Source: Cupriavidus sp. U2 (GTDB taxonomy: Bacteria > Pseudomonadota > Gammaproteobacteria > Burkholderiales > Burkholderiaceae). From it: DNA of 64,000 nucleotides. This document shows, one piece after another, positions 1-64,000 of the stretch (within the stretch, counting starts at the first letter, position 1; every line of letters starts with the position of its first letter). The position numbers and the translations under genes are program-made. The notes beneath the pieces were generated by a model. It worked only from the letters and a program-made list of their open reading frames with translations. It was not told where the DNA came from and did not search any database. The stretch is from NCBI RefSeq assembly GCF_009663685.2, contig NZ_RCOG02000027.1:550348-614347 (forward strand), given 5' to 3'.

Positions 1-96
1 GCGCCGGTCATCCGCCTGCATGTCGGCCTGGAGGACCCACGCGACCTGATTGCGGATCTGCACCAAGCCTTCCAACGCACCATCGCCCAGGACTGA
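1..96 (+). CDS. C-terminal end of a PLP-dependent transsulfuration enzyme (cystathionine beta-lyase-like), partial
   Basis: Only the last 31 codons and a TGA are inside the window. The tail reads as a hydrophobic strand, then His-Val-Gly-Leu-Glu-Asp-Pro and an acidic helix with DLIADLHQAF. This is the usual C-terminal signature of the Cys/Met-metabolism PLP family (cystathionine beta-lyase, cystathionine gamma-synthase and relatives). The catalytic lysine lies outside the window, so the exact reaction cannot be assigned. The stop is followed after one base by the ATG of the next gene, so the two are probably co-transcribed. Confidence 0.6.
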   Translation, partial: APVIRLHVGLEDPRDLIADLHQAFQRTIAQD

Positions 97-97
97 C

Positions 98-1522
98 ATG
101 AGCGACATCGACCAATTCGCGCGGGACACGCTGCGGCTGCTGGGCCCGGCTCCCGACAACTGGGTGCCTCAACGCGACGGCATCGACCATAACGTCGTGA
201 TCGTCGGGGGCGGCCAGGGCGGCACTGCCATCGCCCATGCACTGCGGCGGGCGGGCATCGGCGAGGTTTCCGTGATCGACGCTGCGGCAGACCCTTCCGG
301 CACCGGCGTCTGGCTAACCCGCGCACGCATGCACAAGCTGCGCACGCTGAAATCGCTGGTAGGACCGGAACTTGGCATCACCGCGCTGGGCTTCCAGCAA
401 TGGTTCGAGGCCCGCCACGGCCGCGAGGCCTTCGCGGCACTAGACCGCATTGCGCGCGCCGACTGGGCCGCCTATATCGACTGGTTCCGCGACTTCCTCG
501 ATATCGAGGTCCGCCATGGCACGCGCCTCGTCGATATCGCGCCGTACGAGGACGCCGGCGTACAGGCGCTGCGGCTGACGCTGGAAGTCGGCGGTGCGAG
601 GCACGTCGAGACGACGCGCAAGCTTGTCCTGGCCAACGGCGTAGCCGGCAACGGTGCGCCATCCGTGCCCGCCTATCTGCAGGCAGCGGTTCAGGCGGGG
701 CTCGCCGCGCATACGGCCGATGCTATCGACTTTGCGGCGCTACGCGGCAAGACGGTGGCCGTGATCGGTGCGGCCGCTTCGGCCTTCGACGCGGCGGCAG
801 TGGCGCTGGAAGCTGGTGCGCAGGCGGTGCGGCTGTTCTCCCGGCGCGATCACATCGCGGCCCGGGCCGTGGCCAAGCCACGCATGTACCCCGGCTTCTT
901 CGAGAACTACGCCAGCCTGTCCGATGCGCAGCGCTGGCAGCACGCGGTACGCTACCGCCGCGCGGGCTCGACGCCTCCGGCAGATGCCGTCAAGCGCGCC
1001 ACTGCCCATGCGAACTTCCACCTGCATCTATCCTCGCCGTGGCAGGCTGCCACGCTGCGCGACGGCAGCGTCGAAGCCCATGTGGCAGACCGGACATTCG
1101 TGTTCGACTTCGTGATCGCCGGCACGGGATACACCACCGACCCTGCGGACCGCGCCGAACTGGCCAGCATCGCCCCATGGATTGCTCGCTGGCGCGACCG
1201 GTACGAGCCGCTGCCGGGCGAGCGCGATGACGCGCTTGGCGCTTCGCCCTATCTGGGCTCTGGCCTGGAATACACCGAAAAGCACCGCGGTGCCGCGCCA
1301 TGGCTCGGTGCGATCCACGTGTTCAATCCAGCCGGCTATGTCAGCACTGGCGTTCCGTTGGGCGATATCCCGAGCATGCGGCGTGATATCCCGCGGATCG
1401 TATCGCGCGTGAGCCAGGATCTGTTCACCGCCGACCTTGCATTGCACCAGGCCCGCGCGCTTGCCGAGGTGTCGCCTGATTTCGGGCCGGACTTGTACGC
1501 ACATGCCGTCTGGCACGGCTGA
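98..1522 (+). CDS. FAD/NAD(P)-binding oxidoreductase (flavin monooxygenase-like), 474 aa
   Basis: An N-terminal Rossmann motif, VVIVGGGQGGTA, lies near residue 32 and fits FAD ADP binding. A second dinucleotide fold, VAVIGAAASAFDAA, near residue 218 would hold NAD(P). The late motif IAGTGYTTDP resembles the ATG/TGY element of flavin-containing monooxygenases and related two-dinucleotide-fold enzymes. The ATG at 98 is preferred over the upstream in-frame start at 50, because 50 lies inside the preceding gene and AGGA stands six bases before 98. One base separates it from the transsulfuration gene, and a cysteine-dioxygenase/rhodanese fusion faces it, which suggests oxidation of a small sulfur or amine compound. 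The substrate cannot be read from the sequence. Confidence 0.75.
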   Translation: MSDIDQFARDTLRLLGPAPDNWVPQRDGIDHNVVIVGGGQGGTAIAHALRRAGIGEVSVIDAAADPSGTGVWLTRARMHKLRTLKSLVGPELGITALGFQQWFEARHGREAFAALDRIARADWAAYIDWFRDFLDIEVRHGTRLVDIAPYEDAGVQALRLTLEVGGARHVETTRKLVLANGVAGNGAPSVPAYLQAAVQAGLAAHTADAIDFAALRGKTVAVIGAAASAFDAAAVALEAGAQAVRLFSRRDHIAARAVAKPRMYPGFFENYASLSDAQRWQHAVRYRRAGSTPPADAVKRATAHANFHLHLSSPWQAATLRDGSVEAHVADRTFVFDFVIAGTGYTTDPADRAELASIAPWIARWRDRYEPLPGERDDALGASPYLGSGLEYTEKHRGAAPWLGAIHVFNPAGYVSTGVPLGDIPSMRRDIPRIVSRVSQDLFTADLALHQARALAEVSPDFGPDLYAHAVWHG

Positions 1523-1529
1523 ACGAAAC

Positions 1530-1548
1530 GGGGGGCCGTGACGCCCCC
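1530..1548. terminator. GC-rich hairpin between convergent genes
   Basis: GGGGGC at 1531-1536 and GCCCCC at 1543-1548 form a six-base-pair stem with a CGTGAC loop, eight bases after the stop of the oxidoreductase. The gene on the other strand ends at 1578. There is no T tract, so this is a probable bidirectional or factor-assisted terminator rather than a textbook intrinsic one. Confidence 0.45.
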
Positions 1549-1577
1549 TGTCGTGCCGGTTGTTGCGACCGTTCCGC

Positions 1578-3836
1578 TTAGCCTGCCGCCCCGGCGGCCC
1601 CGATCAACCGGAAGCCGATATCGCCCTCGCGCCCGAGCTGTTCCACCAGATTGACCTCCCAGTCGAGATACGCCTGAAAGCCGGCATTGCGCTGGGCCAC
1701 GTCGGCATGCTGATACGGGCTGAACCAGTAGTCGTCGTCACCGGTCAGCACCCGCTCGGCACCCGTGCCCACCGGTAGACCCGCAGCCGCCCAGACCTGC
1801 GTGCCGCCAGTCACGTAGCGGACATCGCGGCCCGTACGCGCGGCCAGTTCCGAAGCCACCACGCGTGCGAGCACCCCATCCGAAGAGGTGATCAGAATGG
1901 CGTGCTCGGCCGGAATGTCGGCGATCAGCCCTTCGAGCCGGTCAGGGACGGCGAAGTATGCTCCCGCCGCATGACGCTTCTCGTAAGCTGACCTTCGCTC
2001 CACGTCGAACAGCCTTGCCGTGCCGGAGGCCAGCTGCTGCGCGGCCTGCTGTGATGACACCGACGCAGCGGCCGGACGCGATGCCAGCACATGGACGGGC
2101 TCCGGGCCCGTCACGAGCGCCGCATCGGCGGACGGTGCGTAGACGAACACCTCATGCCCGCCAAGCTGCGCCAGCCAGGCAGCCGTCGTCAGCGCGCGCA
2201 CGCCGTCGAAGTCCGCCAGCACGATGCGGGCACGACGCGTGGCCAGATACTCGTCGGTGGCCTGCACCAGTTGGCCGCCGGGCGCCCAGCGCCAGCCGGG
2301 CAGATGGCCCGACTCATACTCGCTGCGCGTGCGCACGTCGAAACGGTACAGGGTATGCGTCTGCGATGCGGCTTCCAATTGCTGCAGGCCAGCGGCATCG
2401 ATCCGGCGCGCCCCCGCCTGCGCTGCCACATTCTCCGCGCGGTTTCGTACCACATCGAGCGTGGCAGCCGACGGTTCCGGCAACGGTGTCACGCGCCCGT
2501 GCGCCAGCGTTCGGCCTGACAGCAGCCAGGCCATGGTGCCGTCCTTGAGCGACGCCACCGGGTTGGGAATGCCCGCATCGATCAGCGTCTGCGCGCCCAC
2601 GATGCTGCGGGTGCGGCCTGCGCAATTGACCACCACGAGCGTGCCAGGGTTCGGCGCCAGTTCACCAATCCGGTAGACCAGTTCGGCGCCCGGCAAGCTG
2701 TGCGCGAACGGCAGGCTGAAATCTGCAAACTCTTCCGGGGTGCGGCTATCCACCACGACAATGTCTTCGCCCTTTTCAATACGGCGATGCAGTTCGTCGG
2801 CATCGATCCACGGCGTGTGTTTCTCGTGCTCGATGATCTCGCCAAAGGCCTTGCTCGGTACGTTACTGCCGGTGAACAGTTCGTTGCCCGTTGCCACCCA
2901 GGCCGCCACACCACCCTGCAACACCGACACATTGCCCCAGCCAAGCCGCACCAGCTTTGCCGCGGCCTGGTGCGCGAGCGCATCGGCATCGTCGCCGCTG
3001 TCGAGCAGGACGATGCGCGTATCGCGTCTCGGTACCAGCCGATGGATCAGCAGTTCCAGCCGCCACAGTGGCGCGGAAGCTGCCAGCAACGGATGGCCCT
3101 TGGCATGGACACCCGTCTCGCGCACGTCGAGCAGCGCGATTTCCTGTCCGTCCGCCAGCGCAGCCTTCAGCGTGGCGACGTCGGTTACCGGCGCCGCCAG
3201 CCGGCGCGGCGGCCCGAAGTGGCGATAGCTGCCGCCGGCCTTGCTCTCGAACACCACGCGGGCCGCTAGCCGATCCAGTGCGAGGCCATAAAAATGCAGA
3301 TGCAGCCCGTTTTCCTCACCGAGGAGCTCGATGGTATGCACATCGTCGGGCAACAGCGTGACCGAGGAGCCCGCCACGACATCGGATTCCCCGATTTCGA
3401 CCAGCTTGTCGCGCGCCGGGTCGTCCGTCGCCTCCCGCACATAGAAGTTGTTGCGCTCGCGGCCGGTGATACCGGCGATGATCGCCCATGTGGTGTGGTC
3501 GTGCGGCGGCTGTGCCTTGCCTGGGAGGCCAGCCGAGACATACAGCGCAAACCGGCCGTCGAGATCCTCGGCCAGCCTGTATACCTGCGCGGGGTTCGTG
3601 GCCGACACCGGAAAGTGAGCGTCAGGAAACAATTCCCGTTGCTGGCCCAGCCCTTCCAGCGCCCTCGCCACCGGCTCAAGCACGGACTTGTCCGTCACGT
3701 CGGCATTGCCGAGCAATTGGCGCGTCTCGGCGATAAACTGGGCCACCGCCCGGTGGCGGCGGCTGGCGATGTCGGTTCCTGAGGCGGCAGCGTGAAGTAA
3801 CTCGGATGCGGTCATAGCGAAGGCCCAATGGGTCAT
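1578..3836 (-). CDS. Cysteine-dioxygenase-like cupin fused to about four rhodanese domains, 752 aa
   Basis: The first ~190 residues resemble the cysteine dioxygenase cupin: PPHDHTTWAIIAG supplies an HxH metal pair, and a later HLHFYG supplies further histidines. The rest is rhodanese-like, with module starts near LLDVRETG, VVDSRTPEEF, RFDVRTRSEY and LFDVERRSAY. Only the second module keeps a loop cysteine (NCAGRTRS, about residue 405); the other three have Ser/Asp in the equivalent position and look catalytically dead. The family suggests oxidation of a thiol followed by persulfide or sulfite handling. The neighbouring transsulfuration enzyme and flavoprotein support a sulfur role. The start is uncertain: ATG at 3836 or ATG at 3815, with no clear ribosome-binding site for either. 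Confidence 0.8.
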   Translation of the reverse strand: MTHWAFAMTASELLHAAASGTDIASRRHRAVAQFIAETRQLLGNADVTDKSVLEPVARALEGLGQQRELFPDAHFPVSATNPAQVYRLAEDLDGRFALYVSAGLPGKAQPPHDHTTWAIIAGITGRERNNFYVREATDDPARDKLVEIGESDVVAGSSVTLLPDDVHTIELLGEENGLHLHFYGLALDRLAARVVFESKAGGSYRHFGPPRRLAAPVTDVATLKAALADGQEIALLDVRETGVHAKGHPLLAASAPLWRLELLIHRLVPRRDTRIVLLDSGDDADALAHQAAAKLVRLGWGNVSVLQGGVAAWVATGNELFTGSNVPSKAFGEIIEHEKHTPWIDADELHRRIEKGEDIVVVDSRTPEEFADFSLPFAHSLPGAELVYRIGELAPNPGTLVVVNCAGRTRSIVGAQTLIDAGIPNPVASLKDGTMAWLLSGRTLAHGRVTPLPEPSAATLDVVRNRAENVAAQAGARRIDAAGLQQLEAASQTHTLYRFDVRTRSEYESGHLPGWRWAPGGQLVQATDEYLATRRARIVLADFDGVRALTTAAWLAQLGGHEVFVYAPSADAALVTGPEPVHVLASRPAAASVSSQQAAQQLASGTARLFDVERRSAYEKRHAAGAYFAVPDRLEGLIADIPAEHAILITSSDGVLARVVASELAARTGRDVRYVTGGTQVWAAAGLPVGTGAERVLTGDDDYWFSPYQHADVAQRNAGFQAYLDWEVNLVEQLGREGDIGFRLIGAAGAAG

Positions 3837-4029
3837 GAGTCGGATGGGAACAAGCTACCGACTCTAGGGGCTACCGCTCATCCCAGGAACTAACAAACTC
3901 GCACATTGTTATGCGCGAATGGCGTATATCCGCGACGGATTCGACCGGCGCTCGCGAAACAGGCAGATGGCGCCGTGGCGCGTATGGCAGGAGAGGTCTG
4001 CATGATGGCACCCTGCCATACGCGGCCGT

Positions 4030-5808
4030 TCAACTGCAGCGGAAGCTGGCGGCGTCGTTGATGTCGCCCGTGCCGTTGTATCGTGCCGTCTTCGGATACG
4101 GGCAGAGCGGGCGCGTCCGGTCAACGGTGCCAGTGGTCCAAGCTGCCGGAACATCGCCGTTAGGTGCCGCGTTCGAACTGCCACGCGCCGTGGCAATGAC
4201 ACTCTCCGGTGCCTTGCCTTGCTCTACCCAGGTCACAAGCGGCGTCAGGATGTCAAACTGATCGGCAGTAGGACCGCCGGAGCAGTGGTTCATTCCGGCA
4301 ATTGGGAAATAGCGTGCGAAATCGCCCGCGTCACCGCTGTTGGCTGCCATCAGCCTCTCATACCAGTCAGTGGTGTCATTCGAAGAAAACACCGGGTCGC
4401 TGGTGCCGTGGTACACGATCAGCTTCGCGCCGCGATTCTTCAGCACTGACAAGTTGGTCTCATCGGGTGGCGTCATGAATGACCAGGCCGACTCCGTGTA
4501 CGTACCGTCGCTGGCAAAGATCTTCGGTGCGTCGGTGTCCATGCTGAAGTTCAGCGCAAACGCCTTGAGCGCGCTGGCGGTCGACGCCGGCTGCGGCGGC
4601 GTCGTGAAAACGAACGCCAAGGTGGCTGGGTCGAGCGAAATCGATGCGCTTTGCTTCCACTGGGCCCAGCCTGCGCTGCTGATACCCGCATCAAACGGGA
4701 AGCTGGCGTACAGCGCCTGGCCCGCGCTGTTGCGTGCGCCGGCGAACAGGTTGCTCAGTGCCGTCTTCTGCGAGGCGGTCAGGCAGGTTCCATCACGGGT
4801 CGTACCCGCGCAGGTCGGCACGTCGTTGCTCAGGCTGAACTGGGACTGGCATGCCTTGAGGTTCTGCACCATACCGTCTGTCGCACCGTCCAGCGCATCG
4901 CACTTCGCCAGCACGCGACTGGAGATCAACGCGCGCTCCGCGGCCGACAGCGCAGTGGTGATATCGGGAAGGCCATCCGTGCCCGTCGTGGAAACCGTCG
5001 CCAATTGCTGCGCGCCGTAGACCTCGCCAATTGCGGCCTTCGGCAGATGGAAGCCGGGGTCGCCCGCCACGATGCCGTCGTACTCCTTGGCCATGCGTGC
5101 CGCGGCGACCATCGCATGGCGTCCGCCATTGGAGCATCCACCAAAGTAGCTGCGATCGGGATCCTTGCCGTAGGACTGGGAGATCAACGCCTTGGCCATC
5201 GGTGTCAGTGTTGCGACGGTGTTATAGCCATAATCAAGCCGGGCTTGCGGATCGATCCCAAACAGGGGATTCTGGCTACCGGTGTGCCCGGCATCGGAGC
5301 TGATGACGGCAAAGCCCATCGCAAGTGCGCCGGTCTGGGGCCCGCCGCCCAGTACACCTTGCGCCTGGTTGACGCTGCCATCCAGACCACCGTTGGCCTG
5401 GTAGTAGAACCTGCCGTTCCAGACCTTGGGCAGACGCATCTCGAAGCCCATGGCGTAGGCTTTACCATCGACAGGACTGGTGCGCGCCTTCATATTGCCC
5501 ACAATCAGGCAATGCTCTGCCACGCTAGTGGCCCCTGTCTTGATCGCGCCAGCGGCAACTGTAGTGACCGCTGTAATGGACGTGTCCTGGAATGCCAGCT
5601 TGCTGGCAAGGCTTTCACATGTGGCGGACAACGTCGTGCCCACTGCCGGACCTAGCACCGGTAATCCCGATGCCGGTGCCGGGGTCGAAGCGGTGGGTGG
5701 CGCCGATGCGGTGCGGGTGCCGGCGTCGTCGCTGCCACCGCATCCCGCCAAAGGGACGAGCGCGATCGCGGTGGCCAGCAAGGCGCCACCGGTAAGTTGT
5801 TGAGGCAT
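4030..5808 (-). CDS. Tannase/feruloyl esterase family lipoprotein, 592 aa
   Basis: The N terminus is a lipoprotein signal with lipobox LAGC followed by GGSDD, so the enzyme is probably anchored in the outer membrane or exported. An alpha/beta-hydrolase core carries the family nucleophile motif GGCSNGGRH (Ser near residue 223). The acid is likely in YHGTSDPVF and the base in AGMNHCSGG. The Cys beside the Ser and the Cys beside the His match the disulfide-tied triad known in tannases and feruloyl esterases. Size fits the family. GGGAG stands five bases before the ATG. A MarR gene is divergent across 343 bp. The likely role is hydrolysis of aromatic esters such as gallate or ferulate esters; the natural substrate is unknown. 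Confidence 0.88.
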   Translation of the reverse strand: MPQQLTGGALLATAIALVPLAGCGGSDDAGTRTASAPPTASTPAPASGLPVLGPAVGTTLSATCESLASKLAFQDTSITAVTTVAAGAIKTGATSVAEHCLIVGNMKARTSPVDGKAYAMGFEMRLPKVWNGRFYYQANGGLDGSVNQAQGVLGGGPQTGALAMGFAVISSDAGHTGSQNPLFGIDPQARLDYGYNTVATLTPMAKALISQSYGKDPDRSYFGGCSNGGRHAMVAAARMAKEYDGIVAGDPGFHLPKAAIGEVYGAQQLATVSTTGTDGLPDITTALSAAERALISSRVLAKCDALDGATDGMVQNLKACQSQFSLSNDVPTCAGTTRDGTCLTASQKTALSNLFAGARNSAGQALYASFPFDAGISSAGWAQWKQSASISLDPATLAFVFTTPPQPASTASALKAFALNFSMDTDAPKIFASDGTYTESAWSFMTPPDETNLSVLKNRGAKLIVYHGTSDPVFSSNDTTDWYERLMAANSGDAGDFARYFPIAGMNHCSGGPTADQFDILTPLVTWVEQGKAPESVIATARGSSNAAPNGDVPAAWTTGTVDRTRPLCPYPKTARYNGTGDINDAASFRCS

Positions 5809-6151
5809 GGTGTCTCCCGTTTAGTTTTATGTCATGGCCCAGGGGGCCAGGTGCTGGCAACGACGGCCTGGCCGTCGTCGCTGTAAAGTGCTTCCACTAC
5901 TGCAAGGAGATGAGCAAGCGCCGTTCGTACGGCCGGTGCGCCCAGGACCGCGCGATCACGCGACTCTGCGGCCGGTCCGGCTAATCGCCTGCGTTCGGCT
6001 TCGATCCCTCCCTGTTCATGCTGCGCCAGCCCTACGGAAATCGTCTAATCAATATAATTTCAGGTAGCCTGATATAGCAAGTAGATTATCATTGGTGCGC
6101 GTAAACCCCTAACAAGCAACATTCACTTTGCCAAGACCCCCGGGCAGGACG
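5809..6151. other. Divergent intergenic region, tannase-like gene / marR
   Basis: This 343-bp stretch carries no convincing gene. Its right half, about 6045-6120, is visibly AT-richer than the flanks and should contain the divergent promoters. It includes a perfect short inverted repeat, annotated separately. Confidence 0.6.
6060..6072. promoter_or_regulatory. Candidate MarR operator
   Basis: TCAGG-TAG-CCTGA is a perfect inverted repeat with five-base arms and a three-base spacer, set in AT-rich DNA 80 bp before the MarR start and about 250 bp before the tannase-like gene. MarR dimers usually bind palindromes of this size. Function is inferred from position only. Confidence 0.4.
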
Positions 6152-6664
6152 ATGGCTACCAAGACAAAAGAGATAACGAAAACCAGGTCGGCGAGACAAG
6201 CCGCTGCGGCATCGGCGCAAACTCTTGAGCCGGCAGCGGCACCGCCATTGGCGCCCACGCGGTTGCCTTATCTGATCGGGCGCACGGACCGCATCGTCAA
6301 ACGCCGTCTCACCGAAGCGTTGGCACCGCACGGCATCACGCTTCCGCTGTTCACTGCCATGTCCGTGCTACAGGCGAGGGGCAGCCTTTCGAATGCGCAG
6401 CTGGCTGAGCGATCGTTTATGTCGCCGCAGTCCGCCAACGAGATCGTGAAAACGATGGAGGCAAAAGGGTGGGTGGTGCGCGAGCCCGATCCCGCGCATG
6501 GACGTATCGTGAACTTGAGCCTCACGGCAAGCGCACAAAAGCTCCTGATCCGCTGCGACGATTCAGTGAAGAAGCTGGAAGCCGAGATGCTGGAAGGTAT
6601 CGACGCGGAAAACGTCGCCCTGCTGCAGACCTTGCTGGTGACTTGCGCACGAAACTTGCGCTAG
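6152..6664 (+). CDS. MarR-family transcriptional regulator, 170 aa
   Basis: A charged, Ala-rich N-terminal tail of about 38 residues precedes a typical MarR winged-helix core. The helix-turn-helix covers SLSNAQLAERSFMSPQSANE and the wing contains the conserved D-P-x-x-G-R (DPAHGRIV). ATG at 6152 is preferred to the in-frame TTG at 6128, although the upstream AGGA is close to the start. The gene is divergent from the tannase-family gene, so it probably represses it and responds to a phenolic ligand, as many MarR proteins do. Ligand and target are inference. Confidence 0.85.
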   Translation: MATKTKEITKTRSARQAAAASAQTLEPAAAPPLAPTRLPYLIGRTDRIVKRRLTEALAPHGITLPLFTAMSVLQARGSLSNAQLAERSFMSPQSANEIVKTMEAKGWVVREPDPAHGRIVNLSLTASAQKLLIRCDDSVKKLEAEMLEGIDAENVALLQTLLVTCARNLR

Positions 6665-6816
6665 ACAAAACGCCTCGCCGGTGGCGTTCAGCCTGCCGTT
6701 CCTGCGGCAGATGCCACTGCTTGACGGCGGTGTCCGCCCGAATGCGAGCACTCGATCAGCAGCATCGGGGAAAGCTGGACCTGCGTCGGCGCGGGCGCCG
6801 GGCGCAGCATGGCTGC

Positions 6817-7041
6817 TTAGCCTTTGATGTTGCGCGGATCGTTGCCGAAGGAATTTCGCTCACGGATCTGGCCGTCGCGGCCGTGGATCAGCAACTCGAC
6901 CTTGTCCCGCCTTGCACGCTCAGTGCCCACCTTGATGGCTTCCTCCTGGGTTTCAAAGAGCTCCGCCGGGCCAGCCGAACCTTCGACTTCGACTGCCCAG
7001 CCGTCCGCCTGTGTGGGCACCACATGAATGTCCGCGGCCAT
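6817..7041 (-). CDS. DUF2188-family protein, 74 aa
   Basis: The small protein follows the DUF2188 pattern: an opening IHVVP, then GWAVEVEG, a TQEEAIKVGTERAR helix, and a closing HGRDGQIRERNSFG. AGGAGA lies seven bases before the ATG, which fixes the start. The family is widespread and its function is unknown. The gene stands alone between the MarR gene and a long gene-poor stretch. Confidence 0.85.
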   Translation of the reverse strand: MAADIHVVPTQADGWAVEVEGSAGPAELFETQEEAIKVGTERARRDKVELLIHGRDGQIRERNSFGNDPRNIKG

Positions 7042-8126
7042 GGTGGTCTCCTAAATAGTTTGGTGACAGTCTGAATACGGCAATCCGCGGCGGGTACGCG
7101 GCCCATCGTGCGGAAAAGCTGGATCTGTTCTGTGATTCGCCGGCGGGTGTCAACGATGGCGACGCGCGACGGAGGAATTAACCGGGTCAAACGCGCGTCA
7201 CCATTCTCTTCAGCGTAGGGGATTGTGTCGCCCCTACCCTGGGATGGAAATATCTTAACTGGAAATTAGTTTCAACATGGCGTTATACCGGGCTCACTTT
7301 CCGAAAAGTGCACCGCTTAGCCGCATATTGTCATTCATCGCATATTCACCAACGTGATGCGCAATCAAAGTTGATGATTATTGAAAATCGATATCGTTTT
7401 CGACATTAATGGGGGCGAGGGAAAAGGCTGGAATATGAAATTGCAATAGATTCCGATATCAATATTGAAACATATTTGGGCCGATGTTTCCGTCTCAGCC
7501 AGATGGTGGAGAGCCTCATCCAAAATAATGGCTGACTGAAAAAATAACTGTCTGGTCAGATACACAAGTGAGATTGCAGTATCAATCTGTTGAATACAGG
7601 CGGCAACTAATTTTCTGGCGCCTAACGTAGATTGTGCAACGGGTGCTAGTGGCCCGACATTTTGGGGTGAAGGGGCCAGCGTCTTCGGTACATTTCCGCA
7701 TTTAAAGGGCCCCGAACCGACATATCGATTTGATTGTCACGGTCCGGTCACATTTAGATGCCTTACCGCGCACATTAACGAGGCAAAGTGCACACTGGCC
7801 GCGTGGCTTTTGTCACTTTTCGAGAATCGCGCGCCGACCCCATTCGCCGGTGTTTCAAGGTTGCAACCATTCGAGGGGGCGGCTTACGCCGTGTGGCGGG
7901 GTTGTTTGCTGGAATCCCAAATAATCTCTGCGATGATCGGTGGCTGGCATAACCATCGCTCTGTCTTTAATTCCAAATCGCTACCGCCGCCAAAAGACGA
8001 ACCGTGCGAGAAGAAAAGCGACATGCAGCGTGGAAAGCGGTCGTAGACGGTCCTAAAAGCAAGTCGTCGTAGGGGCGTCCCGCCTCCCCAATGGGAACGC
8101 CCGCTTTGCACTCAGGAGAGACCGGC
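7042..8126. other. Long gene-poor region upstream of the exopolysaccharide-like locus
   Basis: This ~1.1-kb stretch has no frame with coding character. The open frames at 7365-7565 (-), 7730-7924 (+) and 7810-8046 (+) lack family features and convincing ribosome-binding sites. About 7240-7640 is clearly AT-richer than the rest of the window. It contains short repeats, such as two copies of GCATATT about 16 bp apart near 7325-7345, and a palindrome TCTG-GT-CAGA at 7551-7560. It is probably a large promoter/regulatory region for the downstream genes, or a remnant of acquired DNA. Confidence 0.5.
8073..8102 (+). promoter_or_regulatory. GC-rich hairpin in the leader of wecB
   Basis: GGGCGTCCC (8073-8081) can pair with GGGAACGCCC (8093-8102) with one bulged A. 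It ends 11 bases before the AGGAGAG ribosome-binding site of the epimerase gene. It could be an attenuator-like or mRNA-stabilising leader structure. No T tract follows, so it is not a normal intrinsic terminator. Confidence 0.35.
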
Positions 8127-9434
8127 ATGGCTCAGAAAGTGCTCGCCGTTTTCGGTACGAGGCCGGAAGCCATCAAGATGGCGCCATTAATTCATCGGCT
8201 GCGGGAGGCGGCGAACATCGACTTGCGCGTGTGCGTCACAGGCCAACATCGCCAGATGCTCGACCAGGTATTGCGACTTTTCGAGATCGTTCCGGACTTC
8301 GACCTGAACATCATTAGCCAGGGCCAGACGCTGTCCGACATCACGACGCGTGTGCTGACAGGCGTGCATGCGGTATTGGATCGCTTTGTACCTGACGCGA
8401 TGCTCGTGCATGGTGACACCACCACCACGCTTGCCGCCACCCTGGCGGCGTTCTACCGCAATGTCGCGGTGGGACACGTTGAAGCGGGCCTGCGCACCGG
8501 CAATCTCAGCGCGCCGTGGCCAGAAGAAATGAACCGGCGCGTGACCGATGTGATGGCCTGTTGGCTGTTCGCACCCACGCTGCAGGCGCAGGAAACGCTG
8601 CTGCGCGAAGGCGTCGATCGCGATCGGATCAGCCTCACCGGCAACACGGGCATTGACGCCCTGTTGCAAATCAAGAAACGCCTCGATAGCGATGACGGTA
8701 TGCGCAACCGGCTGGCCGCGCAATATAGCTTCCTGGATAAATCGCGGCGGCTGATTCTGGTCACCGGCCATCGGCGCGAGAACTTCGGTACGCCGTTCGA
8801 GCGCCTGTTCGTCGCACTGCGCACGCTCGCAGATCGCAATCCCGATATCCAGATCGTTTATCCGGTGCATCTCAACCCGCGCGTGCAGGCGCCTGTCAAG
8901 GCAATCCTTAGCGGGCACCCGAACATCCACCTGATCGAGCCCCAGGAATACCTGCCGTTTGTCTTCCTGATGTCTTCCGCGCATCTGATCATCACTGACT
9001 CGGGCGGCATTCAGGAAGAGGCACCCGCGCTGGGCAAGCCGGTGCTCGTGACGCGTGATTCCACGGAGCGCCCTGAAGCCGTAGCCGCCGGCACAGCGCG
9101 GCTGGTGGGCACGGATCCGGAGCGCCTGATCACCGTTACGGAGCAATTGCTTAACGATACCGAGGAATATGCGCGCATGGCACGCGCCCATAACCCATTC
9201 GGTGATGGCCGCGCCAGCGAGCGCATCGTCGTTGCGTTACAGGCGCCGCTCCAGGGCCCCGACCGGAACTGTGGCAACACCCCGGCCCACGCAGTTCTTG
9301 GCGGCTTGAATGGCCGCGGGCCAGCCATGTACGCGGCGACATCCATGACATCGATCACATCGGCGACATCGACCACATTGGCGAATGAGTCGTCCAGGGG
9401 CCAACGGCCCGCGCCAGAAGGAGCCATTCCATGA
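8127..9434 (+). CDS. wecB: UDP-N-acetylglucosamine 2-epimerase (non-hydrolysing), 435 aa
   Basis: It interconverts UDP-GlcNAc and UDP-ManNAc in the cytoplasm. The sequence opens with [13 protein letters not shown] and carries HVEAGLRTG (about residues 116-124), TGHRRENFG (about 213-221) and [17 protein letters not shown] (from about 290), all hallmarks of the family. AGGAGAG six bases before ATG 8127 decides the start. The usual length is about 375 residues. Here a ~60-residue tail rich in Ser, Thr and Ala follows the conserved core and looks disordered. The stop overlaps the next ATG as ATGA. No UDP-ManNAc dehydrogenase is adjacent, so UDP-ManNAc itself may be the end product supplied to the locus. 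Confidence 0.93.
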
Positions 9435-9775
9435 AGCGCTCACGCATGACCCGGTTTGTTGCGTGGGGGACAGCAGTCCTATTTGCCAGTTCCCTGGTCT
9501 CGATGCCCGCCCACGCCGCACTGACTGAAGAGGCTGCTGCGGTGGCGGCACAGCCACCGCTATATCTGCCGGCAAGTCCGGCGGACCCCGGCGGATTGAA
9601 GGGGTATGACCATAGCGTTCAGATCGACTTTGCCTATGAAGCCGATGCCGTTGGCACGAACAAGGACAAGAAGGACAAGATCAAGGCGAAAAAGCCCAAA
9701 AAGCTCAAGGCCGGGCCAAAGGTGAAGGCAGGCACCTACACACTCGCGCCGGCTCCCGAAGCGGAGCCGGATTAA
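9431..9775 (+). CDS. Small secreted Lys-rich protein of unknown function, 114 aa
   Basis: A signal peptide of about 29 residues ends at MPAHA-AL. A short mature region follows, then a basic block built from [18 protein letters not shown], ending in an acidic-Pro tail. AGGAG lies before the ATG, which overlaps the stop of wecB, so translation is coupled. No family was recognised. The basic block could bind an anionic polymer or the cell envelope, but this is only a guess from composition. Confidence 0.7.
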
Positions 9776-9880
9776 GGTGCGATCCGGCACCGACCACTCT
9801 GGAGCATGCCTGGCGGCGGGCTGGCGCTTTTCGCGTCTCCGCCAAGGCGAGGCACATTGACATCGCGCTGGGAGAAGATC

Positions 9881-11716
9881 GTGCTTAACAACTCTCACTC
9901 ATTCATGCTGAGATGCGGCCGCCTGGTGCTGCAGGCAGTCATGGCGCTGCTTGCCCTCGGCGTGATCGTGCCGGCAATCACGCATGCGGCCACCAATCAA
10001 ATTGCGCTGCTGGTGCCAGATGGCTTTGCGCTACCGGACGCGCGCGTCTCCTCGTGGCTCGACGCCGCCCAGGAAGAAGGTCTGAAGATCACGGTCATCA
10101 ATGACAGCCAGTTCCAGCAAGGCACGACGCCGGCGCAGTTCTCCGGCGTCATCCTGCCGGACCAGGTACACGCGAACGCGAGCGATGCGCTGATCTCGTC
10201 GCTCGAGACGTACGCAAATCAGGGTGGACAGTTGATGCTCGTCTACGACTTCGGCGCGCTGACGACCACAGGATTCTATGCACCGCAGAAAAGCCGTCTG
10301 AGCAACCTGGCGGGCGTCGACTACGTGCTCTATGACCAGTTGCTCGGCAATATGATCGGCGTGGGACCGGTCACGGGCCTGGGTACTACCCTCAGGACCC
10401 TGCAAGTGGCACCCGGCAAGTCGATGGTATGGGACGCCACCGCCACCAATCCCGTGGAAGGTATCTCTGGCTACGTCTATGGCTTCCTGATTTACCCGAG
10501 CTTCGTGACCCAAGGCACCTACAGTGGGTCCGCTCTGCTGACGTCGCCCAATTTCGGGCTCGTCGCGGGGCTGCGCAATTTCGGAAACGGGCGCGTGTTG
10601 TTCGTCAACATGCCGCTGTCTTACTTGAAGGGCCAAACCGACGGCATGCTGATGCACGGAATGCTGCGCTACTTCGGCACCAACATGATGAAGATGCCGC
10701 GACTGTCCGCGCAACCCAAGGCGCTTGGCGGATTGGTACTGAACTGGCACTTCTGTGCCGGTGACCAGATTGCGCCGGCAAACAAGCTCAAGGGCTGGGG
10801 CATCTTCCAGAAGGGAACCTTCTCGATGTCCATCACGGCCGGGCCAGACCAGATCAATGTGGGAGACGGCAAGGGCATCAACCTGTCGCAGAACACCACC
10901 GCTCAACAACTGGTGGCATACCTGCTGAGCCAGGGCCACAACATCGGTAGCCACGGCGGATGGATTCACGATTTTTGGGGCGCGAACGCCAGCGAGACGA
11001 ATCAATCGACCTTTGAGCAGTACCTTGTGCTGAACAAGCAAAGCGTGGAGGGCGTAACGGGTCGCCCGGCAATCGAGTATGCGGCGCCGGAGGGCAACAC
11101 GCCACAATGGTCGGTCAACTGGCTCGAAGCCAACGGCAACAGCGCCTATTACTTCCTGGGGCACACCGGTATGGCGCCGACCCGGAGCTACCGCAACGGC
11201 GCCCTGACCAACGAAACGATCCGCGCGTTCCCTGTCATGCCGTTCGGGCAGTACGCGACCTTCGAGGAGTTCGAGGAGTTCAACGTTCCGGCGGCCAGCA
11301 TTACGGCCTGGTACAAGCAGCTTATCGATTTTGTGGCGAAGAACCGCACCAGCCGGTTGATCTACATGCATCCGCTGGGAGCGGTCGACTACCAGTCGGT
11401 GCTCAACAGCCTTTTCAACAAGGCGGCGACCGTCAAGACGAGCGGGCAGTTCAACTGGTTCACGATGGATACGCTGGCGAAGTTCGGCCAACGGCGCCAG
11501 CAAGTCAGCTGGCAGGCGACTGACGGCGGGAATTCCTGGACCTTTCAGGCTACCCACCCCAGCGACCTGACCGACATGGCATGGGTGCTGCCAAAGTCGG
11601 CTTACAACCAGCCGGTTGTGACACAGGGACTCGGGCTCGTGACCTGGGATGGCACCAACTGGATCGTGACGGCACTAGGAGGCACCACGCTGGCCTTTGT
11701 CAGCAGCAAGCGGTAA
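9881..11716 (+). CDS. Secreted polysaccharide-deacetylase-like protein with N-terminal amidotransferase-like domain, 611 aa
   Basis: GTG at 9881 with GGAGA five bases upstream gives a good signal peptide ending near PAITHA-ATNQ; the longer in-frame ATG at 9806 adds a non-signal extension. Residues ~35-280 look like a flavodoxin/amidotransferase-type fold (opening IALLVPDGFALPD), which is often fused to envelope sugar enzymes. The second half resembles a NodB-type deacetylase: GSHGGWIH places two histidines five residues apart (about H358 and H363), where the family normally has H-x3-H, and later AAPEG and YMHPLG match barrel strands. The first Asp of the classical TFDD motif is not obvious. 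It may deacetylate or simply bind the polymer in the periplasm. Activity is uncertain. Confidence 0.62.
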   Translation: MLNNSHSFMLRCGRLVLQAVMALLALGVIVPAITHAATNQIALLVPDGFALPDARVSSWLDAAQEEGLKITVINDSQFQQGTTPAQFSGVILPDQVHANASDALISSLETYANQGGQLMLVYDFGALTTTGFYAPQKSRLSNLAGVDYVLYDQLLGNMIGVGPVTGLGTTLRTLQVAPGKSMVWDATATNPVEGISGYVYGFLIYPSFVTQGTYSGSALLTSPNFGLVAGLRNFGNGRVLFVNMPLSYLKGQTDGMLMHGMLRYFGTNMMKMPRLSAQPKALGGLVLNWHFCAGDQIAPANKLKGWGIFQKGTFSMSITAGPDQINVGDGKGINLSQNTTAQQLVAYLLSQGHNIGSHGGWIHDFWGANASETNQSTFEQYLVLNKQSVEGVTGRPAIEYAAPEGNTPQWSVNWLEANGNSAYYFLGHTGMAPTRSYRNGALTNETIRAFPVMPFGQYATFEEFEEFNVPAASITAWYKQLIDFVAKNRTSRLIYMHPLGAVDYQSVLNSLFNKAATVKTSGQFNWFTMDTLAKFGQRRQQVSWQATDGGNSWTFQATHPSDLTDMAWVLPKSAYNQPVVTQGLGLVTWDGTNWIVTALGGTTLAFVSSKR

Positions 11717-11800
11717 AGGACAAGCGCCCGTCCTCGCGCGCTCGCAATGGAAGCGGGGACGCGGCGCTGCAGAAGAACAGCACTACATGGGCCTTCGAGC

Positions 11801-13399
11801 ATGCACCCTGGATATCGCCTCTTTTTGTCGATTGGCGTGATGCTGGTCATCACTGTTCCCATCCCCGGGGCGTTCGCAGCCGCCCCCAACAGCTACATCA
11901 CAACGTTATCCATCCCCCCTGGGACTGCCGAGGGCGGCGTCCACGGCGTCAGCGATTCACCTGCGCAACCTGCCGCTCGGGCCGCGTCAGCAGACGCCGC
12001 GCTGAATCTCGCAGTGGTGCTGCCGGACACGCTCGACAACGATGACATGAACGGCTTGACCAAACGCACGTGGGCAAGCCCGCTGCCGGCAAGCCCCGCG
12101 CGCGAGGCCCCCGCAACAGCTGAAAGGCCGCGCGCGCAGGCGATTGTGCCGCCGCTGACGGTGCTGCTGATGGCGGTCATTGGCCTGGTGCTGTTCTATG
12201 CCGTAAGACACTACCTCTTCACCCTGAACCGGCTCTTCGGCTTTCAGCGACACCCGTACCTCGACATCGATATTGCGCAGTGGCCTACGTTGACCGTCAT
12301 GGTCGCCGCGCACAATGAAGAGGCCGTGATAGCCGGTTCGCTGGCCTGCCTGCTGCATGCGGACTATCCCGCTGACAGGCTCGTCATCATGCCGGTCAAC
12401 GATCGGTCCACCGATGGCACGCGCGAGATCATCGATGATCTGGCGGCGAAGCACCCCGGGCGCATCACACCGTTTCACCGCGCCGCCGGAAAGCCGGGCA
12501 AGGCTGCCGCGCTCAAGGATGCCAGCGAGGCGGTGACGAGCGATATCGTCGTGGTCTTCGATGCCGACTATCTACCGCCGGTCGGGCTGCTAAAGCAGCT
12601 GGTGGCCCCTTTCTTCGATCCAGAGGTGGGTGCCACCATGGGCCGCGTGGTGCCGTTGAATGTGGGCGTGAACCTGCTGACGCGCCTGCTCGATCTGGAA
12701 CGCTCGGGTGGCTATCAGGTTGACCAGCAAGCCCGCATGAACCTGCAGTTGGTCCCCCAGTACGGCGGCACCGTGGGCGGCGTGAGGATGCGGGCATTGC
12801 GCGCTGTCGGTGGCTGGCATGACGATGTACTGGCGGAAGACACCGACATCACCTATCGCCTGCTGCTGGCCAACTGGAAGACGGTCTACCAGAACTGGTC
12901 GGAGTGTTATGAGGAGGTGCCGGAGACCTGGCCGGTCCGCGTGCGGCAAATCCGGCGCTGGACCAAGGGCCACAATCAAGCGCTGTACCGCCACGGCGTC
13001 AGGATGGCGGCTTGCCGGCATCACGGCCTGTTCGAGAGAATCGATGGCGTCGCGCTGCTCGGCATCTATATGATGGCGCCGATCATGCTGTTTGGCTGGT
13101 TGCTGGCGATCCTGTTGTTCTATGCTGGCGGCTTGCCACTATTCGGCGAAGCGTTGATCCTGTTCGCGCTGATGTCCTATGGCACCTTGGGCAATTTTGC
13201 AGCGTTTTTCGAGATCGCCGCCGCGGTGCACCTGGACGGCACGCGCGAACGCATCCGGCTGTTGCCTCTGAACTACTTCGGCTTCCTCGTCAGCATGCTC
13301 GCCGTGTCGCAAGCGATTCTGGGTCAAATCGTCTTCGATCAGCTGTTACGTCGGGAACTGCGGTGGGACAAGACGTCCCGTTATCGCCCGAGGAACTGA
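11801..13399 (+). CDS. Processive family-2 glycosyltransferase (exopolysaccharide synthase), 532 aa
   Basis: The GT2 core is complete: VMVAAHNEE (about residue 166), the DAD metal motif (about 253), EDTD catalytic base (about 345) and QIRRW (about 382), the Q-x-x-R-W signature of processive synthases such as cellulose, hyaluronan and PNAG synthases. One membrane helix precedes the core and about three follow it. Unusually, ATG 11801 begins with a signal-peptide-like segment, then a ~90-residue Ala/Pro-rich linker that would be periplasmic. The alternative ATG at 11747 only adds a basic extension; neither has a good ribosome-binding site. It should polymerise a nucleotide sugar and pass the chain through the inner membrane. 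Confidence 0.88.
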   Translation: MHPGYRLFLSIGVMLVITVPIPGAFAAAPNSYITTLSIPPGTAEGGVHGVSDSPAQPAARAASADAALNLAVVLPDTLDNDDMNGLTKRTWASPLPASPAREAPATAERPRAQAIVPPLTVLLMAVIGLVLFYAVRHYLFTLNRLFGFQRHPYLDIDIAQWPTLTVMVAAHNEEAVIAGSLACLLHADYPADRLVIMPVNDRSTDGTREIIDDLAAKHPGRITPFHRAAGKPGKAAALKDASEAVTSDIVVVFDADYLPPVGLLKQLVAPFFDPEVGATMGRVVPLNVGVNLLTRLLDLERSGGYQVDQQARMNLQLVPQYGGTVGGVRMRALRAVGGWHDDVLAEDTDITYRLLLANWKTVYQNWSECYEEVPETWPVRVRQIRRWTKGHNQALYRHGVRMAACRHHGLFERIDGVALLGIYMMAPIMLFGWLLAILLFYAGGLPLFGEALILFALMSYGTLGNFAAFFEIAAAVHLDGTRERIRLLPLNYFGFLVSMLAVSQAILGQIVFDQLLRRELRWDKTSRYRPRN

Positions 13400-13401
13400 A
13401 T

Positions 13402-14499
13402 ATGTGGCCATTGCTGCTCGGTACGCTCACCATGTTCGTGTTCGCCCTGCCGCTCGTCCCGGCGGCGCTGGAATGGCGGCGGGCGCGCGACGTCCGGCCG
13501 CTAATGATTGACGGCGAACACACCCTCGATGTGACGAAAGTGGCGGCGGATTTTCGCGCACTGGTGGCGCGGCATGAAGCGGGTGACCGGCTGCACAGGC
13601 TCACGCGCACGGCCATGGCGCTACGGCCGGTCGTTCATGTCACCGGTAGTTTCGTTCCGACACGGGCGGAGACGAATCTGGGCGTCTGCACGCGCACTGT
13701 CGTGACTGGCGGAACGCTGACGCTGCCTGACGGTTTCACGTTCTCGCGCGATATCTATGGGCGACGCGGCGTATATACGGGCCGGGAGAACCATCTTCAG
13801 GTTCTGCTTTCCGAGGGCGAGCTCGTGATACGCGATGGCAGCGAACTCCAGCGCTGGGCCCACGCGCGCAACATCCACGTCGAGCCGAACTGCCGGCTGC
13901 GCGGACCTGTGTCGGCGCACTATGCCATCCGCCTCGAAGAAGCATGTGAGTTCACGTCAGTGAGCGCGGCGGTGGTCAGCTTCGGGCAGCGGCGTGCCGG
14001 GACGCCGCCCGATATCGACGATCGGACTGACAATGCCAATGCTGGGGCGGCGCCCTCCCTCGAGGCCATTCCTGATGCCGATGCCTCGGAGCATCCGGAT
14101 GGTCGCTGGCTGGTACCCCATGCCCTGACGCTTTCTGCAAACACTGTGCATCGTGGTGACCTGATCGTACACGGCGAGCTTTGGATCGGCGCCGGCTCCT
14201 GCATCATGGGCAGCGTCAAGTCGACCGGTGGCATCTGGCTTGGACCAGGCGTGCGCATCCATGGCGCGCTAATCGCCGCCGGCGCGATCTTGTTGGAGCG
14301 CGAGTGTGTCATCGCCGGGCCGTTGGTCTCAGAGCAGGAAATCGATGTGGGCAGGCGCTGTGTGATTGGCGCCGCCGGCCGGCGCACGACGGTCGTCGCG
14401 CCGTTATTGCACATGCACGCGGGCACGGTGGTCTATGGCGCGGCATCTGCGTTGGAGGAAGGCCGCGTCGTGCCAGAAGCCTCGGCTGGCGACGCGTGA
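13402..14499 (+). CDS. Membrane-anchored polymer-forming (bactofilin-like) protein, 365 aa
   Basis: ATG 13402 lies two bases after the synthase stop and has AGGA eight bases upstream; the longer open frame runs back into the synthase gene and is rejected. One N-terminal helix (MWPLLLGTLTMFVFALPLVP) anchors the protein. The C-terminal ~110 residues show the short hydrophobic/glycine repeats of a right-handed beta-helix (DLIVHGELWIGAG, GIWLGPGVRIHGALIAAGAI), as in bactofilins (DUF583). A middle region, about residues 40-190, is not recognised. It may scaffold the synthase complex or organise it at a cell site. The tight spacing indicates the same operon. Confidence 0.72.
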   Translation: MWPLLLGTLTMFVFALPLVPAALEWRRARDVRPLMIDGEHTLDVTKVAADFRALVARHEAGDRLHRLTRTAMALRPVVHVTGSFVPTRAETNLGVCTRTVVTGGTLTLPDGFTFSRDIYGRRGVYTGRENHLQVLLSEGELVIRDGSELQRWAHARNIHVEPNCRLRGPVSAHYAIRLEEACEFTSVSAAVVSFGQRRAGTPPDIDDRTDNANAGAAPSLEAIPDADASEHPDGRWLVPHALTLSANTVHRGDLIVHGELWIGAGSCIMGSVKSTGGIWLGPGVRIHGALIAAGAILLERECVIAGPLVSEQEIDVGRRCVIGAAGRRTTVVAPLLHMHAGTVVYGAASALEEGRVVPEASAGDA

Positions 14500-14514
14500 A
14501 CCGACTGCAAAATC

Positions 14515-15519
14515 ATGAAGACATTGATGGCTTTCATGTTGTTGATCGCCACGCTTGCGCATGCGCCAGCGGATGCGGGCGAACTCTCGCTCCAGGGGTA
14601 CCAGCGTCCCGACGGCGCTATTACTACCTACTTTGGCGGCGACTCGATCGATCCCTATTTCGCGGCCAAGGCGCTGCTCGCCGCACAGGACGCGGGGGGG
14701 ACGATGTCGGCCGCCGCCAAACGCTGGATCGCCTGGCAGTTGCCGCGCCAGCACGCTGACGGCCGCTTCGACCGCTACTGCCTGAAGGCCGAGCGCTTTG
14801 TCGCATGCCAGCCAGCCGATGCGGACGATGCCCTGATGGCAGTCTGGATGGAACTACTGGTCCGTCAAGCGCCATCCGACGGCATGCCGCCAGCGTGGCA
14901 GGCCAGCTTCGACAAGGCTAGCGCACATATCGACACCCTGCGGGATGCGCAGTCCGGGGTGTACTACATTTCGTCCAGCCTGCATGTCGCCTTGCTGATG
15001 GACAACGCGGAGATCTCCAGCGCCTTCAAGGCGGCCAGCGCCTATCGGCGGCGCCTGGGTGACACTGCGGGCGCCACGGAGTGGATGCGCAAGGCCGAGC
15101 AACTCGACAAGGACATCCTGCGTGTGTTCTGGCGGCCTGGGCAGGGTTATCTGGTGAGCACCCAGCCACGCGAACAGTATGAGTTTTATCCGGACGCTGT
15201 CGCACAGATCTTTCCTATTCTTTCTGATATTCGTCCGCCTAATCGACCGGATGCCTTGACGTACCGCCTCTGGATGAAAGAGCACCGGATGACCTGGCTG
15301 CAGATGTCCGAAGCGGATTTCCCCTGGGGGCTGGTGGCACTGGTCGCCGACAAGATGGAGGACAAGGAAGCGATTTCGTGCTGGCGCATCCGTTCCATCC
15401 AGTTCCGTCATGGAAAACACTGGAATGTGCTGGAAGAGGCGTTGTACCTGGCGTTCGTGGCGCGCTTGACCCCCGAACAGGCGCTGGCACCGCCTCCAGC
15501 CGGGTTGCGCTGTCGTTGA
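14515..15519 (+). CDS. Secreted alpha-helical protein, possible glycan lyase or hydrolase, 334 aa
   Basis: A clean signal peptide (cleavage near PADA-GEL) is followed by an all-helical sequence with repeated helix-turn-helix units, a pattern like the alpha/alpha-toroid folds of GH8, GH88 and alginate-lyase families. Acidic clusters such as ADADDALMAVW and YEFYPDAVAQ, and aromatic patches such as QMSEADFPWGL, could line a sugar groove. No single family signature was recognised. Many synthase-dependent systems encode a periplasmic polymer-degrading enzyme (BcsZ, AlgL, the hydrolase domain of PelA), and the position here fits that role. The assignment is inference from fold impression and context. 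Confidence 0.5.
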   Translation: MKTLMAFMLLIATLAHAPADAGELSLQGYQRPDGAITTYFGGDSIDPYFAAKALLAAQDAGGTMSAAAKRWIAWQLPRQHADGRFDRYCLKAERFVACQPADADDALMAVWMELLVRQAPSDGMPPAWQASFDKASAHIDTLRDAQSGVYYISSSLHVALLMDNAEISSAFKAASAYRRRLGDTAGATEWMRKAEQLDKDILRVFWRPGQGYLVSTQPREQYEFYPDAVAQIFPILSDIRPPNRPDALTYRLWMKEHRMTWLQMSEADFPWGLVALVADKMEDKEAISCWRIRSIQFRHGKHWNVLEEALYLAFVARLTPEQALAPPPAGLRCR

Positions 15520-15540
15520 GGCAAGATCGAAAGGATACGC

Positions 15541-16389
15541 ATGGCAAAGCTCTCGCATACCCGAATCCGGTTCTACGGCACGCTTGTCCTGTCATGCCTG
15601 CTCGGCATGGCGATGCTGGTCGCCACCACGGAATCGCGCGCCCAGGCGGAAGCCAGCCCGCCCCGAACGTTCGTGCCGTTACTCACGGGGTTCATAGAAG
15701 GCGGACTAGGCCATGCCAACCTGACCAACAACAATTCGAGCTGGAACGACCAGTACGTGCGCGGCGGCGTCCACCTGACCCCGAAGGACTATGTGACCGG
15801 CGAAATCAGTCACCAGAACCATTTCGGCGACGCTGGCACGTTCTTCGGACTGGGCTATACGCGAATTTTCGATGACAACTGGTACGGCTTCTTGAGTGCC
15901 GGCACGAGTTCGGGCGGCTTTTTCCTGCCCGAGGTCCGTGTCGATGGCATCCTGTTCCGCAAGCTGCTGGAAAAGAAGAACCTGGTGGCCAGTGCAGGCT
16001 TTACCTACTACCGCGCCAAGGAGGTCTATAACGACAAGACCTTGCTTCTGGGGCTGACCTACTACTTCGACGCCCCGTGGATCATCCAGCTCGGGGGGCG
16101 GCTGAACCGAAGCGATCCCGGCAACGTCCGCTCCAACCGGGGATCGATCGCTGTCACCTATGGCCGCGACAAAGACCAGTACATCACTTTGCGATACGAC
16201 GGCGGGACCGAGGCCTACCAGATCACCGGCGCGCAGCAACTGCTCAGTGATTTCACGAGCCATGAAGTTTCCCTGAACTGGCGCAAATGGATCACCAAAC
16301 GCTACGGCATCAACTTGCGGGCGGTCTATTACGAGAATCCGTCCTACAAACGCAAACAAGCAGAGATAGGTGTTTTCGCGGAGTTCTAG
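15541..16389 (+). CDS. YaiO-type outer-membrane beta-barrel protein, 282 aa
   Basis: The signal peptide ends near ESRAQA. The rest is alternating beta-strand sequence with Gly and aromatic residues (GFIEGGLGHANL, GGVHLTPKDYVTGEI, LGLTYYFDAPWIIQLGGRL) and a terminal Phe (VFAEF), the standard signal for outer-membrane assembly. The strand pattern resembles the YaiO family of barrels found near envelope polysaccharide genes. AAAGGA stands seven bases before the ATG. It is the likely outer-membrane exit for the polymer, but it lacks the TPR region found in PgaA- and BcsC-type porins, so export might depend on another partner. Confidence 0.72.
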   Translation: MAKLSHTRIRFYGTLVLSCLLGMAMLVATTESRAQAEASPPRTFVPLLTGFIEGGLGHANLTNNNSSWNDQYVRGGVHLTPKDYVTGEISHQNHFGDAGTFFGLGYTRIFDDNWYGFLSAGTSSGGFFLPEVRVDGILFRKLLEKKNLVASAGFTYYRAKEVYNDKTLLLGLTYYFDAPWIIQLGGRLNRSDPGNVRSNRGSIAVTYGRDKDQYITLRYDGGTEAYQITGAQQLLSDFTSHEVSLNWRKWITKRYGINLRAVYYENPSYKRKQAEIGVFAEF

Positions 16390-16392
16390 ACC

Positions 16393-17199
16393 ATGGCCCA
16401 TCCTGCTGGACACACTCCCGCTACCCGCGATGCAAGCGACGCACTTGGCCTGACGATCCTGAGCCTGGCCAGGCATCGGTCACTGGACCGGCTAAGTCTG
16501 TCGGCTTCGACGATGATCGGCATTTTCCTGTTGCCGGTGCTGTTCAATTCTGCCGAGTGGCTGCTGCGCGGCAAGATCAGCATGACATGGACCGCAGTGC
16601 TCGCGTTCTGGATCGACAAGCTTGGCATGGACGGCGTCGTGATCGAACGCTTGACACGGGTGGCCTGGTTCGACTTCGACTTGCCCTATCTGAATGTCAC
16701 GGCGACACCGCCCGACGTGCCCATGTGGTCCGCAAACTTGCTGGCCACGCTCATCGTGTGCATATTCGCGCTTCGCATGCATGACCGGTTCCTGCCGCTG
16801 CGCTACTTCCTTCTGTTTGCCGTCTTCATTCAATGCACGGCGCTGCTGTTCTTCGCCGTGGCACCGACGGATTTCCCCTACACGGTCAGCGAGTATGCAA
16901 ACAACATGCTGAAGACCTCTGCCAGCTTCCTGTTCCTGCTGCCATGGGGGCATGCGCTCGTCTATTACATCTTCGACTTTTCCTGGCCGAAGAAGATACT
17001 CCTGACGCTGCTTACGCTGGTGTTTGTCATCGTGGCTGTGCCGATGCAGCTGGCACTGCATGTCTATGTGATGAAAACCGGGTCGCTGCTAATGATGCCG
17101 CTACTGTCGTTCGTGTTCGGGCCGACGATGATCGTCCTTGGATGCATGGCGTTGTATGGATGGGCAATGAGTTGGGATCGGCAAACGCCCCGGGCATAG
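16393..17199 (+). CDS. Polytopic inner-membrane protein of unknown function, 268 aa
   Basis: The gene begins three bases after the barrel gene and is the last of the operon. It has about six hydrophobic helices, for example MIGIFLLPVLFNSAEWLL, LLATLIVCIFAL, YFLLFAVFIQCTALLFFAV, SASFLFLLPWGHALVYYIF and LLTLLTLVFVIVAVPMQLA. No family was recognised. By position it could be an accessory of the synthase (as PgaD or BcsB are for theirs), or a membrane enzyme modifying the polymer. Neither role can be shown from the sequence. Confidence 0.7.
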   Translation: MAHPAGHTPATRDASDALGLTILSLARHRSLDRLSLSASTMIGIFLLPVLFNSAEWLLRGKISMTWTAVLAFWIDKLGMDGVVIERLTRVAWFDFDLPYLNVTATPPDVPMWSANLLATLIVCIFALRMHDRFLPLRYFLLFAVFIQCTALLFFAVAPTDFPYTVSEYANNMLKTSASFLFLLPWGHALVYYIFDFSWPKKILLTLLTLVFVIVAVPMQLALHVYVMKTGSLLMMPLLSFVFGPTMIVLGCMALYGWAMSWDRQTPRA

Positions 17200-17208
17200 A
17201 CGGGGCGT
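17185..17208. terminator. Perfect 8-bp hairpin between convergent operons
   Basis: ACGCCCCG (17185-17192) and CGGGGCGT (17201-17208) are perfect inverted arms around an eight-base loop that contains the stop codon of the membrane-protein gene. The TolC-type gene ends on the other strand at 17220. There is no T tract on either side. It is likely a shared terminator for the two converging operons. Confidence 0.5.
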
Positions 17209-17219
17209 GGAGGCCCCTG

Positions 17220-18575
17220 TCACGAAGCGAGCCAGCCGTTGAGCGAACGCAGGGTATCCTCGCTCAATTCTCCCGTCGCGGCGGCAAGGCGGAGGCGACC
17301 CAGCAGGTAGTCCAGCCGAGCCTGCACCACGTCCAACTCCGCGGCGAACACGCGCTGCTGCGCGTCGAGCACGTCGGGTTCGGTGCGGGTGCCGACGTCC
17401 CGGCCAAGGATCGTCGCCGCCAGCGCACTACGCGCCGACGTCAACGACTGCTCGAGGGCGGCGATACGTGACACGCCAGTCTTCACGGACAGGAACCCGT
17501 CCTGCACGTTCAGGCGCACATCGCGCCGGGCCGCGGCAAGCTCCTGTTCCGCCTGGCTCCTCTTTGCAACGGACTCCCGCTCGCGCGAGTCCAGGCTCCC
17601 ACCCGCGTACAGCGGAATGTTTACCTGCAACCCCACGGTCGCGGAACGCGTATTGGCAGCAACCCAAGGCGCCAGATTACCGGTCTGCCCTTGCGTGTTG
17701 TAGCCCGCCACGAGCGAGACGGTCGGGCGGCTGGCAAGCCGGTACTTGTCGATCTCCGCGCCGGCAATGTCAAGTTCCGACTGCCGGGTCTTGACCAGGA
17801 AGCTCTGTTCTTCGCCCTTGGCCTGCCACGCCGCTAGATTGTCCGGCTCCGGCGGCCTGGGCGCAAACCGGGCGGCAAGCCCGCTCAGTTGATCGGGCGA
17901 CGTGCCAACGATCTCCTGGAAGCGCGTGCGACGCTGCTCCAGTGCGGATTGCGCCGTCACTTCGCGGCTCTCCACACCGTCCAGGCGCGCCTGGGCTTCT
18001 TGTAGATCGGTGATCTTGTCCTGCCCGATGTCGAAGCGCGCCTTGGCGCGATCGCGCTGCTGCCGCAGGGCCGCCTTCTCGGCCTGTACCACGCGCAGCG
18101 TCTCCTCGCCCAGGACGACGCCGAAGTACGCTTCTGCTACCCGCAGGGCAAGATCCTGGCGCGACTGGCTGAACTGTGTTTGCGCCAGGTTCGTCTGTTC
18201 CCGCAATTGCTTCTTCGTCGCCACCGCACCCCGGTCGTAGATCGGCTGCACCAACACCACGCCGGCCTGCCGCACAGTGCCCGACGTATTGGAAGGGATC
18301 AGGGACGCACCATCGTCGGTGGCCGAAGAATGGACGACAGTACGGCCCACGCCGCCTTGCAGCCTCAGGCTGGGCAGCAGCAGCGCGCGGCCCTGCACGG
18401 CCTTCTCTTGCCCCGCCGTGAGCGCATCGTTCGCGGCAAGGGTAGACGGATCATGCGCCAATGCCTGCTCGTAGGCGCCCACGAGGTCGATCGCGCCCGA
18501 CTCCCCGGCGCTCAGGAACAGCATGCAGCCCAGCGCCACCTGCCCGGCCCGCAGGGCCATATTCAATCGCTTCAT
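17220..18575 (-). CDS. TolC-family outer-membrane efflux channel, 451 aa
   Basis: ATG 18575 opens a signal peptide (MKRLNMALRAGQVALGCMLF, cleavage near GESGA) with GAGAG upstream; the longer frame runs into the pump gene. The mature protein has the duplicated long-helix pattern of TolC-type channels, with repeats AYEQALAHDPS/ALTAGQE in the first half and RESVAKRSQAEQELAAARRDVRLNVQDGF in the second, and a Gly-rich strand VGLQVNIPLYAGGS. It lies 29 bases after the pump gene and completes a tripartite efflux system. Confidence 0.92.
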   Translation of the reverse strand: MKRLNMALRAGQVALGCMLFLSAGESGAIDLVGAYEQALAHDPSTLAANDALTAGQEKAVQGRALLLPSLRLQGGVGRTVVHSSATDDGASLIPSNTSGTVRQAGVVLVQPIYDRGAVATKKQLREQTNLAQTQFSQSRQDLALRVAEAYFGVVLGEETLRVVQAEKAALRQQRDRAKARFDIGQDKITDLQEAQARLDGVESREVTAQSALEQRRTRFQEIVGTSPDQLSGLAARFAPRPPEPDNLAAWQAKGEEQSFLVKTRQSELDIAGAEIDKYRLASRPTVSLVAGYNTQGQTGNLAPWVAANTRSATVGLQVNIPLYAGGSLDSRERESVAKRSQAEQELAAARRDVRLNVQDGFLSVKTGVSRIAALEQSLTSARSALAATILGRDVGTRTEPDVLDAQQRVFAAELDVVQARLDYLLGRLRLAAATGELSEDTLRSLNGWLAS

Positions 18576-18604
18576 CACAATCACTCTCAACGTCAGATTC
18601 GCGA

Positions 18605-21600
18605 TCAGACGGTCGCGGGGCGCTTTGCCCGGTACCACGTCGCGTACAGGGCAGGCAGGAACACGAGCGTCAGCACCGTGGCCACGGCGAGGCCGCCCAT
18701 GATTGCCCACGCCATGGGGCCCCAGAACACCGAATGGGTGAGCGGCACCATCGCCAGGATGGCCGCCAGTGCCGTCAGCACGATCGGACGCAACCGCCGC
18801 ACCGCCGACTCGACAATGGCCGTCCACAACGGCACGCCTGCACGCACGTCCTCGTCGATCTGCACGACGAGGATCACCGAGTTGCGGATGATCATGCCGG
18901 CCAGCGCGATGACACCGAGCATCGCAACGAAGCCGAACGGAATCCGGAAGGTGGCCAGCACCACGCTCACACCGATCAGGCCGAGCGGCGCGGTCATCAG
19001 GACAATTGCCATCTTCTTCATGTCCTGCAGTTGGATCATCAGCAGCACCAGCACGGCGATGATGGTCAACGGCATCACCGCAAACACCGAACGCTGGGCT
19101 TTCGCGCTCGATTCCGATGCACCGCCGATGTCGATGCCATAGCCGAGCGGGAGGTCCTTTTCGAGCGCTTCGATCCGGGGCAGCAGCGCGCCGGTGACGT
19201 CGGGTGCCTGCGCGCCCGCGATATCAGCACGGACAGTCATCGTCGGCACGCGATTGCGTCGCCACAGTTCCCCATCTTCACTGGCAAGGGTGAGACGGGC
19301 CACCTGCGATACCGGCACGAACTTCCCGTCGCGTACATAGATCCTGGCGTCCTTCAGGTTGTTCAGGTCCGTACGCTCCGCCGCAACGAGGCGCGACACA
19401 ATGTCGATACCCTGGTCTTCTTCCCGGAACTGTGTGATCGGCGTCCCGGAGATAGACGCCTCGAGCGCCTGCTTGATCTGGGCGGACGTAATGCCAAGTG
19501 CACGCGCCTTGTCCTGATCGACGTCGACCTGGACGCGCTTGATGCGCTCGCTCCAGTCCTGGTTCACCTGACGCACATGCGGCTCCTCGCGCATGATCGC
19601 TGCCACCTTGTCGCCGATAGCCCGGACCTTGTCGTTGTCCTGGCCATAGACCCGGAATTGCACCGGATAACCAACGGGCGGACCATTCTCCAGGCGGTTG
19701 ACCCGCCCACGTACGTTGGGGAACTTTTCCGCGAACAACTTCTCGAGCTTTTCCTTCGCGCGCTCACGCGCCTCGCCGCCCTTGGTCATCACCATCATTT
19801 CGCCAAGGTTCAGGTTCGGGGTCTGGGCATCGAGCGGCAGGTAGAAGCGCGGCGCGCCATTGCCCACGAAGCTCGTCACCGCGGCAATGTCCGGATCGCC
19901 CTTGAGCATCGCTTCGAGCTTCTGCACCTCGCGCTGGCTCGCTTCGAACGTCGAAGCCTCCGGCATCCACATGTCCACGATCAGCTCGGCACGGTCCGAC
20001 GCCGGAAAGAACTGCTGCGGCACTGCCTTGAAGAGCATGAGCGCGCCGACGAACGCCGCAAGCGTGATGCCGAGCACCCAGACGCGTTGCCGCAAGCAGA
20101 AATCCATGAAGCGGCGGAATTTGACATAGAAGCCGCGCTGGTAGACCGCCTCCTCGTCATGCGAAGCATGCGCATGCTCCTTCAACAGCTTGAAACCGAT
20201 GTAAGGCGTAAACAGCACGGCCACCAGCCAGGACAACAGCAGCGAGATTCCGACCACCTGAAACAGCGAATACACATACTCGCCGGTGCCGGACTTTGCA
20301 AAGCCGACCGGAAGGAAGCCCGCCGCCGTGATCAGCGTGCCGGTGAGCATCGGGAACGCAGTCGCCGTGTAGGCGTAGGTGGCCGCGCGAAACTTGTCCC
20401 AGCCCTGCTCAAGCTTCAGCGCCATCATTTCGACGGCAATGATGGCGTCGTCCACCAGCAGGCCGAGCGCGATGATCAGTGCACCGAGCGAGATGCGCTG
20501 CAGGTCGATCCCCATCACATACATCGCCAGGAACGTCATGGCCAGCACGAGCGGTATGCTCAGCGCTACCACCAGCCCGGTCCGCAGACCCAGCGAGAGG
20601 AAACTCACGACGAGCACGATGACCACTGCCTCTGCGAGGCTCTTCTTGAATTCGAAAACGGAATGCTCGACGATGCGTGGCTGATCGCTGACTGCATGAA
20701 TCTGCACGCCGACAGGCAGGGTGGCCTCGATGCGCTTGACCGTTTCATCGAGCTTCGCCCCAAGTCGGATCACGTCACCGCCCTTGCGCATGCTCACAGC
20801 AAGGCCGATAGCCTCGTTGCCGTTGAAGCGCATCCGCGAAGTGGCCGGCTCGACAAAACCACGACGGACATCGGCGATATCACCCAGCCGGAAGGTACGC
20901 TGCCCGGCACGGATACCGATGGCGCGAATGCCCTCTACGGAATCGAACTCGCCGCTCACGTCCAGCCGCACCCGTTCGGCACCGGTTTCCACCGTACCGC
21001 CCGACGACACGACATTGGTCTGCGCGAGCGTCTGGGCGATCAGGGCCGGATCGATCCCCAGAGACGCAAGCTTGGCGGTGGAGATTTCCACATAGATCTT
21101 CTGCTCCTGCTTGCCCACGAGATCGACCTTGTTGACGTCGTCAACACGAAGGAACTCGTTGCGCGCCGCATCGGCGATCCGCCTCAGGTCGTCATAGCTG
21201 AATCCGTCGCCAGTGATGGCATACAGGTTGCCGAACGTGTCTCCGAACTCGTCATTGAAGAACGGCCCTTGCGTGCCCTGCGGCAGGGTATGGCGGATGT
21301 CACCAAGCTTCTTGCGAACCTGATACCACACATCCGGCACGGCGGATCGGGGAACGTCTTCGCGCAGGTTGACCTTGATCTGCGCCTCACCCGGCTTGAC
21401 GTAGGTGGACGTATAGTCGATCTCCGCGACCTCCTGCAACTTGCGCTCGAGCTTGTCGGCCACCTGGTCGGCCATCTGCTGCGCGGAGCTTCCCGGCCAG
21501 TAGGCCTGCACCACCATGGTCTTGATCGTAAATTCTGGGTCTTCCTTCTGGCCAAGGCTGCCGTATGCCAGCACGCCGGCCACGGACAACAGCAACAGCA

Positions 21601-21658
21601 GGAACGCGATCATCTGCGGGTGTTTAAGCGCCCATTCGGACAGATTGACACCTTTCAC
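18605..21658 (-). CDS. RND efflux pump, inner-membrane permease, 1017 aa
   Basis: The true start is GTG 21658 with GGGAGG six bases upstream. It overlaps the adaptor stop as GTGA, and the longer frame upstream is antisense-like filler. The protein has the RND layout: an N-terminal helix (MIAFLLLLLSVAGVLAYG), a large periplasmic loop, a central helix bundle (LVVALSIPLVLAMTFLAMYV, then GLLVDDAIIAVEMM with the paired proton-relay aspartates), a second loop, and a C-terminal bundle. About 1020 residues suits the proton-driven HAE-type drug pumps; the motifs of metal-exporting CzcA-type pumps were not noticed. The substrate is unknown. Confidence 0.93.
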   Translation of the reverse strand: MKGVNLSEWALKHPQMIAFLLLLLSVAGVLAYGSLGQKEDPEFTIKTMVVQAYWPGSSAQQMADQVADKLERKLQEVAEIDYTSTYVKPGEAQIKVNLREDVPRSAVPDVWYQVRKKLGDIRHTLPQGTQGPFFNDEFGDTFGNLYAITGDGFSYDDLRRIADAARNEFLRVDDVNKVDLVGKQEQKIYVEISTAKLASLGIDPALIAQTLAQTNVVSSGGTVETGAERVRLDVSGEFDSVEGIRAIGIRAGQRTFRLGDIADVRRGFVEPATSRMRFNGNEAIGLAVSMRKGGDVIRLGAKLDETVKRIEATLPVGVQIHAVSDQPRIVEHSVFEFKKSLAEAVVIVLVVSFLSLGLRTGLVVALSIPLVLAMTFLAMYVMGIDLQRISLGALIIALGLLVDDAIIAVEMMALKLEQGWDKFRAATYAYTATAFPMLTGTLITAAGFLPVGFAKSGTGEYVYSLFQVVGISLLLSWLVAVLFTPYIGFKLLKEHAHASHDEEAVYQRGFYVKFRRFMDFCLRQRVWVLGITLAAFVGALMLFKAVPQQFFPASDRAELIVDMWMPEASTFEASQREVQKLEAMLKGDPDIAAVTSFVGNGAPRFYLPLDAQTPNLNLGEMMVMTKGGEARERAKEKLEKLFAEKFPNVRGRVNRLENGPPVGYPVQFRVYGQDNDKVRAIGDKVAAIMREEPHVRQVNQDWSERIKRVQVDVDQDKARALGITSAQIKQALEASISGTPITQFREEDQGIDIVSRLVAAERTDLNNLKDARIYVRDGKFVPVSQVARLTLASEDGELWRRNRVPTMTVRADIAGAQAPDVTGALLPRIEALEKDLPLGYGIDIGGASESSAKAQRSVFAVMPLTIIAVLVLLMIQLQDMKKMAIVLMTAPLGLIGVSVVLATFRIPFGFVAMLGVIALAGMIIRNSVILVVQIDEDVRAGVPLWTAIVESAVRRLRPIVLTALAAILAMVPLTHSVFWGPMAWAIMGGLAVATVLTLVFLPALYATWYRAKRPATV

Positions 21659-22776
21659 TTCGAACCTCCCGCCTGGGCGACGGTCGTCGCCTCCGTCACC
21701 TTCACCTGCTGGCCGGGCTGCAGCATGTGCACGCCGGCGGTCACTACCGTCTCGCCGCCCGCGAGGCCCGCCGCCACAATGACGCTGTCGTTCTGAGCCG
21801 CACCGAGCTTCACTTCGCGCGCGACCACGCGGGACGTCTTGGGGTCCACCACCCACACCTGCCGGCTACGCTCGTGGTCGACGATGGCCGTCAGCGGCAC
21901 GCGAATCGCGCCACTGCCGTCCACATCGGGAACCATGACGGATGCGGTCATGCCCAGACGCAGGAGGCTGGGATCGGCGTCTGCGTCCAGGATCGAAATG
22001 CGCGCGGAGTACGTGCGCGTGACGCTGTCAGCGTCCGGCGCGAGCTCGCGCAGCTTGCCGCTCCAGGACTTTTCCGGATGCGCCCACACCGTGATCGCGA
22101 GCTTCTGGGCCTTGCGTAGTTCGTCGACGCGCGACTCGGGAATGCTGATCGACACTTCGCGTTCGCCGTCGGCCGCAACGGTGACGATCGACTGGCCGGC
22201 CGACACGACCTGGCCGGCTTCGGCGTTGATGGCGCTGACCACCCCATCGCGGTCGGCCACGAGTGTCGTGAACCCGCGCATGTTGGCGTTCAATTGCTGG
22301 CGCGCCTGCGCCGAGCGAAGCTGGGCTTCGGCCTGGCTCAACGCCAGGCGCTGCTGGTCCAGTTCGGCCTGCGAAGCAAAGTTCTGTGCCAGCAGTTGTT
22401 CGGTGCGCTTTACGTCCACCCGGGCCTGGGCTACCCGGCTTCTCGCAGCGTCCGCATCCGCGCCGGCCGCGGCAACCTGCAAGGCTTCCTGGGTGGGATC
22501 GAGCTGCAGCAACGGCTTCCCGCGCTTGACATGGCTGCCCACTTCCACCATCCGGGCAACGATCTTGCCCGCCGTCCGGAAGCCCAACTGGCTTTCGTAA
22601 CGCGCACGGATTTCTCCCGAATAGTTGGCGCCGATGGTGCCGCTGCTACGCCCTACGACGACGGTCCGCACCGGCCGCACGTCCGACTGTTCGGACGCAG
22701 GTTTCTCTGTGCACGCCGCCAGCAGGCTCGCCGCCGCGATGATGGTGAGCATTGCTGCTCGATGCTTCCTGTTCAA
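21655..22776 (-). CDS. RND periplasmic adaptor (membrane-fusion) lipoprotein, 373 aa
   Basis: A basic N terminus and lipobox LLAAC make it an inner-membrane lipoprotein. It has the adaptor order: beta-barrel/lipoyl half (GEIRARYESQLGFRTAGKIV), helical hairpin (~residues 95-165, rich in Ala, Gln and Arg), second lipoyl half with TLVADRDGVVSAINAEAGQVV, and a C-terminal barrel ending in GVHMLQPGQQVKV. The start appears to be TTG 22776, with GGAG eight bases upstream; ATG 22752 would remove the basic part of the signal. It is the first gene of the adaptor-pump-channel operon, divergent from a TetR gene. Confidence 0.9.
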   Translation of the reverse strand: MNRKHRAAMLTIIAAASLLAACTEKPASEQSDVRPVRTVVVGRSSGTIGANYSGEIRARYESQLGFRTAGKIVARMVEVGSHVKRGKPLLQLDPTQEALQVAAAGADADAARSRVAQARVDVKRTEQLLAQNFASQAELDQQRLALSQAEAQLRSAQARQQLNANMRGFTTLVADRDGVVSAINAEAGQVVSAGQSIVTVAADGEREVSISIPESRVDELRKAQKLAITVWAHPEKSWSGKLRELAPDADSVTRTYSARISILDADADPSLLRLGMTASVMVPDVDGSGAIRVPLTAIVDHERSRQVWVVDPKTSRVVAREVKLGAAQNDSVIVAAGLAGGETVVTAGVHMLQPGQQVKVTEATTVAQAGGSK

Positions 22777-22921
22777 TTTCTACGCTCCAGTAGGTCCGTC
22801 ACTCGCCTGCGAGTCATCAGCGTTTTGCGCCACCGAGCCGATACAACGGACTCGTTCGGGGCGTCGGTGTCAGCAGGCCTGGGCATCCGCCCTTCCCAAG
22901 AGCCCGAAATATACATCATAA

Positions 22922-22935
22922 TGACGCTGTCGTCA
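22922..22935. promoter_or_regulatory. Candidate TetR operator upstream of the RND operon
   Basis: TGACG-CTGT-CGTCA is a perfect inverted repeat with five-base arms between the adaptor start (22776) and the TetR start (23057). A further TGACG half-site follows at about 22939. The flanking DNA is AT-rich and promoter-like. TetR regulators commonly bind such sites in the shared divergent promoter; here the link is inferred from position. Confidence 0.45.
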
Positions 22936-23056
22936 GATTGACGTTTAATTTATTTTGTATGTGTGGCCAGAGCAACCTCGCGGGGCACAAGCCTATGCGG
23001 CGAAGACGGCGCATGGCCATGCGTATCCGATTCCCCTGAAAGGAGAGAACCGATTC

Positions 23057-23785
23057 ATGAGTGCGATAGAGCAGGGATTTGCCGCAGCGGGCGAGATGTG
23101 GGAGGCGACCGATCATCGTCAGCGTGTTGCGGCCAAACGGAGGCAGCGCATGCGCGCGCTGCTATTGAGCAGTACGTTGCGCTTGCTGGTGGAGAACCGC
23201 GACCCTTCGCCTTCGATCGACGACATCATCTGCTCGGCGCAGGTGTCGCGTGGAACGTTCTACAAGTACTTTCCGTCGTCCGAAGCGATCATGCGTGAAC
23301 TGATAGGGAGGGTGGCCGAGCAGTGGGTACGAGAGGCAGACCCCATCGTCAGGAGCCATGACGATCCTGCCGAACACATCTCCCGCGGCATACGGCTGGC
23401 ATCGATGCTGGCAGTACACCAGCCGGGTGTGGCAAGCATCCTGGGACGCTTTGGATGGTCGGGTTACCAGGCGCCAAGCATGCTGGAATTCGTGCGCCGG
23501 GACTTGGAGGATGGCGTGCGCCGCAATCGTTTCACGCCCATGCCGATCACGCTGGCGTTCAATATCGTTACCGGCGCCGCAATGAGCGCGATGCACCGCA
23601 TGCTGGAGAGCGGGTGCAAGGATGATTTTTCCGAACTGGCTGCTGCCGTGGCTTTGCGTGCCCTGGGCGTGGAGAGTACTACGGCCGACGCCATATCCAG
23701 TTCGCCGCTCAACGCCAACATCGTGCTCTTCGAGGACATGCTCGAAGCCGCGATCCTCGACGCGTCACAGGCGCGGCATGGCTAG
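23057..23785 (+). CDS. TetR-family transcriptional regulator, 242 aa
   Basis: AGGAGAG nine bases before ATG 23057 decides the start. The DNA-binding domain covers about residues 25-75, with the recognition part VSRGTFYKYFPSSEAIM typical of TetR. The remaining ~165 residues form a ligand-binding helical domain with no recognised subfamily. It is divergent from the RND efflux operon and so is its likely repressor. Its stop codon overlaps that of the next, convergent TetR gene through the shared four bases CTAG. Confidence 0.85.
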   Translation: MSAIEQGFAAAGEMWEATDHRQRVAAKRRQRMRALLLSSTLRLLVENRDPSPSIDDIICSAQVSRGTFYKYFPSSEAIMRELIGRVAEQWVREADPIVRSHDDPAEHISRGIRLASMLAVHQPGVASILGRFGWSGYQAPSMLEFVRRDLEDGVRRNRFTPMPITLAFNIVTGAAMSAMHRMLESGCKDDFSELAAAVALRALGVESTTADAISSSPLNANIVLFEDMLEAAILDASQARHG

Positions 23786-24489
23786 CTGGAGGATTCGGCG
23801 AGGGCGGCGAGCTTCTGCTGCGCCGTCTTGAGGAGCGATTCCGGCGGCGCCACGAGCTTGGGCAGGGGCGCCGCGATCAACTTCGCGGCGCCGGCCGCCG
23901 TTACACCGAGCGATCTCAACACCGCACGAACGATCCGTTCCGGGTAGTCCTTGGCCGTTCTGCCATTCGCAATACGCTGGACGGCGATGAGCGCCGCGCC
24001 CGTCGCCATGTCCACCCCAACGTCGGCGGCGTCCTCGTCGAACGTGCCGCGCTTCACGCCCTCCTTGATATCGGCTGGCAGATGTTCGTATATCGCGCTC
24101 TTCTTTCCGACGAGACTGAAACCCGTAGCGGCAAGGAAGCGGGCGACAACGGGATAGGCTCGCACCAGGTGCAGATACAGCCGGCCGGCGGTGGCGAAAC
24201 GCAGCGCCGGATCGTCGACGTCCGCCAAGACGCCCTCGATCATTTGCACCATGTCGTGACTGAGTGCATCACTGACGGCCGCAAGCAGATCATCATTGGT
24301 GCGGAAGTAGTTATAGAAGGAACCCTGCGAGACCCCGGCCGCCGCGATCACCTCCGGGATCACGCTGGAGCCCATGCCCCGCTGCGCGAAGACGATCATC
24401 GCGCTTTCGATGAGCCGCCTGCGCATGCGCGCACGCCGTTCAGCGGCAACACGTGGACGGTGGTCTTGGAATTCGGGATCGGCGGGCAT
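23782..24489 (-). CDS. TetR-family transcriptional regulator, 235 aa
   Basis: The TetR helix-turn-helix is clear: RRRLIESAMIVFAQRGM, then VIAAAGVSQGSFYNYFRTNDDLL. ATG 24489 is chosen because the DNA-binding domain begins about ten residues later; an in-frame GTG at 24552 would add 21 residues and neither has a strong ribosome-binding site. It is divergent from the pqi operon across ~130 bp that contains two palindromes, so it is a good candidate regulator of that operon. It shares the bases CTAG with the stop of the convergent TetR gene. Confidence 0.82.
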   Translation of the reverse strand: MPADPEFQDHRPRVAAERRARMRRRLIESAMIVFAQRGMGSSVIPEVIAAAGVSQGSFYNYFRTNDDLLAAVSDALSHDMVQMIEGVLADVDDPALRFATAGRLYLHLVRAYPVVARFLAATGFSLVGKKSAIYEHLPADIKEGVKRGTFDEDAADVGVDMATGAALIAVQRIANGRTAKDYPERIVRAVLRSLGVTAAGAAKLIAAPLPKLVAPPESLLKTAQQKLAALAESSS

Positions 24490-24590
24490 CTTCAACAAGA
24501 GAAGCTTATGTGACGGGCGATTATGGCACAGCGCAAGACGGGCTTCCTGCACGCCAACCGCTCGCCACCATGATTTGTAAAATAATGAAC

Positions 24591-24612
24591 GTCATCATGA
24601 CATTTTAGTCAT
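24591..24612. promoter_or_regulatory. Overlapping palindromes, candidate TetR operator for the pqi operon
   Basis: GTCAT-C-ATGAC (24591-24601) is a perfect palindrome, and ATGAC-ATTTTA-GTCAT (24597-24612) is a second perfect inverted repeat sharing the ATGAC arm. Thus three alternating half-sites lie just before the pqiA start at 24624. They are in the only AT-rich part of this divergent gap. The half-site resembles the TGAC of the site near the RND operon. Binding by the neighbouring TetR is inferred. Confidence 0.5.
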
Positions 24613-24623
24613 TCTGTAGCAGA

Positions 24624-25340
24624 ATGCCGGACTTCATCACCTGTTCCGGGGCTCCTGCCGTGCGTCACCCTCATTCGTTTCCGCTGCCTCCGCGTCAGGA
24701 TCGGGATCGGCTGATCGCTTGCGAGCATTGCGACGCACTTCATGTCCGCACGGCACTGTGCGACGCTGAACGGGCCGTTTGCCTGCGCTGCGGTGCGGAG
24801 CTGTACCGCAACAGCACGGGGGCCTACCGCCGCCTGTTGCCGCTCGTCGTGACCGCGGTGATTCTGCTTCTCATCTCAAACATGTACCCGATCGTCGCCA
24901 TGGACCTCAAGGGCACGCGCATGGAGACCACGCTATGGGGCGCGATACAGGCCCTCTACGCCGACGATATGACGCTGGTGGCCGTGCTCGTGTTCGTCAC
25001 GACGCTCCTGGTGCCGCTGGGCGAGCTGCTCATGATGGGCTTTGTGCTCCTGCCGATGGCCCGGCGTCGCATGCCTCGTGCGTTCCACCACATCGCACGC
25101 GCCATTCTGCTGACTCGCCCATGGGGCATGATCGAGGTGTTCATGATCGGCGTGCTGGTCACGCTGGTGAAACTATCGACCGTCGCACAGGTAATGCCGG
25201 GCGTTTCGCTCTGGTCGTTCGGCGCGCTGGTGGTAGTGCTTGCCGCCATCCTGTCGTTCCCTCCGCGCGACCTCTGGCACCAGCTCGATGCGCGAAGCAC
25301 GAATGGCGTGCGGGCCGTCCCCCCGGATACCGCGTCATGA
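24624..25340 (+). CDS. pqiA: PqiA-type membrane protein, first half, 238 aa
   Basis: A zinc-ribbon-like start with two Cys pairs (CEHCDALH and CLRCGAELY) precedes four membrane helices, such as LLPLVVTAVILLLISNMYPIVAM and LVAVLVFVTTLLVPLGELLMM. This is one PqiA module. In Escherichia coli PqiA carries two such modules in one chain; here the second is a separate gene overlapping by four bases (ATGA). PqiA works with the MCE protein PqiB and lipoprotein PqiC in lipid transport across the envelope. The start is uncertain: ATG 24624 has no visible ribosome-binding site, and GTG 24660 is possible. Confidence 0.85.
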   Translation: MPDFITCSGAPAVRHPHSFPLPPRQDRDRLIACEHCDALHVRTALCDAERAVCLRCGAELYRNSTGAYRRLLPLVVTAVILLLISNMYPIVAMDLKGTRMETTLWGAIQALYADDMTLVAVLVFVTTLLVPLGELLMMGFVLLPMARRRMPRAFHHIARAILLTRPWGMIEVFMIGVLVTLVKLSTVAQVMPGVSLWSFGALVVVLAAILSFPPRDLWHQLDARSTNGVRAVPPDTAS

Positions 25341-26011
25341 GCGCAGACCGCTTGTGTTACCCCACGGCGACCGGGCAGGGCCTGCTGGCTTGTCATGCCT
25401 GCGACCTCGTCAGCCCGCTGACGCTGGAAGGTGCGCCCTGCCCGCGCTGCGGCGCCACGCTGCATCGTTGCAAGCCAGCCAGCATGGCGCGCGCCTGGGC
25501 CTTCCTGCTCTCCGCCTACCTGCTCTATATCCCGGCCAATCTGCTACCGATCATGGTGACGCAGTCGATCTTTGGCACCCAGCACGACACGATCCTCTCG
25601 GGCGTGATCTACCTGTGGCTTTCGGGATCACACATGCTCTCTTTGGTCGTGCTGATCGCCAGCGTTGTCGTGCCGCTGCTAAAGATGATGATCCTGACGC
25701 TGCTGTTGCTGACGGTGCGCCGCCGCTCGACCTGGCGCCTTCGTGAGCAGACCCGTCTCTACACGGTGGTCGAAGTCATTGGCCGATGGTCCATGCTCGA
25801 TGTCTTCGTCGTCGCATTGCTCGCCTCGCTGGTGCGGGCCGGGTCGCTGGCCACCATCACACCAGGTGCCGGAGCCCTGGCGTTTGCCTCGGTCGTCGTG
25901 CTCACCATGCTCGCATCACTATGCTTCGATCCCCGGCTGCTGTGGGACAGCCTGTATGCGCCGCCCCGCCCACTCGATTTCTCGGTAGTCAATCATGACG
26001 GAACACTTTGA
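25337..26011 (+). CDS. pqiA: PqiA-type membrane protein, second half, 224 aa
   Basis: It is the second PqiA module as a separate gene: Cys pairs CHACDLV and CPRCGATLH, then helices AWAFLLSAYLLYIPANLLPIM, LVVLIASVVVPLLKMMILTLLLL and MLDVFVVALLASLVRAG. The ATG overlaps the previous stop as ATGA, which decides the start within a much longer open frame. The 3' end overlaps the pqiB start by 17 bases. It should pair with the first module in one membrane complex. Confidence 0.85.
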   Translation: MSADRLCYPTATGQGLLACHACDLVSPLTLEGAPCPRCGATLHRCKPASMARAWAFLLSAYLLYIPANLLPIMVTQSIFGTQHDTILSGVIYLWLSGSHMLSLVVLIASVVVPLLKMMILTLLLLTVRRRSTWRLREQTRLYTVVEVIGRWSMLDVFVVALLASLVRAGSLATITPGAGALAFASVVVLTMLASLCFDPRLLWDSLYAPPRPLDFSVVNHDGTL

Positions 26012-27629
26012 TCCCGCCGCGCCATCAGCCATACCGGAGCCCGTCCGCAAGCCGCCCGCGCGCTGGCTGCCTTCGCTGGTCTGGCTGATACCCATCGTGG
26101 CCGCGGTGGTCGGCCTTTCGCTGCTCATCAGCACACTTGCATCGCGCGGGCCGGAGATCACGGTCACTTTCCGCACCGCAGAAGGCCTGACGCCCGGCAA
26201 AACCCCCGTTCGATACAAGGACGTCGATATCGGCCTGGTCAAAACGGCCCGGCTGGCGGCGGACCGCTCTCACGTGATCGCGACGATTGCCCTGACAAAG
26301 GATGCAAGGAGCTTCGCCGTGGCCGATTCGCGTTTCTGGGTGGTACGGCCGCGATTTGCCCTCAGCGGCGTGTCGGGGCTGGAGACACTGCTATCGGGTG
26401 CATATATCGGGGTCGATGCAGGCAAATCTGCCGACACCATGCACAGCTTCACGGGACTCGAAGTGCCGCCCGTGATCACCACCGATGCCTCGGGCAAGCA
26501 GTTCGTGTTGCACGCACAAGACCTCGGCTCGCTCGACGTTGGGTCTCCTGTCTACTACCGTCGCGTCCCGGTCGGCCATGTCGTGTCCTACCAGCTTGAC
26601 CCGAACGGTCACGACATCACATTGCGAGTATTTGTCGACAAGCCCTACGACCGGCTTGTCTCCGCCGATACGCGCTTCTGGCACGCCAGCGGCGTTGACC
26701 TCAAGCTCGACGCGAACGGGTTGAAGCTGTCCACGCAGTCCCTTGTCACCGTGATGCTCGGCGGCGTGGCCTTCCAGGCGCCGGAGCACTCCACTGCACA
26801 CTCGGCCGCCGCGGAGAACACCGAATTCCTGCTGGCTGCTGACCAGTCCGAAGCCATGAAGGAGCCAGAGGAGCTTGCTCCCGCGCTGGCAGTCCTCAAT
26901 TTCGACCAGTCGGTGCGTGGCCTGTCGCCGGGAGCGCCCATCGATTTCCGAGGCGTGACTGTCGGACAGGTGCGTTCGATTGGCATCGAATACCAGCGCG
27001 ACAAGAAGGCCTTCCGGATGCCCGTGGTCGTGGAGCTCTATCCTTCCCGCATGGGTCTGCGCGAGAAGGATGTGGCCGACGATACGCGCAAGCTCGCCAT
27101 CGTGCATAGCCTGGTACAGCGCGGCATGCGTGCGCAGTTGCGCACCGGAAACCTGCTGACCGGACAGCTATACGTGGCCCTCGACTTCTTTCCGAAGGCG
27201 CCTCTGCCGGACGAGCTGGACCTGAACGCGTCGCCGCCGCAACTCCCCACCACGCCAGGAACGTTCGACGAACTGCAAGCGAAGCTTGGTGACATCGTGA
27301 CCAAGATCGGCAAAGTCCCGTTCGATCAGATCGGACAGGACGCGCGCACGGCGATGGTGTCGATGAACAAGATGCTCGTCAACGCAGACAAGCTCGTGGC
27401 GCAGGTCAATGGCGACGTGGCCCCGCAGGTGGTTGCGGCGCTGCAGGATGCGCGCCGCACGCTAGACACGGCCAATGGCGCGCTGGCGCCCGACGCGTCA
27501 CTGCAGCAGGACACACGCCGGATGATGCAGGAACTCACGCGGGCCGCCGCTTCGCTGCGCACGCTCACAGACTATCTCGAGCGGCATCCGGAAGCGCTCT
27601 TGCAGGGAAAGAGGGAAGAGAAACCATGA
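25995..27629 (+). CDS. pqiB: PqiB-type MCE protein, 544 aa
   Basis: One N-terminal helix (LPSLVWLIPIVAAVVGLSLLI) anchors a periplasmic protein with three MCE domains. They open at EITVTFRTAEGLTPGKTPVRYKDVDIG, at the segment around GSPVYYRRVPVGHV, and at GLSPGAPIDFRGVTVGQVRSIG. The C-terminal ~120 residues are helical, consistent with the coiled tunnel of PqiB. Length matches the family (about 546 in E. coli). The protein should form a hexameric tube carrying phospholipids between membranes. Confidence 0.92.
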   Translation: MTEHFDPAAPSAIPEPVRKPPARWLPSLVWLIPIVAAVVGLSLLISTLASRGPEITVTFRTAEGLTPGKTPVRYKDVDIGLVKTARLAADRSHVIATIALTKDARSFAVADSRFWVVRPRFALSGVSGLETLLSGAYIGVDAGKSADTMHSFTGLEVPPVITTDASGKQFVLHAQDLGSLDVGSPVYYRRVPVGHVVSYQLDPNGHDITLRVFVDKPYDRLVSADTRFWHASGVDLKLDANGLKLSTQSLVTVMLGGVAFQAPEHSTAHSAAAENTEFLLAADQSEAMKEPEELAPALAVLNFDQSVRGLSPGAPIDFRGVTVGQVRSIGIEYQRDKKAFRMPVVVELYPSRMGLREKDVADDTRKLAIVHSLVQRGMRAQLRTGNLLTGQLYVALDFFPKAPLPDELDLNASPPQLPTTPGTFDELQAKLGDIVTKIGKVPFDQIGQDARTAMVSMNKMLVNADKLVAQVNGDVAPQVVAALQDARRTLDTANGALAPDASLQQDTRRMMQELTRAAASLRTLTDYLERHPEALLQGKREEKP

Positions 27630-28231
27630 CACGTTCCAGCATACTGATTCCGCTGGTCGTCGCGGCTACAGTCATGATCATCGGCTGCGCGTCGCCCGAG
27701 CCGCGCTATTTCACATTGGCAGCACGTTCATCCGACACAGCAAGGGCCGCACCGGGAAGCGCAGGCCGTACAGCCGAGCCGCGATGGATCGAGGTCAGGC
27801 CAGTGCGTGTCCCCGAGCGCCTGAATCGCGCTCAGTTGGTGGTGAGCGACGGCGCTGACGGTGGTGTGAAGTTGCTCGACACATCTCGCTGGATGTCGCC
27901 ATTGCCGGACGAGCTTCGCGATGCACTGTCGCAGCGTTTGCAGTCTAGTCTTGATGCGGTCGATATCTACCAGCACGGCCTGCCGGCCACCCAGCCAGCC
28001 GTGCGCGTGACGGCCGAGGTAGTCATCCTCGACGCCGACTTGGGAGAGCGGGCCGCAGCAACCATCGCCTGGACCGTGAAGCGTCTGCCAGACGGCAAGA
28101 CCCTGAGTGGCCGTACCGAAGCCGAGGTGCCTGCGCCCGGGCAAGTGGATGGCGTGGTGAATGCTTATCGGCAAATCCTGGCCGCAACGGCGGCCGACAT
28201 AGCAACCAGCGTGCTGGCCCTTGAGCGATAG
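27626..28231 (+). CDS. pqiC: PqiC-type outer-membrane lipoprotein, 201 aa
   Basis: The signal ends in lipobox IIGC, followed by ASPEPRYFTL, the usual opening of PqiC/DUF330 lipoproteins (an early YFTL/YYTL strand). Middle segments WIEVRPVRVPERLNRAQLVV and DTSRWMSPLPDELRDALSQRL match the family. The ATG overlaps the pqiB stop by four bases. It should sit in the inner leaflet of the outer membrane as the acceptor for the PqiB tube, and it closes the operon. Confidence 0.88.
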   Translation: MTRSSILIPLVVAATVMIIGCASPEPRYFTLAARSSDTARAAPGSAGRTAEPRWIEVRPVRVPERLNRAQLVVSDGADGGVKLLDTSRWMSPLPDELRDALSQRLQSSLDAVDIYQHGLPATQPAVRVTAEVVILDADLGERAAATIAWTVKRLPDGKTLSGRTEAEVPAPGQVDGVVNAYRQILAATAADIATSVLALER

Positions 28232-28435
28232 AGAAGAAGCACCGGGTACGTTGGATAAGATGAAGTAACCGGACGCCTCGGCTGGTTGCGTCACAGGTCC
28301 CTGCCCGCTTCCGGCGTTGGTCGCCGTGGGGATCGCCACCGCAGGCCCTTGTATGAGGCAGTACGTCCCCCCAACTTGCCGAAGCGTATGGGAAGTCTCG
28401 GGTTCGACGCGAACCTGATGGACAAAGGAATGGGG

Positions 28436-30352
28436 CTACGGATTACCAGAACCGACGGGAAAGATCGTCTTCTTTAGCGCAGCCGGATTGATTGGTTTCA
28501 CAATGTGACCATTGAATCCCGCCTCAGCGACACGGTCCCGTACGGCTGTCTCACTGAATCCGGTTAATGCGTAGAAGCGCGTGTGGTTCAACTTTGCAAA
28601 CTCGCGGAGTTCTTCGATCAACTCGTATCCGTCCATATCGGGCATTGCCAGATCGATCAGCGCGACATCGGGAACAAAGGTGGAAACCTTGTGGATGGCA
28701 GACACCCCATCGTAGGCAACTTCTATGGCGTGCCCTTCCATTTGTAGAAACATGCCAAGGCTGTCTGCAGCATCGTGGTTATCGTCGACAATCAGTATTT
28801 TCATGCCGGATACGGAAGGCTCTGTCATATGGGGTTCTTCTGGTGCAGACGTTTGCGTCGCAATAGGCAACTGTATGGTGAACGTGCTTCCTTGTCCGGG
28901 TCCAGTGCTGGTGGCGCTAATTGATCCAGCATGTTTTTCGATGATCGATTTGCACAGAGACAGGCCGATCCCCAGGCCACCGGTTGCGCTATAACCGGGT
29001 TCGTCGACTTGAACAAATAGATTGAAGATGTCCGAGAGCATATCGCGCGGAATGCCGCGGCCCTGATCGGCAATGGAAATGGTGCCAATCTTGTCCCAGG
29101 CTTTGCACTCCACGACTATCGTCGTTCCTTCAGCAGAGAATTTCGACGCGTTGTTCAGGACGTTTTGCAGGACCTGACTAAGACGCGTAAGGTCGCCGAA
29201 CACATGGAAGTTCTCGTCGCACAGTTGCAACTCAATTCGCTGTTGCTTTGCGGCCAAGAGCGGCAAGCAAGCCTCCAACCCTGTCTCAATCACCGTTTGA
29301 ATCGGGAGGACTGTGCTTCGCAACTCCAGCTTCCCTACAGCCATCCGCCCGACATCCAGGAGGTCGTCGACCAGCCGGCTGAGGTGACGCAGTTGACGGA
29401 GGACAACGCTGAGATTTGCTCTGACAAGGCCGCCATCGTCCGGATGTTTTTCAATGATCGCGGTTGCGTTAAACATCGGGGCGAGAGGGTTCCTGAGCTC
29501 ATGAGCTAACGTAGCCAGGAACTCATTCATTCTCCGCGCAGACGCTTCGACTTCCTCCAGGTGTCTGCGCTCGCTCATGTCGCGGGTTATCTTCGCGAAG
29601 CCCACTAACTGATGATGCTCGTCATAGACGGCCGTCAGCGTGACGCTCGCCCAAAACTGGGTGCCGTCCTTTCGCACCCGCCACCCTTCATCTTGCACAC
29701 GGCCCTGATCCCTGGCGATGGAGAGAAGGCGTTCCGGCTTGCCGGAGGTTCGATCCTCTGGCGAATAGAAAACTGAGAAGTGCTGGCCGACAATTTCGCG
29801 GCTCGCGTAGCCCTTTATGCGGTTGGCTCCAACGTTCCAACTTGCGACGCGGCCTTCCGTGTCGAGCATAAAGATCGCATAGTCGTACACGTTCTGCACG
29901 AGAAGTCGGAAAGTCGACTCGCTTTCCCGCAGGCGCTCGGAGGACTCCATCTGTTGCGTGACGTCCCGAATCACCATTCCCATGCCCATCAGCACATCGT
30001 CACTGTTGTGGACGGCCGTGATACTGTTGCTGCACCAAAAGCGGCTACCGTCCTTACGCATCAGCCAGCCGCCATCTTCGAGTTTGCGATGACGTTGGGT
30101 CAGAAGGAGTGCCTTCTGCGGCCAACCTCGCGCGATCGCGTCTTCTGTGTATAGCCGCGAGAAGTGCAAGCCAATAGCCTCAGATCCGTCGTATCCCAAC
30201 ATGCGTTGCGCCCCCCGATTCCAGCTTGTAATGACACCATTTATATCGAGAAGAACGATTGCATAGTCGGCCACCGTATCCACGAACGTAAGGAACAGAT
30301 CCTGTTGATCTGGGGGAATATTTGACGCGGGGTTGTGGGTGGGGGCAGACAT
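28436..30352 (-). CDS. Hybrid sensor histidine kinase with two PAS domains and a receiver, 638 aa
   Basis: Domains in order: PAS 1 (about residues 20-135, YAIVLLDINGVITSWNRGA), PAS 2 (about 150-260, YAIFMLDTEGRVASWNVGA, each with a PAC-like segment), a HisKA dimerisation helix with the phospho-acceptor in LAHELRNPLAPM (His near 280), an ATPase domain (QVLQNVLNNASKF, ISIADQGRGIP, GGLGIGLSLCKSI), and a C-terminal receiver (ILIVDDNHDAADSL, phospho-Asp in VALIDLAMPDMDGY). No membrane helix is seen, so it is cytoplasmic and senses an internal or redox cue. No partner output gene is adjacent. Confidence 0.92.
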   Translation of the reverse strand: MSAPTHNPASNIPPDQQDLFLTFVDTVADYAIVLLDINGVITSWNRGAQRMLGYDGSEAIGLHFSRLYTEDAIARGWPQKALLLTQRHRKLEDGGWLMRKDGSRFWCSNSITAVHNSDDVLMGMGMVIRDVTQQMESSERLRESESTFRLLVQNVYDYAIFMLDTEGRVASWNVGANRIKGYASREIVGQHFSVFYSPEDRTSGKPERLLSIARDQGRVQDEGWRVRKDGTQFWASVTLTAVYDEHHQLVGFAKITRDMSERRHLEEVEASARRMNEFLATLAHELRNPLAPMFNATAIIEKHPDDGGLVRANLSVVLRQLRHLSRLVDDLLDVGRMAVGKLELRSTVLPIQTVIETGLEACLPLLAAKQQRIELQLCDENFHVFGDLTRLSQVLQNVLNNASKFSAEGTTIVVECKAWDKIGTISIADQGRGIPRDMLSDIFNLFVQVDEPGYSATGGLGIGLSLCKSIIEKHAGSISATSTGPGQGSTFTIQLPIATQTSAPEEPHMTEPSVSGMKILIVDDNHDAADSLGMFLQMEGHAIEVAYDGVSAIHKVSTFVPDVALIDLAMPDMDGYELIEELREFAKLNHTRFYALTGFSETAVRDRVAEAGFNGHIVKPINPAALKKTIFPVGSGNP

Positions 30353-30856
30353 AGAGACTCGTTGATTGGTCTACTATAGTCCTCCAATGCGTCAACATCT
30401 GATGTCGGCCTCTGTCCTACGCGGAATACCATGGGGGCGCTAGGCGCCTCGCCATTCGAGCAAATGCATTCCTGGAATGCTGAAGGTGCAAGAAGGCTCG
30501 GTGGGGGAGGTATTCCGTCGATCATTTTCCTTTCGCGGCACCAAAGCTCACCGATTCGCCGCGCCACGCCGAGACCCGGACCCGTCCGTCTCCACCTGCC
30601 GCCTCGGCGGGTATGACCTCCACGGAGCTCCCCCAATCGCCGATTCTAGCCACGCCGCAACGTACCGCTACCCGACCGGAAAGGGGGTTTTCGGGGTGCG
30701 TCACCGCACAGACACGCGGCACCGCCTTGGCCCGTGCCGCGCCACGAACGCACCGCTCGAGGCAGTCCAGCGGAATGGCTCCCTCTGTTCCAGGGCGGGC
30801 TATGACGTTGCAACGCAAACGCCACGCCTGAAACGGTCACAAAAGGCACACGCCAA
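30353..30856. other. Intergenic region without recognised genes
   Basis: These 504 bp contain only short overlapping frames on both strands with no family features. The left end, immediately upstream of the histidine kinase, is AT-richer (TTGATT...TATAGT on the + strand near 30363-30378) and probably holds its promoter. Nothing else was recognised. Confidence 0.5.
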
Positions 30857-31141
30857 TTAACGATAGGGCTCGTGCTGCGAGCACAGAGCGCCTGGCGCGC
30901 TTTGGACGTTGCTCCCCTCCTCGCTGTCGTCGTGAGCCATCATCAGGGCCACCGGCGTTTCAGCGTCTCCCCAACCGGGCACCACATCGACACCGCAGAT
31001 GGGGCCAGTATGGTCGCCCATCAGGGCATGAGCTGGCAGGTTGCCATGTCCCTTTCCGGAAACCGATTGCAGGGCAATAATCAACTCATCGACCGTCAGG
31101 CCGATCTGCTCGATAGTATTCGCGTTCATCGTCAGTTCCAT
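30857..31141 (-). CDS. Small hypothetical protein, 94 aa
   Basis: The convincing part begins with MNANTIEQIGLTVDELIIALQ, followed by GKGHGNLPAHALMGDHTG, a strand IC-GVDVVPGW, and a hydrophilic tail. It resembles small proteins with a GKG-N-PV-x-D core seen near mobile or phage genes, but no family is named with confidence. Starts at 31141 (MELTMNA) and 31129 (MNANT) are both possible; GAGG lies close before the first. Codon use looks real only from this point, so the longer frame to 31255 is not used. Confidence 0.5.
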   Translation of the reverse strand: MELTMNANTIEQIGLTVDELIIALQSVSGKGHGNLPAHALMGDHTGPICGVDVVPGWGDAETPVALMMAHDDSEEGSNVQSAPGALCSQHEPYR

Positions 31142-31543
31142 TGCCTCGATACAGCTTGTATTTTTTAGCCAGCCTTCTCCACGAAACCGCTGGAGCCGCG
31201 GCTCCAGACAGGACCGACGCGATCTGGCTAGCATATGTGCTCGGGGCCTCTTCATAACTGGCCGCGGCGTATGCTCCAGCGGGAGCTAGCCAGTATTAGC
31301 GCGGGTGTAGCCCGGCATTTGACATTCCGGGACTACTGTTTGACGCATTGGGACACCTCGGGGAAAACCTGGTGGAGGACAGCCATTTGCAGCCGTTTCC
31401 CCTGCACATTCCCCCGTAAGTTGAAACGACCGCTCCATCGTGCGCCGTACGCCAGCCAGGGACGGTCGGTGCCGTTGTGTTTCAAAACGGGCGAGAGAGG
31501 GCGTAAACTGGGCCGTAACAAGCATATCGGCCGGGGGTGCACC
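31142..31543. other. Divergent intergenic region, hypothetical / VOC gene
   Basis: The 402 bp between two divergent genes show no supported coding frame. A short perfect repeat AGCCGCGGCT lies at about 31195-31204. Promoters for both flanking genes should be here, but no clear -35/-10 pair was identified. Confidence 0.45.
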
Positions 31544-31927
31544 ATGAGCGTACAGCTTAATCACACTATCGTCTGGTGCGGCGACAAACAGAAGTCGACT
31601 CAGTTTCTAGTGGACATTCTGGGTCTGCCAAGCCCTGTAGAGTTCGGGCATATGCTGGTAGTTCAACTGGACAACGGTGTTTCGCTTGACTTCTTCGAAC
31701 GCGAAGGTGCGATTTCCATGCAGCATTACGCGTTTCTAATCAGCGAGAGCGAGTTCGATCAGGTCTTCTCACGTATTCGAGACCGAGGGCTCCCCTATTG
31801 GGCCGATCCTGGTAAGCAACGTGCCAGCGAAACCTATCTGCACAACGGTGGCCGCGGACTTTATTTCGATGACCCTGACGGTCATTTGCTCGAGGTCATG
31901 ACTCGCCCTTACGCGCTGGGCGCCTGA
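31544..31927 (+). CDS. VOC (glyoxalase/bleomycin-resistance/dioxygenase) superfamily protein, 127 aa
   Basis: The paired beta-alpha-beta-beta-beta modules of the vicinal-oxygen-chelate fold are visible: LNHTIVWCGDKQKSTQFLVDILGLP opens the first and QHYAFLISESEFDQVFSRIRDRGL the second. The closing GRGLYFDDPDGHLLEVM is the classical end. Candidate metal ligands are His near residue 7, His near 62 and Glu near 119. GGGGG lies six bases before ATG 31544; the longer frame upstream is not supported. The substrate is unknown. Confidence 0.85.
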   Translation: MSVQLNHTIVWCGDKQKSTQFLVDILGLPSPVEFGHMLVVQLDNGVSLDFFEREGAISMQHYAFLISESEFDQVFSRIRDRGLPYWADPGKQRASETYLHNGGRGLYFDDPDGHLLEVMTRPYALGA

Positions 31928-32070
31928 GCGCGAGCGAGCTCGCAGCCATGTTTCGCATCTTCATCGGATGCTATGGCGCCTGGATGCCTCAGACGAGCAC
32001 CTGCCTCATCGTGCCATTCAGGTGATGTGGTTGCCCGGAGGGTGTCCGGCCAACCACACCACGGCAACTA

Positions 32071-33822
32071 TTACCTGGCTCCTGCCTTGTTGATGGACTG
32101 CATCACCGCTTCGGTCATCTGGTCGATCGTGAAGCTGGCTGGCCTCTGGCTTGGGGGATAGTCCTTGAACGTTTGGAGGAATGGACCCACGCGCGACGAT
32201 GCATAACTGATCATGTACGCGTTCTTTGCCGTCCAGTCGTAATATTGGTCGGAAACGATGTCCGCCCGCTCGTAGGGGTCCATGCGCAGGTTGAACGCCT
32301 TCGGCACGCGCAAGCACGTGAACGGGTTGGCCCACACTTCGAAGCCGCCCGGATGCCGCTGCTCACAGAAAACGAACTTCCAGTCGTTGTGCCGCATCGC
32401 CACTAATACGCCATCGTCGTTGAAGTAGAAGAAATCCTGGCGAGGGCCGGTGTTCGTCTGTCCGGTCAAGTATGGCAGGAAGTTATAGCCGTCCAGATGC
32501 ACCTTGAAGGTCTTTCCACCAATGCTCGCACCCTTTAGCAAGCGGTCCTTGATGTCGGTATCGCCGGCTGCTGCAAGCAAGGTCGGGAACCAGTCGAGCC
32601 CGGAGATCATGGTCGTCGACACGGTGCCGGGCTTGATGCGGCCCGGCCACCGGATCATTGCCGGAACGCGGAACGCACCCTCCCAGTTGGTATCCTTCTC
32701 GCTTCTGAACGGCGTGGTCGCGGCGTCCGGCCACGACCACTGATTGGGGCCATTGTCGGTTGTGTAGATCACGATCGTATTGTCCGCAACCTTCAGATCG
32801 TCGAGCGATTTCAGAAGCTTACCGACATCTCCATCGTGCTCAAGCATGCCATCGGCGTATTCATTACCGGGCATGCCACTCTGGCCTTGCATGGACTCGC
32901 GGACATGCGTGAAGGCATGCATGCGTGTCGTGTTCATCCACACGAAAAACGGTTTATCAGCCTTGACCTGCTTTTCCATAAAGCCGATCGCAGCCGCGGT
33001 GGTTTCGTCGTCGATCGTCTCCATCCGCTTGCGGTTCAGGGGGCCGGTGTCCTCAATCTTGCCGTCCGCGAAGGAATGGAGAACGCCGCGCGGGGCGTTT
33101 GCCTTGACCCAGGCCGTGTCGTTCTTCGGGTAGTAGGGGCGCTCAGGCTCCTCTTCCGCGTTCAGGTGGTAGAGGTTGCCAAAGAACTCGTCGAAGCCGT
33201 GTGCGGTAGGCAAGTACTCGTTCCTGTCGCCCAGGTGGTTCTTGCCGAATTGACCCGTTGCATAGCCAAGCGGCTTCAGCGCCTGGGCGATGGTCACGTT
33301 CTGCGCCTGCAAGCCGATCGGCGAGCCGGGGATGCCCACCTTTAGCAAGCCCGTGCGCAAGCCACTTTCACCAGTAATGAAAGTAGAGCGCCCCGCTGTA
33401 CAGCTGTTCTCGCCGTAGTAGTCCGTGAGCATCATCCCTTCGGCGGCAATGCGGTCGATATTGGGCGTTCGGTAGCCAACCACGCCGTGGCTGTAGGCGC
33501 TGATGTTGGCTTGACCGATGTCATCCCCGAAAATGACCAATATGTTTGGCTTCTTGCCAGACGGCGAGGTGGCTGCCAACGCGGGCGCGGAAGCGGCAGG
33601 CACCGGCACGTTGGCCGCCACGGGCGGATTCTCCCTGGCCGGCACAGGCGCAGCCGCGCTGGAATCCGGCGCCGGAGCGGGCGCTTGTGCCGCCGGCTGC
33701 TGTGTCTTTGGGGACTCGTCCTTCTTGCCACACCCCGTGATCGCGAGGACCGCTGTCAGCGTGGCCAGCATCAACAAGCTGCAGCCCGTCTGTCTCGCCC
33801 TCCCTTCCTTGCCTCGATGCAT
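32071..33822 (-). CDS. Lipoprotein arylsulfatase-family hydrolase, 583 aa
   Basis: ATG 33822 has GGGAGG seven bases upstream and is preferred to ATG 33846. A signal with lipobox ITGC is followed by a Pro/Ala linker of about 65 residues, then the sulfatase fold. Metal-binding DD is in ILVIFGDDIGQANI, and the formylglycine motif is C-T-A-G-R in NSCTAGRSTFITG (Cys near residue 140), of the C-x-A-x-R kind. The later TDNGP and WPGRIKPG segments are typical of arylsulfatases. It probably acts on an organic sulfate in the periplasm or at the surface. No formylglycine-generating enzyme is adjacent. Confidence 0.9.
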   Translation of the reverse strand: MHRGKEGRARQTGCSLLMLATLTAVLAITGCGKKDESPKTQQPAAQAPAPAPDSSAAAPVPARENPPVAANVPVPAASAPALAATSPSGKKPNILVIFGDDIGQANISAYSHGVVGYRTPNIDRIAAEGMMLTDYYGENSCTAGRSTFITGESGLRTGLLKVGIPGSPIGLQAQNVTIAQALKPLGYATGQFGKNHLGDRNEYLPTAHGFDEFFGNLYHLNAEEEPERPYYPKNDTAWVKANAPRGVLHSFADGKIEDTGPLNRKRMETIDDETTAAAIGFMEKQVKADKPFFVWMNTTRMHAFTHVRESMQGQSGMPGNEYADGMLEHDGDVGKLLKSLDDLKVADNTIVIYTTDNGPNQWSWPDAATTPFRSEKDTNWEGAFRVPAMIRWPGRIKPGTVSTTMISGLDWFPTLLAAAGDTDIKDRLLKGASIGGKTFKVHLDGYNFLPYLTGQTNTGPRQDFFYFNDDGVLVAMRHNDWKFVFCEQRHPGGFEVWANPFTCLRVPKAFNLRMDPYERADIVSDQYYDWTAKNAYMISYASSRVGPFLQTFKDYPPSQRPASFTIDQMTEAVMQSINKAGAR

Positions 33823-34220
33823 TTCCCGCCTCCCTTCATTGTCCACCGTCGGTTTGTTACTGCTCTCATCGCCTTTTGCACAACAGCATTGCGGTCATTG
33901 CGCCGCACACGAATGCGGCGCAGGCAAAGCACAGTGAAAGTGCCCTCGCAGGCCACGTCGAGGACTGAAAGCCGGTGGCCCGCGCGTGACTCTCCCTCCG
34001 CAATGCAAGAATCTCGCGCGGAATGCACCTTGAGGCTATCGTTGCAGAAGACAACGCCAAGCGGAATTCAGAATTTTCTGACCGAGATCTTAGTGATCTT
34101 TGAATGCGACACGTGCCGCGGGCGAAGCGATGGGCACAGCGCGAACGGCCGCACCCATCATCGGCGAGGAATATCGCGGGTTGGCGGCGAGGAATTTTCC
34201 GCCATCTTGCGCAATGCCAT
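33823..34220. other. Intergenic region without recognised genes
   Basis: About 400 bp between the sulfatase start and a small hypothetical gene. Frames on both strands overlap each other and show no family features. The part near 34060-34105 is AT-richer and could hold the sulfatase promoter. Nothing more specific is visible. Confidence 0.4.
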
Positions 34221-34514
34221 TCAAGCAGCTGCCTGCGGACTCCCCGTTGGCCTGCCCCGACTGGTTCGCAAATAGGCGGCACCCGCCTCGCTGACTTTCA
34301 CTTCAGCGCCGCCGGGTGAATGGATGCGTGTCAGATAACCGCGCGCATTGGCTTCCTCCCAAACCGGCAGGCGGGGGCATGAGGTGCGCCAGGCTTCGAT
34401 GACCTCGATGTAAGGTCGTGCATCGGGTCCGATCCATTCAAGAAGATCAAGGACCAGAGACTCGACGGCATCGGGTAAGTCCGTTTCGGCGTGGCGGAAT
34501 GGAAGATCGGTCAT
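34221..34514 (-). CDS. Small conserved-looking hypothetical protein, 97 aa
   Basis: The core LLEWIGPDARPYIEVIEAWRTSCPRLPVWEEANARGYL is strongly patterned, with a Trp-Arg-Thr-Ser-Cys-Pro-Arg-Leu-Pro-Val-Trp-Glu segment of a type I associate with conserved uncharacterised proteins of beta-proteobacteria. It ends as a possible winged fold (VKVSEAGAAYL). GGAG lies seven bases before the ATG. Function is unknown; it has no operon partner. Confidence 0.72.
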   Translation of the reverse strand: MTDLPFRHAETDLPDAVESLVLDLLEWIGPDARPYIEVIEAWRTSCPRLPVWEEANARGYLTRIHSPGGAEVKVSEAGAAYLRTSRGRPTGSPQAAA

Positions 34515-34765
34515 GGCAGCGCTCCGGTTCCAACTCAGGCGCTACCAGTATAGGTTTAGGAAGAGGGCATCCCGATTCGGCGCTATCACCCCATTATCTG
34601 GGTCGTCCGCAGATGTCGGGGCGTCCGCCTAAATCAAGTGTTGGCACGGGGTGCCTTTTGTGCCGAGGGCGCGGCTTGAGCCGCGCCGGTAGCAGCACGA
34701 ACCCCGGAGCGACATGCTGAACGATGGCCTGAGACGGCCATCTGGGGATTCACCATGCTCGTACG

Positions 34766-34984
34766 TCATGCTCCATCGGTGAACGCATCTCTCCTGTCCG
34801 TGACGCGCGCGCCATCGGAGAACACGTCGAACTTTGACGTCAGCCCGCCATCGCTATAGGGATCCCGCGGGCCCACCGTGTTGGCGCCGTCGGTGTAGAC
34901 ATCCCGCGACCCCACCCCCGCATAGGCCACACCAGCGGTGAGTGCCGCGCTCGCCGCTGCGAGCAAGAAGATTGTTCTTACCAT
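34766..34984 (-). CDS. Small secreted protein with four D-x-x-x-D-G repeats, 72 aa
   Basis: A signal peptide of about 22 residues (cleavage near VAYA-GVG) precedes a mature part that is almost entirely repeats: DVYTDGA, DPYSDGG, DVFSDGA and DAFTDGA, spaced about 12-15 residues. The start is fixed by GGGGG six bases before the ATG. Regular acidic D-x-Y/F-T/S-D-G units could bind Ca2+ or another cation, but no known repeat family was matched. It stands alone. Confidence 0.7.
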   Translation of the reverse strand: MVRTIFLLAAASAALTAGVAYAGVGSRDVYTDGANTVGPRDPYSDGGLTSKFDVFSDGARVTDRRDAFTDGA

Positions 34985-35400
34985 TTTTCACCCCCATTAA
35001 CGTGGTTGGAAGAACGACCGAAGCTCAGTTTGTGCCGCTCAACTTCGTACCCGTCAATGTAGGCGTCGACCGCGCGTACGCGTATGGGGAACTTGTCCGA
35101 AAAGCTCCTAGGGGAACGCCCTATTCGTGGAATTCCGCGCCACATCCGTGCGAACAGGAATCGAATCGGCGGGCAGCACGGGAAAATCCGCCATGAGTAT
35201 CCAGGTTTGCCGCCAAATCTGCATGACACGTTGAATCGATCCTTACCCCCATTGGGAATCTGGCATAAATTCTAAGGAGTTTTATGCTGCGCCCGTGCCA
35301 GCGTGCTTGGCAAAGGCGTAATACCGCGCACAAGCGCCGTCATTGTGGCCGAGAAGAAGCCTGAAGTTCCGAAGGTCTGCCCCATGATTGGAAGCAAGCC
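34985..35400. other. Divergent intergenic region, repeat protein / histidine kinase
   Basis: The 416 bp contain short frames with no family features. Promoters for the small repeat protein (-) and the MASE1 kinase (+) should lie here. AT-richer DNA at about 35260-35290 may be the kinase promoter. No tRNA or other RNA gene was recognised. Confidence 0.45.
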
Positions 35401-37071
35401 ATGCAGAACATCACGCAATCCGCGCGGTCCCATCCCTTTTTTAGTACTGCTCTCGTCGCCCTGGCGTACTTCGCCGGTGCAAAGGTCGGACTTTCCTATG
35501 CGATGGTGGGAGGCGCCGTGTCTCTCGTCTGGCCCTCCAGCGGGATCGCTCTGGCGGCCCTGCTTGTTCTGGGTATCCAGGGTGCTCCCGGAATCGCGAT
35601 CGGCTCGGTTGCAGCCAACATGTCGGTGGGCGTGCCGACTCGGGTAGCGCTGGTCATCGGGCTTGGCGCGATGACCGCGTCCCTGCTGGGGTGGCTATCA
35701 TTGACGCGTTTTGTGCGATTCCGGTGCACCATGGATCGCAGCAAGGACGTCATCGCCTTTATCGTCCTCGGTGCGACGACCAGTACGACAGTGAGCGCGC
35801 TCATCGGCGCCAGTGCGCTCGTAGCAGCGGGGCTCGCGCATCCCGGCGAATTCGCCCCTGCCCTTCTGCAATGGTGGCTCGGGGACATGATGGGCGTTCT
35901 GGTCGTGGCTCCTGCGCTCCTGACATCGATCTCGTATCCAAACCCCATCCACTCTGCCAAACTGGCCTCGGAAGCGTGTGCACTTGCCCTTGCGACGGCG
36001 TGGATCAGCTATCTCATCTTCGGCGCCGGCGAACTCGCAGGGCATGGGTACTATCCTGCTGCACTGGCAGTGTTCCCGTTCACCATCTGGGCGGCATTGC
36101 GCTTTGACCACTGGGGCACATGCCTCTCGACATTGCTTGTTTCGATCATCGCCATCTGGGGCACCACACACGGCACCGGTCCCTTTGCAGGCGCAACGTC
36201 GGTGGACAGTCTGGTCAGATGGTGCGCATTTACCAACGTCGTGGCCCTTGCCGGGCCGCTGCTCGTAGCGGCACATGCCCAGGAAAAGCGAATCCAGTGG
36301 CTCCTGCTCGCCTCCCACGTCATGCTGGAGACGCGCGTACAAGAACGAACCCAGGAACTCGAGCGCGCGAACCAGGAGTTGAGGAAGGAGATCGCGCGAC
36401 GCCGCCTGCTCGAAGCCGAACTGATCCGGAGCGGCGATCTGCAGCAGAGGCTCATCGGCCAGGAATTGCACGATGGCCTTGGCCAGCACCTCACCAGCCT
36501 GGACTTCTACTGTGTGGCGCTGAGCGAGGAATTGCAGAAGCATCGCCATCCGGCAGCCCCCAGCGCCGAGAAGATCGTCGAACTGGTCAAGCAGGCCGCT
36601 CTGATGACACGCAAGGTCGCGCACGGGCTGGATCCTGTCGCCATGGAGGCAGGTGGCTTGACCGCTGCCCTGCAAGCCCTGGTCACGACGACGCGTTCGG
36701 TGAACGGCATCGACTGCGCGCTCCAGGTCAAGTCACCGGCGGACTTCCTGGCGCCGCCGATGCAAAACCATCTCTTCCGCGCGGCACAGGAAGCAGTCAA
36801 CAATGCGCTCAAATACAGCCACGGCAGCCACATATGGATCGAGCTGGATCGCGACAGCGGTTTTCAGCAGCTCTCTATCAGTGATGATGGCGTCGGTCTC
36901 GCCGAAGACCAGCTGGCACATGGCACAGGGCTGGGACTGCACAACCTGCGCCATCGGGCGAGTCTGCTTGGGGGATCGTGCACGGTCTCCTGCAATAGCT
37001 GGGGCGGTACCACGGTCGCAATCCGCTTCCCGATACCGGAGAGCCCGGACGATGCAAGGAACATCATATAG
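35401..37071 (+). CDS. MASE1-domain sensor histidine kinase (NarX/UhpB type), 556 aa
   Basis: The first ~300 residues carry about eight membrane helices of the MASE1 type (VALAYFAGAKVGLSYAMVGG, VSLVWPSSGIALAALLVLG, GWLSLTRFVRF). A coiled-coil linker (ELERANQELRKEIARRRLLEAE) follows. The HisKA_3 dimerisation motif is IGQELHDGLGQHLTSL with the phospho-acceptor His. The ATPase domain has AAQEAVNNALKYS, SISDDGVGL and GTGLGLHNLRHR. GGAAG lies seven bases before the ATG. It is paired with the NarL-type regulator that overlaps its 3' end, and should phosphorylate it. Confidence 0.93.
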   Translation: MQNITQSARSHPFFSTALVALAYFAGAKVGLSYAMVGGAVSLVWPSSGIALAALLVLGIQGAPGIAIGSVAANMSVGVPTRVALVIGLGAMTASLLGWLSLTRFVRFRCTMDRSKDVIAFIVLGATTSTTVSALIGASALVAAGLAHPGEFAPALLQWWLGDMMGVLVVAPALLTSISYPNPIHSAKLASEACALALATAWISYLIFGAGELAGHGYYPAALAVFPFTIWAALRFDHWGTCLSTLLVSIIAIWGTTHGTGPFAGATSVDSLVRWCAFTNVVALAGPLLVAAHAQEKRIQWLLLASHVMLETRVQERTQELERANQELRKEIARRRLLEAELIRSGDLQQRLIGQELHDGLGQHLTSLDFYCVALSEELQKHRHPAAPSAEKIVELVKQAALMTRKVAHGLDPVAMEAGGLTAALQALVTTTRSVNGIDCALQVKSPADFLAPPMQNHLFRAAQEAVNNALKYSHGSHIWIELDRDSGFQQLSISDDGVGLAEDQLAHGTGLGLHNLRHRASLLGGSCTVSCNSWGGTTVAIRFPIPESPDDARNII

Positions 37072-37717
37072 CCCGCCCCGTGCGGTCCAGATCCTTATCG
37101 TGGATGACCATCCTATTATCCGGGAAGGGCTGACCCACTTGCTGCATGCACATGAGAACCTGCACGTTTGCTGCGTGGCCGGCAGTGCCGAAGAAGCATT
37201 GACGGCTGTCGCCTGCAAGCCCGACCTGGCCATCGTGGATCTCAGCCTGCAGTCGAACTCCGGCCTGGACCTCGTCAGGCATTTCAGGCAGCACCATCCG
37301 ACGCTGGCGATCCTCGTTCTCAGCATGCACGACGAAGCCCTGTTCGCCGAGCGTGCATTGCGGGCCGGCGCCAACGGGTATCTTATGAAGCTCGGGGCCA
37401 CGGAACACATCCTGAACGCCATCCGAGAGGTACTCGCCGGAAACGTCTACTTGAGCGCAGCGATGCATGAGAAGCTCGCGCGCACGCTGACAACGCCGAC
37501 CAAAGCGCCCACAAGCGCCATCGCAAACCTGTCAGAGCGGGAATTCGAGGTCCTGCACCTGATCGGACTTGGCTTCAGTACACGTGAAATCGCCGAGAAA
37601 ATGAGTCGCAGTATCAAGACCATCGAAGCTCACCAAGCCAACATCAAGCAGAAGCTGGGCATCCGAAGTGGCAAGGAACTGATGCGCTTCGCAATTCAGT
37701 GGCTCGAGGGCCAGTAG
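37052..37717 (+). CDS. NarL/FixJ-family response regulator, 221 aa
   Basis: The start at 37052 has GGAGAG eight bases upstream and overlaps the kinase gene by 20 bases; the longer frame is antisense-like. Receiver: ILIVDDHPIIREGL (acidic pair), phospho-Asp in LAIVDLSLQSNSGLDLV, Ser and Lys of the switch in VLSMHDEALF and YLMKLGA. The LuxR-type DNA-binding domain is at the end: LSEREFEVLHLIGLGFSTREIAEKMSRSIKTIEAHQ. It is the cognate regulator of the MASE1 kinase. Its targets are unknown. Its end overlaps the convergent SDR gene by 22 bases. Confidence 0.93.
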   Translation: MQGTSYSPPRAVQILIVDDHPIIREGLTHLLHAHENLHVCCVAGSAEEALTAVACKPDLAIVDLSLQSNSGLDLVRHFRQHHPTLAILVLSMHDEALFAERALRAGANGYLMKLGATEHILNAIREVLAGNVYLSAAMHEKLARTLTTPTKAPTSAIANLSEREFEVLHLIGLGFSTREIAEKMSRSIKTIEAHQANIKQKLGIRSGKELMRFAIQWLEGQ

Positions 37718-38712
37718 GCCGAGGCGGTCCGGACGACTACGCTCGACGGATCGAGGCACCCCATGCCGTGCAACGTCGCCTCAATGGCACGATCGAGCGG
37801 CGTGTGTGGTTCCTCTCCGAGCACGGATAGCAGCTTGTCGTTGGTCATGCGCACCGGCTTCTGCCATAGGTAACGCATCTCGCGCATCTCGCGGAAAGTG
37901 GTGACGAAGGGCGAGACGACACTGAGCAGCCACCACGGGAACGGGCGCAGTGTTGGCACGCGGCCGCCACGACGAACCACGACGCGGCGAATGGCTTCGG
38001 CCATCTGCATGCCGTCCTCATCCCAATGCCCTGCCATGTGGAACGCCGCAAACGGTTCCAGCGATTCCCGCCGCGCGAGCAGTTCCACCATCGTGCGCGC
38101 CACGTCGGGCAGATACGACCACTGATGCCCAATGCCCTTTCGGCCAGGAAGATTGATGACGGTAACGGCCCGGCCCGGTTTGACCATTGCCTGGGAGAAC
38201 CAGCTATTGCCAGGTTTCGGGCCAAAGAAGTCACCCGCACGAACCACTATCGTACGTACGCCGCTGGCCGTGGCCAAACGCAGACGCCGTTCCAGTTCGA
38301 CCCGGATGCCTCCCTTGCGCGTGAGCGGCTGCTGTGGCGAGCCTTCATGCGGTTCCGGGAAGGCGTCCGGACCGAAGTTATAGACGGTACCGGGCAGCAA
38401 GATGGTGGCGCCTTGTGTTGTCGCCGCGGCGATCGTATTGTCGATCATGGGCAGCACCAGTTCTGCCCAGCGGCGGTAACCCTGCGGATTCACCGCATGC
38501 ACGATCACCGAGCACCCCTGCGCGGCCGCCATGACATCCTCTCGGCGCATTGCATCACCGGCGATCCAGGTGATGCCATCATCAGTCGACGGGGCGTATT
38601 GGCTGCGCGCGAGCCCGCGCACGCTCCAGCCCGCGTCCCGAAGCTGCCGGGCGACCTCACAACCGATGCCGCCTGTAGCGCCAAGAACCAATGCTGCCTT
38701 GTCGGTTTGCAT
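37696..38712 (-). CDS. Extended-SDR NAD(P)-dependent epimerase/reductase-like protein, 338 aa
   Basis: The Rossmann motif VLGATGGIGCEVARQL is at the very start, and a G-D-x-F-G-P segment (RAGDFFGPKPGNSW) matches extended SDR / NmrA-like enzymes. The catalytic Tyr-x3-Lys is not in the usual place (a GTVYNFGPDAF segment stands there instead), so it may be a non-canonical or binding member. GGGGAG seven bases before ATG 38712 sets the start. The gene is divergent from a LysR gene across 92 bp, which suggests regulation by it. Confidence 0.8.
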   Translation of the reverse strand: MQTDKAALVLGATGGIGCEVARQLRDAGWSVRGLARSQYAPSTDDGITWIAGDAMRREDVMAAAQGCSVIVHAVNPQGYRRWAELVLPMIDNTIAAATTQGATILLPGTVYNFGPDAFPEPHEGSPQQPLTRKGGIRVELERRLRLATASGVRTIVVRAGDFFGPKPGNSWFSQAMVKPGRAVTVINLPGRKGIGHQWSYLPDVARTMVELLARRESLEPFAAFHMAGHWDEDGMQMAEAIRRVVVRRGGRVPTLRPFPWWLLSVVSPFVTTFREMREMRYLWQKPVRMTNDKLLSVLGEEPHTPLDRAIEATLHGMGCLDPSSVVVRTASAYWPSSH

Positions 38713-38781
38713 ATCGAATCTCCCCTTGAACATGGGAAGCATTTTCAATGCACCGTGTTTCCAATAAAATTGGCAAACATC

Positions 38782-38796
38782 GTATAGCTGATATAC
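38782..38796. promoter_or_regulatory. Candidate LysR operator
   Basis: GTATA-GCTGA-TATAC is a perfect inverted repeat in the 92-bp gap between the SDR gene and its divergent LysR gene. It fits the T-N11-A dyad that LysR proteins bind, and overlaps the likely promoter region. Assignment rests on position and symmetry. Confidence 0.45.
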
Positions 38797-38804
38797 ATTT
38801 TTGC

Positions 38805-39689
38805 ATGGCCACGGAACCTAGCTGGGAACTCTATCGCTCTTACCTCAGTGTGCTTCAGGAAGGCTCGCTGTCTGGCGCCGCACGCGCTCTGGGGCTCGCC
38901 CAACCGACAGTAGGTCGCCATGTCGAAGCACTGGAGAAGTCCCTGGGGCTCACCCTCTTCACCCGCTCGCAGACGGGGCTGCTCCCAACTCCGGCCGCGC
39001 TCGAACTCAAGCCCTACGCCGAGGCCATGAGCACTTCCGCAGCGGCCCTGATGCGCGCCGCGGAAAGCCAGGGCGACGTCAAGGGCACCGTGCGCATCAG
39101 CGCGAGCGAAGTCATAGGCGCCGAGGTTCTGCCCCCTATCGTGGCGCAACTACAGGCGGCGCACCCGGGACTCAAGGTCGAACTCGCGCTGACGAACCGT
39201 GTCCAGGACCTGCTGCTGCGCGAAGCCGACATTGCCGTCCGCATGACGCGCCCCAACCAGGACGCCTTGCTGGCCCGGCGCATTGGTGTCGTCCAACTGG
39301 GCCTGCATGCGCATCGACACTATTTGAGCAAACGGGGAAGCCCCGAGAAGCCCGCCGAGCTGGCGATGCATGCGTTGATCGGTTTCGACGAGGAGACGCC
39401 GTTCCTGCGAGCGGGAAGCAAGACGCTCCCGGGCTGGCGCCGGGATGCCTTTACGGTGCGCACGGACAGCGACCTCGCTCAATTCGCATTGATCCGCGCA
39501 GGCGCAGGCATTGGCGTCTGTCAGGTTGCACTGGCTCGGCGCTATCCTGACCTTGTGCGCGTGCTGGCCGACGACTTCACCTTTCCACTCGAAATGTGGG
39601 TCGCGATGCATGAGGACCTGCGCCACAGCGCGCGCTGCAAGGTTCCGTTCGACGCACTGTGTGCGGGCCTGGAACACCACGCGGCCTGA
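38805..39689 (+). CDS. LysR-family transcriptional regulator, 294 aa
   Basis: The winged helix-turn-helix is in LSVLQEGSLSGAARALGLAQPTVGRHVEALEKSLG, followed by the LysR coinducer-binding core with a conserved strand turn (VRISASEVIGAEVLPPIV). ATG 38805 places the domain at the usual distance from the N terminus; a longer frame from 38748 has no ribosome-binding site. It is divergent from the SDR gene. The effector is unknown. Confidence 0.9.
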   Translation: MATEPSWELYRSYLSVLQEGSLSGAARALGLAQPTVGRHVEALEKSLGLTLFTRSQTGLLPTPAALELKPYAEAMSTSAAALMRAAESQGDVKGTVRISASEVIGAEVLPPIVAQLQAAHPGLKVELALTNRVQDLLLREADIAVRMTRPNQDALLARRIGVVQLGLHAHRHYLSKRGSPEKPAELAMHALIGFDEETPFLRAGSKTLPGWRRDAFTVRTDSDLAQFALIRAGAGIGVCQVALARRYPDLVRVLADDFTFPLEMWVAMHEDLRHSARCKVPFDALCAGLEHHAA

Positions 39690-39740
39690 AGGCGTTGTAT
39701 CGATATTTGCGTGGGTAACCAAGTCGGCTCCGCGCGCACC

Positions 39741-40667
39741 TCACTGCATTTCCTGCCTGTCGCCGCCCAAGGCCTCTTCCAGGAATTGCATCACCGCTTG
39801 TACACGGGCCGTACGTCCGCGACGCGTCGGCACCAGCAATGTCACCGGCGCGCTGTCGAACTCCCAGTCAGCCAGCACCCGCACCAGTCTGCCGCGCGCG
39901 ACAGCGTCGGCCACGTCCCATTCCGAACGGAGCACCAGTCCCAGGCCCTGCTCTGCCCACTGGCGCGCAATACTGCCGTCATTGCTGGTGTAGGCGGCCA
40001 CGACACGCACGGTCTCTCGTGCCCGGGATCGCCGCCCTGCGCTGCCGCCCGGCCAACGGAAGCGCCACAGCGTCGCGTCCTCGTCGTTCTCGCGGATGCA
40101 GATGCAGGCGTGCGAGAGCAAGTCGCGGGGCTCCGCGGGCGTGCCGTGCTGGCTCAAGTAGGCCGGGCTGGCGCACAGCCACCGCGCATTGGGGGCCAGT
40201 GTGCGGGCGATCCAGGATGAATCGCGTACCGCGCCGATGTGGACCACGGCATCCGAGTCGTGGCGGTCCGGCCAGGGGGTCTCATGCAAATCAAGCTGCA
40301 AGCGCAAGCCCGGATGGGCCAGCGCAAAACGCCCCAGAAGTGGGGCGATATGGTGCCGTCCGTAGCCAAAGGGGGCGGCAATACGGAGCGTGCCCGTGAG
40401 TCGGCTGTCCTCCCGCCTGAAAGACTCGGGAAGCGCATTGAGCTGAGCCAGCAGCGCCGCGCTCTCACGGGCGAAGCGTTCGCCTTCGGGCGTCAGGCTC
40501 AACCGCCTGGCAGTGCGGGTGGCAAGCGCAAGGCCCAGGATGGACTCCAGCTTGCGCAGGCGCGCGGACAATGCCGGTGGCGTCACGTTAAGCGCGCGCG
40601 CCGCTGCGCTAAGCGAGGGCGACTGTGCCAGCGCCTCGACCAGGCGCAAGTCCTCGATCTGGATCAT
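39741..40667 (-). CDS. LysR-family transcriptional regulator, 308 aa
   Basis: The domain opens directly with LRLVEALAQSPSLSAAARALNVTPPALSARLRKLESILG, a standard LysR helix-turn-helix, followed by the substrate-binding-type core (TGTLRIAAPFGYGRHHIAPLL). It is divergent from the HAD hydrolase and probable D-amino-acid enzyme across 117 bp and is probably their regulator. The substrate of those enzymes may be its effector, but this is inference. Confidence 0.9.
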   Translation of the reverse strand: MIQIEDLRLVEALAQSPSLSAAARALNVTPPALSARLRKLESILGLALATRTARRLSLTPEGERFARESAALLAQLNALPESFRREDSRLTGTLRIAAPFGYGRHHIAPLLGRFALAHPGLRLQLDLHETPWPDRHDSDAVVHIGAVRDSSWIARTLAPNARWLCASPAYLSQHGTPAEPRDLLSHACICIRENDEDATLWRFRWPGGSAGRRSRARETVRVVAAYTSNDGSIARQWAEQGLGLVLRSEWDVADAVARGRLVRVLADWEFDSAPVTLLVPTRRGRTARVQAVMQFLEEALGGDRQEMQ

Positions 40668-40784
40668 TCACTTCAGCTTAACGATTGATGTTCCGGGATT
40701 TAACCACGAGCCACACTATCGTTTCTACACTGGGAACCTCTGACGACAGTGCGCCGCTGCGCAAACCTCTCGTAAAAGGATCTC

Positions 40785-41453
40785 ATGGACAAAGTCGCTC
40801 CCCGCCTTTCGCCCGCCTGGCCGAGTGCCGTGCTTTTCGACCTGCTCACCGCATTGCTGGACTCCTGGACCCTCTGGAATTCGGCCGCCGGGTCCGAGGC
40901 CGCGGGCCGCGCCTGGCGGGCCGAGTATCTGCGGAGGACCTACGGCTGCGGCGCCTACGTGAGCTATGAACAACTGGTGCGGGAAGCGGCCGAACACGTC
41001 GGCTTGCCCCCGACGGCCCCGCAGGCGCTGGAAGCGCGCTGGGACGAATTACCACTGTGGGACGGCACCCGCGAGTTGCTGCAGGCACTGCGGCCGCATT
41101 GCAAACTGGCGGTCGTGACGAACTGCTCCGAGCGCCTGGGGCAGCGCGCTGCCGCCCTGTTGGGAGTCGACTGGGATGTCGTGGTCACTTCCGAGGCAGC
41201 CGGCTACTACAAGCCCGATCCGCGCCCGTACCAGCTCGCCCTGGAGGCACTCCGCGTGCAGGCACCCGATGCGGCCTTCGTGGCCGGTTCCGGCTATGAC
41301 ATGTTCGGTACCTCAGCAGTGGGATTGCGCACGTATTGGCATAACCGCATCGGCCTCGTGCTGCCTGCCGGTGCGCCCGCGCCAGAAGTCGAGTATTCGA
41401 CGCTGCCCCCGGCACTGCCGTGGTTGCGGTCCTTTCGTGCTGCCAGCCGCTAA
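40785..41453 (+). CDS. HAD-superfamily hydrolase, 2-haloacid-dehalogenase-like, 222 aa
   Basis: Motif I is VLFDLLTALLDSW: one nucleophile Asp, with the second Asp of phosphatase motifs missing, as in 2-haloacid dehalogenases. Motif II is in VVTNCSERLG, the Lys of motif III in YYKPDPRPYQLAL, and motif IV around FVAGSGYDMFGTSAVGLRTYW. A helical cap occupies about residues 15-90. AAAGGA stands six bases before the ATG. It precedes a D-serine-dehydratase-like gene by 113 bases on the same strand, so co-transcription is possible. A dehalogenase or phosphatase role cannot be settled here. Confidence 0.82.
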   Translation: MDKVAPRLSPAWPSAVLFDLLTALLDSWTLWNSAAGSEAAGRAWRAEYLRRTYGCGAYVSYEQLVREAAEHVGLPPTAPQALEARWDELPLWDGTRELLQALRPHCKLAVVTNCSERLGQRAAALLGVDWDVVVTSEAAGYYKPDPRPYQLALEALRVQAPDAAFVAGSGYDMFGTSAVGLRTYWHNRIGLVLPAGAPAPEVEYSTLPPALPWLRSFRAASR

Positions 41454-41566
41454 GAGGATCCGCTATGGCCCTTCGCCCAGCGCGGTGTCGGGCCTCATCT
41501 CGCGTGGCCTGCGCAAAGACGTACCCGCCCTGAAGGCCAAAAGCCAATACATGGACTGACAAGATC

Positions 41567-42721
41567 ATGGACGACATGAACACTTCCTCCACGTCGCTAA
41601 TGAAGTTGGAAACTCCCGCAGCAGTCATCGACACCTCGCGCATGCATCGGAACATACAACGGATGCAGACACGCATGGACGCGCTTGGCGTGCGCTTCCG
41701 CCCGCACGCCAAGACCAGCAAGTGCTCGCAGGTCGTACGCGCGCAGATCGCAGCCGGGGCCAGCGGCATCACCGTCTCCACACTGAAGGAAGCGGCCCAT
41801 TTCTTTGACGACGGCATCACCGACATCCTCTACGGCGTGGGCATGGTGGCCAACAAGCTGCCCCAAGCGTTGGCGCTCCGCCGCCGTGGCTGCGACCTGA
41901 AGATCGTGACCGACAGCGTGGATTCTGCGCGCGCTATCGTTGCCTTCGGCGCGGAAAACGGCGAGGTCTTCGAAGTCTGGATCGAGATCGATACCGACGG
42001 CCACCGTTCCGGCATCCGCCCGGATGAACCAGCACTCATCGATGTCGCGACCGTGCTGCACGAAGGTGGCGCGCGTCTTGGTGGCGTGATGACGCACGCG
42101 GGTTCCAGCTATGAATTCGATACGCCGGAAACACTTGCCGCGATGGCCGAGCAGGAGCGGTCCGGCTGCGTTCGCGCTGCCGATCGGCTGCGTGAAGCCG
42201 GCCTGCCCTGCCCGGTGGTCAGCGTTGGCTCCACGCCGACAGCGCTCTCCGCGAACCACCTGCAAGGCGTGACAGAAGTACGCGCCGGCGTCTACGTCTT
42301 CTTCGACCTCGTCATGCACAACGTGGGCGTTTGTTCGACCGAAGACATCGCACTGAGTGTGATCACCACCGTGATCGGACACCAAGCCGACAAAGGCTGG
42401 GCCATCGTCGATGCGGGCTGGATGGCCATGAGCCGCGACCGCGGCACGCAGAACCAGAAACGCGACTTCGGCTATGGCCAGGTGTGCGGAGTCGATGGTG
42501 CAGTCATTCCGGGCTACATCCTCCGTGGCGCAAATCAGGAACACGGCATCCTGTCGCGCGCGGATGCCACGGATACCGACATCGCCAGGCGTTTCCCGAT
42601 CGGCACACGGCTGCGTATCCTGCCAAACCACGCGTGTGCCACCGGCGCGCAGTTTCCCTCCTACCAGGCTCTCGCCGAAGAGGGCGAGATCACTGAATGG
42701 CGCCGCTTGCATGGCTCGTAA
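41567..42721 (+). CDS. DSD1-family PLP enzyme (D-serine dehydratase / D-threonine aldolase-like), 384 aa
   Basis: The fold-type III PLP barrel has its lysine in RFRPHAKTSKC (about Lys49). A C-terminal domain carries a His-x-Cys zinc pair in PNHACATGAQF (about His355 and Cys357), the signature of eukaryotic-type D-serine dehydratases and 3-hydroxyaspartate dehydratases. A middle motif GGVMTHAGSSYEF matches the family. It should act on a D-3-hydroxy-amino acid, giving a keto acid and ammonia or an aldehyde. The start is uncertain among ATG 41567, 41576 and 41630, as none has a strong ribosome-binding site. Confidence 0.87.
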   Translation: MDDMNTSSTSLMKLETPAAVIDTSRMHRNIQRMQTRMDALGVRFRPHAKTSKCSQVVRAQIAAGASGITVSTLKEAAHFFDDGITDILYGVGMVANKLPQALALRRRGCDLKIVTDSVDSARAIVAFGAENGEVFEVWIEIDTDGHRSGIRPDEPALIDVATVLHEGGARLGGVMTHAGSSYEFDTPETLAAMAEQERSGCVRAADRLREAGLPCPVVSVGSTPTALSANHLQGVTEVRAGVYVFFDLVMHNVGVCSTEDIALSVITTVIGHQADKGWAIVDAGWMAMSRDRGTQNQKRDFGYGQVCGVDGAVIPGYILRGANQEHGILSRADATDTDIARRFPIGTRLRILPNHACATGAQFPSYQALAEEGEITEWRRLHGS

Positions 42722-42771
42722 TCAAACCAGGCACGAAAGCCGCTAGATGGACATGTTCTCGGTGGGATGGA

Positions 42772-43743
42772 CTATTCGACCTTGACGTTGGCCTTCTTCA
42801 CCAGGCCGGCGTAACGGTCGGCTTCGGTACGGAAGAACTGGGCGGCCGCCTCGGGAGATCCGGGCTTGATGGCGGTGGCCTGCTTCTTCAGGGCTTCGAC
42901 CACCTCGGGGCTGGAGAACGCCGTGGCAAAGGCGTCATGTATCCGCTTCACATCGGCGGGCTTCATGTTGGCGGGGCCCACGACGGCAAACCAGCCTTCG
43001 ACGTGGTAATCGGGCAGGCCCTGCTCCGCGATGGTCGGAACATCGGGAGCCACGGGCGAACGCGCATCGCCACACACGCCAATGGCACGCAAGGTGCCGG
43101 CCTTCAGGTAAGGCAACGCGGCATTGAGTGCCACCACCCCCATGTCCACCTGCCCGCCAAGCAGGTCGGTCACCATCGGGCCGGTGCCCTTGTAGGGGAT
43201 GTGATTGGCCTTGACGCCGGCTTCGCTCAGGAACATCTCCCCCGCGAGGTGGATGATCGTGCCGTTCCCCGACGATGCATAGTTGTAGGCATCGGGCTTC
43301 GCCTTGAGAAGCGCCACCAGTTCCTTGACGTTCTTCGCAGGGACTTTCGGATTGACCACCAGCACGAGCTGGGTGGCGCCGATTACGCTGATCGGCGTCA
43401 CGTCCTTGATCGGGTCGAAGGGCATCGACTTGAATACGCTCGGGTTGATCACATGATTGTTCGACACCAGTCCCAGCGTCAGGCCGTCAGGTTGCGCCTT
43501 GACCACGGCGGCCGCACCGGTGATGCCACCTGCTCCAGGCAGGTTCTCGATCACCACGGGTTGCCCCATGGCCTTGCCCAGCGCGGGGCCAGCGGTACGG
43601 GCGATGGCATCGACGCCGGAACCCGCGCTGATCGGCAGGATCAGCCGCACCGGCTTGCCGACTTGAGCCAGCGCGGGCAACGCGGTGCATAGCAGAAAGC
43701 CCGTGGCAGCGGCCACGGCCCTCCAGCAGGGGCGTGAAATCAT
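42772..43743 (-). CDS. Bug/TctC-family periplasmic solute-binding protein, 323 aa
   Basis: A signal peptide ends near ALPALA-QVG. The Bug family features follow: RLILPISAGSGVDAIART, VIENLPGAGGITGAAAVVKAQPDG, and PVAPDVPTIAEQGLPDYHVEGWF near residue 245. GGAG stands before the ATG. Such proteins bind carboxylates for TTT-type carriers or for sensing; no TctA/TctB genes are adjacent. It is last in an operon after an HMG-CoA-lyase-like gene and a CoA-transferase gene, so its ligand is probably the carboxylate that these enzymes degrade. Confidence 0.9.
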   Translation of the reverse strand: MISRPCWRAVAAATGFLLCTALPALAQVGKPVRLILPISAGSGVDAIARTAGPALGKAMGQPVVIENLPGAGGITGAAAVVKAQPDGLTLGLVSNNHVINPSVFKSMPFDPIKDVTPISVIGATQLVLVVNPKVPAKNVKELVALLKAKPDAYNYASSGNGTIIHLAGEMFLSEAGVKANHIPYKGTGPMVTDLLGGQVDMGVVALNAALPYLKAGTLRAIGVCGDARSPVAPDVPTIAEQGLPDYHVEGWFAVVGPANMKPADVKRIHDAFATAFSSPEVVEALKKQATAIKPGSPEAAAQFFRTEADRYAGLVKKANVKVE

Positions 43744-43797
43744 GGTTGTCTCCGTCTTTGTTATGGGAACAGCGGTAAGGCAATTTCGGGGCCTGGC

Positions 43798-45454
43798 TCA
43801 GTCACCTGGCCTTGTCATGCGCCCGAGCACTTCGTCGTTGTGCTCGCCGGGCCTGGGCAACGGATGCCTGACTCCCGGTCGCCTGCCGCCCATCAATAGC
43901 GGCAACAGGACCGTGGGCGCGATCGAACCGTCGTCCACCTGCATCGGCACCAGCCCGCCGCTTTCCTTCAGGTGTGGATCGTCGAGCAACTGGTCCGGGC
44001 GGACGATCGGCGCATAAGGAATGCCGGCGGCCTCGAGTTGGGGCATCAATGCTTCGGGGCGATGGTGCTGAAGAATGGTGCCCAGTTCTTCCAGCAACTG
44101 GGGCCGCACTGCCACACGGGACGCGTTATCGCGGTACTCGGGCCGGTGGACCAGTTCTGCATGCCCGAGCACGTTGCAGAGCGTAACGAACTGCTTGTCG
44201 CTGACCGCACCGATGAAGAGCTGCTCGCCGTCGGCCAGCGTGAAGACGTCATAGACGCTCCACGCCGACACGCGCGACGGCATCGGCGGCGGCGCCTCGC
44301 CCGTCATCGCAAACTGCTGCATATGCTGCGACGCCAGGAACACGCAGTTTTCGAACAGCGCGCTCTGGATCTCCTGACCACGGCCGGTACGATCACGTTC
44401 GCGCAGCGCGGCCAGCACGCCGATGGCGCCGAACATGCCGCCCATGATGTCGTTGACCGAAGTGCCCGCGCGCAGCGGCCGTCCTTTCGGCCCTGTCATG
44501 TAGGACAGGCCGCCCATCATCTGCACGACTTCATCGAGCGCCAGGCGTTTTTCGTACGGTCCGGGCAGGAAGCCCTTGTGGGAAACGTAGATCAGGTGCG
44601 GGTACCTTGCCGACAACGTTGCGTAGTCGAGACCGAGCTTTTCCATCAGGCCGGGCCGGAAGTTTTCCAGCAACACATCGCTCTGCCCGGCCAGTTCGGC
44701 GGCGGCCGCGCGCCCTTCTTCGGTCGTGATGTCCAGCACCACGCTCTTCTTGTTGCGGTTGAAGGCGCGGAAAAAGCCGATGCCCAGCCCGGGCAGATTG
44801 CGGGTCTTGTCGCCACCGGAACACGCAGTTTTCGAACAGCGCGCTCTGGATCTCCTGACCACGGCCGGTACGATCACGTTCGCGCAGCGCGGCCAGCACG
44901 CCGATGGCGCCGAACATGCCGCCCATGATGTCGTTGACCGAAGTGCCCGCGCGCAGCGGCCGTCCTTTCGGCCCTGTCATGTAGGACAGGCCGCCCATCA
45001 TCTGCACGACTTCATCGAGCGCCAGGCGTTTTTCGTACGGTCCGGGCAGGAAGCCCTTGTGGGAAACGTAGATCAGGTGCGGGTACCTTGCCGACAACGT
45101 TGCGTAGTCGAGACCGAGCTTTTCCATCAGGCCGGGCCGGAAGTTTTCCAGCAACACATCGCTCTGCCCGGCCAGTTCGGCGGCGGCCGCGCGCCCTTCT
45201 TCGGTCGTGATGTCCAGCACCACGCTCTTCTTGTTGCGGTTGAAGGCGCGGAAAAAGCCGATGCCCAGCCCGGGCAGATTGCGGGTCTTGTCGCCACCGG
45301 GCGGTTCCACCTTGATGACCTCGGCGCCCAGGTCGGCCAGGATCATGCCGCAGGTGGGCCCCATCACCATGTGGGTAAATTCGACGACGCGGATGCCGGC
45401 CAACGGCAGCGATGGGTTCTCTTGTTGCATGGTACGGTCCAGGATGTCGATCAA
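43798..45454 (-). pseudogene. Class III (CaiB/BaiF) CoA-transferase gene, frameshifted by an internal 481-bp tandem duplication
   Basis: The N-terminal part (GIRVVEFTHMVMGPTCGMILADLGAEVIKVEPPGGD, then VVLDITTEEGR and LLENFRPG with the family Asp region) is a clear CaiB/BaiF transferase. The reading frame runs through one copy of the repeat and then enters a second copy out of frame, ending at 44531. The remainder, in another frame, runs from about 44877 to 43798 and contains the rest of the enzyme. As 481 is not a multiple of three, the gene is broken. Removing one copy gives 392 codons from TTG 45454, or 384 from ATG 45430, the normal family length. It lies between the HMG-CoA-lyase-like and Bug-protein genes. 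Confidence 0.9.
44337..45300. repeat. Exact 481-bp tandem duplication
   Basis: Unit 1 is 44337-44817 and unit 2 is 44818-45298, followed by the two bases GG that also start each unit. I compared the lines of both units and saw no difference. The junction shows only the GG microhomology, which fits a recent slippage or illegitimate-recombination event. It lies wholly inside the CoA-transferase gene. Confidence 0.95.
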
Positions 45455-46422
45455 GCCACCGCGCGATGGGCGCCGGCAGCAAAGGTTTTGGGCAATCCAG
45501 CGCGCCAGAGCGTGCCGTGCAGCGTTTCTCCGGCAAGCCAGCCTTTCACCTGCTGTCGCAATGCCAGCAGTGCATCGATATCGACGCCAGTCTCGATGCC
45601 CATGCTACCGAGCATGTACGCCAGGTCTTCGGTCGTCACGTTGCCGCTGGCGCCGGGCGCGTGCGGGCAGCCGCCGATGCCGGCCAGGCAGGCATCGAAG
45701 CGCGTGACGCCGGTTTGCATGGCCGCCAGCACATTGGCCAGGCCCAGTCCGCGTGTATCGTGGAAATGGCCGCACCAGAAGCGGTCGCCGGCAATCGCCA
45801 CGGCGCGCTCGAACAGCTCATGCACCATGCGCGGATCGGCGTAGCCCACCGTGTCGGCCAGGCTCACGCGATCGGCGCCCGCGTCGAGCAGCGCCTGCAT
45901 CAGCCGCAGTACTTCATCGGGCTGCACGCGACCCTGTAGCGTGCAGCCAAAGGCCGTGCCCACGCCACCTTCGATCAGCGTCCTGGACCCCGCGGCGTCG
46001 CGCGCCGCGCGGATACGTGCCACCTCGGCCACCACGTCGTCGGGAGTCTTGCGCAGATTGGCAAGGCTATGCGCATGGCTGGCGGACAACGGCACGATCA
46101 TCAGGTCAGCACCGCTGGCGATGGCATCCTGGGCGCCGCGCAGGTTGGGCACGAGCACCGAGACGAACGACCCCGGCAGCGTGCGGGCGAACGCCACCAG
46201 CTCGGCCGTATCGGCCAGTTGCGGCAACAGCCGTGCGGGAACGAACGAGCCCACCTCCATCTCGCGCTGGCCTGCCGCGTGGGCAGCACGAATCCAGCGC
46301 TTCTTGTGTTCGGTGGGGACGATGGTCTGAATACTCTGCAGCCCGTCACGCAATCCGACTTCCCGGATGACGGCGCGCGGCGGCCAGGCGGCCGGTTTCT
46401 GGTGATGCGATGCAGGGGTCAT
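45451..46422 (-). CDS. Hydroxymethylglutaryl-CoA lyase-like enzyme, 323 aa
   Basis: The TIM-barrel lyase opens with IREVGLRDGLQSIQ (metal-binding Asp and catalytic Arg), has HFHDTRGLGLAN for the metal-binding histidines, and ends with GIGGCPHAPGASGN, in which the Cys of the HMG-CoA lyase loop is present. It cleaves a 3-hydroxy-3-methyl-acyl-CoA to acetyl-CoA and a keto acid. The start is either ATG 46422 or GTG 46452; neither has a good ribosome-binding site. Its stop overlaps a TTG start of the CoA-transferase gene, so the two are coupled. Confidence 0.9.
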   Translation of the reverse strand: MTPASHHQKPAAWPPRAVIREVGLRDGLQSIQTIVPTEHKKRWIRAAHAAGQREMEVGSFVPARLLPQLADTAELVAFARTLPGSFVSVLVPNLRGAQDAIASGADLMIVPLSASHAHSLANLRKTPDDVVAEVARIRAARDAAGSRTLIEGGVGTAFGCTLQGRVQPDEVLRLMQALLDAGADRVSLADTVGYADPRMVHELFERAVAIAGDRFWCGHFHDTRGLGLANVLAAMQTGVTRFDACLAGIGGCPHAPGASGNVTTEDLAYMLGSMGIETGVDIDALLALRQQVKGWLAGETLHGTLWRAGLPKTFAAGAHRAVA

Positions 46423-46516
46423 GGCTTGCGGCGGGACGCCGGGGAGAGACACGCGATACCTGTCACTCTATGCCGTTCCAAAAACAATCGAAAGCGATCT
46501 TCCGCCATCGCTATCG

Positions 46517-46529
46517 TTCCATATCGGAA
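46517..46529. promoter_or_regulatory. Candidate LysR operator
   Basis: TTCC-ATATC-GGAA is a perfect short inverted repeat in the gap between the HMG-CoA-lyase-like gene and the divergent LysR gene, 22 bases before the LysR start. Another GTTCC half-site stands about 43 bases further upstream. Position fits an autoregulatory site. Confidence 0.4.
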
Positions 46530-46551
46530 TGTCTGGGCCTACAATCCACGC

Positions 46552-47484
46552 ATGCGAGATCTCGACCTGACCACCCTCCGGCTATTCGTCGCCGTGTGCG
46601 AAACCCAGAACATCGCGCGCGCCGGCGAGCAGCAACATATCGTGGCGTCCGCAATCAGCAAGCGGCTGGCGCAGCTTGAGGAGACGGTCGGCGCAAGCCT
46701 GCTGGACCGTCGCCGCCGTGGCGTGGTGCCTACCGCCGCCGGCGAAATTGTGCTGACTCACGCACGAGCAATGCTGGCCGCAGCCGACCGCGTGTCGCGC
46801 GACATGGCTGACTTTGGCTCTGGCATTCGGGGTCAGGTGCGCCTGCTGGCGACGGTATCGTCGATGGCGGAATCGCTGCCGGACGACATCGCTGCCTTCC
46901 TGCAGATCCCGGGTCATCAGGATGTGGGTGTCACGATCGAGGAAAGCCTGAGCATCGACGTTGTGCGGTCGCTGCGCGAAGGCTCGGCACCACTAGCGAT
47001 TTGCTGGGATGCGGCCGATCTGGAAGGATTTCAGACCCGCCCGTATCGGGCAGACCATCTGGCAGCGATCGTGCATGGTTCGCATCCGCTCGCCCGGGCT
47101 GACAATTGCGTGTTCGCGCAGACGCTGGATCATCGGCATATCGGCATGCCGGCGCAAACAGCCGTCCAGACCATGCTGAATCGACATGCCGCAATTCTCG
47201 GCCGACGTATCGACTACCGGGCAGTCGTATCCACATTCGATGCCGCCCTGCGCTGCGTTCGCGCAAATCTGGGATTGGCCATCATCCCGCAGGAGATTGC
47301 GGAGCCCGTTGCACAGGCACTTGGTATTCGCGCAATCCCCTTGCGCGACGATTGGGCCCGCCGCCGGTTTGCCATTTGCTCGCGCGACTTCGATACGCTG
47401 TCGCCGGTCGGAAAGATGCTGGTGGATTTTCTGGAGGCTCGGGCAAATCCACAGACCGGCGTTATGCGACCCGGAGATTCGTGA
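46552..47484 (+). CDS. LysR-family transcriptional regulator, 310 aa
   Basis: ATG 46552 starts directly at the domain: LTTLRLFVAVCETQNIARAGEQQHIVASAISKRLAQLEETVG, a LysR helix-turn-helix. The core has the usual regulatory-domain turns. The longer frame from 46069 overlaps the divergent lyase gene and is rejected. It should regulate the HMG-CoA-lyase / CoA-transferase / Bug operon. Confidence 0.9.
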   Translation: MRDLDLTTLRLFVAVCETQNIARAGEQQHIVASAISKRLAQLEETVGASLLDRRRRGVVPTAAGEIVLTHARAMLAAADRVSRDMADFGSGIRGQVRLLATVSSMAESLPDDIAAFLQIPGHQDVGVTIEESLSIDVVRSLREGSAPLAICWDAADLEGFQTRPYRADHLAAIVHGSHPLARADNCVFAQTLDHRHIGMPAQTAVQTMLNRHAAILGRRIDYRAVVSTFDAALRCVRANLGLAIIPQEIAEPVAQALGIRAIPLRDDWARRRFAICSRDFDTLSPVGKMLVDFLEARANPQTGVMRPGDS

Positions 47485-47679
47485 AGCGTCGTTCTCGGCA
47501 TTGATCCAGTCGAAGGCCTGCGATCGCCCAGTTGGGCCAACCACCGCTACGACTGGCAATGCCCGCAAGGTCAATCGCCATCACCGTCGTAAGCGCCTGG
47601 ACCCCGCTCGCCCCTGCCCGGATATCGGAACGATGGTTCACCATGCCAATCTGCGCTACTGTCTTCCGGTGCCCGTGCC

Positions 47680-49395
47680 TTACAGGGCCATATCGGGCAC
47701 CTTCTTCACCACGCCCGGGTTCGCCATCGGGCCGGTGGACGGAACAAAGCCGTCGAGGCTGGGCGGCGCGATGGCGAGTTGCAGCGTCTCGGCCGTGGTC
47801 GCCCATTCCTTTGCCAGAAGCTGCGGATTGTCATTGAGCTTCTTGCCGTAGCTCGGCACGATCTCGCGAATCTTCTGCTGCCAGGCCGGCGATTTCATCT
47901 GCTCGGGGAACACGCGCTCCAGCAACGACAGCATGATCGCCGGCGACGTCGAGCCTCCGGGTGAAGCGCCCAACAGCGCAGATACCGAACGGTCGCCAGA
48001 CACCACAACCTCCGTGCCGAGCTTCAGTACGCCGCCCTTCTCCGGGTCGTTCTTGATGATCTGCACGCGTTGTCCAGCCTCCCACAGACGCCAGTCCTCG
48101 TCCTTCGCCTCGGGCATGTAGTGACGCAGCGCCGCCATCTTTTCTTCGCGGGACAGCGCCAATTGCTGCGCAAGGTACTTCACGAGTGCAAACTCGTGAG
48201 CGCCGACCTGCAACTGAGGAATGACGTTCGACGGGGTCGTCGCCTTGACCAGGTCGAAATACGAGCCGTTTTTGAGGAATTTGCTCGACCACGTGGCAAA
48301 CGGCCCGAAGAGGATCACCTTCTTGCCATCGAGCACGCGGGTATCCAGATGTGGCACCGACATGGGGGGCGAGCCGGTATCCGCAAGGCCATAGACCTTT
48401 GCCAGATGGCGCGAGGCAATCTCGGGCTTGTCCGTAACGAGGAACTCGCCGCCCACCGGGAAGCCGCCGTATTGCTTCGCCTCGGGAATGCCGGACAGTT
48501 GCAGCAGCGGCAATGCAGCGCCGCCCGCGCCAATGAACACGTTTCGAGCATCTACCGTCTGAATCCGGGAGCCGTCCTTCGTGTCGAAGGCCGAGACCCG
48601 CCAGGTGCCGTCCTCGTTGCGGGTAATGGAACGCACCTCGTAGCCGGTGGAGAGCTTCACGCCTGCATGGGCGGTCAGGTGCTTGTAGAACTGCCGCGTG
48701 ATTTCACCCAGATTCACGTCCGTACCGAGTGGCGAACGCGTGGCGGTGACCACCTCATCGGCCTTGCGGCCTTCCATCATGATGGGAATCCACTCCGCAA
48801 TCTTCGCCGGGTCGGTGGTCATTTCCATGCCGGCGAACAGCGGCGAAGCCTTGAGCGCCTCGACGCGCTTGCGCATGAACTCCCGGTTCTCCTGTCCGAA
48901 GACCAGATTCATGTGCGGCGTCGAGTTGATGAACTCCCGCGGGTTGCCCAAAACGCCCTTGCGCACCTGATGCGCCCAGAACTGGCGCGAGATCTGGAAG
49001 TTCTCGTTGATGTCGATGGCCTTGTCGATATGGACATTGCCCTTGTCGTCCATCGGCGTGTAGTTCAGCTCGCAGAGTGCCGAGTGTCCGGTGCCGGCGT
49101 TGTTCCAGCCGTTCGAGCTTTCTTCCGCGACCTTGTCCAGGCGCTCGAACACCTCGCACGTCCAGTCCGGCTGCAGCTCTTTCAGATAAACGCCGAGCGT
49201 GGCGCTCATGATGCCGCCGCCAATCAGCAGCACATCGACCTTGCGATCGGCCCTGGCAGCGCGGTACTGACTGCCGAAAAAGTACGAATAGCCACCCCAT
49301 GCGGCTGCGGCGCCGACAGCGGTTGCAATGAACTTACGACGGGTGAAAGGCTTGCCGCCGCGGCGTGCGGCGGTCTTCTTGTCCGATTGAGTCAT
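47680..49395 (-). CDS. mqo: Malate:quinone oxidoreductase, 571 aa
   Basis: It oxidises malate to oxaloacetate and passes electrons to quinone at the membrane. Core motifs: VDVLLIGGGIMSATLGVYLKEL (FAD), SSNGWNNAGTGHSALCELNYTP, and GASPGGSTSPAIMLSLLE near the end, all typical of Mqo. Unlike most Mqo, about 45 residues precede the core, with a twin-arginine-like TRRKFIATAVGAAAAWGGY segment, so this form may be exported or anchored by its N terminus. ATG 49395 is preferred to GTG 49404. It stands alone before the flagellar cluster. Confidence 0.94.
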   Translation of the reverse strand: MTQSDKKTAARRGGKPFTRRKFIATAVGAAAAWGGYSYFFGSQYRAARADRKVDVLLIGGGIMSATLGVYLKELQPDWTCEVFERLDKVAEESSNGWNNAGTGHSALCELNYTPMDDKGNVHIDKAIDINENFQISRQFWAHQVRKGVLGNPREFINSTPHMNLVFGQENREFMRKRVEALKASPLFAGMEMTTDPAKIAEWIPIMMEGRKADEVVTATRSPLGTDVNLGEITRQFYKHLTAHAGVKLSTGYEVRSITRNEDGTWRVSAFDTKDGSRIQTVDARNVFIGAGGAALPLLQLSGIPEAKQYGGFPVGGEFLVTDKPEIASRHLAKVYGLADTGSPPMSVPHLDTRVLDGKKVILFGPFATWSSKFLKNGSYFDLVKATTPSNVIPQLQVGAHEFALVKYLAQQLALSREEKMAALRHYMPEAKDEDWRLWEAGQRVQIIKNDPEKGGVLKLGTEVVVSGDRSVSALLGASPGGSTSPAIMLSLLERVFPEQMKSPAWQQKIREIVPSYGKKLNDNPQLLAKEWATTAETLQLAIAPPSLDGFVPSTGPMANPGVVKKVPDMAL

Positions 49396-49690
49396 GGGAG
49401 TCACTTCAAATTAGCGTGCAGCGTCGACAGACTGATCAAGCCGAGGCAATACCAACGTTGATTCAGACTGCGGGGGGCGCTGTCGTTTTCTGCGCGGCGG
49501 ATTGGAAGTGAATCCACATGCCGGCGATACAAGCGGCGATTCTAACGCACGTCGCGCGCCTATGTAGGGGAAAACCCTGATATATCAAGCAGGATCGCTC
49601 GGCTGATATGCCGAATGAGGCTCCTGCGGATCAGAGTTGCCGTATCTGGACCGGGCACATTGGCCTTGACGCATGCCTTGCCAGACGGCC

Positions 49691-49722
49691 CAAAAAAAAA
49701 CCCGCCACATGTAGAGGCGGGT
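49691..49722 (-). terminator. Rho-independent terminator of the flgKL transcript
   Basis: Read on the - strand, GACCCGCC-TCTACATGT-GGCGGG is followed by a run of nine T residues, giving a stem of seven base pairs (49700-49706 with 49716-49722) and a strong T tract. It lies about 105 bases after the flgL stop and is the clearest intrinsic terminator in the window. The + strand side has only a short T-rich tail. Confidence 0.88.
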
Positions 49723-49827
49723 CTTTCTATAACGGCTACGAAGCGAGTTCGCCAAACGCACAAGCAGCGATTTGCCACTCGCATGCCCTCGGAACGGTCA
49801 CAGGTGGCACAAGGCCACCTCACCGCA

Positions 49828-51060
49828 TTACCCCAGGAACCTGAACAGGTTCATCTGCTGGATCTGCATGAAGGATTGCTGCGCGCCCTGCAGTGCCGTC
49901 TGGCGCTGGTAATACTCTGTAATGGCCGATGCGTAATCCAGTTCGGTCAGGTCCGAGAGCGTCTTGGAATTGCTCAAGTCGCGGTTCGAGCCGATGGTGT
50001 CCAGCGCATCGAGTTCGTTCATGCGCGAGCCCACCGACGCACGCACCGTCAGCACGTTGTCCAGCGAGTTGTTGTTCTGGCGCAGGCCGGTCGAGATCGC
50101 GTTCTGCAGGTTGGCCGCGGCCACGTCCTGGGCAGTGCCGGAGTCGATCGGCGTGCGCAGGGCGGTAATCACATCCTTCAGGTTGGCGAACATGTCGGCG
50201 CCTGCCTGCTGGGCCGGCTGCACCAGGAACGTGTCGTTATTGGCGGGCGTGCCCTTGATCGAGAACGACACGCCGGCCACGTTGATGGAGCCGCCATCGA
50301 CGTAGTTCGTTGCCGGGCCAACGGGGTTGCCCGTGGTCAGGTCGTTGACCGTGTATTGCGTGACGCCGGCAGCGACCGAGAACGTCACGCTCAGATTGTG
50401 GCCGTACAGGGCGTTGCTCGGATCTGTCACCGAAATCGCGCTGAAGGTGCCTGTGCCGGCGTTGGTGCTGCTGCCCTTGATGACGTAGCCAGCATTGGCC
50501 GTGACGGTCTGGAAGATCTCCGCGCCGTTGTTGCCGGCTTCCATCTGGCGCGCCACGTCAACCTGCAGCAATTGGTGGCCGGTGTCGCCCTGGTACGTGA
50601 GGTTGCCGGCGGCATCGGTCGCGAAGGGGGCGGTGCCGGTCTTCAGGCCCGCGAACAGGTAGTTGCCATTGCCGTCATCGGCGTTGGCCAAGCCCACCAG
50701 TTGATCGTACTGGCCTTGCAGCGCCGTTGCCAGCGATGCGCGATCGTTGTCGCTCAGCGTGCCGTTACCGGCGTTCACCAGCAGCGACTTGATGTTCTGC
50801 AGCACGGTGGTTACCGTCGACAGCGTGTTCTCTTCCAGGCCCAGCGACGCATTGGCCTGCTTGCGCGAAGCGGTGTACTGGCCGTTCACGGCGACCGATT
50901 GCGACACGCCCAGCGCGCGCGTGGCCGCGACGGGGTCGTCCGACGGCGTCAACACGCGGCGGCCGGTGGCCAGCTGCTGTTGCACGTGCAGCAGGTTGGA
51001 CTGCTGGCTGTTCATCGAGGACAGGCCCTGGTGATACAGGGTGGAGGTTGCGACGCGCAT
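49828..51060 (-). CDS. flgL: Flagellar hook-filament junction protein FlgL (HAP3), 410 aa
   Basis: The N terminus MRVATSTLYHQGLSSMNSQQ with LATGRRVLTPSDDPVAA is the classical FlgL opening, shared with flagellin-type proteins. The C-terminal helix region (SDLTELDYASAITEYYQRQTALQGAQQSF) closes the helical bundle. Middle domains are Gly/Asn/Thr-rich and surface-exposed. It is last in the operon after flgK and joins the hook to the filament. Confidence 0.95.
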   Translation of the reverse strand: MRVATSTLYHQGLSSMNSQQSNLLHVQQQLATGRRVLTPSDDPVAATRALGVSQSVAVNGQYTASRKQANASLGLEENTLSTVTTVLQNIKSLLVNAGNGTLSDNDRASLATALQGQYDQLVGLANADDGNGNYLFAGLKTGTAPFATDAAGNLTYQGDTGHQLLQVDVARQMEAGNNGAEIFQTVTANAGYVIKGSSTNAGTGTFSAISVTDPSNALYGHNLSVTFSVAAGVTQYTVNDLTTGNPVGPATNYVDGGSINVAGVSFSIKGTPANNDTFLVQPAQQAGADMFANLKDVITALRTPIDSGTAQDVAAANLQNAISTGLRQNNNSLDNVLTVRASVGSRMNELDALDTIGSNRDLSNSKTLSDLTELDYASAITEYYQRQTALQGAQQSFMQIQQMNLFRFLG

Positions 51061-51103
51061 GGCGTGATTCCTTCTTTTCCGATGTTGTCAGGGATGTCCG
51101 CGA

Positions 51104-53014
51104 TCAGCCGATGCTGACCAGCGTGTCGAAGATCGTGCTGGCCGCCTGGATGACCTTGGCGTTGGCCTGGTACAGCTGCTGGAACTTCAGCAGGTTCACG
51201 GTTTCCTCGTCCATGTTCACGCCCGACACCGACTGCTGGGCCGTGTAGATCTGGTCCGTGATGCTGTCCTGCGATGCCGACGCGATGTCGGTCGACTTGG
51301 CCTTGCTGCCCACGTCGTTGACCAGCTGGGCATACGCGTCGTTGAAGCTCGACGTGCCATTGATGGTCTTGGCGGTCTGCAGCTTGGCCAGCTTGAGCAT
51401 GTTGCCGTTGTCGGCCACCGCGCCCGTGTTGTTCGACAGCGTGAACTGGTCGCCATTCTTGGGCGTGCCGTTCAGGCTGAACGTCATGTTGTTGATCGTG
51501 ATATCCGTACCCGTGGCCGTGGTGGTAACGGTGGGCGCAGGGGCCAGCGGATTGCCGGTGACGGAATCCACGATCACGTAGGCGCCACCGGTGTACGTAA
51601 CCTTGACCGGATTGGTCAGCAGCGAGTAACCCGGGGTCACGTTGGACAGCGACGCCTTCACCGTGCCGGTATTCTGCGTGCTGGCATCCACGCGTGCCGG
51701 CGATGCCGCGGCAATCTTGGCCGGATCGGTGATCAGCGCGTTGAAGCTCGACGCAACGTTGCGCGTCGGCTGGATCTCGAACGAGTCGTTCGGATTCATC
51801 GGCGCGCTCAGCGTGATGTTCATGCCGTCCGCGGTGAAGGTCGGCAGCGCCGGCCCGGGGAAGCTCTGCACCACCACGTTGTCGGTCTTGCGCGTGAGCG
51901 AGTACTGGCCGCCCACGAAGCTCAGCGTGTAGTCGCTGGTGGTCAGGTTGCCGGCGTTGGTGATCGTCGCCGTCACTATCGAAGTGGACGTGTTGTTGTT
52001 GTTCGCGTACACCACCGGCGAACCCATGGCGAACATGTCAGTGCCGATGGCGCCGTTCAGGTCGATACCGAGCTTGTGCTGGGCATTGAACGTCTGCCCG
52101 ATGGCCAGCGAAATGCGGCCGATGGCGCTTTGCGCCGTGTCCAGCGTCTCGCTGCGGAAGCGCATCAGGCCGCCGATGGAGCCGCCGGTGACCGCGCCCG
52201 GTTCGGCCTCGATCGAATTCGACGTGCCCGGAATCGTGTAGGCGATGACCGTGCGGCTGGGGTCGGCTGCCGAAGCCACGGCCTTGATGTCGTACGAGTC
52301 GCTGCCCATCACCAGCGGCTGGCCATTGCCCACGAACACGTTGTACGTGCCACCGTCCTGCACCACCACCTTGGCGCCCACCAGTTCGGTCAGCTTGGCC
52401 ACGGCCTGGTCGCGCTGGTCGAGCAGGTCGTTGGGAGGCTGGCCGCCGGCGGAGGCGGTCATGCGCGTGATTTCCTTGTTCAGGCTGGCGATCTGCTTGG
52501 TGTAGTCATTGACCTGCGTGACCGACGACTGCAGCTGGGTATTGATGCCGTCCTGCAACTGCTTGAAGTAATCGCTCGACGACTTGATCTGGCCGGCCAG
52601 TGCCTGGGCCGACGAGATCAGGCCCTGGCGCGTGGCCGGGTCCGACGGCGTGTCCGACACGGCCTGCACGGCCGCGAAGAACTTTTGCATCAGCGGCGCC
52701 AGGCCACCCTTTTCGTCTGCCAGCAGGTTGTCGATCTGGCGGATCTGGTCCGAGTACGTCGACAGGTCGTGACTGGCCGACGTGGCGCCACGCAACTGGC
52801 CGGTCAGGAAGCTGTCGTACACGCGCTGCACGGTGACCGTGTTCGCGCCCATGCCGTAGAAGCCCGAACCAGTGGCCTGGCCGCCGGCCGACGCAATGAT
52901 CGTGTTCTGGCGCGTATAGCCCGCGGTGGCCGCGTTGCTGAAGTTGTGGCCGACCGTGGTAAGCCCGTTCTGGGCGACGTTCAGGCCCGACAGACCGATA
53001 TTAAACAGAGACAT
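51104..53014 (-). CDS. flgK: Flagellar hook-associated protein FlgK (HAP1), 636 aa
   Basis: ATG 53014 opens MSLFNIGLSGLNVAQNGLTT with GYTRQ following, the standard FlgK start; the longer frame from 53053 is rejected, as GGAG precedes this ATG. The C-terminal NLLKFQQLYQANAKVIQAASTIFDTLVSIG matches the family end. The central domain is Thr/Asn-rich. A FliA-type promoter lies about 65-95 bp upstream. It is the first hook-filament junction protein. Confidence 0.95.
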   Translation of the reverse strand: MSLFNIGLSGLNVAQNGLTTVGHNFSNAATAGYTRQNTIIASAGGQATGSGFYGMGANTVTVQRVYDSFLTGQLRGATSASHDLSTYSDQIRQIDNLLADEKGGLAPLMQKFFAAVQAVSDTPSDPATRQGLISSAQALAGQIKSSSDYFKQLQDGINTQLQSSVTQVNDYTKQIASLNKEITRMTASAGGQPPNDLLDQRDQAVAKLTELVGAKVVVQDGGTYNVFVGNGQPLVMGSDSYDIKAVASAADPSRTVIAYTIPGTSNSIEAEPGAVTGGSIGGLMRFRSETLDTAQSAIGRISLAIGQTFNAQHKLGIDLNGAIGTDMFAMGSPVVYANNNNTSTSIVTATITNAGNLTTSDYTLSFVGGQYSLTRKTDNVVVQSFPGPALPTFTADGMNITLSAPMNPNDSFEIQPTRNVASSFNALITDPAKIAAASPARVDASTQNTGTVKASLSNVTPGYSLLTNPVKVTYTGGAYVIVDSVTGNPLAPAPTVTTTATGTDITINNMTFSLNGTPKNGDQFTLSNNTGAVADNGNMLKLAKLQTAKTINGTSSFNDAYAQLVNDVGSKAKSTDIASASQDSITDQIYTAQQSVSGVNMDEETVNLLKFQQLYQANAKVIQAASTIFDTLVSIG

Positions 53015-53079
53015 GTTTGTCTGACTCCGGATCGAATGGCTAGCCAGCGGCAAACGGCCGACGGCGGTGGATGTGTTGG

Positions 53080-53107
53080 TTATCGGCGGAAATGCGGCGC
53101 GACTTTA
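53080..53107 (-). promoter_or_regulatory. Sigma-28 (FliA)-type promoter for flgKL
   Basis: On the - strand TAAA (53107-53104) and GCCGATAA (53087-53080) are separated by 16 bases, against the consensus TAAA-N15-GCCGATAA. The -10 element is perfect. It lies in the 243-bp gap between flgJ and flgK, the only large gap in the flagellar genes, and would drive flgKL as a late class. Confidence 0.8.
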
Positions 53108-53257
53108 GCGGCGCAATGCGTTGGAGTACCCGGCATTTGTGAGCGATCACTCTCATCGAAATGCAATGCAGAAGCGCAAACAGCGTGGCCGCTACCCGGT
53201 CACGCTGGATGGGGAACAGGGCGGCGACGTATGCTGCTGTCATCACCGCCGGCGGCG

Positions 53258-54280
53258 TCAGGTCGAGACTTTCTTCATGATCCGCACGAGCTTCTCGCCG
53301 TAGGCCGGATCGGTGGCGTACCCCGCGCGCTGCAGGCCATGGGCGGCTTCCTCGGCGTTCGAGGCGGTCACCACGCCCGCATAGCGCGGGTTGTTGCTGA
53401 TCAGCTTCGCGTAGTCGTTGCAGGCTTCCTCATACGAGCCGTAGGCGCGGAACTTCGCGCGCACCTTCTGCGGCTGGCCGTCCACATATTCGGTGGTCAG
53501 GATCTCGGTGGTCGGCCCCTTCCAGTTGGCGCCTGCCTTGATGCCGAACACGTTGAAGGTGCTCGAACCATCGGGATTGCGGATTTCCCGGCGGCCCCAG
53601 CCCGACTCCAGCGCGGCCTGGCCCACGATCAGCTTGGCGGGCACGCCCGAGGCGCGCGACGCCGCCATGGCCGGCTCGGCCATGCGGTTGACGAAGTTGC
53701 TGATGTGCTCCGGCGAATCGTCCGGCAACTGGCCCAGCTGCGTCTGGCCATTGCCTTGCCAGTCGGCCTGGTTCTGGTATTGGCGCAAGCCGGCGGTCGG
53801 GTTCCATGCCGCGCCCGGCAGCGTGGTACCGACTGGCGGCGGACCATCGGCGTCGGTGGCGCCGCGGCTGTCGAGCATCTGCGCCATTTGCGCGTCGCGC
53901 ACGCTCGCGCCCGTGATCCCGCCGGCGCCGTTCATGCCGGCCGGCAGTTGCGTGCCCGTGGCGCGGGCCAGCTGGCGAATCATGACGTCGGCCAGGCCGA
54001 TGCCGCGCGACGACAACTGCTGCGACATCTGCTGGTCCATCATCGACATGTAGAGCTTGGTCTGCTCGTTGTCGAAAAGGCCATCGGACGGCGTGGCGTC
54101 GCGCATGCTCTTGAGCACCATCTGCGTGAACACCGCCTCGAACTGCTTGGCAGCGGCCTGCAGCGTCGTCGCGTTGTTGCCGGCGCGGGCCTGGTTCTTG
54201 AGCGACTCGAATCCCTGCGTATCCAGGGCGAACCGCTGCGAGATATCGGCCTGGCCGCCAAGCGTGTTACCCGCCGACAT
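53258..54280 (-). CDS. flgJ: FlgJ, rod-assembly factor with peptidoglycan hydrolase domain, 340 aa
   Basis: The N-terminal half carries the rod-binding domain (KQFEAVFTQMVLKSMRDATP, DNEQTKLYMSMMDQQM). A Pro/Gly linker follows. The C-terminal half is the GH73-type glucosaminidase: GVPAKLIVGQAALESGWGRREI (catalytic Glu) and NVFGIKAGANWKGPT, with a C-terminal YAKLISNNPRYAGV. It cuts peptidoglycan so that the rod can pass. The two-domain form is typical of beta- and gamma-proteobacteria. Confidence 0.94.
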   Translation of the reverse strand: MSAGNTLGGQADISQRFALDTQGFESLKNQARAGNNATTLQAAAKQFEAVFTQMVLKSMRDATPSDGLFDNEQTKLYMSMMDQQMSQQLSSRGIGLADVMIRQLARATGTQLPAGMNGAGGITGASVRDAQMAQMLDSRGATDADGPPPVGTTLPGAAWNPTAGLRQYQNQADWQGNGQTQLGQLPDDSPEHISNFVNRMAEPAMAASRASGVPAKLIVGQAALESGWGRREIRNPDGSSTFNVFGIKAGANWKGPTTEILTTEYVDGQPQKVRAKFRAYGSYEEACNDYAKLISNNPRYAGVVTASNAEEAAHGLQRAGYATDPAYGEKLVRIMKKVST

Positions 54281-55464
54281 CAGATGATCTCCAGTTCGGC
54301 GCGCAGCGCGCCGGCGGAGCGCATGGCCTCCAGGATGGTCTGCAGGTCGGCCGGCGTGGCGCCCAGCGCGTTCAGGCCCTTGACCACGGCGGCCAGCGAA
54401 GCGCCCGCCTTGACGATCTGCAGCGAACCGCCATCACGCTTGAGGTCGATCTGCGACACCGGCGCCACCACGGTCTGGCCCTGGCTGAACGGTGCCGGCT
54501 GGCTGATCACCGGCTGCGTATTGATGACCACCGACAGGTTGCCGTGCGCAATCGCGCAGTCTTCCACGGTGACCGCCTGGTTCATCACAATAGAGCCGGT
54601 CCGCGCGTTCAGGATGACCTTGGCGGCGGCCTTGGCCGGCGTCACATCGATGCTCTCGATACGGGCCATGAAGCCCACGCGTGCGGTCGGCGTCTGCGGC
54701 ATGCGAACCTGTACCACGCGGCCGTCCATCGCGGCGGCGGTGCCCGGGCCCATGTTGCGGTTGATCGCCTCGACCACGCGTTCGGCCGTGCCGAAGTCGG
54801 TGTCCTTCAGCTCCAGGTTCGTGAAGCCGTTTTCGGGCTGGAACGACGCCACGGCGCGTTCGACGATCGCGCCGTTGGCGATGCGGCCAACGGCCAACTG
54901 GTTGATCTGCACCTTGCTGCCGTTGGCCGACGCGCCCGCGCCGCCCACCAGCATGTTGCCCTGGGCGATGGCGTAGACCTGGCCGTCGGCGCCCTTGAGC
55001 GGCGTCATCAGCAGCGTGCCGCCGCGCAGGCTCTTGGCGTTACCCATCGACGACACCACCACGTCCATCTGGCTGCCCGGCTGGGCATAGGCCGGCAACG
55101 TGGCGGTGACCATCACGGCAGCCACGTTCTTGAGCTGCATGTTCTTGCCGGCGGGCAGCGTAATGCCCAGCTGCGACAGCATGTTGCTCAAGCTCTGCGT
55201 GGTGAACGGCGTCTGCATGGTCTGGTCGCCGGTATTGTCCAGACCCACGACCAGGCCGTAGCCCACCAGCGGGTTGTCGCGCACGCCCTGGAACGTCGCC
55301 AGGTTCTTCAGGCGTTCCGCATGCGCGGCGCCGGCGCCCAGACCCAGTACGAGCAGGAGCAGCAGGCAGGCAAAAGATACCGCGCGACCTGAGCGGGAAA
55401 GACGGCCGGGCGGGTTGCCAAAATACGAGCCTGGCTTGTGGAAAGGCATCGGAGGCAGAAACAT
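54280..55464 (-). CDS. flgI: Flagellar P-ring protein FlgI, 394 aa
   Basis: The mature protein starts at [26 protein letters not shown], which is the family hallmark, after a signal peptide ending GAGAAHA. The signal is unusually long in front (Met-Phe-Leu-Pro-Pro start). The start is uncertain: ATG 55464 lies seven bases after the flgH stop, while ATG 55488 would overlap flgH by 17 bases and ATG 55449 is shorter; none has a clear ribosome-binding site. The last codon overlaps the flgJ start. It forms the P ring around the rod. Confidence 0.92.
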
Positions 55465-55471
55465 GGCGGGA

Positions 55472-56170
55472 TCAGTACGGTAAGACATTGAGGAAGAAAC
55501 GCTGCAGCCAGCCCATGTTCTGCGCCTCGTCGATATACCCCTTCGCGGTGTATTCGATGCGCGCATCCGCCACCTGGGTGGACGGTACTGCGTTGTCGCC
55601 GGTAATCGTGCGCGGATTGACCACGCCCGAGAAACGAATGAACTCCGCGCCCTGGTTGATCGCCATCTGCTTCTCGCCGGACACCACCAGGTTGCTGTTG
55701 GGCAGCACCTCGATCACCGTCACGGTGATCGTACCGTTGAAGGTGTTGGCGGCACTGGCGCCGCCCCCGGCCTTCAGCGAGTTGGCACCGTTGATGTCGG
55801 CGTTCTGGCTGGTGCTGAACAGGCCGCTCAGGGCACGCGGCACCGCATTGAACGCCAGCGCGGTGCTGCCGGTGCGGTTGGCGTTGGTGGCAGAGTTCTT
55901 GCTCGCGTTGACGTTCTCGCTGATCACGATGGTAAGAATGTCGCCAACATTACGCGGCCGCCGATCCTCGAACAGCGGATTTCCCGCGTACGAGGATGCG
56001 TAGATCGAGCCCGTGGCAGGGGCCATCGCGCGCGGCTCGGCGCGTGCGGTGGTGGGCATCTGCACAAGCGGCTCCCTGGGCATCATCGCGCAGCCGCCGC
56101 TTGCCAGCGCGGCCAGGCCGACGATGGCACGAACGACGAGTGGGCTGATGCGATACTGCGTGGCGGCCAT
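55472..56170 (-). CDS. flgH: Flagellar L-ring lipoprotein FlgH, 232 aa
   Basis: A lipoprotein signal ends at SGGC. The core carries [38 protein letters not shown], the FlgH signature, and a C-terminal [25 protein letters not shown] 56170 has GGGA six bases upstream and is preferred over ATG 56176. It forms the outer-membrane ring. Confidence 0.93.
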
Positions 56171-56185
56171 GATCATTCCCGTTCT

Positions 56186-56971
56186 TTAGCCCATCTGGCT
56201 CAGACGCTGCAGCATCTGGTCCGAGGTCTGTACCGCCTTGCTGTTGATTTCGTAAGCGCGCTGGGTCTGGATCATGCTGACCAGCTCTTCCACCACGTTC
56301 ACGTTCGAAGCTTCGACGTAGTTGTTCTGCAGCGTGCCGGCGCCATTCAGGCCAGGCACCGACGTGTTCGGCGCACCGGAGGCATCGGTCTGCACGTACA
56401 GGTTTTCACCCAGGCTTTCCAGGCCGGCGGGGTTCGGGAACGTGGCGACCTGGATCTGGCCCACCGTCGCAGCGTTGGTCGAGCCCGGCTGCATCACGGT
56501 CACCGTGCCGTCGCGTGCGATGTTCACCGACGTGTAGTTGGCCGGCAGCGTGATGGCCGGGTTCAGCACGAAGCCGCTGGACGTCACCAGCTGGCCGTTC
56601 GGATCCACCTGGAACGAGCCGTCGCGCGTGTACGAGGTGGTGCCGTCCGGCATCGTCACCTGGAAGAAGCCCTGGCCGATGATGGCCACGTCGCGCGAAT
56701 TGCCCGTTTGCGTCGGGTTGCCTTGCGTGTGGATACGTTCCGTGGCCACGGGGCGCACGCCGGTACCCAGCTGCATGCCCGACGGCAGTACGGTCTGGTC
56801 CGACGACAGCGCGCCCGGCTGGCGGATCGTCTGGTACATCAGTTCCTCGAAGACCGCGCGGCTGCGCTTGAAGCCCGTGGTCGACACGTTGGCCAGGTTG
56901 TTCGAGATCACGTCCATCTGCGTCTGCTGCGCATCGAGGCCGGTCTTGGCGATCCAGAGAGAGCGAATCAT
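56186..56971 (-). CDS. flgG: Distal rod protein FlgG, 261 aa
   Basis: It opens with [20 protein letters not shown] and [20 protein letters not shown], the rod-protein signature in its FlgG form. The end ([37 protein letters not shown]) is the conserved C-terminal helix. About 260 residues is normal. It lies between flgF and flgH with short gaps. Confidence 0.96.
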
Positions 56972-57026
56972 GGAGTTGTCCTGGTTCGAGAGTTCGTTAT
57001 GCGTGCGACGGCTGCCGCGCGCGTCA

Positions 57027-57770
57027 TCAGTTGTTCGACAGCAGCGAATTGGCCCGCTGGTCGTTGGTATCGGTGCCCGAGATCATCTTCATCTGCATCT
57101 CGAAGCGGCGCGCGTTGGCGATCATGTCCACCATGGCCTCCACCGGGTTCACGTTGCTGCCTTCGATCGCGCCGGCAATCACGCGCACGTTGGGGTCCTG
57201 CTGCAGCGCATCCACGCCGGGACGCAGGCGGAAGTAGCCGTCGTCGCCGCGCGCCAGCCCTTCGGGCGGCGGCGTGACCACGCGCAGCTTGCCCACCTGG
57301 GCCAGGCCGTTGGCAGCCTCGCCGGGCCCGCGCGCCACGATGCTGCCATCGGTGCCGATCGACACCGTCGAGCCCGGCGGCACGGCAATCGGGCCGCCGT
57401 CGCCCAGCACGGGCCGGCCGGCCGACGTCTGGAGCTGGCCGTCGGCCGACACCTGCAGCGAACCCGCGCGGGTGTAGGCCTCGGAACCGTCAGGCATCTG
57501 CACCGCCAGCCAGCCGTTGCCCTGCAGCGCCACGTCGAGATTGCGGCCGGTGTAGGTCAGCGGGCCGGCCCTCATGTCGGCGCCGGGCGTGGACGCAAGC
57601 GTGAACGCCCGCGTCTGCATTTCCTGGCCCTGCACCGGTACGGCCCGGTACAGGTTCACCTGCGCCTTGAACGCGGGCGTCGAGGCGTTGGCCAGGTTGT
57701 TCGATACCGCGGCCTGCTGGTCGAGTATCTGCTTGGCGCCCGACAGGGCGGTGTAGAGCATGCGGTCCAT
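57027..57770 (-). CDS. flgF: Proximal rod protein FlgF, 247 aa
   Basis: It opens [20 protein letters not shown] and [17 protein letters not shown], with [25 protein letters not shown] near the end. This is the FlgF variant of the rod family, 247 residues as usual. It follows flgE and precedes flgG. Confidence 0.95.
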
Positions 57771-57796
57771 GGCGAGGGCTTCTGGCTAGGCGTCGA

Positions 57797-59044
57797 TCAG
57801 ATGTTCACCAGGGTCTGCAGGACGGTGTCCTGCGCCTTGATGGTCTGCGCGTTGGCCTGGTAGTTGCGTTGCGCCACGATCAGGTTCACCAGCTGGCCGG
57901 ACAGGTCGACGTTCGACTCTTCCACGGCGTTCGACTTCAGCGTACCCATCGCACCGCCCGCCGTCCCCAGCAGTTCCTGGCCCGACGCGCCGGTGGCCGA
58001 CCACACGTTGTCGCCTTCCGGCTTCAGGCCTTCGACGTTGCCGAACGATGCCATGGCGATCTGGCCCAGCGACTGGGTCTTCTCGTTCGAGTACGAGCCC
58101 AGGATCGTGCCGTCTTCCTGCACCGAAAAGCCCAGCAGCGCGCCGGACGCATAACCGTCCTGCACGATCTTCTTCGGGTCGTTGTCCGAACCGAACTGCG
58201 TCGAGCCGGTCAGGTCCAGCGTCGCCGACATCGCGGCGGCGCCGTTCTTGGGCGGCAGGGCAACCGTCGCCAGCGCGGCCGGCGTGACCATCTTGCCGTT
58301 GTTGTCGAATTCGACGGGAATGGCCGCTGGCGCGGCAGGCGTGGGGTTGCCCACGGGCGTGCCATCCGGCAACGTCAGGTACATGTTCCAGATCGTGCCC
58401 TGGGTGTTCGGGGCGGCCGGCGTCGTGTTCGTCTTGGCGAAATACGCGGTCAGCTGCTGCTTGTTGCCCAGCGAGTCGTACACCGTGATCGACGTGCTGT
58501 AGTTGAACATCGACGAGGTCGGCGGGTTGCCCGCGCTCGACGTAAACGCCGGGTTGGTCGGCAGCGTGCTGCGCGAATCGAGCTGGAACTGGGCCTGGAT
58601 CTTGGTCGTCGGCTGCGGGTTCATCTGGGCGTTGCTGATGACGATCGGTTGCGGTGCCACGCCGCCGGCGGTGGTGCCTGCCGGGTAGCCCGTCACCTGC
58701 AGGCCCGTGGCGTTCACCAGGCGGCCGTCGTCCAGGCGGTTCAGCTGGCCGTTACGCGAGTAGAACACCGAGCCGTCGGTGTTCGTCAGGCGGAAGAAGC
58801 CATTGCCGTTGCTGATGGCCACGTCGAGGTTACGGCCCGACGTCGAGATGTTGCCGTTGGTGAACGACTGCACGACGGCGTTCACACGCGTGCCCAGGCC
58901 GATCTTCGAGCCTGCGTACACGTCGGCGAACTGTGCCGTCGATTGCTTGAAACCAACGGTGTTCGCGTTGGCGATGTTGTTACCGATCACGTCCAGGTTG
59001 GACGCCGCGGCGTTGAGGCCGCTTACCCCTTGACCAAAACCCAT
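57797..59044 (-). CDS. flgE: Flagellar hook protein FlgE, 415 aa
   Basis: It opens MGFGQGVSGLNAAASNLDVI and GNNIANANTVGFKQSTAQFADVYA, followed by the FlgE-specific inner domains (STSITVYDSLGNKQQLTAYF, then FDNNGKMVTPAALATV). The C terminus SNVDLSGQLVNLIVAQRNYQ is typical. It is the hook subunit. Confidence 0.96.
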   Translation of the reverse strand: MGFGQGVSGLNAAASNLDVIGNNIANANTVGFKQSTAQFADVYAGSKIGLGTRVNAVVQSFTNGNISTSGRNLDVAISNGNGFFRLTNTDGSVFYSRNGQLNRLDDGRLVNATGLQVTGYPAGTTAGGVAPQPIVISNAQMNPQPTTKIQAQFQLDSRSTLPTNPAFTSSAGNPPTSSMFNYSTSITVYDSLGNKQQLTAYFAKTNTTPAAPNTQGTIWNMYLTLPDGTPVGNPTPAAPAAIPVEFDNNGKMVTPAALATVALPPKNGAAAMSATLDLTGSTQFGSDNDPKKIVQDGYASGALLGFSVQEDGTILGSYSNEKTQSLGQIAMASFGNVEGLKPEGDNVWSATGASGQELLGTAGGAMGTLKSNAVEESNVDLSGQLVNLIVAQRNYQANAQTIKAQDTVLQTLVNI

Positions 59045-59113
59045 GATGTTTCCCCTAAGTAGGCTGTCGTTCGTGAAATGCCCGCGCGTATGCCCGGACC
59101 GGGTGAATCGTTA

Positions 59114-59782
59114 TCAGGAAATGCGGCGCACGTCGTCGACGTTGGCCTTCTTGCCGTCGCCCAGTTCCACCAGCACGCCCGAGCTGTCGCCGCTGATGGC
59201 CTGCACCTTGCCGTAGACCAGCGCGACCGGCGCCACGTCCTTGCCGTTGGCGGTGGCGGCCACCTTGAAGGTGTAGTCGCCGTTTTCCACGGCGTTGCCC
59301 TGGTCGTTCTTGCCGTCCCAGGCGATGTCGTGCACGCCGGCGGTCTGGCCCTTCATGTCGATGTTGCGCACCACGTTGCCGTTCTTGTCCAGCACCTGCA
59401 CGGTGACGGCATCGGCCGTCGACGGAATGTCCACGCCGATCTTGCCGACGGCGCCGTCGGCCACGCTCACGGTGGAGCCCGGCACCATCACGGTCTTGCC
59501 GATCAGGCTGGCGGAATCCATGGCGCGGCTGGCGGCGGTCTGCGTCAGCAGCTGCGTCATGGTTTCGTTCATGGTCTGCAGGCCGCTCACCGTGCTGATC
59601 TGCGCCAGTTGCGACGTCAGCTGCGCGTTGTCCATCGGATTGAGCGGATCCTGGTTGTTCATCTGCGTGACCAGCATCTTCAGGAAGTTGCTTTGCAGGT
59701 CGGCGGCGCTGGCGCTGCCGCTTTGCAGGGCCTGGTTCACGCCCGAGTTGGAGGTGCTGTTGCCTACGGTGGAAGTTGCCAT
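59114..59782 (-). CDS. flgD: Hook-cap protein FlgD, 222 aa
   Basis: The N-terminal helix has LQSNFLKMLVTQMNNQDPLNPMDNAQLTSQLAQISTV, the FlgD signature. A FlgD-Ig/Tudor-like region follows with GVHDIAWDGKNDQGNAVENGDY, the FlgD Ig-like motif. The start ATG has no strong ribosome-binding site. It caps the growing hook. Confidence 0.95.
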   Translation of the reverse strand: MATSTVGNSTSNSGVNQALQSGSASAADLQSNFLKMLVTQMNNQDPLNPMDNAQLTSQLAQISTVSGLQTMNETMTQLLTQTAASRAMDSASLIGKTVMVPGSTVSVADGAVGKIGVDIPSTADAVTVQVLDKNGNVVRNIDMKGQTAGVHDIAWDGKNDQGNAVENGDYTFKVAATANGKDVAPVALVYGKVQAISGDSSGVLVELGDGKKANVDDVRRIS

Positions 59783-59830
59783 GGTTGTGCGGTTGATTGC
59801 GGAAGAGATTTCGATCGGGACTTGCTGCCG

Positions 59831-60238
59831 TTACTGACCGATGGTCAGCGTCTTGAGCATCATGTTCTTGGCGGTGTTGAGCACCTCCACGTTGGCCTGG
59901 TAAGAACGCGACGCCGAGATCATGTTGACCATCTCTTCCACCGGGTTCACGTTGGGCATCGTCACGTAGCCGTTGGCGTCAGCCAGCGGATGCGTGGGGT
60001 TGTGGATCATCCGCGCGGGCGCGGAATCCTCCATCACGCCGGCCACCTGCACCCCGCCCACGTCGGACTGGCCGGGCGTGGGCGCCATCTCGAAGATGAC
60101 CTGCTTGGCGCGGTACGGCTGGCCGTTCGGCGCCACGGCGCTGTCGGCGTTGGCCAGGTTCGACGCCGTCACGTTCATGCGCTGCGACTGCGCGGCCATG
60201 GCCGAGCCGGCCACGTCGAAAATGTTCATGGAAGCCAT
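59831..60238 (-). CDS. flgC: Proximal rod protein FlgC, 135 aa
   Basis: It opens [20 protein letters not shown] and [26 protein letters not shown], the FlgC signature. The C terminus [20 protein letters not shown] is conserved. AAGGAGA stands six bases before ATG 60238. Confidence 0.95.
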
Positions 60239-60251
60239 GGTGTCTCCTTCC

Positions 60252-60665
60252 TTACTGCTGGATCGCGGACAGCATCGTCTTGATCTTCGAGCTCATCACG
60301 GTAAGGCCCGCTTCGTAGTGCACCGTGTTGTCGGCAAACGCCACGCGCTCGGTGTCCATTTCCACGGTGTTGCCGTCGATGCTCGACTGCAGCGGAATGC
60401 GGTACTGCAGGTCGCGGTCGCTCGTGCTCATGGCCGGCGCCTGGGCGGGCAGATGACGCGCGGACGTGGTCGACAGCGACACGCCGTCGCGCTGCTGGTT
60501 GCCGCGCTCCACCGACTGGGCCAGCGTGCTGGCGAAGTCGAAATCGCGCGCCTTGTAGCCCGGCGTATCCGCGTGGGCGATGTTGGAGGCAATGACCCCT
60601 TGCCGTTGGGTCCGCAGGCTCAGTGCTTCCTGCTGGAAGCGGAACGCCGCATCGAGTCTGTCCAT
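60252..60665 (-). CDS. flgB: Proximal rod protein FlgB, 137 aa
   Basis: It opens [20 protein letters not shown] with [24 protein letters not shown], the FlgB signature, and ends with the conserved helix [20 protein letters not shown]. It is the first gene of the rod/hook operon, divergent from flgA. Confidence 0.95.
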
Positions 60666-61076
60666 GATGTCTGCCTTTCCTGCAATGGCTTCATTTCGGG
60701 GAGAGAGCTGCCGTAGACCTCGGTATACCTGCTGGTTACCGCCGGCCGGGCTTCTTCAGGGTTGCCATCTTAGGGGCCGGGTTGTCACGCCAATCGTCTG
60801 AATAGGGCCGAGAAACCTGTGCATTTCCGGTTCGGCTTCTCGCGCGAGGCTGCCTACAATGGGTCCCACTGACTGGCATGGCCGGACGCCGCATCGCGGT
60901 GCCAGGCGGCGCCACGCAAGGCGCCCCGGTCGGCGCGCGGCACGGCTTTCATTCACGGTGGGCAGGCGGCGCGCGACGTTTACAGATGTTCAACTGTTGT
61001 GCGACGGCATCGCACGCCTGACGGGTATACGACGCCCCGGCCATCGCTGCCGTCTCCATCCTTGCTGGGATGCCCT
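60666..61076. promoter_or_regulatory. Divergent flgB / flgA control region
   Basis: These 411 bp separate the two flagellar transcripts and hold no supported gene. An imperfect dyad, GGCCGAGAAACC near 60806-60817 and GGTTCGGC near 60829-60836, lies in the middle. No FliA-type or sigma-54-type promoter was recognised, so control is probably by a class II activator such as FlhDC; this is inferred from the usual hierarchy in the group. Confidence 0.5.
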
Positions 61077-61832
61077 ATGAATTTCCATCGACAGGCCGTC
61101 ACGCTGATGGCACTGGCCGGCATTGCGCTGGCGGGCCCGGTACTGGCCGCCGCACAGGCCACGCCGGTCGCGCCGCCGGGCGCCGCCCAGGCGCAGGCCG
61201 CGCGCAATCCTTTTGCCAACGACGACCCGGCCCGGGTTGCCGTCGAACAGTTCCTGCTGCGCCAGTCCGCCGGGCTGCCGGGCAAGGTCAGCGTGCAGGT
61301 GGTGCCGCCCTCGGGCGGCCGCGCGCCAGAATGCGTGGACCCCGAACCGTTCCTCCCCGCCGGTGCCGCGCCGTATGGGCGCGTCAATGTGGGGCTGCGC
61401 TGCGGCGGCGAACGCCCCTGGACGCGCTATATGCAGGCCCGTGTGTCAGTGCTGACTGACTACTACGTGGCCGCGCGCGCCATGGGCCCGGGCGAAACCG
61501 TGACCGTGGCGGACCTCGAGTTGCGTCAGGGCGACCTGGGCGCACTGCCGCGTGCGGTGGTGACCGATGCGTCGCAACTGGAAGGGTCGGTCGTGGCCAA
61601 CCGCATCGCGGCCGGCTCGCCGATGCGCACGGACCTGATCCGGAAGCCGATCGCCGTGAAGTCCGGACAGACCGTCAACGTGACCGTGATGGGCGATTCG
61701 TTCCAGCTGTCGAGCGAAGGCAAGGTGCTGACCGACGCCGCCACGGGTAATCCCGTGCAGGTGCGTCTGCGCAACGGCCAGGTGGTCAGCGGCGTGGTTC
61801 GCAGCGGCGACACGGTCGTGCTGCAGCAGTAG
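61077..61832 (+). CDS. flgA: Flagellar P-ring assembly chaperone FlgA, 251 aa
   Basis: ATG 61077 opens a signal peptide ending GPVLAAAQA. The C-terminal SAF-like domain has MGPGETVTVADLELRQGDL, NRIAAGSPMRTDLIRKP and KSGQTVNVTVMGDSF, as in FlgA. The longer frame from 60999 is not used. It assists P-ring (FlgI) assembly in the periplasm. Confidence 0.93.
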   Translation: MNFHRQAVTLMALAGIALAGPVLAAAQATPVAPPGAAQAQAARNPFANDDPARVAVEQFLLRQSAGLPGKVSVQVVPPSGGRAPECVDPEPFLPAGAAPYGRVNVGLRCGGERPWTRYMQARVSVLTDYYVAARAMGPGETVTVADLELRQGDLGALPRAVVTDASQLEGSVVANRIAAGSPMRTDLIRKPIAVKSGQTVNVTVMGDSFQLSSEGKVLTDAATGNPVQVRLRNGQVVSGVVRSGDTVVLQQ

Positions 61833-62025
61833 ATCCGAAAAGCATCAAATACGTCACTTTTTTAGGTTTTCGCAGTAACGGGAAGTTAGTCATCACACTG
61901 GCTGGGATCCCCGGAACAGCACGAAGCAGACAGCCGTATCCACTGGGGCAGGCGGACCGTGCGAGAATGCGGGCCACCGGCTCCGAGGTCGACCCGAAAA
62001 CCGGCGAATCCGCCGGCAGACAGCC

Positions 62026-62052
62026 TAAAGTTTCCGGTGGCCAGGTCGATAA
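62026..62052 (+). promoter_or_regulatory. Sigma-28 (FliA)-type promoter for flgMN
   Basis: TAAA (62026-62029) and GTCGATAA (62045-62052) are separated by exactly 15 bases, and GTTT follows TAAA as in the enterobacterial consensus. Only the second base of the -10 differs from GCCGATAA. It ends 28 bases before the flgM start, so the leader is short. Confidence 0.85.
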
Positions 62053-62080
62053 CTCAGAGGAACCCAGCAAGGATTTCACC

Positions 62081-62398
62081 GTGAAGATCAACAACTCCAC
62101 TCCGTCCCGGCCCGCCGACACTGCGGCTACCGAAGGCAACGCCCGTGCGGGCGCCAACGGTGCCACGTCTACGGATCCCTCCGCCCTGACCGGCGTGCGC
62201 GTCAGCCCCCTGGCCGCACAGGTGCGCGACATCGGTGCGCGCCTGATGCAGGACAGCGATAGCGACATCGACGCTGCCAAGGTTGCGGAAGTCCGTCAGG
62301 CCATTGCGGAAGGCCGGATCAAGATCGATCCAAGCAAGATCGCCGATGGCCTGCTCGCCTCTTTGCATGAGCTGAGCCAGGGCGGTAGCCAATCCTGA
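62081..62398 (+). CDS. flgM: Anti-sigma-28 factor FlgM, 105 aa
   Basis: GTG 62081 with AAGGA eight bases upstream gives the family start (V/M)KINNSTPSRP; the longer frame from 61967 would cover the promoter. The C terminus, with VRQAIAEGRIKIDPSKIADGLLASL, is the FliA-binding helix region. It holds FliA inactive until the hook is complete and is then exported. A FliA-type promoter lies directly upstream, giving feedback. Confidence 0.93.
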   Translation: MKINNSTPSRPADTAATEGNARAGANGATSTDPSALTGVRVSPLAAQVRDIGARLMQDSDSDIDAAKVAEVRQAIAEGRIKIDPSKIADGLLASLHELSQGGSQS

Positions 62399-62405
62399 AC
62401 CTGAC

Positions 62406-62870
62406 ATGAGCCAAGCTGCACTGATCCAGTCCCTTTCGGTTGAAGCCAACGCCATCGCCGCTTTCGGGCGCGCCCTCTCTGAAGAGCGCGACGCCATCAA
62501 GCGGCAGGATTTCCAGGCACTGAGCGAACTGCTCGACAAGAAGGTGGAACTGGCTCAGGCGCTGACCCGCGCCTCGGCCTCCCGCGAGGCGCAGATGATC
62601 GCGCTTGGCCTGCGTGTCGGCGACGGCGGCCTGCTGGTGGGGCGCGAAGTCGAACCGGCCGTCACCGAGGCATGGCGCAAGGTGGTGTTCTTCGCCCACA
62701 AGGCCAACGACGCCAACGAGCTGAATGGCGCCATCGTCAACGCCCACCTGGAATTCACGCAGGAAGCCATCCAGGTGCTGCGCCAGGGCGGCATGGGACC
62801 GAACGAGATGTACGGCCGCGATGGCAAGGCACAGGCGGCCGCCAGCGGCGTGAGCCTGGCGGCGGGCTGA
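62406..62870 (+). CDS. flgN: FlgN, export chaperone for FlgK/FlgL, 154 aa
   Basis: It is a small all-helical protein (LIQSLSVEANAIAAFGRALSEERDAIKRQDFQALSELLDKKVELAQAL) seven bases after flgM, the usual flgM-flgN arrangement. Sequence identity in this family is low, so the call rests on helix pattern, length and position. Confidence 0.85.
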   Translation: MSQAALIQSLSVEANAIAAFGRALSEERDAIKRQDFQALSELLDKKVELAQALTRASASREAQMIALGLRVGDGGLLVGREVEPAVTEAWRKVVFFAHKANDANELNGAIVNAHLEFTQEAIQVLRQGGMGPNEMYGRDGKAQAAASGVSLAAG

Positions 62871-62898
62871 AGCGCCACCTCGCGCCGTCGGCGCGTCA

Positions 62899-62919
62899 GA
62901 GCCTGCCTACGTCAGGCTC
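62899..62919 (+). terminator. Hairpin after flgMN
   Basis: GAGCCTG (62899-62905) and CAGGCTC (62913-62919) form a perfect seven-base-pair stem with a seven-base loop, 29 bases after the flgN stop. A second tight palindrome CGCGCCG-T-CGGCGCG lies just before it at 62881-62895. No T tract follows, so termination may be Rho-assisted. Confidence 0.5.
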
Positions 62920-63041
62920 GGCCATTGCCTGATCGCAAACGACAGGCATCCTCCCTACATTGGCATTGAGCCACCCGCTGTTGCCTGCCCGGCGCAGCGG
63001 CGTGACGTCCGGTAACCAAAAGAATCTCCGGAGGTACAGCC

Positions 63042-63212
63042 ATGTCATTCCTGCTCTATGTAATCGGTCTCGTGGTGCTGGTGGGCGGCATCGCCTGGGG
63101 GCTATCCGTGGCCGGCGTCGCGCATGTCTATATCGGCATCGCCTGCGTAATCGTGCTGGGCATCGGCATCATGATGGCGGTGTCGCGTACCCGCACCAAA
63201 GATCCGTCATGA
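63042..63212 (+). CDS. Small two-helix membrane protein, 56 aa
   Basis: GGAGG lies seven bases before ATG 63042. The chain is two hydrophobic helices, FLLYVIGLVVLVGGIAWGL and AHVYIGIACVIVLGIGIMMAV, joined by a short polar loop, with a basic tail SRTRTKDPS. It is too short for most gene finders but has a strong ribosome-binding site and correct codon use. No family is named. It sits between flgMN and a FUSC-family gene. Confidence 0.75.
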   Translation: MSFLLYVIGLVVLVGGIAWGLSVAGVAHVYIGIACVIVLGIGIMMAVSRTRTKDPS

Positions 63213-63362
63213 TTTCGGCGGCTGGCTGACACCGCCGTGGATCTCGAACGCACAACGCCGGGTCTGGCCCGGCCCGCCCACCCGCAGAATGTAAACATTG
63301 CGGAACATGGGCCTCGCTCTATACACTCGAAGCGTTCAGATCTCCGCACGGTGATCGCCGCC

Positions 63363-64000
63363 ATGTTCGAGGCACTGCGAAAAACAACCAGCGCGCTACT
63401 AGACCCCGACCGACGATTCCGGCAGGCCCGCATCTTCCACGCCACGCGTGTGGCGCTGGCCCTGCTGGTTTCAATTGCGCTCACCACCGGCATCAACATC
63501 CCCCACGGCGAATGGGCCACCATTACCGTGCTGGTGGTCATCGGCGGGCTGCAGCACCACGGCAATATCCGCCGCCGGGCCGCCGAGCGCGGCGCCGGCA
63601 CCCTGATCGGCGCACTGATCGGGCTATTCCTGATCATCCAGGAAACCTACTTCGGCATCCCGACATTGACCTGGGGCCTGATGGCAGTCATCTGCGGCTA
63701 CTGCGCCTACCACGCCGTAGGCAAGGGCGGATACATCGCCCTGCTGACGGCGGTGACAGTGGTCATCACGGCAGGCCACGGCAACCAGGATGTTTATGAC
63801 GCGCTGTGGCGCACCGTGGATGTCCTGATCGGCACCGCCATCGCGCTAGTCTTCTCGTTCGCATTTCCGGCGTATGCGTCATATTCCTGGCGATTCAAGC
63901 TGGCCAGTCTGCTGCGCGCCTGTGCGGCCGTGCATGCCAAGATCGAGCGCGGCGAGCGCGACGAGAAGGAACGTCAGCAGGACATGATGAAGCTGTCTGG
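63363..64000 (+). CDS. FUSC-family (aromatic-acid-exporter-like) membrane protein, N-terminal part
   Basis: The frame is open to the window end (212 codons). It has several helices, including VALALLVSIALTTGINIPHG, ATITVLVVIGGLQHHG and VDVLIGTAIALVFSFAF, with the conserved NIRRRAAERGAGTLIGALIG segment of the FUSC/YccS/AaeB group between the second and third. A cytoplasmic domain begins with KLASLLRACAAVHAKIERGERDEKERQQ. ATG 63363 is chosen; an in-frame GTG 12 bases upstream is possible. Such proteins export aromatic carboxylates or related compounds. Confidence 0.85.
   Translation, partial: MFEALRKTTSALLDPDRRFRQARIFHATRVALALLVSIALTTGINIPHGEWATITVLVVIGGLQHHGNIRRRAAERGAGTLIGALIGLFLIIQETYFGIPTLTWGLMAVICGYCAYHAVGKGGYIALLTAVTVVITAGHGNQDVYDALWRTVDVLIGTAIALVFSFAFPAYASYSWRFKLASLLRACAAVHAKIERGERDEKERQQDMMKLS

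Follow-up and report, generated by a model that had tools for sequence, protein, structure and literature searches.

The DNA analysed here (the window; 64,000 nucleotides of Cupriavidus sp. U2) carries eight tightly packed genes, A to H, on the plus strand between positions 8127 and 17199 (Table 1). All eight ORFs were present and open, and the gaps from A to H with the chosen starts were -4, 105, 30, 2, 15, 21, and 3 nt, in agreement with the original prediction. The N-termini of B, C, F, and G, judged by eye, resembled those of exported proteins. When the eight proteins were searched with Pfam and NCBIfam, the TPR, PilZ, GGDEF, and MshEN models gave zero matches at E <= 0.1, which bears out the claim that neither a TPR porin nor a PilZ domain is encoded; matches to a flippase, polymerase, ABC transporter, or initiating transferase were likewise not obtained. 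Conservation was evaluated at the 59 D loci flanked on either side by 7.5 kb or more (full-flank loci).

Table 1. Features of the A-H gene cluster in the window
Gene	Predicted product	Position	Strand	Family match or other feature
A	Non-hydrolysing UDP-GlcNAc 2-epimerase, WecB type	8127..9434	+	TIGR00236, PF02350
B	Small exported Lys-rich protein	9431..9775	+	No family match
C	Exported NodB-type deacetylase-like protein	9881..11716	+	PF01522 family match
D	Membrane GT2 synthase with FDADY, AEDTD, and QIRRW	11747..13399	+	PF13641, E 1.4e-28
E	One N-terminal transmembrane helix, then bactofilin-like beta-helix domain	13402..14499	+	PF04519 family match, 59/59 loci
F	Exported; possible alpha/alpha six-hairpin glycan hydrolase or lyase	14515..15519	+	Weak family matches
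G	YaiO-family outer-membrane beta-barrel	15541..16389	+	TIGR04390, 59/59 loci
H	Polytopic inner-membrane protein, system marker	16393..17199	+	ca. 5 transmembrane stretches

The assignment of A as a UDP-GlcNAc 2-epimerase was upheld by a score of 494 bits against TIGR00236 (cut-off, 210 bits), and A matched PF02350 with an E value of 2.9e-119. Its start was placed at ATG 8127 rather than at the first ATG of the ORF (8091) because AGGAGA lies before the former. A was the only WecB found in its genome. Within the genus, all 17 cluster-bearing genomes had a WecB above cut-off, as against 16 of the 43 genomes without the cluster, and a further WecB was encoded elsewhere in three of the 17; H and D marked the identical 17 of 60 genomes. 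Shared descent was ignored in these associations of H, D, and WecB. The epimerase gene was missing at one full-flank locus (L081). The link to WecB is a genetic one (58/59 loci, the sole genomic WecB, and the genus association); A would supply UDP-ManNAc, and ManNAc may be present in the polymer.

D has the DxD, (T/E)ED, and QxxRW motifs and the transmembrane helices, C-terminal stretches among them, by which inner-membrane GT2 enzymes are recognised. The motifs read from the letters were FDADY, LAEDTD, and QIRRW, and the DAD, EDT, and Q..RW positions were invariant in a 22-row alignment in which D was 58-82% identical to its 21 relatives. Together with the Pfam GT2 domains, these motifs substantiate the prediction of a GT2 enzyme with DAD, EDTD, and QxxRW, and D may well be processive. 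The D profile gave 573-786 bits for 19 cluster members versus at most 126 bits for eight other GT2 proteins, the nearest of which was the GlcNAc polymerase PgaC (126 bits); against the PgaC model TIGR03937, D scored 113 bits (cut-off, 422 bits). A PDB profile search matched D to a membrane GT2 protein and to cellulose synthase subunits, the best match being the membrane GT2 entry 6yv7, which we take to be a lipid-linked mannosyltransferase. The GT2 tree had long branches and left 18 of its 24 inner branches open; because NfrB and a GT2 protein of the own genome, both thinly aligned, fell among the open forks, the D proteins were not recovered as a single clade. The profile scores alone were used from this analysis.

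B, which had no Pfam or NCBIfam match, contains 17 K/R versus 12 D/E residues. It was found by profile at five of the 59 full-flank loci and six of 80 loci overall, all of them Cupriavidus loci, and short, weak tblastn matches also occurred in L065 and L066. For C, GTG 9881, which is preceded by GGGAGAAG, was preferred as the start within an ORF running from 9806. The description of C as deacetylase-like held for the family, PF01522 being matched by 20/20 relatives at E <= 1 (best, 9.4e-8), but only weakly for the window copy, which alone gave an E value of 0.011 and 16 of the 23.1 bits required by the gathering score. An N-terminal GH42M-like domain was present in six of the 20 relatives. The metal site of CE4/NodB enzymes consists of the motif-1 Asp and two His. 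Window C keeps the His pair of HGGWIH, and the Asp of NWHxD, which probably corresponds to the motif-1 Asp, is replaced by Cys in window C and in six further ORFs of 47, most of the pattern-read relatives having Asp. Since window C does not have the Asp kept by most relatives, its deacetylase activity is uncertain. PDB profile searches with C and F gave no convincing match.

F begins like an exported protein, as the claim of a secreted glycan enzyme requires, whereas the enzymatic half of that claim is weakly supported, by scattered, weak matches in one or two of 22 members: a GH78 six-hairpin family (two members), MGH1-like (one), trehalase (one), and the unrelated DUF2333 (one), six-hairpin glycosidase families being among them. 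A DADADD motif is conserved in F, and D[AS]DD[AS] was found in 62 of 69 ORFs. F is possibly a glycan hydrolase or lyase.

The hydropathy of E placed a transmembrane stretch at residues 4-22, followed by EWRRARD, and the beta-helix domain is probably cytoplasmic. The prediction of a bactofilin-like anchored protein agreed with this stretch and with the match of 20 of 21 E members to PF04519 at E <= 1 (best, 8.4e-8), although the window copy itself was below the gathering score; Hexapep was matched by six of the 21 members (best, 0.11). The E. fergusonii copy (165 aa) has no transmembrane stretch and scored 31.0 bits against PF04519 (gathering score, 27.9), and the Escherichia copies are annotated in their records as polymer-forming cytoskeletal proteins. 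Bactofilins polymerise into filaments without nucleotides. Window E resembles them in its putative bactofilin-like domain, but differs in an N-terminal transmembrane helix of its own and in roughly 200 residues, with no domain named, that precede the bactofilin part; its gene adjoins a polysaccharide synthase gene. E is a candidate scaffold for the synthase.

The YaiO-type barrel was confirmed by the 204 bits of G against TIGR04390 (cut-off, 32 bits), and an outer-membrane barrel that may serve as the exit channel for the polymer accordingly lies within the cluster. Compared directly with E. coli YaiO, represented by one sequence, G gave 2 bits and a profile comparison probability of 4%, and the plasmid YaiO of E. 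fergusonii was below the Pfam cut-off. In PMC8594841, YaiO is mentioned once, in a list of mutants. H was polytopic, as predicted, with about five transmembrane stretches by hydropathy. No relative of H was found in Pfam, NCBIfam, or the PDB sequences, and a PDB profile search gave no convincing match. Since H has no known family, it may represent a distant flippase or polymerase.

E, G, and H were present at all 59 full-flank loci, A at 58, F at 49, and C at 29. These co-conservation counts exceed chance, and the conserved core comprises six genes, A-D-E-F-G-H. The proposed check of gene order in other genomes thus revealed a co-inherited block, from which B and C of the presumed eight-gene export system drop out as core members. 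H was found in four of 200 genomes of the order, all four copies adjoining the cluster (the search started from H). By record title, the loci belong to Beta-, Gamma-, and Alphaproteobacteria, Acidobacteriota, and Candidatus Eisenbacteria, many being metagenome bins. The core was also encoded by a conjugative plasmid of E. fergusonii, where an acyltransferase is present and C is absent; its genes scored 495 (A), 573 (D), 78 (E), 238 (F), 73 (G), and 74 (H) bits against the cluster profiles. The occurrence in other phyla and on this plasmid shows that Burkholderiaceae was too narrow a scope. The Escherichia copies carry a separate acyltransferase gene and their own wecB; E. coli already has a wecB, for ECA (PMC8669469). 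A search for extra conserved neighbours yielded mostly shadow ORFs, the largest group being represented by a GGDEF-type protein. Among the 25 largest other ORF families, at most three ORFs lay inside the block, which likewise speaks against a TPR scaffold. A real, repeatedly inherited system of exopolysaccharide type is supported.

The nearest characterised logic appears to be that of E. coli NfrBA/WecB, and the nearest architecture that of yaiS-yaiP-yaiX-yaiO, neither being orthologous as a whole; both parallels were absent from the original prediction. According to PMC8669469 and PMC8669472, NfrB needs WecB, the NfrB-NfrA-YbcH system (NGR, the phage N4 glycan receptor) likewise combines a GT2 synthase with an outer-membrane barrel, and in species that lack a second wecB its synthase gene is genetically linked to the one present. 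The polymer of this system therefore provides a precedent for the ManNAc idea. NGR, however, has MshEN in NfrB and TPRs in NfrA and contains no bactofilin, F, or H. In the yai cluster, a deacetylase, a GT2 protein, a beta-helix protein, and a YaiO barrel are also encoded together, and YaiO and G both pass the TIGR04390 cut-off while being little alike directly. Yet YaiS is annotated as PIG-L rather than NodB, YaiX is a hexapeptide-type acetyltransferase, YaiP scored 53 bits on the D profile as against 573-786 bits for cluster members, and WecB, F, and H have no place there. PgaABCD (poly-beta-1,6-GlcNAc) shares a GT2 synthase and, by annotation, a deacetylase with the cluster, which differs in having no TPR match and in the addition of WecB, E, F, and H. 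The logic of synthase, periplasmic cleaving enzyme, and barrel would be common to the cluster, Bcs, and Alg. A periplasmic TPR scaffold is usual in synthase-dependent systems, though not universal. Unlike Bcs and Alg, the cluster gave no PilZ or TPR match. Profile comparisons of F with BcsZ and of C with PgaB gave no match and that of G with NfrA found nothing, these negatives being weak because the partner was a single sequence each time.

Membership of known groups was rejected on these data for cellulose systems (no PilZ or TPR match, no match of F to the single BcsZ sequence compared) and for Wzx/Wzy or ABC-transporter systems (no such Pfam or NCBIfam match in the eight proteins). The Rubrivivax psc1/psc2 clusters, which contain wza- and wzy-type genes (PMC3684757), represent another polysaccharide locus. 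The cluster fitted no described system found here, in keeping with the expectation that it would resemble none as a whole. Full-text searches of a library that includes few subscription journals listed no paper whose title or opening abstract lines describe it.

Our preferred reading, which we consider reasonably probable, is that the cluster encodes a TPR-less, synthase-dependent surface exopolysaccharide system that polymerises UDP-ManNAc, with E as a synthase scaffold. WecB (A) would convert UDP-GlcNAc to UDP-ManNAc, and D at the inner membrane would polymerise the latter and at the same time carry the resulting chain, which probably contains ManNAc, across this membrane. E, anchored in the membrane by its own helix and facing the cytoplasm with its beta-helix domain, would scaffold or cluster the synthase, and H would be an additional inner-membrane subunit. 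In the periplasm, F may trim or cleave the chain, a slot occupied by AlgL or BcsZ in other systems, and C, where present, may remove N-acetyl groups, the Escherichia copies having the acyltransferase gene instead. The polymer would leave through the small YaiO barrel, without a TPR scaffold. What the data establish is the gene content, the families of A, D (as a GT2 protein), and G, the joint inheritance of the core, and the lack of a second WecB in this genome; ManNAc in the polymer, a processive D, and the parts played by E, F, G, and H are deduced.

Several alternatives were weighed against this reading. E could be a sugar-acylating beta-helix enzyme, as YaiX appears to be, within a plain polymer-plus-acylation system; this concerns E only and is compatible with the rest of the preferred reading. 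YaiX, an annotated acetyltransferase with Hexapep repeats encoded between yaiP and yaiO, does resemble E (profile comparison probability, 83.8%; 21.5 bits). The much broader and stronger match of E members to the bactofilin family than to Hexapep, the cytoskeletal annotation of the Escherichia copies, and the separate acyltransferase encoded beside them make an acylating E rather unlikely. The product could also be a PNAG-like GlcNAc/GlcN polymer, D using UDP-GlcNAc and the epimerase balancing the sugar-nucleotide pool or serving another product. The proximity of PgaC to D, and a NodB-type protein at 29 of the 59 loci, as Pga also has by annotation, are in line with this idea, but D falls far below the PgaC cut-off, which argues against PNAG membership. 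UDP-GlcNAc is made for peptidoglycan anyway, and its supply requires no dedicated epimerase; the near-constant presence of WecB, the failure to find a second one in this genome, and the extra wecB of the Escherichia copies thus render a PNAG-like product unlikely.

A non-processive D, with the cluster decorating a lipid or envelope glycan instead of exporting a polymer, would suit 6yv7 as the best PDB match. QxxRW, the C-terminal transmembrane stretches, the outer-membrane barrel, and the exported proteins suit a polymer better, and we regard decoration as very unlikely. Least probable is a variant of the NGR system: the logic of combining WecB with a GT2 synthase and a barrel in the outer membrane is shared (PMC8669469 and PMC8669472), but NfrB scored 12.9 bits on the D profile, NfrA gave nothing to G, the MshEN domain and TPR barrel are absent from the cluster, and no counterparts of E, F, and H were found in NfrB, NfrA, and YbcH. 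NfrBA membership was rejected on these grounds.

A more tentative extension of the preferred reading, doubtful as it stands, sees here a new class of polysaccharide synthase organised by a cytoskeleton. The bactofilin, anchored in the inner membrane, would polymerise beneath it, align the GT2 synthases, and so shape an oriented poly-ManNAc fibre exported TPR-free via YaiO; the six-gene module, equipped with its own sugar-nucleotide supply, would be a self-contained surface coat that passes from phylum to phylum and travels on conjugative plasmids.

Characterised synthase-dependent exopolysaccharide systems are few. What defines the present one is a set of six genes inherited together, encountered in several phyla as well as on a conjugative plasmid, with the H family as a specific genomic marker. 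It offers a natural case of a bactofilin-like protein tied to a polysaccharide synthase by gene order and co-inheritance, and it makes both a putative polymer based on ManNAc and the role of the unexplained YaiO barrel accessible to testing.

As the original prediction had placed them, the eight genes lie on a single strand of the window (listed in the table below), separated by gaps of -4, 105, 30, 2, 15, 21, and 3 nt with the start codons chosen in this analysis. For the WecB epimerase gene (A), an AGGAGA immediately upstream of 8127 supports that start. The region upstream of the operon was scanned on the + strand and no sigma-70-like site was matched; it is possibly a regulatory region or an acquisition trace. 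The genes that follow the cluster are, from their domain matches, a separate efflux set, and the tannase/feruloyl-esterase and MASE1 kinase genes are apparently unrelated to it.

Features in the window and in the compared loci (L numbers denote genomic stretches)
Feature	Coordinates	Strand	Remark
Tannase/feruloyl-esterase family gene	window 4030-5808	-	
Region upstream of the operon	window 7051-8126		G+C 51% vs 63% in the window
Cluster genes A-H	window 8127-17199	+	
TolC-family, AcrB-type RND, and HlyD-type genes	window 17220-22776	-	convergent, directly downstream of the cluster
MASE1 histidine kinase gene	window 35401-37071	+	
D, E, G, and H of an Eisenbacteria locus	L081:8804-14158		
Phosphoadenosine phosphosulfate reductase and ParB/IbrB-like genes	L112:13280-15117; L114:8693-10542; L115:8694-10543		adjoin the cluster in both Escherichia settings (annotation)

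The co-inheritance of these genes was evaluated around D, the GT2 synthase gene. With one genome scanned per species, 184 encoded relatives were obtained, and the best 80, many of whose loci come from metagenome bins, were used to make the family profiles, so the presence of D is given by construction. Among these 80, the nearest named relatives were from Cupriavidus, and the record titles spanned Beta-, Gamma-, and Alphaproteobacteria, Acidobacteriota, and Candidatus Eisenbacteria. Where D had 7.5 kb or more of flank on both sides (59 loci), the bactofilin-like protein E, the YaiO barrel G, and the polytopic protein H were encoded in all 59, A in 58, the exported protein F, whose fold is uncertain, in 49, the NodB-like deacetylase C in 29, and the small exported Lys-rich protein B in 5 (over the full set of 80, with loci at contig ends counted: A 75, B 6, C 39, E 78, F 61, G 73, and H 75). 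The only one of the 59 without A was the Eisenbacteria locus L081, in whose stretch no epimerase gene was found. The orders A-B-C-D-E-F-G-H, D-E-F-C-A-G-H, A-D-E-F-G-H, and A-D-E-C-G-H were found across lineages, and some cluster genes were on the opposite strand in a few loci; the linkage, therefore, survives rearrangement.

Searches were also started from H and from E. Of 200 order genomes, the window's own counted, four had H, and all four encoded E within ca. 5 kb on the same contig, together with the other core genes. In the phylum, 5 of 349 genomes matched; four matches were clusters, and the fifth (22 bits) had nothing of the cluster adjoining. The E search gave 22 matches in the 200 order genomes, of which five, at 246 bits or more, were all within clusters (G and H are missing from one that lies at a contig edge), a 112-bit match was a lone bactofilin-like gene (L098), and the remainder scored 27 bits or less. 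The regions taken up via these matches contained the cluster in 17 of 20 cases (L097 truncated by a contig end); the other three held E alone (L098), an H fragment (L109), and nothing (L110). The H fragment of L109 (G221:C76) is interrupted by stops, with no further cluster gene in the region, and is probably the remnant of a lost copy. The 17 of 60 genus genomes with H (E ≤ 1e-3) are the same as those with D (E ≤ 1e-80), and the system is therefore accessory in the genus. One genome (G242) holds two clusters and another (G248) three (L099-L103); a third cluster type (L103, also L104 and L105) has the order A-D-E-F-C-G-H and is devoid of B.

Copies were also found in Escherichia. In E. fergusonii RHB18-C04, a conjugative IncI1/B/O plasmid has consecutive genes for a bactofilin, wecB, YaiO, an H-like protein, a PF01757 acyltransferase, an F-like protein, and a GT2, on which the window-family profiles scored 78 (E), 495 (A), 73 (G), 74 (H), 238 (F), and 573 bits (D); its YaiO scores under the Pfam cut-off, and the C profile matched none of the plasmid cluster genes. 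At megablast sensitivity, 2 of 5426 E. coli genomes, AH19B041 and NCTC8623, showed similarity to 14% of this plasmid region; according to the annotation, both have the same gene row near TraI-domain and integrase genes. D of NCTC8623, the one protein of these two strains that was scored, is a family member (603 bits). Thus, the six-gene core can travel without C, its position being taken by another candidate tailoring enzyme. Fimbrial genes and FaeA/PapI-type regulators are annotated close by in both settings, as if the clusters were part of a shared mobile surface-structure island.

Individual proteins differed in how firmly they could be assigned. A (494 bits on the WecB equivalog model, cut-off 210) and G (204 bits on the YaiO domain model, cut-off 32) pass, and D contains GT2 domains and scored 113 bits on PgaC/IcaA, its best-scoring synthase model (cut-off 422). 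C and E of the window gave weak NodB and bactofilin matches when searched alone; as families, PF01522 was matched by 20 of 20 C members at E ≤ 1 (best 9.4e-8), with a GH42M domain in 6 of 20, and bactofilin by 20 of 21 E members (best 8.4e-8). The F family showed scattered weak matches to GH78 six-hairpin (2 of 22 members), MGH1-like (1), and trehalase (1) models, and also to unrelated ones such as DUF2333 (1). For H, Pfam, NCBIfam, and PDB sequences yielded nothing.

Among known systems, the yaiS-yaiP-yaiX-yaiO cluster of E. coli has equal slots for a deacetylase, a GT2, a beta-helix protein, and YaiO. However, it is without WecB, F, and H, YaiS is a PIG-L protein by annotation, and its YaiO has little direct likeness to G. 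Profile scores were used to compare D with other GT2 proteins, the GT2 tree being unresolved and set aside: YaiP scored 53 bits on the D profile as opposed to 573-786 for 19 cluster members, and NfrB 12.9 bits. As originally predicted, the window's cluster has no TPR and no c-di-GMP domain. From the profile scores and the differences in gene content, the system is filed within synthase-dependent exopolysaccharide secretion, apart from Pga, Bcs, Nfr, and Yai. No description of the cluster was found in the open-access literature searched, as judged mainly by titles and abstract openings. Of the 80 loci, 11 (L017, L030, L032, L035, L045, L048, L063, L065, L071, L072, and L082, several of them closely related) encode a GGDEF-type protein within 1.5 kb of the core genes, and 22 encode one anywhere in the locus, counted by motif pattern alone with no background control; a local c-di-GMP link is possible despite the domain content of the window's cluster.

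In the proposed mechanism, D would synthesise and translocate the chain, its processivity and polymer being predicted, and G would be the exit. E has a single N-terminal helix followed by EWRRARD, which by the positive-inside rule would place its beta-helix domain in the cytoplasm, where this domain could have a putative role in clustering synthases. F, with a putative cleaving activity, would fill the slot of the periplasmic enzyme, and C would deacetylate wherever present. The Asp of NWHxD is Cys in window C and six more of 47 C ORFs, all from Cupriavidus (the others: Asp 29, pattern on another site 1, pattern not found 10); 15 additional ORFs had the Cys form in 8, Asp in 4 (L092 and L103-L105), and no pattern match in 3. 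The HGGWIH pair is retained in the window copy. Given its Cys, the window deacetylase may be altered or inactive. Two C-type proteins each are encoded in L019, L021, L034, L038, L048, L063, and L071 (Sphaerotilus, Leptothrix, and others), the second with HGGW[DN]H in six of the seven; the putative deacetylase is duplicated there, perhaps with a different specificity.

In the 6.45-Mb genome of the window, no WecB was found besides the one in the cluster. WecB scored over the cut-off in 17 of 17 cluster-bearing genomes of the genus vs 16 of 43 cluster-free ones (Fisher p 4e-6, shared descent ignored). In 14 of the 17, each WecB over the cut-off adjoins a cluster (that of G227, G236, and G241 was reported in pieces, G241 also having weaker pieces on another contig), and G218, G222, and G248 have one extra WecB away from clusters. 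The Escherichia copies include their own wecB. Two papers (PMC8669469, PMC8669472) report that NfrB phenotypes and phage N4 infection of E. coli require wecB, that deleting wecC or wecA leaves the infection unblocked, and that nfrB and wecB are linked in species without another wecB. By analogy with NfrB and wecB, the substrate of the system is most likely UDP-ManNAc.
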